The notes below the pieces were generated by a model. The model made no database searches. It was not told where the DNA came from and was given only the letters and a program-made list of their open reading frames with translations. Source: Peptococcaceae bacterium BRH_c4b (GTDB taxonomy: Bacteria > Bacillota > Desulfotomaculia > Desulfotomaculales > Desulfocucumaceae). Taken from it: DNA of 39,760 nt. Both the position numbers and the translations under genes were made by a program. Each line of letters starts with the position of its first letter. The stretch's first letter is position 1. The DNA lies in NCBI GenBank assembly GCA_000961595.1, contig LADO01000053.1, forward strand, positions 1 through 39,760, given 5' to 3'. Positions 1 to 39,760 of this stretch are shown here, piece after piece.

Positions 1-233
1 GGGTGATGGTTCGATAACCCCATGTGGGGTGAGCCGTATGAATCTCATCAATCCGACGCATTACAAATAAATCCTCATCAGAGATAGGCTTCTGCCCAGG
101 GGGCTTGCGGTAAACGCTAGTGCGATTTATGCTTAATAATTCGGCCTGACGTTTGACGCTGATGTGAGGATTGTTTCGGTCAACGAAATCTTTTCTTCCA
201 GTCTGGTCCGATAATTTCTTCAGATTTTTTTTT
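1..233 (-). CDS. IS3-family transposase OrfB, N-terminal part only
   Basis: Translating the minus strand from the A-run at 225-233 gives an open frame containing DRNNPHISVKRQAELL, SINRTSVYRKPPG and TAHPTWGYRTIT. This is the typical OrfB N-terminus with its HTH_21 region just before the integrase core. No stop is met before the window edge. The frame has no convincing start codon of its own and lies in the +1 frame relative to OrfA, joined at a run of nine A residues. It is therefore probably expressed as an OrfA-OrfB fusion through slippage. The DDE residues lie outside the window, so activity cannot be judged. Confidence 0.75.
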
Positions 234-503
234 GAGCCAGTCCACCTCGCAGGTGAGCTGACCGACTTTACGCTCTAACTGGGCCACTCTCTCGTTCTTT
301 TCTTCCAGTTCCTTTTCGGCTGAGGAGGGGCCTTTTTTAAACACCTCGGCAGCTCGTTCCAGAAACTCGCTTTTCCAGCGGCCGATAACCACAGGGCTTA
401 TACCATACTTAGCGGCGATTTCATTGACAGTGGAGGCTTCCTGCAACACCTCCAGGACCACCTTGCTTTTAAATTCGGCTGAATAATGGTTTCGCTTTTT
501 CAT
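180..503 (-). CDS. IS3-family transposase OrfA (HTH_Tnp_1)
   Basis: This 107-residue protein begins MKKRNHYSAEFKSKVV, the normal opening of IS3 OrfA. Residues 1-50 form the helix-turn-helix that binds the element's ends (AAKYGISPVVIGRWK is the recognition part). A charged coiled coil follows at about 60-95 (AEKELEEKNERVAQLERKVGQL, ending EVDWLKKK), used for dimerisation. In this family OrfA alone tends to regulate, and OrfA-OrfB fusions transpose. The frame runs past the A9 tract and stops 45 bases later, at 180-182. The start at 503 has only a weak ribosome site. Confidence 0.85.
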   Translation of the reverse strand: MKKRNHYSAEFKSKVVLEVLQEASTVNEIAAKYGISPVVIGRWKSEFLERAAEVFKKGPSSAEKELEEKNERVAQLERKVGQLTCEVDWLKKKSEEIIGPDWKKRFR

Positions 504-561
504 GTTTCCAGTATAACTTACATTTTAAATTTTGTGTCTCACTCTATGGGAGCATTATAAA

Positions 562-705
562 GTGCTGTCAATTAACCTAAAAGATGCTGGCAATGGCATG
601 CAAAAAATCGGTCAAGTTGTTGCTGAAGAATACCTTAGCGATGGCAATTTAAAACCCCTGGCTCAAACGCTTCAATGTGGTTACTGCGCAACTTCCTTTG
701 GATAA
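562..705 (+). other. 47-codon unrecognised reading frame between IS3 and the first splB fragment
   Basis: The plus strand from the GTG at 562 is open to the TAA at 703-705 and reads, in part, INLKDAGNGMQKIGQVVAEE and PLAQTLQCGYC. The composition is protein-like and it ends in a CxxC pair, but it has no clear ribosome site and overlaps the end of the splB fragment on the other strand. I do not recognise the family. It may be the interrupted 3' end of a gene disrupted by the surrounding insertions. Confidence 0.25.
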
Positions 706-950
706 ATATATTTACCATAACCAAACTGGCCGTATTTAAATTTCCTTTCTTCTTCCTCCAGGGGCAGGCTGGAACTCGGGAAGACCTCCAACAGCCTCTT
801 TTTAGCCCTGGCGGTGAACCGGTGGCTGATTAGCTCGAAGGTGATATTGCTTTTAGCAGCATCACCAAGGGCTTTTTTTAGGTTATGGACAAGCACGGTG
901 TAATCTTCCTGCCACCCCGGATAGTGGATGATGGGAGCTATTAAAAAACC
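673..950 (-). pseudogene. splB fragment 1 (C-terminal third of spore photoproduct lyase)
   Basis: The minus strand encodes, without a start codon, GFLIAPIIHYPGWQEDYT followed by the HNLKKALGDAAKSNITFELI region and the KFKYGQFGYGKYIYPKE motif. This matches the C-terminal part of the full-length splB at 20478-21500. The radical-SAM cysteine motif and the whole N-terminal two thirds are absent, and the last residues are replaced by VAQ and a stop. It is a dead remnant. Copies at 1955-2708 and 20478-21500 lie in the same orientation. Confidence 0.85.
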
Positions 951-1065
951 CCAAAATGAGTGGCAAATTTGGATAATTGCGACAATAAAAATATTTTTAA
1001 TAGCAAAGCTGCGATATTTCTTGCGGCTATGTGCTTTCAGACATATCCATTTTTTTTGGTGGCCA

Positions 1066-1150
1066 AGATATACCTGAAGCAGTATGGGCTTAGGCTGCGC
1101 AAAAGGCCGGTTCTTTGCTCCGGCAAAGCTGCGGTGGTTGAATTGTCCGT
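1066..1150 (-). pseudogene. Tyrosine recombinase remnant (B-type)
   Basis: About 85 bases closely match the part of the 4542-5423 recombinase around its HxxR box (compare 4685-4768). The remnant reads RTGLLRSLSPYCFRYILA where the intact gene has RAGLLRSLSPHCFRHTFA, so the box histidine is lost. No other part of a recombinase is recognisable nearby. The stretch between splB fragment 1 and this remnant (about 950-1065) shows nothing I can name. Confidence 0.7.
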
Positions 1151-1154
1151 TTAG

Positions 1155-1547
1155 TTATTCTTTAAATATATCAATATGTCTCCTATACCTTTGGGGGATA
1201 TTTATATCAACATTATAATGTAGCTTATCAAGCGCTTTTCTTATTGCTTTAATTCCATCAGCATAAAATCTTTCAATTCTTTTAACCCTATCTGTAATTT
1301 TCTTGTATTCAGCAGGGCAAACAAATGTCCAATCTGCACCATCATTGTTTACTATAATACGAAAATATTTATCAATATCATTTTCGTGAATATTTAATTT
1401 TCGCAAAAGAATATGATGTTCCCCCGCATCATCTATATTACAAATCAATATTTCATTCAAATCATGTTTAATTAAAACCAATAAAGGATCATCAACTTGC
1501 ATTGCTTCATTTACTGTTTGTTGATCAGGATAATATACTATTTTCAT
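1155..1547 (-). CDS. Conserved hypothetical protein, 130 residues
   Basis: This 130-residue soluble, mildly acidic protein starts MKIVYYPDQQTVNEAMQVDD. It has no signal peptide or membrane segment. Features include a central ADWTFVCP segment and a basic C-terminus (NIPQRYRRHIDIF). A good ribosome site (AGGAG, six bases before the ATG) supports expression. I do not recognise a named domain, though the general look is of small uncharacterised proteins of anaerobic Firmicutes. It lies between mobile-element debris and a truncated antitoxin gene, and nothing nearby points to its role. Confidence 0.65.
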   Translation of the reverse strand: MKIVYYPDQQTVNEAMQVDDPLLVLIKHDLNEILICNIDDAGEHHILLRKLNIHENDIDKYFRIIVNNDGADWTFVCPAEYKKITDRVKRIERFYADGIKAIRKALDKLHYNVDINIPQRYRRHIDIFKE

Positions 1548-1557
1548 TGTTAATCTC

Positions 1558-1698
1558 CTAACATAATTTTAAATTATGCCAGGGCATCGGCCCCGCAAGG
1601 ATGCCAGCTATCGGAGTGTATATAATCTTATCTTTTGTGGCATCGATCTTTCTTTGCATTCTTAATTGTTCATCTTCAGCAAGCTTGTTTTTCTGCAA
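1558..1698 (-). CDS. Possible 46-residue ORF following the antitoxin gene
   Basis: A TTG at 1698 directly abuts the stop codon of the antitoxin-like gene and opens a 46-codon frame reading QKNKLAEDEQLRMQRKIDA and then IIYTPIAGILAG. It ends at 1558, close to the ribosome site of the 1155-1547 gene. It could be the displaced C-terminal part of the antitoxin, or chance. There is no independent ribosome site and no recognised family. Confidence 0.25.
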   Translation of the reverse strand: MQKNKLAEDEQLRMQRKIDATKDKIIYTPIAGILAGPMPWHNLKLC

Positions 1699-1896
1699 TC
1701 AGTAACTTAGATTGTAATTTAATGCGGGCTTCCATGCGGCGAAATGCCTCATGACAACCAAATCTGCTTCCCCGTTACGCGTAATCATTACTGGCTCGTC
1801 AAGCTCGTAGCAGTATTTTAGAAAGCCATTATAGTCTTGGCGAATTGTTGTGGAGGGCTTAATATTCATTTCGCGGGACATCCTTTTAAATAACAT
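1699..1896 (-). CDS. Phd/YefM-type antitoxin, apparently shortened
   Basis: The reading frame contains MNIKPSTTIRQDYNGFLKYC, ELDEPVMITRNGEADLVVM, the N-terminal DNA-binding fold of Phd/YefM antitoxins. These repress their own operon and neutralise a partner RelE/Doc-type toxin with a C-terminal tail. Here the protein stops soon after the DNA-binding part (about 56-65 residues; the family is usually 75-95), and the tail is replaced by WKPALNYNLSY. No toxin gene follows. Likely starts are the ATG at 1896, or the internal one at MNIKPS, which matches family starts better. It is probably a broken or orphan antitoxin that could still bind DNA. Confidence 0.6.
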   Translation of the reverse strand: MLFKRMSREMNIKPSTTIRQDYNGFLKYCYELDEPVMITRNGEADLVVMRHFAAWKPALNYNLSY

Positions 1897-1954
1897 TATT
1901 ATGACGATATACTATCGCATTAATGGCATGAACGCAAGGTTGGAATAGAAACAT

Positions 1955-2708
1955 CTACACCAAGTACTCCACCCGTGAACCAGGAAAATTTCTTTCCAGT
2001 TCCCTGCTGAATAGTGAATTCATTTCCTGAAGCTTCTCCTTTGGATAAACATGTTTGCCGTAACCAAACTGGCCGTATTTAAATTTTCTTTCCTCTTCCT
2101 CCAGGGGCAGGCTGGAGTCCGGAAAGACTTCCAGCAGCCTTTTTTTCGCCCTGGCGGTAAAGCGGTGGCTGATGAGCTCAAAGGTAATATTGCTTTTAGC
2201 GGCATCACCAAGGGCTTTTTTTAGGTTATGAACAAGTTCGGTGTAATCCTCCTGCCAGCCAGGATAGAGAATGATGGGAGCTATTAAAAAACCAAGGGGA
2301 TATCCTGCTTCCGCCACCTTACGGGCGGCTTCGATGCGCTCTGCCGCCGGGCGGGGTGTCATGCTCATATTTTCTGATTACATGGGGAGTGTTGATGCTG
2401 AAGCGGAACCGTGTATGCCCGTTATGCCGGGCGTCCAAAAGGCTGTCCACCTCGGTAAATTTGGTGACGAAGCGGAACCTGCCCAGCTTGCTGGCCCCGA
2501 AATATTCAATTGCTTTTTTAAGGGAGCCGGTATACCTTTCCACCGGCAGAGGGTCGGAAGTGGCAGCCCCTTCAAAAACGGTTATTTCCGGGGCACTCTC
2601 ACGTATGTAATGTTCCGCTGCAGACAGTATTTCATCAGTGTTTACATATACCCTCACATAGGGTTTATTGCCCAGGGTAGTGTTCAAGTAGCAGTATTCG
2701 CATTTTCC
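1955..2708 (-). pseudogene. splB copy 2: 5'-truncated and frameshifted spore photoproduct lyase
   Basis: Two overlapping minus-strand frames together cover about the C-terminal 70 percent of SplB. The upstream part (about 2340-2708) begins at KCEYCYLNTTLGNKPYVRVY, so the first cysteine of the CxxxCxxC cluster and everything before it are lost. Similarity to the intact gene stops at about 2708. Near 2346-2352 an extra G (CCGGGCGGGG against CCGGCGGGG in the intact copy) shifts the frame just after HDTPP. The rest continues to a complete but diverged C-terminus (FPGSRVEYLV). Like the intact gene it has FEGAATSDP at the position of the catalytic cysteine. It is a pseudogene. Confidence 0.9.
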
Positions 2709-2726
2709 TTTTGTTGGCGGTAAACA

Positions 2727-2766
2727 TAAAAAACCCGCAGTCCCTTGTATATCAAGGACTGTGGGT
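2727..2766 (-). terminator. Intrinsic terminator, minus strand
   Basis: ACCCGCAGTCCCTTG at 2733-2747 pairs with CAAGGACTGTGGGT at 2753-2766 around a five-base loop. On the minus strand the stem is followed by six T residues. It would stop leftward transcripts before splB copy 2. The rest of 2770-3005 is AT-rich and shows no gene. Confidence 0.65.
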
Positions 2767-3005
2767 GTTATTATATGGGTGAGCTACTTTGCATAATGTT
2801 ATAAATGCGAAGTTGTTCCTATATTAAATTTCTTTATTAATACGCTAAAAAAATCAATGCAAGTTTATCGTATCTTACCAAGATTAATATGCTCATTTTA
2901 ACTTATTTTATTGGGTTAGTCCAGTACCACTGACACCGCCCGCAAATTGTATGGTATTATATGGGTAGCCTGCTAATACAGATGGCTGTTTAAAGGTGGT
3001 GCTAA

Positions 3006-3287
3006 ATGTTGAAACCGGCAACAAAGAACTGGCTGGAACTTTCCCAGGAGGACTATGAGGTGGCCGGCCACCTTTTTATAAAAAGAAAGTATCTACACTG
3101 TCTTTTCTTCTGTCAGCAGACCATTGAAAAAGCTTTAAAGGCCATATATCATGAGAAGTACAATAAGACGCCGCCCAGAAAACATGATCTAGAAGCCCTG
3201 GCTAAAAACTGCACTTAGGTGGTCACGAAGGCCTTACTGGAACAAACGGGGGAGATTTTTGAATGGCTAAAAAGCAATATGAAGTGA
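3006..3287 (+). pseudogene. HEPN-domain toxin, broken by an in-frame stop and internal deletion
   Basis: The first 70 codons encode a typical HEPN start (KNWLELSQEDYEVAGHLF, then FFCQQTIEKALKAIY and KHDLEALAK). A TAG at 3216-3218 interrupts it. The same frame continues as KALLEQTGEIFEWLKSNMK to a TGA at 3285, which resembles a normal HEPN C-terminus. The middle, with the R-x4-6-H ribonuclease motif expected in HEPN toxins of MNT/HEPN pairs, is missing (the family is usually about 130 residues). The gene overlaps the start of the nucleotidyltransferase partner, the usual two-gene arrangement. Confidence 0.8.
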
Positions 3288-3589
3288 GTATAAAAAAATA
3301 CCTGGAGGCCTTGAAGACCGAAAACATTCGGGTAAAAAAGGTTATCCTTTACGGTTCCCTGGCCGCCGGCACCGCTGATAAGGATAGCGACATTGATTTG
3401 GCCATCGTGTCTCCGGATCTCGGGCGGGACCGGTTTAACGAATCACTTTTACTAAAGAAACTTACCCGGGGAATTGACCTGGATATTTCTCCCAGGCCGT
3501 ATTCGTTAGAGCAGTACCAGAAGGCCAGGCAGGGTGATTTTTTATATGACGAGATCATCCAAAAAGGGAAAACAGTTTACGAAGAGTAG
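3263..3589 (+). CDS. MNT-type nucleotidyltransferase antitoxin of a HEPN/MNT pair
   Basis: This 108-residue minimal nucleotidyltransferase carries YGSLAAGTADKDSDIDLAIV at about residues 30-49, the G-S motif followed by the D-x-D metal-binding pair of the polymerase-beta fold. A third acidic position lies in GIDLDISP. In MNT/HEPN systems this protein neutralises the HEPN ribonuclease, in studied cases by AMPylating it. The ATG lies inside the end of the HEPN gene, so translation would be coupled to it. The protein looks complete even though its partner is broken, leaving an orphan antitoxin. A terminator follows directly. Confidence 0.85.
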   Translation: MAKKQYEVSIKKYLEALKTENIRVKKVILYGSLAAGTADKDSDIDLAIVSPDLGRDRFNESLLLKKLTRGIDLDISPRPYSLEQYQKARQGDFLYDEIIQKGKTVYEE

Positions 3590-3600
3590 CTATTCACGAT

Positions 3601-3638
3601 AAAAGACGGGTTATCCCACTGGGATTAACCCGTCTTTT
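3601..3638 (+). terminator. Intrinsic terminator after the MNT gene, likely bidirectional
   Basis: AAAAGACGGGTTATCCCA pairs with TGGGATTAACCCGTCTTTT, giving a long stem with A and T tracts on both flanks. It can end the HEPN/MNT transcript on the plus strand and the recombinase transcript on the minus strand. Confidence 0.85.
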
Positions 3639-3702
3639 GAGTTACTTAAAGTTATAATACTATATCCTCAGCGAGTAGGGTGGCAGTGCTGGCGCTACCC
3701 CT

Positions 3703-4536
3703 TTATTGATATCTGTCGTACTGCTTTTTCCTGGCATTTGCGCATAGCTGAGCATATATCCTGGTATTTTTTATATTATCGTGGCCCAGGAGATCCTGGA
3801 TGCAGGGTAGCGGCATGCCTTTTTCCGCCAGGTGGGCCGCAAAGGTGTGCCGAAATGTGTGCGGGGTAATCCTTTTGCCCAGCTTTTGGGCATAACCGGT
3901 TATTAGCCCGTGTAATCTGCGTCCTTGAAGGGGGCTTCCCCACTTATTAAGAAATAGGTTGGGAATTTCATCCTGGCGTGATCCCAGGTACTCCTTTAGC
4001 CTTTCAGCGCACTCTGATGTAAAAAGCACAATACGTCCTTTTTTCCCCTTGCCGTTGGGTATAATAATTTGCCGGTCATCCCAGTTGATATCTTCTAGTC
4101 GAATATTTATAAACTCTTCAAGCCGGACCCCAGTAGCATAGAGTGTTTCAATAATGGCCCGGTCCCTTAAATTATCCTTGGCCATTTCTTTTAGCCGTGT
4201 AAGTTCATCCCGTTGCAGATATACAGGCAGCCGGTCGGATAGCCGGGGGGGCTTAATATTTACCGTGGGGTCATTTGCGACCAGGTTTTCTTCCCTGCAG
4301 TATCGGTAAAAAGATTTTAAAGCAGTTAAACAAAGGCATATTGTTGCAGGTGCCTTACCGGACTGGTCAAGATTGGCAAGCCAGACTCTCACGTCAGACG
4401 CTCTAACCACTCCGTATTCCTTTGGGCAAAAGGCAAAGAATTGCCTTAGTACAATCCAGAACCTTTTAACTGTTCCTTCTGCAAACTTTAATTCATGCTC
4501 TAAAAAGAATTGGCTTATTATATCGGTATTTTTCAT
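3703..4536 (-). CDS. Tyrosine recombinase, A type (last gene of the array)
   Basis: This 277-residue XerC/D-like recombinase has an N-terminal SAM-like core-binding domain (about 1-90) and a catalytic domain (about 105-277). The expected residues are present: R138 (ATGVR), K163/K165 in NGKGKKG, H226 and R229 in HTFRHTFA, H252 in LLGH, and nucleophile Y261 in TRIY. Such enzymes cut and rejoin DNA at short inverted sites through a 3'-phosphotyrosine. It starts 5 bases after the B-type gene 4542-5423, so the two are probably co-translated. It is about as similar to the two other A-type proteins as they are to each other. The specific target site is unknown. Confidence 0.9.
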   Translation of the reverse strand: MKNTDIISQFFLEHELKFAEGTVKRFWIVLRQFFAFCPKEYGVVRASDVRVWLANLDQSGKAPATICLCLTALKSFYRYCREENLVANDPTVNIKPPRLSDRLPVYLQRDELTRLKEMAKDNLRDRAIIETLYATGVRLEEFINIRLEDINWDDRQIIIPNGKGKKGRIVLFTSECAERLKEYLGSRQDEIPNLFLNKWGSPLQGRRLHGLITGYAQKLGKRITPHTFRHTFAAHLAEKGMPLPCIQDLLGHDNIKNTRIYAQLCANARKKQYDRYQ

Positions 4537-4541
4537 TTTAA

Positions 4542-5423
4542 TTACCCCATATACCGCCTGTACAGGCTGGTAATATGTTCCGAAGGGAGATTGGCATAAA
4601 TCCTGGTTGTATTAAGTTCTTTATGGCCAAGCTCTTCGGCGATAAAATCCAGCTCAGCGCCCTTGGACAACAGGTTGGTGGCAAAGGTATGCCTGAAGCA
4701 GTGCGGGCTTAGGCTGCGCAAAAGTCCGGCTCTTTGCCCCAGCAATGCTGCGGTATATTGAATTGCCCTTATGGATAGCCTGTTCCCGTAGCGGTTAAGA
4801 AAAAGGGCTGGATTTTCTTTTGGGTGGGTGAGCAAATACTTTTTTAAGAGGATGGCATAGGTTTCCGAAAAGTGCACCTGCCGTATCCTCCTGCCTTTGC
4901 CCACCACCCGGGCCGTCCTGCTAGCAAGGTCTACATCAGCTATATTCAGGCCGTAAACCTCGCAGCATCGGCAGCCTGAGGAAAGTAAAAATTCTATGAT
5001 CGCCCTGTCCCGAAGGGGCAGTTTTTCAGCAGCAAGCCTCACCCGGGCCTCTTCGCTTTTATCCAGGTATTTGGGAACAGGCCTTGGCATTTTGGGCCGC
5101 CAGCGGTTTTTTATTAATACCCGTTTAATATATTCCTCTTCCATGCAGAACTTAAAAAAGCATGACAGGTCACTGATGTAGTTATTAATTGTCCCTTCTT
5201 TTTTATGCCAGTAGTGTTTTTTCAGCCACGCAAGGACGTATTCTGGGGTAAGCTCATTTAGTGGCAGGGAACATTCCTGGAGAAACTTTTCTAATAGCTG
5301 CCGGCGGTAGTTTATTGTGTATTTTGACCTATTGGCCAGCTTCATGCTCATTAGATAGTCATTTAATATTTTCCTATAGCTTTTACTAATTTTTTCGTTT
5401 TCCGAAATCCAATATTTTTTCAT
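4542..5423 (-). CDS. Tyrosine recombinase, B type (fourth gene of the array)
   Basis: This is a tyrosine recombinase with N-terminal core-binding domain and complete catalytic domain: SSGCR arginine, VVGKGRR lysine, HCFRHTFA (H and R), ELGH histidine and TTRIY nucleophile. The frame is open from an ATG at 5438 that overlaps the previous stop as ATGA. I chose the ATG at 5423 because GAGG lies nine bases before it and the protein then begins MKKYWISENEK, like its B-type sister at 7199-8080 (MKEKYWIIEHEK). It differs from the A type by a conserved IKNRWRP segment between the domains. A decayed piece of a very similar gene lies at 1066-1150. Confidence 0.9.
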   Translation of the reverse strand: MKKYWISENEKISKSYRKILNDYLMSMKLANRSKYTINYRRQLLEKFLQECSLPLNELTPEYVLAWLKKHYWHKKEGTINNYISDLSCFFKFCMEEEYIKRVLIKNRWRPKMPRPVPKYLDKSEEARVRLAAEKLPLRDRAIIEFLLSSGCRCCEVYGLNIADVDLASRTARVVGKGRRIRQVHFSETYAILLKKYLLTHPKENPALFLNRYGNRLSIRAIQYTAALLGQRAGLLRSLSPHCFRHTFATNLLSKGAELDFIAEELGHKELNTTRIYANLPSEHITSLYRRYMG

Positions 5424-5434
5424 TTCCATCTTCC

Positions 5435-6277
5435 TCATTGATAATTGTCGTATTGCTTTTTCCTGGCTGTGGCGCTTAGTCTCGTGTAAATCCTGGTGGT
5501 ATTGATATTGACGTGTCCCAATAGCTCTTGAATATGGGTCTGGGGCATGTCCTTTTCAGCCAGGTGGGCGGCAAAGGTGTGCCTTAGGGTGTGGGGGGTA
5601 ACAGCAACACCTAAGCCGAGTTTTTTGGAGTAGCCACGAAACATGAGTTCAACCCACACCCGGCTTAAGTGACCACCCTTCTTATTGGCAAAAAGATAGG
5701 GGCTTTGAACAATTCTATTATCTAGATACTCTCTTAATCTTTCAGCACATTCAGTTGTAAAAAGAACAAAGCGCTCCTTATTTCCCTTACCTTTTGAAAT
5801 CCAGATCTGCCGGTTGTCCCACTTGATGTCAGATAGCTTAGTGTTTATTAGCTCACTTACCCGTACCCCGGTGGCATAGAGTGTTTCAATGATAGCGCGG
5901 TCCCTTAAATTATCCTTGGCCGCCTCCATAAGGAGGGCAAGGGTTGCCTTATCCAAGAAGAAGGGTAGGGAGTCATCTATCTGGCACATGCTTACGTTTA
6001 AGGTGGGATCCTTTTGAGTAAGGTTTTCATTTATGCAATATTTATAAAATGTGCGCAGTGAGGCGAGCTTTAAATTTCTGGTTCTAGCCTTTTGCCCGTT
6101 TTTCTCCAGCTCTGCAAGCCAAGCCCGGATGTCCGCTGCCTTTACTTCGTCATACTCCTTCTGGCAAAAGCCAAAAAACTGTCTCAACGATATTCCGTAT
6201 CCCCTGGCTGTCTCCTTGGCAAACCTTGCCTCGCTGTCTTTAAAAAAATAGTTAATTACATCATTGGTTTTTTTCAT
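5435..6277 (-). CDS. Tyrosine recombinase, A type (third gene of the array)
   Basis: This 280-residue protein begins MKKTNDVINYFFKDSEARF. It has a core-binding domain, then a catalytic domain with R139, K164, H229, R232, H255 and Y264 all in place (ATGVR, KGKGNK, HTLRHTFA, LLGH, TTRIY). It is very like the A-type protein at 6353-7195, suggesting a duplication. Its stop codon overlaps an ATG of the next B-type frame. A 75-base gap, holding an ATCAGG...CCTGTCC inverted motif, separates it from the gene upstream. This is the only real spacing inside the array. Confidence 0.9.
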   Translation of the reverse strand: MKKTNDVINYFFKDSEARFAKETARGYGISLRQFFGFCQKEYDEVKAADIRAWLAELEKNGQKARTRNLKLASLRTFYKYCINENLTQKDPTLNVSMCQIDDSLPFFLDKATLALLMEAAKDNLRDRAIIETLYATGVRVSELINTKLSDIKWDNRQIWISKGKGNKERFVLFTTECAERLREYLDNRIVQSPYLFANKKGGHLSRVWVELMFRGYSKKLGLGVAVTPHTLRHTFAAHLAEKDMPQTHIQELLGHVNINTTRIYTRLSATARKKQYDNYQ

Positions 6278-6314
6278 AATATAACTTCCTGAACTTATCT
6301 ATTTGCTAATGCAC

Positions 6315-6338
6315 ATCAGGCGGGCATGAGCCCTGTCC
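6315..6338. repeat. ATCAGG-N11-CCTGTCC inverted motif inside the array
   Basis: The halves CAGG and CCTG are inverted and lie between two A-type genes. The same motif with a 7-base spacer occurs at 8159-8178, before the first gene. It could be a recombinase site or a leftover of a REP-like repeat. Confidence 0.35.
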
Positions 6339-6352
6339 AAATTTTTTCACCA

Positions 6353-7195
6353 TTATTGAAAACTATCGTATTGAGTCTTTCTAGCCTTGGCGTTAAGCCT
6401 AGTGTAAATCCTGGTACTATTGATGTTGACATGCCCTAGAAGTTCTTGGATATAGCTTTGCGGCATATCTTTTTCGGCCAGGTGCGATGCAAAGGTGTGC
6501 CTCATTATATGGGGGGTAAACTTGCGCCCTAGATCCAGCTCTGCGGCATAGCGGCAAAAGATTTTCTGAAGCCACGCCCGGCTCAAATGTTTTCCCCGCC
6601 TATTGGCAAAAAGGTAAGGGCTTTCTATATTTCTATTTGCCAGGTATTCTTTTAACCTTTCGGCACACTCTGTGGTGAAAAGAACAAACCTATCTTTATT
6701 GCCTTTACCCTTCCTGATCCAGATCTGCCTGGTGTCCCATTTGATGTCCGAAAGCTGGATATTTAACAACTCTCTTGCCCGGACCCCGGTGGCATATAGG
6801 GTTTCAAGCAAAACACGTTCCCTGGGGTGGTCTTTAGCGGCCTCCATCAGCTGAGCCATTTCGTTTTTTTCTAAATAAACAGGCAGGGGCTCTTCTTTCT
6901 TGGGCAAGTCGATGTTTAAAGTAGGTTTCTTTTGGATGAAATTCTCCTCAAGGCAGTACTGGTAAAATGAACGCAGGGCTACCAGCCTTGTATTAAGTGT
7001 TCTGGGCTTTTGCCCGGCCTCGTCAAGCGCTGATAGCCAGGCTCGAATGTCTGCTGTCTTAACCTCGTCAAACTCTTTTTGGCAAAAACTGAAGAATTGC
7101 CTGAGCGACTGCTTATATTTCAGGATCGTTTCTTTGGCAAACCTCGCCGCGTTGTCCTTAAAAAAATACTCTATGACTTCATGCGTTTTTTTCAT
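6353..7195 (-). CDS. Tyrosine recombinase, A type (second gene of the array)
   Basis: This 280-residue protein begins MKKTHEVIEYFFKDNAARF. The catalytic residues are complete: R139 in ATGVRARE, K164 in RKGKGNK, H229 and R232 in HIMRHTFA, H255 in LLGH, Y264 in STRIY. Its start lies three bases after the stop of the B-type gene 7199-8080, so those two form a tight pair. The protein is close to the neighbouring A-type copy in length and sequence. It is smaller than phage integrases, having no arm-binding domain, and fits simple XerC/D-like or transposon recombinases. Confidence 0.9.
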   Translation of the reverse strand: MKKTHEVIEYFFKDNAARFAKETILKYKQSLRQFFSFCQKEFDEVKTADIRAWLSALDEAGQKPRTLNTRLVALRSFYQYCLEENFIQKKPTLNIDLPKKEEPLPVYLEKNEMAQLMEAAKDHPRERVLLETLYATGVRARELLNIQLSDIKWDTRQIWIRKGKGNKDRFVLFTTECAERLKEYLANRNIESPYLFANRRGKHLSRAWLQKIFCRYAAELDLGRKFTPHIMRHTFASHLAEKDMPQSYIQELLGHVNINSTRIYTRLNAKARKTQYDSFQ

Positions 7196-7198
7196 ATC

Positions 7199-8080
7199 CT
7201 ACTCCTTAATTTTCCTATATGAGGCAATGAGTTCCTCTGAAGGAATTCTGGCGTAAATCCTGGTCGTGTTAAGATCACGGTGCCCCAACTCGTTACCGAT
7301 GAATTCTAGATCAGCGCCTCTGGACATCATATTGGTGGCAAAGGTGTGCCGGCAGCAATGTGGGCTAAAGTTATTGGCTAAACCAGCCTTTTTGCCAAGT
7401 CTAGTGGTGATTGCGTAGATGCCTTTCGACATAAGCCTGTCCCCAAATTTATTTAAAAATAGAGGCTTCTTATCGGGATGGCTATACAAGTATTCTTTTA
7501 GGAGAAGGGCAGTTTCCTCGTCAAAATGAACCTCGCGAACTTTATTGCCCTTTCCCACCACCCGTGCAATTCTGCTGTCCAGATCTACATCTTCAACATT
7601 TAACCCTGATACTTCCGAGCGTCGGCAGCCGGAGGTTAACAAGAACTGTACTAAAGCCCGGTCCCGTACAGAAAGTTTTTCGGCCTGTAGTTTTACACGG
7701 GCCAACTCACTACTGTTTAAATACTTCGGAAGGGACTTTGGTAATCGCGGTCGCCAGCGGTTCTTGATTAACGCCCGGTCAATATATTCCTCAGCATGGC
7801 AGAACTTAAAAAAGCTCGATAGAACCGCGAGGGCCATTGAATTTGTCCGTTCTTTTCTATCCCCGTAAAAGGTGCGAAGCCAGTTGAGGACATCGTCTGG
7901 AACTAGTTGATGTAGTGGCTTTGGACATTCAGTAAAAAACTTTTGCAATATCCGCCGATACTTGTCTATAGTACCTGGCGATTTTTTTGATAGCTTAATA
8001 CATCTTAAAAATTCATTGGCAATGTTTTTAGTCTGTGGATCAAGTTTTTCATGCTCGATAATCCAATACTTTTCTTTCAT
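7199..8080 (-). CDS. Tyrosine recombinase, B type (first gene of the array)
   Basis: This 293-residue protein begins MKEKYWIIEHEKLD. Residues R153 (TSGCR), K177 (VVGKGNK), H241 and R244 (HCCRHTFA), H267 (ELGH) and Y276 (TTRIY) complete the recombinase active site. It is the first gene of the unit; AAGGA about eight bases before the ATG is a usable ribosome site. Upstream is a 0.9-kb non-coding stretch that must hold the promoter. An inverted ATCAGG-N7-CCTGTCC motif lies 79 bases before the start. Its partner is the A-type gene immediately downstream. Confidence 0.9.
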   Translation of the reverse strand: MKEKYWIIEHEKLDPQTKNIANEFLRCIKLSKKSPGTIDKYRRILQKFFTECPKPLHQLVPDDVLNWLRTFYGDRKERTNSMALAVLSSFFKFCHAEEYIDRALIKNRWRPRLPKSLPKYLNSSELARVKLQAEKLSVRDRALVQFLLTSGCRRSEVSGLNVEDVDLDSRIARVVGKGNKVREVHFDEETALLLKEYLYSHPDKKPLFLNKFGDRLMSKGIYAITTRLGKKAGLANNFSPHCCRHTFATNMMSRGADLEFIGNELGHRDLNTTRIYARIPSEELIASYRKIKE

Positions 8081-8158
8081 AACTGCTATCCTTTCTTTGG
8101 CTTTTCCCTTGTTTAATCATTGATGGACGCCTTTTTTCATGACCTTCATTGACTACTT

Positions 8159-8178
8159 ATCAGGTCTTAAACCTGTCC
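8159..8178. repeat. ATCAGG-N7-CCTGTCC inverted motif before the array
   Basis: It has the same half-sites as 6315-6338, on the same strand, 79 bases upstream of the first recombinase start. The 7-base spacer is within the range usual for tyrosine recombinase core sites, but the half-sites are short. Confidence 0.35.
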
Positions 8179-8454
8179 CCCGGGATGTTAAATATAGCTA
8201 CCACCCTATTTTTTGCGACAGTTTACTTGTGTTAACTATTATTTCCATTCTATCTTTCAAATAATCATTTATTTGTATGACTAGTCAATTATTTTATTGG
8301 GCTGGCTGCTAACTTATCTAACAGACCGGTAGCGTCCTCTGCGAAAATATCCTCTGTGTTGGATAGAAGGCTGACGCTTCCCGGAATAGCTTTAGTGAAG
8401 TCGCAGATTACGGAGGACACAACACAGAGAAAAATTAACAAATGTAATATTAAA

Positions 8455-8495
8455 ACCACCCGTTTCTAATGAAGTAATTTCGGGTGGTCTATTTT
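8455..8495 (+). terminator. Hairpin with T tract
   Basis: ACCACCCG at 8455-8462 pairs with CGGGTGGT at 8481-8488, followed by CTATTTTT. On the other strand the stem is followed by TTTT, so it may work both ways. No gene lies immediately upstream on the plus strand. Confidence 0.55.
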
Positions 8496-8683
8496 TCCTT
8501 AGGCGGAAGGATTTTGTCATTATTGAAAGAAAATCAAGTAATATAACTAAATTTGGTTGATGGTTTTTTTAGAAAAAACATGGTAGACAAAAAAATGATT
8601 ATTTAAGGGACATGTCACCATAAGTCCTTAACCTATAGAAAATATTATGGATTAGTAAGGTATGACGCAACTAATGTTTAGCA

Positions 8684-8790
8684 AATTATCCGAAGTTAGG
8701 ACGTAAAAAGGCTCAAGCCCGGATTCAGAGCTTGAGTAAATTAGCGGTAGTTTATGGGTGGAGAAGTTGCTTACCTAACTTTGGATAATT
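8684..8790. repeat. 17-base inverted repeat, 16/17 matched
   Basis: AATTATCCGAAGTTAGG at 8684-8700 is the near-perfect reverse complement of CCTAACTTTGGATAATT at 8774-8790. The 73 bases between contain a smaller hairpin (GGCTCAAGC...GCTTGAG). It may be the remains of a small mobile element or a recombination site. Confidence 0.5.
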
Positions 8791-8897
8791 ACATAGCACG
8801 AAACCGCTGGGAAGAAAATGCTATGGGGATTGAATATTTTCTTGAATGGATAAAATTAAATTTTAATAGAGAGCCAAGCTCAATAACCGGTGACTAA
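8754..8897 (+). CDS. Doubtful 47-residue ORF
   Basis: The ATG at 8754 opens a frame containing EVAYLTLDNYIARNRWEENA and FLEWIKLNF. No ribosome site is visible, and the frame starts inside the inverted repeat at 8684-8790. The residues look protein-like but match no family I know. It may be a fragment. Confidence 0.2.
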   Translation: MGGEVAYLTLDNYIARNRWEENAMGIEYFLEWIKLNFNREPSSITGD

Positions 8898-8981
8898 TAT
8901 TAATAGTAAGCAGCCGATATGATAAGATGGACATAGTTACCCCCTCCCCATAACAGGGCATTTTTTGAAAAACTTTTCACG

Positions 8982-10142
8982 TTATGCAGTTTTGATAATA
9001 GCAGGAGGAGATTTATCCAAGTACATAAAACGGCTAAGTTTATCCGAACCGCAGTAGGGGCATTTAGATAAATCCTTACCTGTAATTTTAAGAATAATTT
9101 GCAGTGTAGAGGCTTTGTCTTTTGTTACAACCGGCGTATGAGTCAGTTGCTTACAAAGCTTTAGTTTCGTATTCTTGTTTCGATTTCCTAGCAGGCCATA
9201 GTGTCGGATTTTCATAAACCTGCTTGGCAGAATATGAATAAGAAATCTACGGATAAATTCATCAGCAGCAAGAGTCATGAGTTTTAAATTGCTACCATCT
9301 TTGTAATCTCGCCATTTGAACGTAACGTAATCATCTTTCATACTGACGATACGATGATTGGATATAGCTACTCTGTGGGTATAACGACCCAAATATTCAA
9401 CGACACAAGAAGCATTTTTAAAAGGAGGCTTACAGTAGACAACCCACTCCTTGGAATTAAGCGAGGTAAGGACTTTATTAAATTCTTGATTGTTAGCAAG
9501 ATGCTTTTGACTACCATGGAATTCGAGCTTGTTTTGACTGTATAGTTGTTTAAGGTAATAGAGAAACTTGCCTCTGAACTTGCGAGACAAAACCTTGACA
9601 GGGATAAAGAACTTTTTTCGGCTGTTTACCCATTTGCCAAGGGGTGATAACCCACCGCCAGGTACAATACAGTGAATATGCGGATGATGCATAAGGTTTT
9701 GTCCCCAAGTATGTAGAATAGAAGAGAAACCAAGCTTAGCACCAAGATATTTTTTGTCAGCAGCTAACTCTGAAAGCGTTTCGGCAACAGTCTTAAATAA
9801 TAGACCATATAAAGCTTTCTGATTTTGATAAACCATCCCATTGAGCGAATCTGGAAGAGTGAATACCACATGGAAGTAGCCTATGTTGAGTAAATTGCCT
9901 TTTTGGTTGTCAATCCAACGTTCTTTAGCTAGACTCTGGCATTTAGGGCAGTGCCTGTTGCGACAGGAGTTGTAAGAAATTTGAGTGTGTCCACAACTCT
10001 CACATACCTCTTTATGACCGCCTAACTGAGAAGTTCTACATCTTTGAATTGCAGACATCGCTTTATGCTGCACAAGAGTGAGCTTGTGCGTACTCCGAAA
10101 GTCTTTACTGTACTTGAGAAAGATATCTTGAACCTCAACCAT
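8982..10142 (-). CDS. IS91-family rolling-circle transposase
   Basis: The protein has an N-terminal zinc-binding domain (C47, C50, C60, H64/C65 and C68 in CESCGHTQ and CRNRHCPKC), then the HUH motif H155-I-H157 in HHPHIHCIVPGG. Two tyrosines, Y250 and Y254, lie in VEYLGRYTHRVAIS, the usual nucleophile site of IS91 enzymes. These enzymes nick one strand and become covalently bound to it. I place the start at 10142 (MVEVQDIFLKYSKDF), where GGAG precedes the ATG at good spacing. The frame is open to 10172, but the longer form would lie wholly within the upstream gene. It overlaps the recombinase gene by eight bases, implying coupled translation. It looks intact (386 residues). Confidence 0.92.
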   Translation of the reverse strand: MVEVQDIFLKYSKDFRSTHKLTLVQHKAMSAIQRCRTSQLGGHKEVCESCGHTQISYNSCRNRHCPKCQSLAKERWIDNQKGNLLNIGYFHVVFTLPDSLNGMVYQNQKALYGLLFKTVAETLSELAADKKYLGAKLGFSSILHTWGQNLMHHPHIHCIVPGGGLSPLGKWVNSRKKFFIPVKVLSRKFRGKFLYYLKQLYSQNKLEFHGSQKHLANNQEFNKVLTSLNSKEWVVYCKPPFKNASCVVEYLGRYTHRVAISNHRIVSMKDDYVTFKWRDYKDGSNLKLMTLAADEFIRRFLIHILPSRFMKIRHYGLLGNRNKNTKLKLCKQLTHTPVVTKDKASTLQIILKITGKDLSKCPYCGSDKLSRFMYLDKSPPAIIKTA

Positions 10143-10998
10143 TGGCTTTCTCCGATTCAGCCATTCGATCAAGGGGACTGGTCACGTCAAGAGATTCAAT
10201 CTTGACCAAATGCAAGTAAAAGCAGGTCGTGTTGATGTTTGAGTGTCCGAGCAGTTGCTTGATGTGGTAAATACTTGTGCCGGATTCCAACAGGTGAGTG
10301 GCAAAGCAATGTCTCAGAGTATGGACTGTAACGTTTTTAGTAATCTTAGCTTTGCTTACATATTTATTAAAAAGATTTTCTACAGCTCTAGGAGTTATGT
10401 GTGTACCGGTATTATTTCTGCTGCAAAAAAGCCACTCTTTGGGGCGGTAAGTCTTCCAGTAAGCTCTAAGCATCTCGAGATTGGCTTGAGAAAGCAGGGC
10501 ATATCGATCTTTACCGCCTTTAGCATTGCGAACAAACAGTTGCATTTTATCGCTATGGATATCTGCAACTTTAAGTGAAGCTACTTCACTAAGGCGAAGT
10601 CCAGCACCATAGAGGGTCATAAGAATGCATTTATCTCTCAAGTTGTCGCAGGCATTAAAAATAATTTGGATTTCCTCTTGAGTAAGGATATCAGGGAACT
10701 TGCGTAGTATACGGTGACGAGGGATTTGCTTGAGGTTTAAATTGATGTTCAAAGTTACGCCATACAAAAAGCGAAGGCCGCTGTTGTAGGTATTTACCGA
10801 TTCGGAAGCAAGCTTCTTTTTTGTAGTAAGATAATGGAGGAACTCTCTAACATCCTCTACGCCTAGCTCAGTTGCAGGTTTATTAAAGTGGTCCTGAAAA
10901 ATTTTAACCTTGGTATAGTACTCAGCCTTGGTATGCTTGCTTAACCCCCTGAGTTCTACGTCGAATTTCAGCCTCTCTAAAACCTGTTCCTTTGTCAT
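10135..10998 (-). CDS. Tyrosine recombinase paired with the IS91 transposase
   Basis: This 287-residue recombinase has a full active site: R135 in GAGLRLSE, K160/K163 in NAKGGKDR, H226 and R229 in HTLRHCFA, H252 in LLGH, and Y261 in TTCFY. AAAGGAGA eight bases before the ATG is a strong ribosome site. It is not close to the A or B recombinases of the 3703-8080 array; wording such as KHTKAEYYTKVK and TLYGAGLRLSEV is typical of recombinases linked to IS91-like transposases. In these elements its contribution to transposition is not settled, and it may resolve circular intermediates. Confidence 0.9.
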   Translation of the reverse strand: MTKEQVLERLKFDVELRGLSKHTKAEYYTKVKIFQDHFNKPATELGVEDVREFLHYLTTKKKLASESVNTYNSGLRFLYGVTLNINLNLKQIPRHRILRKFPDILTQEEIQIIFNACDNLRDKCILMTLYGAGLRLSEVASLKVADIHSDKMQLFVRNAKGGKDRYALLSQANLEMLRAYWKTYRPKEWLFCSRNNTGTHITPRAVENLFNKYVSKAKITKNVTVHTLRHCFATHLLESGTSIYHIKQLLGHSNINTTCFYLHLVKIESLDVTSPLDRMAESEKANG

Positions 10999-10999
10999 G

Positions 11000-11470
11000 G
11001 TTTAAACATCTCCTTTAAAATCGAATTAGCTTTATTTTAAAGGAAATCAATTAAAATGAACTGACTTTTTGTAGCATAAGTTGTGTTTGGCAATATGGAA
11101 GGGTAGCGCTTAGCTTCCGTTTTTCTTCCAGTTTTATTTCCAGTTTCCCATTAGCGACGAACCTCCACAAGAATGGTTCGGTGTCCGGGGGTGAAGGCTA
11201 AAATCCTTATGACATCGCCCCTAAAAGGCTACCATGCTTACCCTCATCGTCAATGGTTCCACTCCATCAAACTGGAAATAAAACTTAAACAAGCTGGAAA
11301 TTATTAAGTTCTGCAGTGCTCGGAATTGTAACTTCCGGAAACACACCAGTTCATCGAAACGGCTTAAAAATACAGAGACCACCGCGCCAGCGGTTTAGTG
11401 CAATGTCTATTAGGCGAAGTTGAGAAGTATAAAAATTTTTGAAACAAAAATTAAAATTGGGAGAATTAAA
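11000..11470. other. Non-coding stretch right of the IS91-like genes
   Basis: This holds the region where the origin end of the IS91-like element should lie, and the inverted-repeat unit at 11130-11285. From 11300 to 11400 there is degenerate-looking sequence with no recognised gene. The last bases (GGGAGAATTAAA) are the ribosome site of the ATPase gene. Confidence 0.6.
11130..11285. repeat. 156-base unit bounded by perfect 17-base inverted repeats
   Basis: AGTTTTATTTCCAGTTT at 11130-11146 is the exact reverse complement of 11269-11285. Further partial copies of TTCCAG lie at 11125 and, inverted, at 11293. The inside is GC-richer, with short complementary words (GAATGGTTCG, AATGGTTCC; GGGGGTGAAGG, CGCCCC). 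It looks like a small non-autonomous element or the fused ends of an IS. Confidence 0.55.
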
Positions 11471-12631
11471 ATGATAAAAATTAACCCATACACACCTGGT
11501 GCAGGTATAATTCCAGGCTACTTAGCTGGTAGGGATAATTTAATAGATTCTGCTAAAGAGTTATTAACTTATATTTCCTTAGGGCAAACTCAACAATCAT
11601 ATATTTACTATGGTCTAAGAGGAGTTGGCAAAACAGTTCTACTAAATGTTATAGAAAAAAATGCAGAAAGTAACGATTTTATTTATGAACACTTGGAAAT
11701 TTCTGAAAATCATGATTTTAAAATTGATATTGCCATACATTTGCAGAAAATTATTTTGCGTTTAAGTAGGATAGAGAAAATTAAGGATAAGTTTAAAAAA
11801 GTTCTTGGCATTCTAAAGGCTTTTACATTAAAAATTGATGATTTTGACTTCACTTTCGATGTAGATGCCATTACAGGTCAAGCTGATACAGGCAACTTCC
11901 AAAATGATTTAACAGAATTATTTGTGCAAATCGGCAATCTGGCACATAGTGCAGACCAAAAGATTGCAATTTTTATTGATGAAATACAGTATTTGAAATA
12001 TGACGATTTTGAAGCATTGATTGCGGCCACGCATCGCATTCATCAAAAAGGCTATCCATTCGTTATTTTTGGTGCCGGATTACCTAAAATTGCTAAGATG
12101 GCTGGGGATGCTAAATCATATGCTGAAAGATTATTTGAGTTTGTAAAAGTGGATAGTTTAAGGGAGCCTTACAATAGATTGGCCTTAGTGGAACCTGCGA
12201 AGAGATTTGGAGTTACATATACTGATGATGCATTAGATATGATTATTGAAATTACTGATGGGTACCCATACTTTTTACAAGAATTTGGCAGGCAAGTATG
12301 GGACTATAGAGATAATGATTTAATAAATGCAGAATCAGTAAATAAGGCACATGATTCCTTTTTGAGTAAGCTTGATGATAGTTTCTTTAAAGTTAGATTT
12401 GATAGGGCGACAGGCAATGAAAAGAAGTTTATGTTTGCCATGTCTGAATTAGGAGAAGGCCCTTACGAAATAAACTCCATTGCAAGTATGTTGGCAAAGG
12501 AGCAGAATCAAATAGCAATTGATAGGGCGAACTTAATTAATAAAGGTTTCGTTTATTCTACCAGATATGGTTACTTAGATTTCACTGTGCCTCAATTCAG
12601 TAAATTTCTTAGAAGAATAAGGTCCAAATAA
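11471..12631 (+). CDS. AAA-type ATPase of the ORC/Cdc6-STAND-like group
   Basis: This 386-residue protein begins MIKINPYTPGAGIIPGYLAG RD, an opening seen in stand-alone bacterial ATP-binding proteins of the AAA_16 type. Walker A is GLRGVGKT at residues 48-55 and Walker B is IAIFIDE at 165-171. A sensor-like FGAGLP segment and a C-terminal winged-helix-like region (about 300-386) follow. The ATG at 11471 follows GGGAG; an upstream in-frame codon at 11420 has no such site. The gene is AT-rich like the recombinase remnants but unlike its right-hand neighbour. It has no partner in the same operon. Its function is unknown; related proteins are often found on mobile DNA. Confidence 0.75.
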   Translation: MIKINPYTPGAGIIPGYLAGRDNLIDSAKELLTYISLGQTQQSYIYYGLRGVGKTVLLNVIEKNAESNDFIYEHLEISENHDFKIDIAIHLQKIILRLSRIEKIKDKFKKVLGILKAFTLKIDDFDFTFDVDAITGQADTGNFQNDLTELFVQIGNLAHSADQKIAIFIDEIQYLKYDDFEALIAATHRIHQKGYPFVIFGAGLPKIAKMAGDAKSYAERLFEFVKVDSLREPYNRLALVEPAKRFGVTYTDDALDMIIEITDGYPYFLQEFGRQVWDYRDNDLINAESVNKAHDSFLSKLDDSFFKVRFDRATGNEKKFMFAMSELGEGPYEINSIASMLAKEQNQIAIDRANLINKGFVYSTRYGYLDFTVPQFSKFLRRIRSK

Positions 12632-12678
12632 TAAAGACATATTCCTTAAAGGGACCTAACATACGGTATCATGAAAGG

Positions 12679-12858
12679 ATGAGTGCATCTTCTGAATACA
12701 AGCCGGAAGAATTTGTTGAGGCCATTACATTAGGAAATCAAATTGCGCCTCAATCCGCCGGTTGCCAGTATCTTAGGAAAAGTCAGATACCCATGAGCCT
12801 GTCGGATGCCAAAGCAGAAGGGTATACTCCTTGCAGTAAGTGTGGGCCGCCCCGGTAA
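12679..12858 (+). CDS. Small zinc-ribbon protein resembling the Ada-type metal-binding motif
   Basis: This 59-codon frame ends in SAGCQYLRKSQIPMSLSDAK, AEGYTPCSKCGPP. The pattern (a cysteine in GCxYLRKS, then GYxPCxxC) is the familiar metal-binding tail found at the ends of nucleases and other proteins in Firmicutes, normally preceded by YH. Here the first part reads QIAPQ instead of the usual KYHR, so one ligand may be lost. The ribosome site is poor. It may be a free-standing mini-protein, but more likely is the surviving 3' end of a larger gene. The rest of 12632-12975 holds no gene that I can see. Confidence 0.5.
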   Translation: MSASSEYKPEEFVEAITLGNQIAPQSAGCQYLRKSQIPMSLSDAKAEGYTPCSKCGPPR

Positions 12859-12975
12859 AATAATTTAACTTGGCAGTTTATTAAATAAATTGAGGGCAAT
12901 CCCGGAATTCCTTTTGTTCCCGGCCTGCCAATAGTAATAATTGGTATGATTTAATGCGTCGAAGGTGGGAGTATA

Positions 12976-14004
12976 GTGAAATTAGAATTGTTCCAAACCA
13001 CAGTTAGGGAATACAAGCTTTTTACACAACAACTGCCCATAAATTATTCTAAGGCAATGTCGGGCGATTTCTCCGACTCTACTTACGTTGCCGCACAAAC
13101 TCGGCTCATGCTGCTTCGTAAGTACACGCGAAACGGTAGAGGCAGTTTGTATTTAGCCGATATTGTTACTGAGGCTATCCGCCGCTTCCCTGGGCATTCA
13201 GTTTATTTATCAGAGTTTCAGGCACGTTTTCAGCAATCCTGTGATCAGTCGCTCAATCACGCTCTCGCTGATGGTACGGAACGAACACTGAATGAATCCA
13301 TAGACGATACGATGTACGGCCTTCACTTGCACGCGGATGAAGAAAGGATTCATCGTATTGCCCAAGATAATGAGCTGCTTAGACTGTATTGTGTCGTAAC
13401 ATTTGTAAAAGAAATCGAGGCTCTAGTCATTGAACTTTCTGATTTTTTTGAGGTGAACGGCGTGCCCTGCATTGAAAAAGCACACCACTTACGCGCCCCG
13501 GTGATTCACCTTGAATCGCAAGATTCAGACGCGCAAAATGTCACAGGCTCACCTTTTTGGTGTAACCTAATCGGTTCTGATATGACCGAAGAAAGTACCA
13601 CAGCCGTTTTCACCACATTGCTCGGGCAATACACGTTTGAGGAGTGGCAATTGTGGGCAACTGCTTGCGCTTTCACGCAATTGCTGGCGCAGGAACAGTT
13701 TTCTTACGATGAAATGAAGCGCCTTGTGTTTGAGCCGACTATCTATAACTGGGGTGATTTTTCCGTAGCCGTCGCTTATTACAAAGCCATTCCATCGCCG
13801 GGGATGAGTACTGTCATTCGGTATAATAAACAACGCGACGCGGCGTATATCAATGTATTTCCTCGCGTAGAGGAGGGCTTTATCGTTGATTCTACTCAGC
13901 TCGTATCGGATATCTACGTGGTCACACTTGTCAAAGATCAAAGGTTGGGCGAGTGGAGAGTTTTTGCCTTCGGAGGTCGTGTTGAACCGTTTATCCGTGA
14001 CTGA
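12976..14004 (+). CDS. Hypothetical protein, 342 residues
   Basis: It begins with GTG at 12976, six bases after GGTGGGA, and encodes a soluble protein without signal peptide or membrane segments. The N-terminal half is mainly helical by eye (for example ARFQQSCDQSLNHALADG). The middle has ESIDDTMYGLHLHADEERIH, and the C-terminal half looks beta-rich (AYINVFPRVEEGFIV, EWRVFAFGGRVEPFIRD). I do not recognise the family. It is GC-richer than the genes on both sides, which suggests a separate origin. It sits alone between an ATPase and the OLD-like gene, within DNA that otherwise looks like a defence island. Confidence 0.6.
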   Translation: MKLELFQTTVREYKLFTQQLPINYSKAMSGDFSDSTYVAAQTRLMLLRKYTRNGRGSLYLADIVTEAIRRFPGHSVYLSEFQARFQQSCDQSLNHALADGTERTLNESIDDTMYGLHLHADEERIHRIAQDNELLRLYCVVTFVKEIEALVIELSDFFEVNGVPCIEKAHHLRAPVIHLESQDSDAQNVTGSPFWCNLIGSDMTEESTTAVFTTLLGQYTFEEWQLWATACAFTQLLAQEQFSYDEMKRLVFEPTIYNWGDFSVAVAYYKAIPSPGMSTVIRYNKQRDAAYINVFPRVEEGFIVDSTQLVSDIYVVTLVKDQRLGEWRVFAFGGRVEPFIRD

Positions 14005-14260
14005 TTGTACATGTGCCCTCCGTCACAACGCCTCATCTAACGTCGCCTCACGTTTCATCTTTTAAAAAGAAGTAACTAGGGATTCAGGGGAATCATATCG
14101 TCGGTGTCATGTTCCCGCTTCAGTTTAGCCAACCAGTATACGCAAACTGGGCGGATCAGCCTCCTTGTCTAAACGTCCCATTATTCATATTTGGCTAATA
14201 ATGGTAAGTTCTGTAATGTTCTCGTCATAGCAATAATAGGAAGTTGAGGAGGGATTACAT

Positions 14261-15724
14261 ATGGGTGAAATTCAGGAAATAATGCGGCAATTCGACCACG
14301 GAAATGGTGAGTGGCAACAGTTCATAAAGTCTATCAAAATTAATAACATTCATGGATGGACTAATCAGGAGATGCTTTTCAAGTTCCCAGTTGTAGCTGT
14401 TGTGGGTGAAAACGGAATCGGAAAGAGTACATTTTTGAAAGCAGCAGTTTGTGCTTATGAGAATAAAGGTGCAAAAAACTTTTACCCGTCCAATATGTTC
14501 ATGAGCACACAGTGGGATGCGGCAGCGATGGCAGGGGCAACAATTGAATATAAGATTCGTCAAGGAGTGCATGAAAAACCTCTCAGATGGCGTAAAACAA
14601 ATGACTGGGGATTTACACCTAAAAAAGGGAAGCCTCAAAGAAAAGTCTTTTTCTTAGATATTTCCCGTACCTTACCCTTAGATGCTACAGCTGGCTATGC
14701 AAAAATTGCAAAAATAGCAAGTGAAGAGATGGGCAACGAAATTGAACTTAACGATGAAAGTATGCAAAATCTCTCATATGTACTAGGGCAAGAATATACC
14801 CGTGCGCGATTTGTCGGAACCAACATTAACGCATCGCGTGAAGTAGGGCTTCTTACTAAAGAATATGGTGAAATCTCTCAATTTCATCAAGGGGCAGGAG
14901 AAGATACTATGCTTGATTCGTTTAAACTGCTTCAAACCATTCCCAATCAGTCGCTATTGGTGATTGATGAAGTGGAAAATTCTCTACATCCGCAAGCACA
15001 AAGGCGTTTTGTACAATATTTGTTAAAGTTGGCGAGAATTAAGAAGTTACAAATTATCCTATCTACACATAGTCCATTTGTATTGGAAGAGTTACCAGAA
15101 ATAGCAAGAATCATGTTAGTAAGGTTGTCTGATAGAAAAGATATTATGTACGAAGTCTCCAGCCAATTTGCACTTTCCACAATCGATGACAGGGCGCATC
15201 CTGAATTGTTTGCCTTTTTGGAAGACGAAGAGGCGGTTTCTTTGTTTTGGGAAATCCTTAAGCAGGATAGTGCCAGATATGATGAGTTTTGCACGAAAAT
15301 TTCGGCACGCGCCGTAGGTAGTTGTTCTGTTGTTGGAACACTTAACGAATTAGGTAAAACCCACAAATTACCATATAGCAGTCTCGCTATCGTTGATGGA
15401 GATAAAAGGGATGTTTTCCCTAACTGTCTGAGTCTTCCAGGTAATTTAGCTCCAGAAAAACAAGTTCTTACCGACTTGAAAAACATTGAATGGAATCGTC
15501 TCGACGAGCGCTTCGGTATAGGCGCAGGAACGTTGTTCAAATATTTGGATGATGCTGTTTTGCTACCAGATCATCATGAATGGACTAAATATATTGGCGA
15601 CCGCGTTAAAAAGAGCAAGGATACCGTATGGTCAATATTAATTGAAGAATGGCATAAACAATGTCTGAACGAAGAAGTTGCTACTACATTTATTGAAAAT
15701 GTTTATACTGCTTTACACCTATAG
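14261..15724 (+). CDS. OLD-like ATPase with C-terminal TOPRIM nuclease domain
   Basis: This 487-residue protein has an ABC/SMC-type ATPase fold: Walker A GENGIGKST at 49-57, a signature-like HQGAGEDTML at 209-218, Walker B LLVIDE at 232-237 and the switch histidine in LSTHSP at 268-271. From about 315 it continues as a TOPRIM-like domain, with glutamates in FLEDEEAV and a D-x-D pair in IVDGDKRD (D379, D381). This architecture is that of OLD-family nucleases such as GajA of the Gabija phage-defence system, although the protein is shorter and no GajB-type helicase is present. The ATG follows GAGGAGGG. It is followed by the AIPR and DUF3800 genes in the same direction, the likely partners. Confidence 0.8.
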   Translation: MGEIQEIMRQFDHGNGEWQQFIKSIKINNIHGWTNQEMLFKFPVVAVVGENGIGKSTFLKAAVCAYENKGAKNFYPSNMFMSTQWDAAAMAGATIEYKIRQGVHEKPLRWRKTNDWGFTPKKGKPQRKVFFLDISRTLPLDATAGYAKIAKIASEEMGNEIELNDESMQNLSYVLGQEYTRARFVGTNINASREVGLLTKEYGEISQFHQGAGEDTMLDSFKLLQTIPNQSLLVIDEVENSLHPQAQRRFVQYLLKLARIKKLQIILSTHSPFVLEELPEIARIMLVRLSDRKDIMYEVSSQFALSTIDDRAHPELFAFLEDEEAVSLFWEILKQDSARYDEFCTKISARAVGSCSVVGTLNELGKTHKLPYSSLAIVDGDKRDVFPNCLSLPGNLAPEKQVLTDLKNIEWNRLDERFGIGAGTLFKYLDDAVLLPDHHEWTKYIGDRVKKSKDTVWSILIEEWHKQCLNEEVATTFIENVYTALHL

Positions 15725-15800
15725 TGAGAATAGTGTTATTCCCATTATCCATATACAGGAAAAGTTGTTTATCGTGCGAAAGCAAAAATCAGTGGATAAT

Positions 15801-15852
15801 TTAAGGGTATTCATGCAATAAATTTTAACCATATGGCTTTTAGGGTATTCAT
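15801..15852 (+). repeat. Direct repeat before the AIPR gene
   Basis: TTAAGGGTATTCAT at 15801-15814 and TTTAGGGTATTCAT at 15839-15852 match at 13 of 14 positions, 38 bases apart, and end 41 bases before the AIPR start. They could be operator sites for a repressor; no regulator is known. Confidence 0.4.
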
Positions 15853-15892
15853 AAGGTATGCATATGTACGATAGGATAGGAGATAAACTTAA

Positions 15893-17596
15893 ATGTCAAG
15901 AAATAGCCAAATCCTCTTAGAAGAAATAATTAAGCAAGAAAAAGAGAATTTTGAAGTCTCAATGTCTATTGATGATTTCTTTGAGTTTTACTCATCTTCA
16001 CAAATTTTAAAAAGCTACGAACTAAGCTACGATGAAATTGAAGGTGGTCTAATTGGGAATAGTCACGATGGTGGAGCAGACGCTGCTTATTTATTTGTTA
16101 ACGGTGATTTAGTGAAAGAAGACGAAAGTATTAAAGAAAAATACAAGAAAAATGTTGATGTGGAATTTATTATAATTCAGGCGAAGTATTCAAATTCTTT
16201 TTCAGAAGAGCCGTTATTAAAATTGGCTAGGTTAAGTAAAAATTTGTTTAATTTTGATTTTAATAGAGATGATTTTGACGGTCGTTATAATGAAAAAGTG
16301 CTACGTGCTTTCGAGTTGTTTAAAGATACTTACATAAAATTAATAACAAAAAAACCAAAGTTAAAAATAATATTTTACTATGTCTCTAAAGGAATGGATG
16401 TTCACCCAAATGTCAATCGACAAGCGGACGATTTGAAGGCAGATGTGCAAACAATACTCCCTGATGCTTCGGTTGAAATTAAATTTATAAATGCTGAGCA
16501 GCTTATAAAATTTAGCCAAGCAAGAGTTAATGACGTTTATCGCATGAAAATTTCCGAAAACCCAATGTCATCAACCGGCCAGCAGGTGTTTATTGCGCTT
16601 GTCAATCTTTCCGACTACTTCGACTTTATAACTGATGAAGATAATAAACTAATTAAGTATATTTTTGAATCAAATGTTAGAGATTATCAAGGCAAAACAA
16701 ATGTTAACAATGAGATTCAAGAGACTCTTGAAAATGGTAAAAAAGAAGAGTTTTGGTGGTTAAATAATGGCGTAACAATATTATCTTCTAATGCATCTGC
16801 ACCTGGGGGAAAAGAATTAGTAATTCACGACCCAGAAATAGTGAACGGCTTACAGACTTCAAGCGAAATTTTTAGATATTATTCCAATAATCCTGATAAA
16901 TTAAAAGCTGAAAAAAGGACCATTCTTGTTAGAGTGATTGTTCCAGAATCCGAAGAAACAAGGGATAAAATAATTAGAGCAACTAATAGTCAGACGCCTA
17001 TACCTAAAGCTTCATTAAGAGCAACTGATCCTATTCACAGACAAATCGAAGATTATATGCGCCCACGTGGGCTTTATTATGATAGAAGAAAAAATTTCTA
17101 CAAAAATGAAGGAAAAAAGCCTAAAGAAATTATAAGCGTATCCTTTATGGCCCAGTGTTTGATGTCTGTATTATTACAAAAACCTGATTTCGCTAGAGCA
17201 AGGCCTTCAACACTGTTAGACGATGATGAAGCTTACAAAAAATTATATCATAAAAACAATGATCTTAACACATATTATAATCTTTCATATATTGGTAGGA
17301 AAATTGAGTTATATTCGAAGCAAGATTTAATATATACTTCATCTGAGCATAATGATATTTTATTCTACGTATTATATGCAGTATGCGTAATAATTACTTC
17401 AAATATCTATCCTTCTAGCAAAACTATGGCAGGAATGGATATTAGTAAAATTAATGATTTCTTGATAAGAAGTTCAGTAGATTTAGTATATGATTTATAT
17501 AAAACACTTGGAGGAAATGATAAAGTGGCAAAAGGACCCAAGCTTTCTGAACTACTTAAAGAAAAGCTACGTGAAAGGATAAACCCAGTCCTTTAG
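15893..17596 (+). CDS. AIPR-family protein (abortive infection phage resistance) with nuclease-like N-terminus
   Basis: This 567-residue protein has the AIPR core: NVRDYQGKTNVNNEIQETL at 261-279, FWWLNNGVTIL at 287-297 and DPEIVNGLQTSSEIF at 313-327. AIPR was first described on a lactococcal phage-resistance plasmid; its mechanism is not established. The N-terminal part contains HDGGADAAYLF (D59, D63) and, 33 residues later, IIIQAK (Q96, K98). These resemble the D...(E/Q)-x-K active site of Mrr-like restriction nucleases, so a DNA- or RNA-cutting role is plausible. AGGAG ten bases before the ATG supports the start. It lies between the OLD-like and DUF3800 genes. The whole frame is intact and strongly AT-rich. 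Confidence 0.85.
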   Translation: MSRNSQILLEEIIKQEKENFEVSMSIDDFFEFYSSSQILKSYELSYDEIEGGLIGNSHDGGADAAYLFVNGDLVKEDESIKEKYKKNVDVEFIIIQAKYSNSFSEEPLLKLARLSKNLFNFDFNRDDFDGRYNEKVLRAFELFKDTYIKLITKKPKLKIIFYYVSKGMDVHPNVNRQADDLKADVQTILPDASVEIKFINAEQLIKFSQARVNDVYRMKISENPMSSTGQQVFIALVNLSDYFDFITDEDNKLIKYIFESNVRDYQGKTNVNNEIQETLENGKKEEFWWLNNGVTILSSNASAPGGKELVIHDPEIVNGLQTSSEIFRYYSNNPDKLKAEKRTILVRVIVPESEETRDKIIRATNSQTPIPKASLRATDPIHRQIEDYMRPRGLYYDRRKNFYKNEGKKPKEIISVSFMAQCLMSVLLQKPDFARARPSTLLDDDEAYKKLYHKNNDLNTYYNLSYIGRKIELYSKQDLIYTSSEHNDILFYVLYAVCVIITSNIYPSSKTMAGMDISKINDFLIRSSVDLVYDLYKTLGGNDKVAKGPKLSELLKEKLRERINPVL

Positions 17597-17652
17597 GATG
17601 GAATTAAAAATAATCACCTAACAATCATAATACGGTATGAGGCGATATTATA

Positions 17653-18802
17653 ATGCAATGGGAATTTTATATGGATGAAAGTGGTAGCTGGAGACATATC
17701 CCCAAAATTTATTGATGAAAAGTTAAAAATTGAACAGCCAGTCTTTGTAGTAGCAGGCATTGGGTATCCTTCAGATCGCAAGGACGAACTAGATGATCAT
17801 ATCCAGCATATTAGGGGAAAATACAAAGTACCAGAAGGTGAACTTAAAGCAAAATCGTTATATCGAAGCAACCCAGATGTTTTTGCTGATATAGTTAAAT
17901 ATTTTAGACGCAACAGGCTACCTATTTTTATAGAGATTAATGATAAACGATACTTTATTGCTTGTAAAATTGTAGAATTGATTTTTAGAGATGTTCGCGA
18001 AGAAGGCCTGCATCCTCAGTACATATATGATCTTTCTAGAGGCGCATCCGATTTTATCTGCCATGAAATCGATGATAATCTTCTTTTTGAATTTGCTCAA
18101 GTCTCCATTAAAAGAAGTCCTGACATGCTCAGAAAGTGGTTTACAAGAATTCTACGCTTTCTAGCACGACACAAAAGTAAAGAGGCTGAACTGCTATGGG
18201 CTGTCTTAAAAGGTATAACGGAGAGTTATGAGGCAGAGGCACAAAGCCATAAGAATGCACATGAACGATACTTGCCTGACCCTGACAGGAATCAGAGAGG
18301 TGAGATTATTGCGCTTTTACCTCACATACCTGCGGTAGTGAGTATATTGCAACGTATTTTAAAGTTCTCAAATGATAAAGGATTGACTGACTTAAGGATT
18401 GTTCATGATGAGCAAAGTAAATTTGAAAGTATTTTACTCGACAACATAAACAGCATGCGAGATCCAGACATAATAAGGAATATGGCTTTGTTTGCTGTCA
18501 ACGAAATAGCAAAGAGAAGATCTTTAACCATTCCCGATAATACTATATTAGAATTTGATGAATCTAGCGATCAATTGGGTATACAAATCGCTGACCTCTT
18601 ATCAGGAACACTCATGAGGATATGGTCTGAGTTCACCACAGGTAATATTAGAAAAGGCAGTAGATACATTCCTCTTCTAAGCGACGTATTAATTCCTTAT
18701 GAATCGATGCATCCCGCTCTTGGTATCAATTTCGTTGTACCACAATACGAATTTGATTCGTTCCAAAACATATTACGCAACATTAGATATAAGAATAAGT
18801 AA
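17653..18802 (+). pseudogene. DUF3800 protein split by a one-base frameshift near its start
   Basis: Translation from the ATG at 17653 gives MQWEFYMDESGSWRH, the hallmark DESG opening of DUF3800 proteins, which are predicted RNase H-fold enzymes. It then stops at 17713. The rest of the protein lies in another frame, readable from 17675 as ISPKFIDEKLKIEQPVFVV and onward for about 370 residues to an aspartate-rich C-terminal SSDQLGIQIADLLSG. That segment is the usual second acidic motif. The frame change occurs at about 17694-17706, in a CCCC-AAAA tract. The gene is either inactivated, switched by slippage, or affected by a sequencing error. The otherwise undamaged 3' part argues for a recent event or an error. 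Confidence 0.75.
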
Positions 18803-18942
18803 AGAGCACATAGTCTTAAGGATAAATATAAACTTCGCATTGTTCATATAACTGGACAAAAGGTTTGAGACTGTGTTAAAACGCGTAAACGCAAGGGTGA
18901 GCAATTAGGTGCCTGCAGACGTCTTCAGCGGACGGGCTTACG

Positions 18943-18954
18943 CGCAAGCTTGCG
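18943..18954. repeat. Perfect 12-base palindrome CGCAAGCTTGCG
   Basis: It lies in the 220-base gap between the DUF3800 and nuclease-like genes. A third copy of the half-word ACGCAAGGGTGA occurs at about 18888, facing TGCGTCACCC at 18951-18960, so a longer hairpin is possible. Role unknown. Confidence 0.35.
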
Positions 18955-19023
18955 TCACCCCTGTCGCTTGGTGATCCACAGCACCGTTTAATTCTAGCAT
19001 ATAATGGGAGATGAAGCCAACAA

Positions 19024-20073
19024 ATGAAGCGAATTCCCCGCGATCCGGAGAAATTCGAGGTCATTGATCTCTTTGACGCGATAGGTCAGAAGCGAGACCT
19101 CAAGCTACATGATGAATCTAGTGAAAAAATCTTTCTTGAAAGCATACAGACATCATTAGGTCGCTACAAGACACCGATAATCCTGCACGGACGCCGTATT
19201 GAGTCCATGTTTGGATATGTAGCAGCGTCCCTTGGGAGAAGTGCCGTTATCAAAAAGGAGGATTGTGGAGAAGTATTCCTCGAATTGACCGGTGCAAAAA
19301 TTCCTGACTACCGCGTTGTAACGCAGGCAGGTGAGCAGTTTCTTGTGGAGGTAAAGAATTGCCACAAAGCCAATCCATCTGCTAAGTTTTCACTAAAGGC
19401 GGCCTATCTTGAGGCGCTCAAGTCATACGCTTCTTTGGTTAATCTCGAACTGAAGATAGCAATCTATTGGTCCCGTTGGAATAAGTGGGTTTTGATTTCA
19501 CCAGATGACTTGCGATGCGAGCGCTCTACCTGTGTGACTACCTTTGTCGATTCTTGTATGCAAAATCAAATGTCCATCTTAGGCGATGTCACAATCGGGA
19601 CAACTCCCCCTCTTGTATTTAGACTGTTAACAGACCCCGAAAAGCCGCGGCGTGTTGGTGAAAATAGCAAAGCCACCTTTACGATTGGCCATGTCGAGCT
19701 GTATTGTGCGGGGCAGCTCATTATTGAGAAGGAAGAACAAAATATCGCTTTCTACCTCATGTTGTATGGCGACTGGCCAACGAAGCAACCGAAAGCGCAC
19801 ATAGAAGATGGAGAACTACTTGCTATTGAGTATTTGGCTGAACCCATAGAGGAAACGCCTGGGCAGGGATTCGAGATAATAGGGTCTATGACCGGCATGA
19901 TTTCTAGACACTACAATGAGCTGACAGCCCCATCAGGACAAGTAGAAAGGTTTGCACCAAAGGGTGAGCCGGGAATGCTGGGAATTGCGATTCCGGCTAA
20001 CTATAAGGGGAGCCAGTTACCGCTGTGGATGTTCATTCAGCAACCAGCGAAAGATGACGATGGAGAAACCTAA
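19024..20073 (+). CDS. PD-(D/E)XK nuclease-like protein of the island
   Basis: In the N-terminal half of this 349-residue protein, E60 in GRRIESMFGYVAASLG, P94-D95 in KIPDYRVVT and E109-V-K111 in FLVEVKNCH match the spacing of a PD-(D/E)XK active site, as in restriction and defence nucleases. The remainder (about 150-349) is beta-rich and not recognised. It contains a segment (PPLVFRLLTDPEKPRRV) followed by TIGHVELYCAG, which might be a target-sensing part. There is only a weak ribosome site (GGGAG 14 bases upstream). It is separated by 220 bases from the DUF3800 gene, so it may form its own transcription unit. Its base composition is also less AT-rich than the AIPR gene. Confidence 0.65.
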   Translation: MKRIPRDPEKFEVIDLFDAIGQKRDLKLHDESSEKIFLESIQTSLGRYKTPIILHGRRIESMFGYVAASLGRSAVIKKEDCGEVFLELTGAKIPDYRVVTQAGEQFLVEVKNCHKANPSAKFSLKAAYLEALKSYASLVNLELKIAIYWSRWNKWVLISPDDLRCERSTCVTTFVDSCMQNQMSILGDVTIGTTPPLVFRLLTDPEKPRRVGENSKATFTIGHVELYCAGQLIIEKEEQNIAFYLMLYGDWPTKQPKAHIEDGELLAIEYLAEPIEETPGQGFEIIGSMTGMISRHYNELTAPSGQVERFAPKGEPGMLGIAIPANYKGSQLPLWMFIQQPAKDDDGET

Positions 20074-20477
20074 TCGAGTGTTCCACTTAGACAGCGAACC
20101 GTAAACGGTTCGGTACCCTCCGCGCTTTGGCGTCTGGTGAGCTTGGACATTAGGCATACTGATTGGATGATGGGCCGAGCATGTTACAAAGGATATTATG
20201 TTTTCACTGACTGTCTGTTGAACGGATGGATACACATTCGAGGGCAATGCGGTTGAGGGCAACCATCTGTTGCTGCTATAATGCTCTTCCCATTATCGTG
20301 CGCCGGATGACGGCATGTATTTTAGCAGGTGGAAATCCTGTCTGGTAAGGTTTAAGCTAAAAGGTTACCTCCTTTTTTTAGTACCGGAACGAAAGATTGT
20401 AATAATTATTCGGGGATGGAAAAATGAACCGGTTTTAAGATGCTTGAGTCTTGGGGAATCAGTTCTGACAGCACCCC
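20074..20477. other. Stretch between the island and splB without a gene
   Basis: About 400 bases with no convincing reading frame. A seven-base-pair hairpin (GAACCG-TAAA-CGGTTC, 20096-20111) directly after the nuclease-like gene may help end its transcript, but it lacks a T tract. The remainder looks like decayed sequence. The island-chromosome junction probably lies here. Confidence 0.5.
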
Positions 20478-21500
20478 CTAGACCAAGTATTCTATATTAG
20501 CTTCCGGGAAATAGGTGTCAATTTCCCGGTGAAATAGTGATTTCAGCTCTTCCATGGTTTCCTTTGGATAAACATATTTACCGTACCCGAACTGGCCGTA
20601 TTTAAATTTCCTTTCTTCCTCCTCCAGGGGCAGGCTGGAGTTCGGGAATACTTCCAGTAGCCTTTTTTTAGCCCTGGCGGTGAAGCGGTGGCTGATGAGC
20701 TCGAAGGTGATATTGCTTTCAGCCGCGTCACCCAGGGTTTTTTTAAGGTTATGGACAAGTTCGGTGTAATCCTCCTGCCAGCCAGGGTAGAGGATGATGG
20801 GAGCTATTAAAAACCCCAGGGGATATCCCGCTTCCGCCACTTTCCGGGCGGCTTCGATGCGTTCTGCCGCCGGCGGGGTGTCGTGCTCGTATTTTCTAAT
20901 CACATGGGGAGTGTTGATGCTGAAACGGAACCGTGTATGACCGTTATGCCGGGCGTCCAGCAGGCTCTCCACCTCGGTGAATTTGGTAACGAAACGAAAC
21001 CTGCCCAGATCGCTGGCCCCGAAATATTCAATGGTTTTTTTAAGGGAGCCGGTATACCTTTCCACCGGCAGGGGATCGGAGGTGGCAGCACCTTCAAAAA
21101 CGGTGATTTCCGGAGCCCTTTCCTGGATGTATTTTCCCGCCGCAGACAGTATTTCATCAGTGTTAACGTATACTCTCACATAGGGTTTATTCCCCAGGGT
21201 GGTATTCAAGTAGCAGTATTCGCATTTTCCGGTGCAACTGGTGGATAGCGGTAACTGATAATGGGCGGAGGGCTTGCAGCTTTCAAATTTGAGGGTCCGG
21301 CGAACTCCCACCACCAGGGTTCGCTTGGCTTCATAATAGGACTCCTGGGGAGTTTTCCCCGGTATCCCGGCAACCCGGTTGTGGCTGCCGATTATCCGGG
21401 AAGGTATTTTTAGTTTGTTGAATTCTTCAAATAATTGTTTCCCCAGCGAAAAATTCAAGGCATCACTTTCAAAAAAAACCCTTCCGGGCACAAAAGGCAT
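20478..21500 (-). CDS. splB: Spore photoproduct lyase, full length, lacking the expected catalytic cysteine
   Basis: This radical-SAM enzyme family repairs the thymine dimer (spore photoproduct) during germination. The cluster motif CTGKCEYCY (C89, C93, C96, followed by conserved tyrosine) is present, with KTPQESYYEAKRTLVVGVR upstream and the typical HRFTARAKKRLLEVFP and KYGQFGYGKY blocks downstream. I start at the ATG at 21500 (MPFVPGRVFFES), which aligns with Bacillus SplB; the frame is open to an ATG at 21551. The length of 340 residues is normal. At the position of the hydrogen-donor cysteine (Bacillus C141, FEASCTSD) this protein has FEGAATSDP, with alanine at residue 139. It may therefore be a variant lyase or have another role. 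A hairpin covers its ribosome-binding region. Confidence 0.9.
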   Translation of the reverse strand: MPFVPGRVFFESDALNFSLGKQLFEEFNKLKIPSRIIGSHNRVAGIPGKTPQESYYEAKRTLVVGVRRTLKFESCKPSAHYQLPLSTSCTGKCEYCYLNTTLGNKPYVRVYVNTDEILSAAGKYIQERAPEITVFEGAATSDPLPVERYTGSLKKTIEYFGASDLGRFRFVTKFTEVESLLDARHNGHTRFRFSINTPHVIRKYEHDTPPAAERIEAARKVAEAGYPLGFLIAPIILYPGWQEDYTELVHNLKKTLGDAAESNITFELISHRFTARAKKRLLEVFPNSSLPLEEEERKFKYGQFGYGKYVYPKETMEELKSLFHREIDTYFPEANIEYLV

Positions 21501-21506
21501 AATGAA

Positions 21507-21535
21507 CACCCCGGCATATATTATTTGCCGGGGTG
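21507..21535 (-). promoter_or_regulatory. Hairpin over the splB translation start region
   Basis: CACCCCGGCA at 21507-21516 and TGCCGGGGTG at 21526-21535 form a perfect ten-base-pair stem with a nine-base loop. On the minus strand it ends six bases before the ATG at 21500, and its GGGGTG arm is the only purine-rich ribosome site. It could hold back translation, or mark the longer start at 21551 as wrong. Confidence 0.6.
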
Positions 21536-21726
21536 AATTTATTATGCTCATCTATTTAAGAGGCAGCATTATCTGTCTTGATATTGCGTTTATATTTAAA
21601 ATATCATCACTCGACTTGGACAAAAATATATAAACCACACGGGTTTTGATTTTACCATACTTAACAGTAACATCTTGATTTGACGTGAATATCATATATT
21701 GGAATAAGCGAAAGGAGGAATACCAT

Positions 21727-21858
21727 ATGGGTTACGGTGCTGGATGCGGAGGAGGAGGAGGAGGCTTCGATGGAAGCTTTATCCTTTTCTTAATACTGAT
21801 TTTGTTAGTCTTCTCTATGCCTTACGGTGGCGGTTATTGTGGTGCTGACAAAAGATAA
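21727..21858 (+). CDS. YjcZ-like glycine-rich small protein with one membrane segment
   Basis: This is a 43-residue protein: MGYGAGCGGGGGGFDGSF, then a hydrophobic stretch (ILFLILILLVF) and a short glycine/cysteine tail ending GADKR. Tiny proteins of this form, glycine-rich with a single membrane helix, are common in spore formers and grouped as YjcZ/sporulation-associated. A very strong ribosome site (AAAGGAGG) precedes the ATG. The gene lies between splB and an amidohydrolase and is followed by a strong hairpin, so it is probably a single transcription unit. A spore location is inferred from the family only. Confidence 0.75.
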   Translation: MGYGAGCGGGGGGFDGSFILFLILILLVFSMPYGGGYCGADKR

Positions 21859-21886
21859 TTTTTCGTAATAACCTCCGAAGACATAT

Positions 21887-21917
21887 AAATGCTCAAGCCG
21901 TATAGGCTTGGGCATTT
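21887..21917 (+). terminator. Terminator hairpin between two convergent genes
   Basis: AAATGCTCAAGCC and GGCTTGGGCATTT form a 13-base-pair stem with a five-base loop. The flanking sequence is AT-rich in both directions, so it can serve both the small gene on the left and the amidohydrolase on the right. The T tract is short. Confidence 0.65.
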
Positions 21918-21988
21918 ATGATGTGCGACGCTATTGAACATTTTTTAACATAGGGTGAAGGTAATTAAAAACGATTAAATGTATTCCA

Positions 21989-23296
21989 TCACTGGGGGAG
22001 GAAAATGTATTCAATATTTTTCAGGCAGCTTAAATCCTCCAGGGGGTTTCCCTTTACGGCAATAATGCAGGCGGGAAGTCCGGGCTTGATTCTGCCCATA
22101 TTCTTAAATCCTGATATGTCTGCCGCGTTGGCGGTGGCAGCAGTTAAGATTGTATCTTCGGACAACCCCGCTTCCCGGTAAAGCATCAACTCCTCCATGT
22201 AGCCGGTACCGTGTAGAACACCGGTGGCCCCGGCATCGGTTCCCACCCCCAGAAGCACTCCCATTGCTGCGGCCACAGCCAGCATTTCCTGTTGCCTGCG
22301 GTATGTTTTTTCAATTATTTCAATCTGTTCGGAGGTATAGTTGTTGCGCCTTTCTCCTTTAACCTGGCTAGCCACCGGGGCCATGGTGGGGATCCAGGCT
22401 GTGCCTGCTTCGGCCATGGTCTCCAGGGAGTCCTTGCTGATAAAATAACCGTGCTCGATGGAGTCCACACCGGCTTTAATAGCGAGATTAACAGCTTCAT
22501 CCGAGCTGGCGTGGGCCATTACCTTTAGCCCGGCTTCCCTGGCCAGCTTTACAATCAGGGATAGCTCCTGCTCCGTAAACTGCAGTTCTCCCACCTTGCG
22601 GTACTGTTTGAAGCTTACCACGCCGGAGACCAGCACCTTTATCTGGTCGGCGCCGGCAGCAGCCAGTTTCTTAACGGCACCGGACAACTCTTCGCTGGTG
22701 TAGCCCGGGCCAAGAAAAGAGCCATACTTACCCTTTTTGCTGATAGCCCAGCCAGTTGATTTTATAAGTGGTCCGGTAAGGCCGCCCTTGGCTGCCTCAT
22801 TCCGGTAGGAGAGTCCTATTCCTTTCAAATCCCCGCCGTCCCTGATGGCCAGTATGCCCTGCCGCAGAGTGGCCGAAAGTTCCTTTGCCACCTGTTTCTC
22901 CAGGGCGGAAGGGTCATTCCACCTGTCCAGGGAGCGGTGAAAATCCCGGCCGTCCAGGGCCATGTGCACATGGCAGTCTATAAAGCCCGGAAGTAAGGTA
23001 CAATGGGATAAATCAATCCACTCATATTGATCCTGGCGTTCTATTGCTGAATTGTCCGGTGCATGGTTTGGCAGTCTTCCCGTTATCTCGCCGGGAAAGT
23101 TCAGGCTAACGGATAAAGGCGATAGCCCACGGATTTTTTGTTTTTCTATATATAGCGTTATATTCTCCGGCACCGGGGTTTCGGTGCCGTCAATCAGCTT
23201 GCCCGCTTTTATGGCCAGGCGCCGGCCGGGGGTCAACTCAATTATCCTCAATGCGTACATCTCCCGGGTTTTGTTCTGTTTATTCGGCATCTTCAA
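21989..23296 (-). CDS. Metal-dependent amidohydrolase
   Basis: This 435-residue protein is of the amidohydrolase superfamily (imidazolonepropionase/prolidase-like subgroup). The metal sites are readable: H109-V-H111 in GFIDCHVHMALDG, a lysine in ADQIKVLVSG, histidines in MAHASSDEA and SIEHGYF, and the aspartate in GVGTDAGATG. N- and C-terminal parts (LIDGTETPVPENITLYIE; KPGLPACIIAVKGNPL) form the beta-sandwich domain of the family. Starts at 23296 (TTG), 23290 (ATG) and 23257 (ATG, MYALRIIELTPG) are possible and none has a convincing ribosome site. The substrate cannot be told from sequence. It is divergent from the pan genes. Confidence 0.85.
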   Translation of the reverse strand: MKMPNKQNKTREMYALRIIELTPGRRLAIKAGKLIDGTETPVPENITLYIEKQKIRGLSPLSVSLNFPGEITGRLPNHAPDNSAIERQDQYEWIDLSHCTLLPGFIDCHVHMALDGRDFHRSLDRWNDPSALEKQVAKELSATLRQGILAIRDGGDLKGIGLSYRNEAAKGGLTGPLIKSTGWAISKKGKYGSFLGPGYTSEELSGAVKKLAAAGADQIKVLVSGVVSFKQYRKVGELQFTEQELSLIVKLAREAGLKVMAHASSDEAVNLAIKAGVDSIEHGYFISKDSLETMAEAGTAWIPTMAPVASQVKGERRNNYTSEQIEIIEKTYRRQQEMLAVAAAMGVLLGVGTDAGATGVLHGTGYMEELMLYREAGLSEDTILTAATANAADISGFKNMGRIKPGLPACIIAVKGNPLEDLSCLKNIEYIFLPQ

Positions 23297-23406
23297 GGTA
23301 ATTATAACACCATTTTTCTATTTCCGCCCCGGTTGGCTCTACCGGCCCTGTATGTTATGCCGGAAGAAAGTTGTTAAAAAAATTCAGACTAGTTTGTTAA
23401 AGACGG

Positions 23407-23435
23407 TTGTCAGTGCCCGCAGGCTATGATAAAAT
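23407..23435 (+). promoter_or_regulatory. Sigma-A-type promoter of the pantothenate operon
   Basis: TTGTCA at 23407-23412 and TAAAAT at 23430-23435 are separated by 17 bases. Transcription would start near 23442, giving a leader of about 230 bases before the first gene. Confidence 0.65.
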
Positions 23436-23561
23436 ACTGCCGGAAGGATAGTATCCGTACTGGAACTGTACCTTTTAGCGCTATCTGTTCAGTTAACCGA
23501 CAACTACATAGAGGTGCCGCTTGGAGCCGGGACGGACCGAGACGGAAGGATAGTTTTTCAT

Positions 23562-23595
23562 GCCTTTCGGGTTTTGCCGGGAGGCTTTTATATTT
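23562..23595 (+). terminator. Terminator-like hairpin within the pan leader (possible attenuator)
   Basis: GCCTTTCGG at 23562-23570 pairs with CCGGGAGGC at 23577-23585 (nine pairs, two of them G-T) around a six-base loop, followed by TTTTATATTTT. It lies between the promoter and the first gene, so read-through must be needed or controlled. No known riboswitch class is recognised in the leader. Confidence 0.55.
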
Positions 23596-23672
23596 TGTCC
23601 TTTTATGCCGTCGGGTTTCTTCCTGTATCAATGACGAGAACGTGGGTAGCAAAAGCAAAGGAGCTGGGCTAA

Positions 23673-24629
23673 ATGAGTAAACCGTCCATAGCTGTAATTG
23701 GTGCGGGCAAAGTGGGTTGCGCCCTGGCGCTGCTGCTGCGGGACAGGGGTTACCCGGTGGCTGCGGTGGCCAGCCGCAGCCCGGAATCCGCCCGGAAGCT
23801 GGCGGAAAGGACCGGAGCCAGGGCCTGTAGCAGGCCCGAAGATGCTGCAGCAATGGCCGGGCTGGTGTTTATTACCACGCCGGACAGGGAGATTCCCAAT
23901 GTAAGTGAAATTATTGCGGAACGCGGAGGATTTAAGCCGGGGCAGGTAGTCGCCCACACCAGCGGTGCTCACCCTTCGGACGAATTAATAGGGGTCCGGG
24001 AGGCGGGGGCCTATCCCATCTCCATTCACCCGCTGCAGTCCTTTGCGGATGTGGCCACGGCCATGGAAAACCTGCCGGGATCATATTTTGCCCTGGAGGG
24101 TGATTACAGGGCTATGCCCCTGGCGGAGCAGGTGGTTGCCGACTTGGAAGGCAAGGCTTTTAACATAGACGCCCGGGACAAGGCGCTTTACCACGCCGCC
24201 GCCTGTATAGCGTCCAACTATCTGGTTTCTCTAATGCATTTCAGCACAGGCCTGTACAATCAGTTCGGTTTATCCCGGCAGGAAGCCTTTGAAGCTTTAT
24301 TTCCCCTTATTCAGGGAACAATTAATAACATCGCCAAGGTTGGCCCTGTGCAGGCGCTAACCGGCCCGGTGTCCCGGGGGGATGTGACTACTATCGCGGG
24401 ACATCTGCCGGCACTGGCCGCGGTGGGACGGGCAGAGGAGCAGCTCTACCGGCTGCTGGGACAGTATACCGTAGGAGTAGCCCGGGAAAAGGGAAGCATT
24501 GACGAGCAACAGGCTTTCAGGCTCAATAAAACTTTGATGGAGGAAAAAACAGATGGAACGGGTGACTACAGCCTACTTCAGACAGGCCAAAAGAGATGGA
24601 AAACCCATCACCATGCTGACCGCGTATGA
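23673..24629 (+). CDS. Rossmann-like DUF2520 protein, possible ketopantoate reductase (PanG-like)
   Basis: This 318-residue protein has an N-terminal NAD(P)-binding fold (IAVIGAGKVGCALALLLRD, about 5-23; VASRSPESARKL) and a C-terminal helical DUF2520 domain (about 130-290; HAAACIASNYLVSLMHF). Its general plan resembles 6-phosphogluconate dehydrogenase-like reductases. It is the first gene of the unit with panB, panC and panD, and its end overlaps panB by 77 bases. No panE or ilvC is visible here. PanG, a non-PanE ketopantoate reductase reported from Francisella and some Firmicutes, is to my recollection of this type, so the missing reduction step is a reasonable role. The link is inferred from context. 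Confidence 0.7.
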   Translation: MSKPSIAVIGAGKVGCALALLLRDRGYPVAAVASRSPESARKLAERTGARACSRPEDAAAMAGLVFITTPDREIPNVSEIIAERGGFKPGQVVAHTSGAHPSDELIGVREAGAYPISIHPLQSFADVATAMENLPGSYFALEGDYRAMPLAEQVVADLEGKAFNIDARDKALYHAAACIASNYLVSLMHFSTGLYNQFGLSRQEAFEALFPLIQGTINNIAKVGPVQALTGPVSRGDVTTIAGHLPALAAVGRAEEQLYRLLGQYTVGVAREKGSIDEQQAFRLNKTLMEEKTDGTGDYSLLQTGQKRWKTHHHADRV

Positions 24630-25383
24630 TTTTCCCATGGCCAAGCTGGTGGACGCCGCTGGTATAGATGCTATTCTGGTGGGGGATTCCCTGGGTAATG
24701 TGGTGCTGGGTTACGGCTCTACCATTCCGGTGACTATGGATGATATGGTGCACCATGTCAAGGCTGTTGCCAGGGGGGTAGCCAGGGCCATGGTGGTGGG
24801 GGATATGCCGTTTCTTTCCTATCACCTTTCCAGGGAGGAAAGCGTGCGCAATGCCGGGCGGCTGCTTCAGGAGGGAGGCGCCCAGGCTGTCAAGCTGGAA
24901 GGCGGCGCCGAGGTGGCCGGGGCTATTCAGGCCATGGTAAACGCCGGCATACCGGTAATGGGCCATTTGGGTCTCACGCCCCAGTCCGTTCACCAAATGG
25001 GCGGCTATAAGGTGCAGGGCAAAGACGAGGCTACCGCCAGGAAAATGATTGATGACGCCCTGGCCATTCAAGAGGCTGGAGTGTTTTCTATGGTGTTGGA
25101 AGGTGTGCCCACACCCCTGGCTAAATTAATTACGGAGAAGCTCGACGTTCCCACCATAGGCATAGGCGCAGGCCCGCACTGCAACGGCCAGGTGCTGGTA
25201 ACCCATGACATGCTGGGTCTTTACGGAGGGGTGTCGCCGAAGTTTGCCAAACGGTACGTGCAGCTCAGCGACCAAATCATGGAGGCTCTAAAAGGCTACA
25301 AGGATGAAGTAGAAAACCTTACCTTTCCGGGGCCGGAACATGGCTTCGGCATGTCCGAAGAAGTACTGGACAAGCTTTATTAG
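24553..25383 (+). CDS. panB: 3-methyl-2-oxobutanoate hydroxymethyltransferase
   Basis: PanB transfers a hydroxymethyl group from methylene-tetrahydrofolate to ketoisovalerate, giving ketopantoate, the first pantothenate step. The 276-residue protein shows the family blocks MLTAYDFPMAKLVDAAGID, LVGDSLGNVVLGYGSTIPVT, GHLGLTPQSVHQMGGYKVQG and TIGIGAGPHCNGQVLVTHDM. The aspartates in VGDS and GDMP bind metal. Length is normal for the family. It starts inside the end of the DUF2520 gene, after a GGAGG-rich stretch, so the two are translationally coupled. A 184-base gap with repeat-like sequence separates it from panC. Confidence 0.97.
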   Translation: MERVTTAYFRQAKRDGKPITMLTAYDFPMAKLVDAAGIDAILVGDSLGNVVLGYGSTIPVTMDDMVHHVKAVARGVARAMVVGDMPFLSYHLSREESVRNAGRLLQEGGAQAVKLEGGAEVAGAIQAMVNAGIPVMGHLGLTPQSVHQMGGYKVQGKDEATARKMIDDALAIQEAGVFSMVLEGVPTPLAKLITEKLDVPTIGIGAGPHCNGQVLVTHDMLGLYGGVSPKFAKRYVQLSDQIMEALKGYKDEVENLTFPGPEHGFGMSEEVLDKLY

Positions 25384-25487
25384 GCTGCAGGGGGCATGGG
25401 TGCATTATTGCACATAAGGGTGCAAATGCGCAACATACAACTATGCTATTCTGATTTACCTTTGTTTGCAGCGGTACTTCTGTCGAC

Positions 25488-25545
25488 GTCGCCATGCGCA
25501 AGTCAAGAACCGTCCCTACTTGCCTCTTGCCTGCGCAACGTTACT
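25488..25545. repeat. REP-like sequence between panB and panC
   Basis: The segment has inverted words (GCGCAAG near 25495 and CTTGCCTGCGC near 25528-25538) around AAGAACCGTCCCT. In reverse this reads AGGGACGGTTCTT, a phrase I associate with scattered repeats in clostridial genomes. It has no coding content and sits inside the pan operon. Confidence 0.35.
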
Positions 25546-25567
25546 TAACAGTCGGGGGGTGAGATAA

Positions 25568-26413
25568 TTGTTGATTTGCCGTAGAATCAGCGAAGTAAGG
25601 GAGCTGGTACGGACAGAAAGGGGTACGGGGAAGATCATAGGCTTTGTGCCCACTATGGGTTATCTGCACCAGGGCCATCTACAGCTTATGCGGGAAGCTA
25701 AAAAAGACTGCGATATGGTGGTAATCAGTATATTTGTTAACCCCGCGCAGTTCGGCCCGGGCGAGGATCTGGAACGCTACCCCAGGGATTTTGAGCGGGA
25801 TCATGCTCTGGCCGCAGAGGTGGATGTGGATGCAATATTTTATCCCTCTGTGGAGGAAATGTATCCTCCGGGATTCAACACCAATGTGGATTTAAACAGC
25901 CTTACCGGCTGCCTGTGCGGCAAGTCCAGGCCCGGCCATTTCAGAGGCGTGGCCACGGTGGTAACTAAGCTTTTTAATATTGTGCTGCCGGACAGGGCTT
26001 ATTTCGGCCAGAAGGACGCCCAGCAGGTACTGGTTATCCGCCGCATGGCGGAGGACTTGAATATGCCGGTGGAAATCGTTACGGTTCCTACCGTGCGGGA
26101 AGAGGATGGACTGGCTATGAGTTCGCGCAATGTTTACCTTACGCCGGAGCAGCGCCGTTCAGCCGCTGTGTTGTTTGAGAGCCTGAAGGCGGCTGAAAAA
26201 GCGGTTGAACAGGGGGAACGAGACGCGGGTACAATCTTGCAGCTGGTTAGGGATATGATTTCCTCCGTGCCGGAAGCGGGCATAGATTATGTTGAGCTTA
26301 GAAATATTTCGGATTTGAATCCAGTTGAAGTTATAGATTGCCCGGTGCTGCTGGCCCTGGCGGTAAGGTTCGGGCAGACCAGGTTGATTGACAATACTGT
26401 CCTGGAGGTGTAG
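25568..26413 (+). CDS. panC: Pantothenate synthetase (pantoate-beta-alanine ligase)
   Basis: PanC joins pantoate and beta-alanine using ATP. Recognised parts are FVPTMGYLHQGHLQL (nucleotide-binding H34 and H37), VVISIFVNPAQFGPGEDLE, RPGHFRGVATVV, the KLFNIV-PDRAYFGQKDAQQ block and GLAMSSRNVYL, the counterpart of the KMSKS loop. The length of 281 residues is typical. It begins with TTG at 25568 (MLICRRISEVRELV); GGGGGTGAG lies about eight bases upstream and there is no in-frame ATG at a suitable place. panD follows after three bases, so the two are co-translated. Confidence 0.97.
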   Translation: MLICRRISEVRELVRTERGTGKIIGFVPTMGYLHQGHLQLMREAKKDCDMVVISIFVNPAQFGPGEDLERYPRDFERDHALAAEVDVDAIFYPSVEEMYPPGFNTNVDLNSLTGCLCGKSRPGHFRGVATVVTKLFNIVLPDRAYFGQKDAQQVLVIRRMAEDLNMPVEIVTVPTVREEDGLAMSSRNVYLTPEQRRSAAVLFESLKAAEKAVEQGERDAGTILQLVRDMISSVPEAGIDYVELRNISDLNPVEVIDCPVLLALAVRFGQTRLIDNTVLEV

Positions 26414-26416
26414 CCC

Positions 26417-26800
26417 TTGTTTATAAATATGTTCAAATCAAAAATACACCGGGCTAGGGTTACCGAGGCCAACCTCAATTATATGGGCAGCATTACTATT
26501 GATAGTTTGTTGCTGGAAGCTTCGGACATTTTGCCCAATGAAAAGGTTCAGATAGTTAACAACTATAACGGCGCCAGGTTTGAAACTTACGTCATACCCG
26601 GGCCCAAGGGATCCGGGGTAATTTGCCTCAATGGCGCCGCCGCCAGGCTTGTGCAGCCCGGGGATACGGTTATTATTATTTCTTACTGCCTGCTTAGCAG
26701 GGAGGAGGCCGGTAATTTCCAGCCAACGGTGGTCATGGTAGATGAAAACAACCGGCCGGTAGAGGTACGCCGGGTGGAGCTTCACAGCCAAACAGAATGA
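26417..26800 (+). CDS. panD: Aspartate 1-decarboxylase proenzyme
   Basis: PanD makes beta-alanine from aspartate and is a pyruvoyl enzyme formed by self-cleavage between Gly24 and Ser25. The sequence [11 protein letters not shown] contains that site. With the TTG start at 26417 the pair is numbered exactly G24-S25, as in the family. GGAGGTG lies eight bases before this TTG, whereas the ATG at 26429 would be about 20 bases away, so I prefer TTG. Other conserved parts are [12 protein letters not shown] (with the catalytic lysine) and [21 protein letters not shown]. The 127-residue length is normal. It completes the pan unit. Confidence 0.96.
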
Positions 26801-26843
26801 GGCAAGATGAGGTAATGTAATAAGCCGGTAGCGGTATTGACAC

Positions 26844-26873
26844 TTGACAATTTTCGACCGGGGTGTTTAGAAT
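26844..26873 (+). promoter_or_regulatory. Promoter of the nad operon
   Basis: TTGACA at 26844-26849 and TAGAAT at 26868-26873 lie 18 bases apart. The short TTGACACTTGACAA overlapping the -35 could be an operator, but I could not match it to a known NAD repressor site. The leader before nadA is about 75 bases. Confidence 0.65.
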
Positions 26874-26956
26874 AATTCCATGAGTCTTGGGGAGCCAGAA
26901 ATAGTGTCCGGCTACAAATTCATTTAACGTCTCGGTGCAGTAAAGGAGCGACAGTG

Positions 26957-27880
26957 ATGGAGCAAGAAAAGATACAGCAACTGACGGAAGAAATCAAGCA
27001 CCTCAAAAAACAGCGCCGGGCCATAATATTAAGTCACGTTTACCAGCGTCCCGAGGTTCAGGAGGCGGCTGATTTCGTGGGTGATTCCCTGGAACTTTCC
27101 CGACGGGCTGCGGAAACGGATGCAGACGTGATAGTTTTTTGCGGTGTTCACTTTATGGCTGAAAGCGCCGCTATACTGTCTCCCGATAAAATAGTATTAT
27201 TGCCGGAAAAGCAGGCCGGCTGTCCCATGGCGGATATGGTGGACGGGCCTTCCCTGCGGGCCAGGAAGCAGAATATGCCCGGTGCAGTGGTGGTCTGTTA
27301 CGTTAATACCAGCGCTGAGGTCAAGGCGGAAAGCGACCTCGCCTGCACGTCCGCTAACGCCGTAAATGTTATCAAGTCGTTGCCTGAAGACCAGCCTGTA
27401 TTGTTTATTCCGGACAAAAATCTGGGTGATTACGTGGCCAAAAAATCCGGCAGGAAAAATATCCGGATCTGGGAGGGGTACTGTACCACCCACGAAAAAT
27501 TGACCAGGGATGATGTGCTGGCGGCTAAAAGGGAGCACCCGGAGGCCCAGGTACTGGTTCACCCCGAATGCCGGCCCGATGTGGTGGAACTGGCCGATGC
27601 GGTAGCCAGCACTACAGGTATGTTGCGTTATGCCGGAGAAAGCCCGGCAGAAGAATTTATAGTATGCACAGAAAAAGGTATATTGCACCAGTTTAATAAA
27701 AGATACCCGGATAAAAAATTCTACCCGGCTTCAGAAAAGCTAGTCTGCCCCAATATGAAAGCTACCACCCTGGAAAAGGTGCACCGTTCCCTGTTAACCA
27801 TGGAACCACAGATAACCGTGGCGCCGGATATCAGGGAAAAGGCCCTGAGGTGCCTGGAGCGGATGCTGGCTGTAAAATAA
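26957..27880 (+). CDS. nadA: Quinolinate synthase
   Basis: NadA condenses iminoaspartate with dihydroxyacetone phosphate into quinolinate and needs a [4Fe-4S] cluster. The likely ligands are C89 (KQAGCPMADM), C176 (WEGYCTTHE) and C264 (LVCPNMKATT), with the spacing known from this enzyme. Other family parts are ILSHVYQRPEVQEAADFVGDS and VHPECRPDVVELAD. I start at ATG 26957, eight bases from AAGGAG; a GTG directly before it at 26954 is an alternative. The length of about 307 residues is usual. It is the first gene of nadA-nadB-nadC, and the following gene starts 11 bases later. Confidence 0.97.
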   Translation: MEQEKIQQLTEEIKHLKKQRRAIILSHVYQRPEVQEAADFVGDSLELSRRAAETDADVIVFCGVHFMAESAAILSPDKIVLLPEKQAGCPMADMVDGPSLRARKQNMPGAVVVCYVNTSAEVKAESDLACTSANAVNVIKSLPEDQPVLFIPDKNLGDYVAKKSGRKNIRIWEGYCTTHEKLTRDDVLAAKREHPEAQVLVHPECRPDVVELADAVASTTGMLRYAGESPAEEFIVCTEKGILHQFNKRYPDKKFYPASEKLVCPNMKATTLEKVHRSLLTMEPQITVAPDIREKALRCLERMLAVK

Positions 27881-27891
27881 GGGAGATAATA

Positions 27892-29481
27892 ATGTTGACC
27901 CCGTCATATATAACAAATTTTGATACCCGGCAGTTACCCCGGCATGAATGCGAATATGTAATCATCGGGAGCGGCATTGCCGGGTTGTATACTGCATACG
28001 CGGCCAGTCAGAGTGGCTCCCGGGTGATATTGCTTACCAAGCAGGCTGCTGACAACAGCAATACGGACAAAGCTCAGGGCGGTATTGCTGCCGCCATAAG
28101 CACTTCTGATTCACCGGAACTGCACCTGGAGGATACCCTGTTGGCCGGTGCCGGGCTCTGTGACCGGGAAGCAGTTAGGATACTGGTCAGCGAGGGTCCG
28201 GACAGGGTTCGGGACCTTATAGGGATGGGTGCCCATTTTGACTATAAGGACGGCGAACTGGCCCTGACACGGGAAGGGGCGCACAGCCGCCGCAGGATTT
28301 TACATGCCAGCGGCGACGCTACCGGCGCGGAAATTCAGCGGGCACTGACCGACAGGGTGCGCAGGGATAAGAACATACAAATACTGGAGGACCACTTGGC
28401 CGTTGACCTCCTGGTCAAGGAGAATGTTTGCCACGGGGTGCTGGCACTGGACCGAAGGAGCAATGATTTAAAGGTTTTCTGGGGTAAGGCAGTGATTTTG
28501 GCCACCGGCGGGCTGGGCCAGCTATACGAGTACAGCACTAATCCGGAAGTGGCCACCGGGGACGGTATAGCCATAGCCTATAGGGCTGGCGCGGAAGTTA
28601 TGGATATGGAATTCATTCAGTTCCATCCCACGGTTTTATCCCTTTCCGGCGCGCCGAGATTTTTAATATCCGAGGCTGTACGGGGAGAAGGAGCCTATCT
28701 CAGGAACCGTTACGGCGACCGCTTTATGACCCGTTATCATGCTCTTGCGGAGTTGGCCCCCAGGGATATTGTGGTCAGGGCCATACTTACCGAAATGGGT
28801 ATAACCGCATCGGAAAGGGTATTTCTGGATTTGTCCCATTTGACCCCTGATTTAATCAGCGAGAGATTTCCCACCATAATGAAAACCTGTGCCGCTTACG
28901 GTCTGGATATTACCAGGGATCCGATTCCCGTGGCCCCAGCGGCTCATTATATGATGGGCGGGGTCAAGACCAATTTAAACGGTGAAACCAGTATACACGG
29001 GCTATATGCCTGCGGTGAGACCGCTTGCCTGGGGGTTCACGGGGCCAACCGGCTGGCCAGCAACTCTTTGCTGGACGGACTGGTATTTGGCTGGCGAATC
29101 GTTCAGTGGGTTAAAAAATATGGTGTCGACTATTGTCCCGGCAGATGTTATTTTAATTGTGACCGGCTTTTGTCCCAGCCCTCTGAGGTGAATTACCAGT
29201 CCATCCGTAAGGAAATTCAGGTGCTTATGGGACAGTATGCGGGTCCTGTGCGCACCTCCCAGGGGCTTATTAAAGCTCTGGAGAAATTGGAAAGCTATGG
29301 TTACATCGCCCGTTATGAAGTATCCGGGCCGGAAGAAATAGAAGTGAGAAACATGCTGGAGGTAGGACATTTGGTGGCCGAGGCTGCTCTGGTTCGCACC
29401 GAAAGCCGTGGGGGGCATTACCGGATGGACGCGCCCCAGCCGGTGGAGCGATGGCTGAAACATGTTATTATACGCCGGTAG
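27892..29481 (+). CDS. nadB: L-aspartate oxidase
   Basis: NadB oxidises aspartate to iminoaspartate, the substrate NadA uses at once. The FAD-binding dinucleotide fold is YVIIGSGIAGLYTAYAAS, near the start, followed by KAQGGIAAAI, EFIQFHPTVL, the RGEGAYLRN segment and GLYACGETACLGVHGANRLA, all typical of the succinate dehydrogenase/aspartate oxidase flavoproteins. I start at the ATG at 27892 (MLTPSYITNFDTRQ) with GGGAG upstream; the frame is open further back, into nadA. The C-terminal helical domain (about 420-529) is present. It is coupled to nadA by an 11-base gap. Confidence 0.97.
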   Translation: MLTPSYITNFDTRQLPRHECEYVIIGSGIAGLYTAYAASQSGSRVILLTKQAADNSNTDKAQGGIAAAISTSDSPELHLEDTLLAGAGLCDREAVRILVSEGPDRVRDLIGMGAHFDYKDGELALTREGAHSRRRILHASGDATGAEIQRALTDRVRRDKNIQILEDHLAVDLLVKENVCHGVLALDRRSNDLKVFWGKAVILATGGLGQLYEYSTNPEVATGDGIAIAYRAGAEVMDMEFIQFHPTVLSLSGAPRFLISEAVRGEGAYLRNRYGDRFMTRYHALAELAPRDIVVRAILTEMGITASERVFLDLSHLTPDLISERFPTIMKTCAAYGLDITRDPIPVAPAAHYMMGGVKTNLNGETSIHGLYACGETACLGVHGANRLASNSLLDGLVFGWRIVQWVKKYGVDYCPGRCYFNCDRLLSQPSEVNYQSIRKEIQVLMGQYAGPVRTSQGLIKALEKLESYGYIARYEVSGPEEIEVRNMLEVGHLVAEAALVRTESRGGHYRMDAPQPVERWLKHVIIRR

Positions 29482-29601
29482 TAGTAATTACAGCAGTACA
29501 TTTATACTTTTAATTTCCGGCAGCGTGCGGTTTTTTTGTATAGCAAAGGATTTAAAGGGAAATAAGATAATTCAGGTATGTATATAAGGAGGTTTTTCCC
29601 T

Positions 29602-30474
29602 GTGCTGGTGGATATAAAGATTAGAGATCTGATTGACCGGGCTTTGCTGGAGGATATCGGCACCGGGGATATAACCACGGAGAGCATAGTGCCCGAAGGT
29701 TACACCACCATTGGCCTTATCCAGTCCAAGCAAACCGGTGTGGTGGCCGGACTGTCCGTTGCCGAGGCAGTTTTTCGCCGTCTAAACCATGATATATCCT
29801 TTCAACCCAGAGCCAAGGACGGGGACAGGGTTAAGGCAGGGCAACTGCTGGCCAGGGTCGAGGGAGACGCCCGGGCAGTATTGACCGGGGAGAGGGTGGC
29901 CCTGAATTTTTTGCAGAGAATGTCTGGCATCGCCACTAAAACTGCTTATCTTTCATCATTAATTGCAGGGGAGAAGGCCCGTCTTATTGATACCAGAAAG
30001 ACCACCCCCGGCCTGAGGATTTTGGAAAAATATGCGGTCAGGGTAGGCGGAGGCGCCAATCACCGCTTCGGCCTTTATGATGCTGTACTGATCAAGGATA
30101 ACCACATCCAGGTTGCGGGCAGTATAACCCGGGCCGTGGAACTGGCCAGGGAGGTTGCTTTTTTCTCCATGAAAATAGAGGTGGAAGTGGAAAGCCTGGC
30201 AGGGGTTGAAGAAGCACTGAAAGCCGGGGCGGATATAATTATGCTGGATAACATGGATGTGGAGACTATGCGCCAGGCGGTGGAGATTGTAGACGGACGT
30301 GCACTGCTGGAGGCTTCCGGGGGCATCAACGAGGAAACCATCATCGCGGTGGCCAGAACGGGAGTCGACTATATATCTGCGGGCTCCATCACTCATTCCT
30401 TTAAATCTATGGATATCAGCCTGGATATAGGGGAGATGAAACCTATTCCGGGATACCTTTCAAATGTAAAATAA
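29602..30474 (+). CDS. nadC: Nicotinate-nucleotide pyrophosphorylase (quinolinate phosphoribosyltransferase)
   Basis: NadC turns quinolinate and PRPP into nicotinate mononucleotide, ending the de novo branch. Conserved parts are RALLEDIGTGDITTESIV, LNFLQRMSGIAT, DTRKTTPGLRILEKYAVRVGG (active site) and AVLIKDNHI. The preferred start is the GTG at 29602 (VLVDIKIRDLIDRAL), because AAGGAGG ends ten bases before it and the upstream ATG at 29578 lies before that ribosome site. This gives 291 codons including initiator. The 120-base gap after nadB holds no clear terminator, so all three nad genes are probably one transcript. A terminator follows. Confidence 0.96.
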   Translation: MLVDIKIRDLIDRALLEDIGTGDITTESIVPEGYTTIGLIQSKQTGVVAGLSVAEAVFRRLNHDISFQPRAKDGDRVKAGQLLARVEGDARAVLTGERVALNFLQRMSGIATKTAYLSSLIAGEKARLIDTRKTTPGLRILEKYAVRVGGGANHRFGLYDAVLIKDNHIQVAGSITRAVELAREVAFFSMKIEVEVESLAGVEEALKAGADIIMLDNMDVETMRQAVEIVDGRALLEASGGINEETIIAVARTGVDYISAGSITHSFKSMDISLDIGEMKPIPGYLSNVK

Positions 30475-30481
30475 TTGCTGG

Positions 30482-30505
30482 CCGGGGTGCATCCCGGTTT
30501 TTGCT
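30482..30505 (+). terminator. Terminator after nadC
   Basis: CCGGGG pairs with TCCCGG around TGCA (30482-30497), followed by TTTTTGCTTTTT. The stem is short but the T tract is good. Confidence 0.65.
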
Positions 30506-30596
30506 TTTTCATATGGTCAATTGTAAACCAAGTAATTTTTTCGGATTGACGAACCCTGGAAAGAGTCCTAGAATTAAAATAATTGCTTTGGGGAAA

Positions 30597-31577
30597 ATGG
30601 TGGACGAGATGAAAAGCATTGTTTTAAAGCTGCTCAGGGAAAATTATCCCGATTACACTTCCGGCGAGGAAATATGCAAAAACCTGGGGGTGTCAAGGAC
30701 GGCGATATGGAAACACGTCCAGGCATTGCGTGCTAAAGGTTACGATATCGAATCCCAGACCAAATCCGGCTACCGTTTGCTGGCCGTTCCGGACAGGCTC
30801 TACCCGGAAGAAATATACTCCGGCCTGGAAACGGTCACTCTGGGAAGAAATATATACTACCTTGACAGCACCAGCTCCACCAATCATGTGGCCAGGGAAC
30901 TGGCCGCCGGAGGCGCACCGGAGGGTACCCTGGTAGTGGCTGAGGCGCAGGCCGGGGGTAGGGGCCGGATGAGCCGGGGTTGGTATTCCCCGCACGCTCT
31001 AGATGTATTGTGTTCGTTAATATTACGGCCGGAGCTGCCCCCTGCCGAGGCTCCCCCGGTTACCATGCTGGCGGCGGTGGCCCTTGCCCGGGCTGTTAAG
31101 GACATCAGCGGTATCAAGGCGGGCATCAAGTGGCCCAACGATTTGCTGGTAAACGGAAAAAAGCTCTGCGGTATTTTATCTGAAATGAACGCCGAAATGG
31201 AGCGGGTGAATTTTCTGGTGGTGGGGATGGGGGTGAACGTTAACACGGAGCGTTTTCCAGAGGAGCTGAGTGAAATTGCCACTTCCTTAAAGATTGAAAG
31301 CGGTGCTTTTGTTTCCCGGCGTTTGCTTTTACAGAAGATGCTCTACCAATTTGAACAACTATACGGGCTTTGGCTGGCAAGGGGTTTTAAACCTGTGCTG
31401 GCGGAGTGGAAGGAAAATTGTGTTACCCTGAACTGCCCGGTAAGGGTAATCTCAGCCAGGGAAACCCTGGAGGGCTGGGCCGAGGATGTGGATGACACAG
31501 GTGCGTTATTGTTAAGGCTTCCCGACGGTTCCCTGAAACAATTGCTGGCCGGTGATGTTTCCCTTAGAACCGGATGA
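30597..31577 (+). CDS. birA: Biotin-protein ligase and biotin operon repressor
   Basis: This bifunctional BirA has an N-terminal helix-turn-helix (about 22-46, GEEICKNLGVSRTAIWKHVQ), a central ligase domain with the biotinyl-AMP loop GRGRMSRGWYSP at 121-132 and the KWPNDLLVNGKKLCGIL block, and a small C-terminal domain. It attaches biotin to carboxylases and, when loaded with biotinyl-AMP, represses biotin genes. I start at the ATG at 30597 (MVDEMKSIVLKLLREN); the frame is open from 30501 but the added residues are not family-like. About 327 residues. The downstream bioY has a candidate BirA operator. Confidence 0.95.
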   Translation: MVDEMKSIVLKLLRENYPDYTSGEEICKNLGVSRTAIWKHVQALRAKGYDIESQTKSGYRLLAVPDRLYPEEIYSGLETVTLGRNIYYLDSTSSTNHVARELAAGGAPEGTLVVAEAQAGGRGRMSRGWYSPHALDVLCSLILRPELPPAEAPPVTMLAAVALARAVKDISGIKAGIKWPNDLLVNGKKLCGILSEMNAEMERVNFLVVGMGVNVNTERFPEELSEIATSLKIESGAFVSRRLLLQKMLYQFEQLYGLWLARGFKPVLAEWKENCVTLNCPVRVISARETLEGWAEDVDDTGALLLRLPDGSLKQLLAGDVSLRTG

Positions 31578-31673
31578 GGCCGAAAAGATTTTGCTGAATG
31601 TATAAACCGGGCTGTAGCCGGTGCTCTAACGGACTTGCAGGAAAGCCATTGTTTGATGCGTTTACTGAGCTTA

Positions 31674-31705
31674 TTGTCAACCGCATAGCGCGCGATAGTA
31701 AACGA
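31674..31705 (+). promoter_or_regulatory. Candidate BirA operator upstream of bioY
   Basis: TTGTCAACC, 14 bases, AGTAAACGA. The Firmicute BirA box is TTGTTAACC-N14/15-GGTTAACAA; the left half matches 8 of 9 and the right half 6 of 9 with the expected spacing. It lies 89 bases before bioY and directly downstream of birA. Confidence 0.5.
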
Positions 31706-31794
31706 AATGCTTTGCTAATTTTTTGTTTAACGGACTTTATACAATTCTTTCGTGTCAGATACAGCAAATTTTTTATAGTGGGAGGTGTTTTTAA

Positions 31795-32361
31795 ATGAAA
31801 TTTTCAACCCGGGACATTATTCTGGGGGCCATGTTCGCCGCTCTGGCGGTGGTAGCGGCTTTAATATTACGCTTCCTGGGGGGGCTGGTGGTGCCTTTCA
31901 GCCTGCTACCCTTTGTGGCGGTGCTGGCCGGGGCCATGCTGGGCGGCAGGCTGGGAGCCATGAGTATGCTGGTGTACGTTTTGATGGGACTGGTGGGGCT
32001 GCCGGTGTTTGAAAAGCCGCCTTATGGCGGGCCAGCCTATGTTCTCCAACCTACCTTCGGCTTTCTTCTGGGTTTCATTGCCGGGGCCTACGTAACCGGC
32101 AAATTGCTCCCCGCCGGTGGTAAGGCTGGCCTGGTGCGGTATATAGCCGCTACCCTGGCCGGGGTGGTGGTGATTTACCTGGTGGGACTGCCCTACCTGT
32201 ACATGATCCTGAACTTTTACCTGGGAAAGACTTTTTCTGCTCTGGCAGTTATTAAAATGGGATTTATACCTTTTATCGGAGCTGATATCGTCAAGGCGAT
32301 TATTGCCTCTGCCCTCGCCCGGGCTGTGGCCCGTAGGGTCAGGGCAGCGAGAATACTGTAG
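31795..32361 (+). CDS. bioY: Biotin transporter substrate-binding protein BioY
   Basis: BioY is the membrane S-component that captures biotin and works alone or with an ECF energy module; none is encoded here. The 188-residue protein has about six hydrophobic helices, beginning with [20 protein letters not shown]. It carries the family words [28 protein letters not shown] and [26 protein letters not shown] precedes the ATG at good spacing. Regulation by the neighbouring BirA through the upstream box is likely. A strong terminator follows after about 40 bases, so bioY is probably transcribed alone. Confidence 0.95.
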
Positions 32362-32398
32362 GTACAATAACAATCATATGAACAAGGTTTGGTTTTTC

Positions 32399-32433
32399 AA
32401 AAGAACGCATCCCGGACGGGGGTGCGTTCTTTT
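32399..32433 (+). terminator. Terminator after bioY
   Basis: AAAAGAACGCATCCC (32399-32413) pairs with GGG(G)GTGCGTTCTTTT around a short loop, leaving a T-rich end. It is near-symmetrical and long. Confidence 0.85.
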
Positions 32434-32551
32434 ATTACAGTGGTTATCCGGTAAGTTGACTTATTATGCTAAAATAGAGTATCAATGTTGCTTAAAAAAT
32501 AGCACTCTGATAAAATTGCACCATGAATTTTGTGAGAAAGCAGGGAGAGGT

Positions 32552-33316
32552 ATGATACTGGTATTTGATATCGGCAATACCAATATGGTGCTGGGTGTGT
32601 ACGAGGGGGAAAATCTGGCGGCGCACTGGCGTATTACTACTTATCCCCAGCGCACCGATGACGAATACGGCATGCTGCTTCGCGCGCTGTTTGACAGTTC
32701 CGGCATCTCCATGCAAAAAGTGCAGGCGCTTGTAATTTCCTCGGTGGTGCCGCCTCTGATGCTGGCCCTGGAGAACATGTCCAGAAAATATTTCGGTGTA
32801 AGTCCCCTGGTGGTGGGGCCGGGGATAAAAACTGGCATTTCCATAAAATATGAAAATCCCAGGGAAGTGGGTGCCGACAGGATAGTCAACGCCCTGGCAG
32901 GGTATGAATTATATGGGGGTCCGCTAATAATTGTTGATTTCGGCACAGCCACCACATTTTGCGCCATATCCGCCAGGGGTGAATACCTGGGTGGGGCCAT
33001 TGCCCCGGGTATTGGCATATCCACCGATGCCCTGTTTGCCAGGGCTGCCAAGCTGCCCCGGGTGGAATTGGTTAAGCCCCCCACGGTAATTGGCAAAAAC
33101 ACTGTCAATAGTATGCAGTCAGGCATTATTTACGGGTTTGCCGGGCAGGTGGACGCCATTGTAAGCCGTATAAAAAAAGAGCTGCAGGCCGATCCACAGG
33201 TTATTGCCACGGGTGGTCTGGCGGAATTGATTTCCCGGGAATCAGAAACGATTCAGAGGGTTGATCCTTTGCTTACCCTTACCGGGCTTAGATTGATATA
33301 TGAGAGAAACATATAA
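32552..33316 (+). CDS. coaX: Type III pantothenate kinase
   Basis: CoaX phosphorylates pantothenate, the first step towards coenzyme A, so it continues the product of the pan genes in this window. The protein starts [18 protein letters not shown], with the phosphate-binding DIGNTN. Further on come [35 protein letters not shown] (second phosphate motif) and [11 protein letters not shown]. The length of 254 residues fits the family. The ATG at 32552 follows AGGGAGAGG; the open frame reaches back into bioY but codes for nothing family-like there. dusB follows after 18 bases, so the two share a transcript. Confidence 0.96.
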
Positions 33317-33334
33317 TCTTCGGGGGAAGAAGCA

Positions 33335-34291
33335 ATGCATATAGGTGGTGTCAGGCTGGCCAGCCCGGTGGTTTCCGCCCCCATGGCCGGGGTAACGGAC
33401 CAGGCCTACCGCACCCTGGCCCGGGAAGCCGGGTGTGGCCTGGTTTGCACCGAAATGGTAAGCGACCAGGCCTTAATTTATAGCAACAACAAAACCTTTG
33501 CCCTTCTGGGCAGAGGCGATGAACCAGGACCCCTTTCTGTCCAGATTTTTGGTTCAAACCCGGAATACATGGCTAGGGCCGCCGTGCTGGTGGAGGAGCG
33601 GGGTGCCAACATAATAGACATTAATATGGGCTGCCCCACTCCCAAAATTGTGCGCAGCGGCGAGGGCTCGGCACTGATGAAAACCCCCGGGCTGGCCGCA
33701 GCAATAATTAGCGCGGTGGTAGCTGCCGTGACGGTTCCGGTTACAGTAAAAATAAGAAAGGGCTGGGACGAGCAATCAGTTAACGCAGTGCAGATGGCGA
33801 AGATCATAGAAGATGCTGGCGCCTCAGCAGTCGCCGTACATGGCCGGACCAGAGAGCAGTTTTACAGCGGCAGGGCCGACTGGGATATTATCCGTAAGGT
33901 TAGAGAGGCGGTAAATATTCCGGTGATTGGCAACGGTGATGTCCGCAGTGGAGCCGATGCCCTGTCCATGATGGAGCAGACAGGCTGCCATGGAGTAATG
34001 ATCGGCAGGGCTTCCATGGGCAATCCCTGGATTTTCAGGGAGGTTATCCATTTTTTTGCCAGCAGGGAAATACTACTGCCGCCGTTAGCCGGTGACAGGA
34101 TTAAAACTGCTCTCAGGCATCTGGATTTACTGGTGGGATATAAAGGGGAATACATAGGTGTGAGGGAGATGCGCAAGCACGCCTCCTGGTATCTAAAAGG
34201 CCTGTATGGAGCAGCCAGGCTCAGGTCGCAGATAAACCGGGCAGCGACGGCCGGGGAAATGAGGGAATTATTGATATCCCTGGAACAATGA
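33335..34291 (+). CDS. dusB: tRNA-dihydrouridine synthase
   Basis: This FMN enzyme reduces uridines in the tRNA D-loop. It is a TIM barrel with the standard motifs: SAPMAGVTDQAYR at the start, DINMGCPTPKIVRSGEGSAL with catalytic C100, VTVKIRKGWD, AVHGRTREQFYSGRADWDII and VIGNGDVRSGADA followed by IGRASMGNPWIF (FMN phosphate). The length of 318 residues is typical for DusB. Firmicutes often have DusB beside greA-lysS or coaX, as here. It starts 18 bases after coaX with GGGGGAAG upstream. Confidence 0.95.
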   Translation: MHIGGVRLASPVVSAPMAGVTDQAYRTLAREAGCGLVCTEMVSDQALIYSNNKTFALLGRGDEPGPLSVQIFGSNPEYMARAAVLVEERGANIIDINMGCPTPKIVRSGEGSALMKTPGLAAAIISAVVAAVTVPVTVKIRKGWDEQSVNAVQMAKIIEDAGASAVAVHGRTREQFYSGRADWDIIRKVREAVNIPVIGNGDVRSGADALSMMEQTGCHGVMIGRASMGNPWIFREVIHFFASREILLPPLAGDRIKTALRHLDLLVGYKGEYIGVREMRKHASWYLKGLYGAARLRSQINRAATAGEMRELLISLEQ

Positions 34292-34407
34292 ATTACAAAA
34301 TGTTCTAAAAAGGTCTGTTTTCCTGCTTCCGGGCATACTTAATCTGATGACCCATTTTCTTTTCACGAAATAATGTCCGTCTTATAAGTGATCGGAGGGG
34401 GAAATGC

Positions 34408-35490
34408 ATGGAAAAGTTCGCTTTCATAATTCATCCGCTGGACGTAAAGGACATGGCCTGGAAATTTCCCTTTAGCCGCTATCTGCCGGATAAAGTGGTG
34501 GAAAAATTTTTTCGCCTGGTCCCGCCCATGAAGGTTTCCCATATAACCGGGATTGAGACGCCTTACAATCAGGCCGAAGGCTGGTTTGTAACGTGTCCCC
34601 TCACTTCCAGGCAAATGGTCAGTCTACCCGAAAAATATGTTACGGGAAGGATTATCCAGGCGGGCAGAGTGGCCGAGAAACTGGGCGCAAAAATTATAGG
34701 CCTGGGAGCCTTCACCCCGGTGGTGGGGGACGCCGGTAATACCATAGCCAAAAATTTAGACATTGCCGTGACCACCGGCAACAGCTTTACCGTGGCCACC
34801 GCCCTGGAGGGCACCAGGGAAGCGGCCAGACTAATGGGGCACAACCTTAATAATGTCCATGTGGCCGTACTGGGTGCCACTGGTTCCATCGGCAGGGTCT
34901 ATGCGATGATGATGGCCGGGGAAGTGAAAAAAATGACCCTGGTGGCCAGGAATAAAAAGCCGCTGGAGGAACTGGCAGAAAAAATACTTTACCATACCGG
35001 CCTTTCGGTGGGATTTACCTCAGATATTAAGGCAGCCCTGAAGATGGCCCAGATAGTGATAGCCGTCAGCAGTTCCGTAGATACCATGATCGGGCCGGAG
35101 GACTTGATGCCGGGGGCAGTGATATGTGATGTTTCCCGTCCCCGGAATGTCTGCAAGCAGGTTGCCATGGCAAGGGATGACATCCTTGTTCTGGATGGCG
35201 GTATGGTAAAAGTGCCGGGAGATGTAAATTTCAATTTCAAATTTGCTTTTCCGCCCGGAATAGCGTACGCCTGCATGGCAGAGACAATGATTTTGGCCCT
35301 GGAGGGAAGATATGAAAATTTTTCTTTGGGCAGGGAGCTTACTGTCGAGCAGGTAACTGAAATCTCCGCCCTGGCCAAGAAGCATGGATTCAAGCTGGCC
35401 GGCTTCCGTAGTTTTGAAAGGGCTGTCGCCTCGCAGGAAATAGAAATCATAAGAAGGAATGCCTTGGGAAAAGGTTTACAGGTTGTATAG
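34408..35490 (+). CDS. Homologue of cyanobacterial long-chain acyl-ACP reductase (NADP-binding)
   Basis: The 360-residue protein shares the layout of cyanobacterial acyl-ACP reductase (AAR). The N-terminal domain ends with IIGLGAFTPVVGDAGNTIAK and TTGNSFTVATALEG; the Rossmann domain opens with VAVLGATGSIGRV (about 152-163); and the C-terminal block FPPGIAYACMAETMILALEG carries C289 where AAR has its acyl-binding cysteine (ACFAEA), followed by YENFSLGRE as in AAR. It could therefore reduce an acyl thioester to an aldehyde. No aldehyde deformylating oxygenase is present, as expected in an anaerobe. Annotation as a shikimate dehydrogenase-like protein is common for such genes. GGAGGGGG before the ATG supports the start. 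Confidence 0.75.
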   Translation: MEKFAFIIHPLDVKDMAWKFPFSRYLPDKVVEKFFRLVPPMKVSHITGIETPYNQAEGWFVTCPLTSRQMVSLPEKYVTGRIIQAGRVAEKLGAKIIGLGAFTPVVGDAGNTIAKNLDIAVTTGNSFTVATALEGTREAARLMGHNLNNVHVAVLGATGSIGRVYAMMMAGEVKKMTLVARNKKPLEELAEKILYHTGLSVGFTSDIKAALKMAQIVIAVSSSVDTMIGPEDLMPGAVICDVSRPRNVCKQVAMARDDILVLDGGMVKVPGDVNFNFKFAFPPGIAYACMAETMILALEGRYENFSLGRELTVEQVTEISALAKKHGFKLAGFRSFERAVASQEIEIIRRNALGKGLQVV

Positions 35491-35517
35491 AATTAGTTCC
35501 TGTTCAGAATAAGTTTC

Positions 35518-35546
35518 TTGACAAAAAGATATTATGTTCTTATAAT
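35518..35546 (+). promoter_or_regulatory. Consensus sigma-A promoter before greA
   Basis: TTGACA at 35518-35523 and TATAAT at 35541-35546 with a 17-base spacer match the consensus exactly. Transcription should start near 35553, leaving a leader of about 175 bases ahead of greA. Confidence 0.9.
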
Positions 35547-35560
35547 GTTTTGAAAGGTGA

Positions 35561-35629
35561 ACCCAAATATCGCCAGCACTGCGAGAGATGTCTTGCAGTG
35601 CTTTAAATCTAGTTAGGGCTTTTTTGGGT
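35561..35629 (+). promoter_or_regulatory. Structured leader of greA-lysS
   Basis: ACCCAAA (35561-35567) can pair with TTTGGGT (35623-35629), enclosing a perfect eight-base-pair hairpin AGCACTGC/GCAGTGCT (35575-35602). The structure begins within ten bases of the predicted transcript start. I do not recognise a known riboswitch; it may be a stability element, an attenuator or a small RNA. Confidence 0.45.
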
Positions 35630-35727
35630 GCTTCCTTTATTATCCTCGGAACTTTTTGAATAATACGGGGTAAAAGACATATATTGTTCAGTAAGTTTTA
35701 AGACAGGGAAAATGAGGAGATAGCATA

Positions 35728-37745
<2,018 letters not shown>

Positions 37746-37747
<2 letters not shown>

Positions 37748-37767
37748 GGCAGGCTTAGGCCTGCCTT
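37746..37767 (+). terminator. Terminator after lysS
   Basis: AAGGCAGGC and GCCTGCCTT form a perfect nine-base-pair stem with a four-base loop, followed by ATATTTCC. The T tract is weak but the stem is GC-rich. Confidence 0.75.
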
Positions 37768-37864
37768 ATATTTCCTGGTGACATGGTTTTGCAACTGTGA
37801 TAGTATAATAAACGTCGCCGCTGCAAGGATGGCAGACGGAGGAATAGCAGCCAATATATGCTTA

Positions 37865-37967
37865 TTGACTGTGATCTGAGAAGATGATAACATATACTTT
37901 CGCCGGTGCAAAATGTCGGGCAGAAAAGTAAAAACAGATTGACATCGAAAGTCCAATGTGATAGCAT
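37865..37967 (+). promoter_or_regulatory. Tandem promoters of the rRNA operon
   Basis: The first is TTGACT (37865-37870), 17 bases, TAACAT (37888-37893). The second is TTGACA (37939-37944), 17 bases, TAGCAT (37962-37967). Two promoters 74 bases apart ahead of 16S is the usual design of Firmicute rrn operons. A TATAAT at 37804 lacks a matching -35. Confidence 0.7.
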
Positions 37968-37981
37968 TATCAATGCTCTGA

Positions 37982-38145
37982 CGGTGAAGAATTCACCGAA
38001 CCGGTCCTTGAAAACTAAACAGAAGCAAGATGGATTAATGGTAAAAACCAAAACCTCGTCAAAGCAATTTAAGCTAGCGAGAAAAAGAGCAAGAGAAAAT
38101 CTCCATAAAGGTAAGGGGACACACCTCCTTCGGAGGAATGTCCCC
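37982..38145 (+). promoter_or_regulatory. rRNA leader with antitermination-like box and two hairpins
   Basis: CGGTGAA-GAA-TTCACCG (37982-37998) is a perfect stem. It is followed by GGTCCTTGAAAACTAAACAG at 38002-38021, the conserved pre-16S leader word of many Firmicutes, likely the boxA/antitermination signal. A second stem, GGGGACA/TGTCCCC at 38115-38145 with inner CCTCC/GGAGG, ends about 23 bases before the mature 16S. The open frame across this leader (37906-38154) lacks a ribosome site and is not a gene. Confidence 0.6.
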
Positions 38146-38168
38146 AACAAATGATTTTTCTATAAGAT

Positions 38169-39760
<1,592 letters not shown>

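Follow-up and report, generated by a model that had tools for sequence, protein, structure and literature searches.

Do four adjacent genes with nuclease- or ATPase-type motifs form one defence system, or do they belong to separate systems that came to lie next to each other? The genes were found in the window, the whole stretch of DNA analysed here (39,760 nucleotides; contig LADO01000053.1 of Peptococcaceae bacterium BRH_c4b). The sequence-only reading of this DNA had a candidate multi-gene defence system as its headline and independent systems placed side by side as its alternative. The four co-directional genes that it had located were confirmed as open reading frames on the plus strand.

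14261..15724, plus strand: gene 1, OLD-type ATPase with a TOPRIM-like C-terminal part, HEC-04 family (PHROG 3940), 487 aa
15893..17596, plus strand: gene 2, AIPR/AbiU1-family protein, 567 aa
17653..18802, plus strand: gene 3, DUF3800 gene, apparently disrupted, from three-frame reading; the 375-aa ORF is 17675-18802
19024..20073, plus strand: gene 4, unnamed PD-(D/E)XK protein, 349 aa, from motif columns and model

The four genes were separated by gaps of 168, 78 and 221 bases, and gene 1 lay 256 bases from the gene upstream. The earlier statement that gaps of 170-260 bases separate some genes left out the 78-base gap between AIPR and DUF3800. A run of four co-directional genes for nuclease-like or ATPase-like proteins, one gap being short, would suit a single new multi-gene system: the OLD ATPase would be the sensor, and the AIPR, DUF3800 and PD-(D/E)XK proteins would be the nuclease effectors. 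The same orientation and the 78-base gap would fit co-transcription, which counts against an island of separate systems. However, third-position GC differed strongly among the genes (0.34 for OLD, 0.25 for AIPR, 0.31 for DUF3800 and 0.48 for PD-(D/E)XK), which argues against a single system; it was 0.57-0.65 in splB (described below) and the adjoining host genes, compared with 0.25-0.48 in the four genes. Promoter-like sites were no richer than in shuffles, and the count of terminator-like sites (14, against a shuffle mean of 8.2) was not decisive.

The translation of gene 1 contained a Walker A motif (GENGIGKST), a Walker B motif (LLVIDEVE), an acidic ED.EA motif and DGD. The protein matched AAA_15/AAA_21 in Pfam, HEC-04 in PADLOC (3e-60), PHROG 3940 over residues 19-481 (1e-62) and, by sequence, the OLD nuclease 6p74. 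By its motifs and the HEC-04 match, gene 1 has the HEC-04/OLD-type layout of an ATPase followed by TOPRIM-like acidic motifs, and its product would act as an OLD-like TOPRIM nuclease under ATP control. Two other identities were rejected: for Gabija or Septu (GajA, PtuA), the matches covered the ATPase domain only and there was no GajB or PtuB partner; for Retron I-B, the reverse transcriptase that should adjoin the ATPase was not found, none of the six cargo proteins scanned with Pfam, PADLOC and NCBIfam giving a reverse-transcriptase match. Our literature search found no report of antiviral activity of HEC-04; some HECs, such as HEC-06, have been reported to be antiviral (PMC12988326). Elsewhere, the neighbours of HEC-04 homologues varied. 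A truncated OLD homologue was also seen (locus L113, genome G034, contig C9), the first 70 residues of which were 66% identical to the HEC-04 protein of gene 1.

The AIPR protein matched the PADLOC AbiU model over its full length (model positions 1-536 of 537; 1e-200) and Pfam AIPR (8e-43; 147.7 bits against a cut-off of 25), which places it in the AbiU1/AIPR family. It consists of an N-terminal PD-(D/E)XK nuclease domain (D59-G-G-x-D63 ... Q96-x-K98), a ParB-like middle domain and a helical C-terminus. Residues D59, G61, D63, Q96, K98 and E105 were invariant among 28 sequences, and D59-G-G-x-D63 together with Q96-x-K98 fits a PD-(D/E)XK site. In a structure model built from the 28 sequences (pLDDT 85), the fold of residues 1-212 matched FokI (Z 9.9), MspJI (8.2) and the N-terminal domain of Avs4 (7.7) by VIA-align, and residues 228-394 gave a middling match to ParB-N (Z 6.5). 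Neither a search of PDB sequences with the AIPR profile nor Foldseek on the model (E below 0.001) gave a match. The protein may best be pictured as a nuclease with a FokI/Mrr-like N-terminal PD-(D/E)XK domain, which the ParB-like, possibly nucleotide-binding middle domain would govern, either holding it in check or activating it, and which infection would switch on.

Gene 3 matched Pfam DUF3800 (1.1e-8). Three of the four family calls of the sequence-only reading held (OLD-type, AIPR and PD-(D/E)XK), as did its view that these families occur in defence contexts; the DUF3800 gene appears to be broken. The DESG motif had been wrongly assigned to the DUF3800 ORF and sits in another reading frame. 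Three-frame reading gave FYMDESGSW from 17653 in one frame, with a stop after ~20 codons, and the continuation GDISPKF... in another, that of the 375-aa ORF, which starts downstream without DESG. DUF3800 homologues begin ..Y(L/I)DESGN(S/T)GD..., and in the five close homologues read, all from plasmids, DESG was in frame every time. Thus, the pairing of an in-frame N-terminal DESG-type motif with the C-terminal domain that marks DUF3800 proteins was lacking in the window gene. The frame change could reflect either a truly broken gene or an assembly error at that point, and as read, the gene is probably non-functional in the strain. An apparently disrupted component also speaks against one four-gene system.

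No family was assigned to the 349-aa protein in Pfam, PADLOC, NCBIfam or PHROGs. Its motif comprises E60, P94-D95 and E109-V-K111, and these columns were conserved in homologues except for one K-to-R change. The low-confidence model (pLDDT 55) showed an alpha-beta-beta-beta-alpha-beta core that was Hjc-like (Foldseek E 9e-5), and core topology and (P)D ... ExK together place the protein, at the low confidence of that model, in the PD-(D/E)XK fold. Homologues were 35-38% identical on plasmids, including those of Rhizobium, Yersinia, Providencia and E. coli, and 33% in phages, including an Escherichia phage; their neighbours varied, and one homologue lay at a prophage end, adjoining an integrase. 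Single-sequence scans of viral contigs with DUF3800, OLD and PD-(D/E)XK queries gave no relatives, and an alignment query gave two PD-(D/E)XK loci. The protein may be a PD-(D/E)XK nuclease that works alone and has a core like that of resolvases. As an unnamed PD-(D/E)XK protein that occurs on plasmids and in phages across several phyla, it is a testable lead.

We investigated whether the four families recur together. AIPR was chosen as the anchor because it has many relatives; few close relatives of DUF3800 (five) and of HEC-04 were readable. The AIPR survey took one genome per species and covered 80 loci across many phyla, each with flanks of up to 8 kb per side where the contig allowed; the other genome-search loci had ~1.5 kb of flank only. 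When the other window proteins were compared by tblastn with the 80 AIPR loci, no homologue of the DUF3800, PD-(D/E)XK or 342-aa protein (the last described below) was found; the only matches were two short ones to the generic part of the ATPase. Outside the window, no locus contained two of the families, either among the 80 AIPR loci or among the loci of all four families in plasmids, phages and genomes, and in profile searches, every locus with two families by full-profile match was a copy of the window itself. Single AIPR genes were common in other bacteria. The closest AIPR relative (74%, Paenibacillus foliorum) lacked the other three families nearby and had a phage-type integrase ~3 kb downstream, and AIPR homologues 44% identical to the window protein were on Lactococcus cremoris plasmids. 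The neighbours that recurred in 86 AIPR loci, under names that we assigned from the annotation in locus L024 and from sequences, were cytosine methyltransferase (12), DUF4928-like (7), HsdS-like (6) and Vsr-like (5) genes. AIPR is reported to be often linked to R-M systems, and these R-M neighbours are in line with that published AbiU1/AIPR association (PMC3506569).

These results bear on two readings. One new system of all four genes is extremely improbable: no second locus held any two of the families, and AIPR occurred without the other three in unrelated bacteria. A two-gene unit of AIPR and DUF3800, with the other genes as bystanders, would fit the 78-base gap and the AT-richness of both genes, yet we regard it as very unlikely, since no DUF3800 gene lay beside AIPR in the 80 loci or on plasmids, and the DUF3800 homologues read elsewhere had varying neighbours, none of them AIPR. 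Searches of 60 related genomes for AIPR and for DUF3800 gave no copies besides those of the window, at the thresholds used, and a literature search found no system of the OLD-AIPR-DUF3800-PD-(D/E)XK combination. The homologues were never neighbours elsewhere in any sample examined, and as the DUF3800 gene is also apparently disrupted, the multi-gene headline is unsupported and the side-by-side alternative is favoured. Given the absence of co-occurrence, the changing neighbours and the differing third-position GC, separate acquisitions are the parsimonious account, and a false "four-gene system" is kept out of follow-up.

What brought the genes together is suggested by the surrounding DNA, where we take the gene at 20478-21551 to be splB (spore photoproduct lyase) from its sequence and Cys motif.

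20478..21551, minus strand: intact splB, putative attachment gene of the island, with the crossover core GGAAAATGCGAATACTGCTACTTGAA at 21205-21230
1958..2708, minus strand: displaced splB 3' part (codons about 106-357), putative far island end, with the 26-bp core at 2683-2708
3703..8080, minus strand: five tyrosine recombinase genes in tandem, ordered B-A-A-B-A (B ~295 aa, A ~280 aa)
11462..12631, plus strand: AAA_16-type ATPase, candidate cargo, 389 aa (Pfam AAA_16 1.1e-10)
12976..14004, plus strand: 342-aa protein without a family, candidate cargo upstream of the four genes (no match above cut-off in Pfam, PADLOC, NCBIfam or PHROGs)

The displaced splB copy was 88.7% identical over 699 nt to 20533-21230 and ended sharply at the 26-bp core, where the similarity between the copies starts and which encodes the Cys-motif segment GKCEYCYLN. 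A second partial splB copy was present at 693-951, and the far end of the island occurred once more on contig C46 (genome G000), where the same core lies at 11918-11943. The partial copies appear to mark integrations inside splB at this one core. The recombinase cassette adjoins the displaced copy, and all five recombinases contain the motif H-x-x-R-H-T-F-A. In a genome of the same family (G303), splB was cut at the same point, two tandem displaced copies were present and the five recombinases occurred in the same order; the cargo was different and included Gabija (GajA and GajB). In a genome of another family of the same order (G338), a four-recombinase version lay beside a splB C-terminal fragment (codons 321-357; locus L173). 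From the splB duplication at the core, the recombinase cassette and these two relatives, the four genes appear to be cargo of an integrative element, located near its splB end. At 3191-3883, the island end holds a nucleotidyltransferase-like gene together with a partial recombinase gene; this stretch was ~90% identical to one in a same-genus genome (G299, contig C18; locus L149, 18146-18836), which lies ~5 kb downstream of splB there.

The 342-aa protein had one homologue (26%, on an Enterococcus faecium plasmid), with none of the four families adjoining, and none in 199 genomes of the phylum besides its own. Between it and the AAA_16-type ATPase, at 12640-12860, a short stop-bounded stretch ending in SGCQYLRKSQIPMSLSDAKAEGYTPCSKCGPP looked like a gene remnant, Cys-rich and similar to the tail of a nuclease. 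At 8982-10998, an IS91-family transposase gene overlapped a Xer/integron-type tyrosine recombinase gene. The DUF3800 frame change, the truncated splB copies, this remnant and the nearby IS91-type transposase could mean that the genes are, for the most part, decaying and no longer functional, but the OLD, AIPR and PD-(D/E)XK frames were full length with conserved motifs, and we consider general decay unlikely.

The region is very probably a defence island whose candidate systems were acquired separately and are carried as cargo by an element that crossed over inside splB, and not one operon-like system; the cargo genes would then act separately. As a defence island it is ordinary; the element that carries it is noteworthy and is the most interesting part of the region. 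The chances seem evenly balanced for a combined proposal about the element and the 349-aa protein. In it, the element would belong to an undescribed family whose members integrate into splB at its Cys-motif codons, share a conserved cassette of tandem tyrosine recombinases, leave splB full length with its 3' end supplied by the element, and exchange their defence cargo; the 349-aa PD-(D/E)XK protein would be a defence nuclease that acts alone and has no name yet. A splB-targeting element that keeps its recombinase cassette while the defence cargo changes is a testable lead, and a literature search found no description of a splB island for Bacillota.

The cargo can be compared with several known systems. 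Gene 1 shares its ATPase and TOPRIM-like layout with HEC-04, a PADLOC Hma-embedded candidate, and with OLD-family nucleases, but is only 29% identical to its best near-full-length homologue in the phylum sample. The window AIPR protein matches the AbiU model end to end; lactococcal AbiU, however, consists of abiU1 and abiU2 (PMC3985639), whereas neither AbiU2 nor an R-M gene was recognised beside the window AIPR, a general Pfam scan of the neighbours giving no AbiU2-like match. The DUF3800 gene shares the Pfam domain and the conserved C-terminal Q-I-A-D-L region with DUF3800 proteins and differs in its out-of-frame N-terminal DESG. The 349-aa protein has the PD ... E-x-K core of Hjc-type Holliday-junction resolvases and, more weakly, resembles the core of the PD-(D/E)XK SPARDA nucleases, but differs from both in its large uncharacterised C-terminal half and in having no curated family. 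Among elements that integrate into protein-coding genes, Streptomyces phage Samy targets a radical-SAM gene, annotated as a putative SplB in some strains, an annotation that the paper doubts (PMC12924846). Integration inside a radical-SAM gene is common to Samy and the island, whereas the island differs in its cassette of five tyrosine recombinases and in the full-length splB that exists once the element has inserted.
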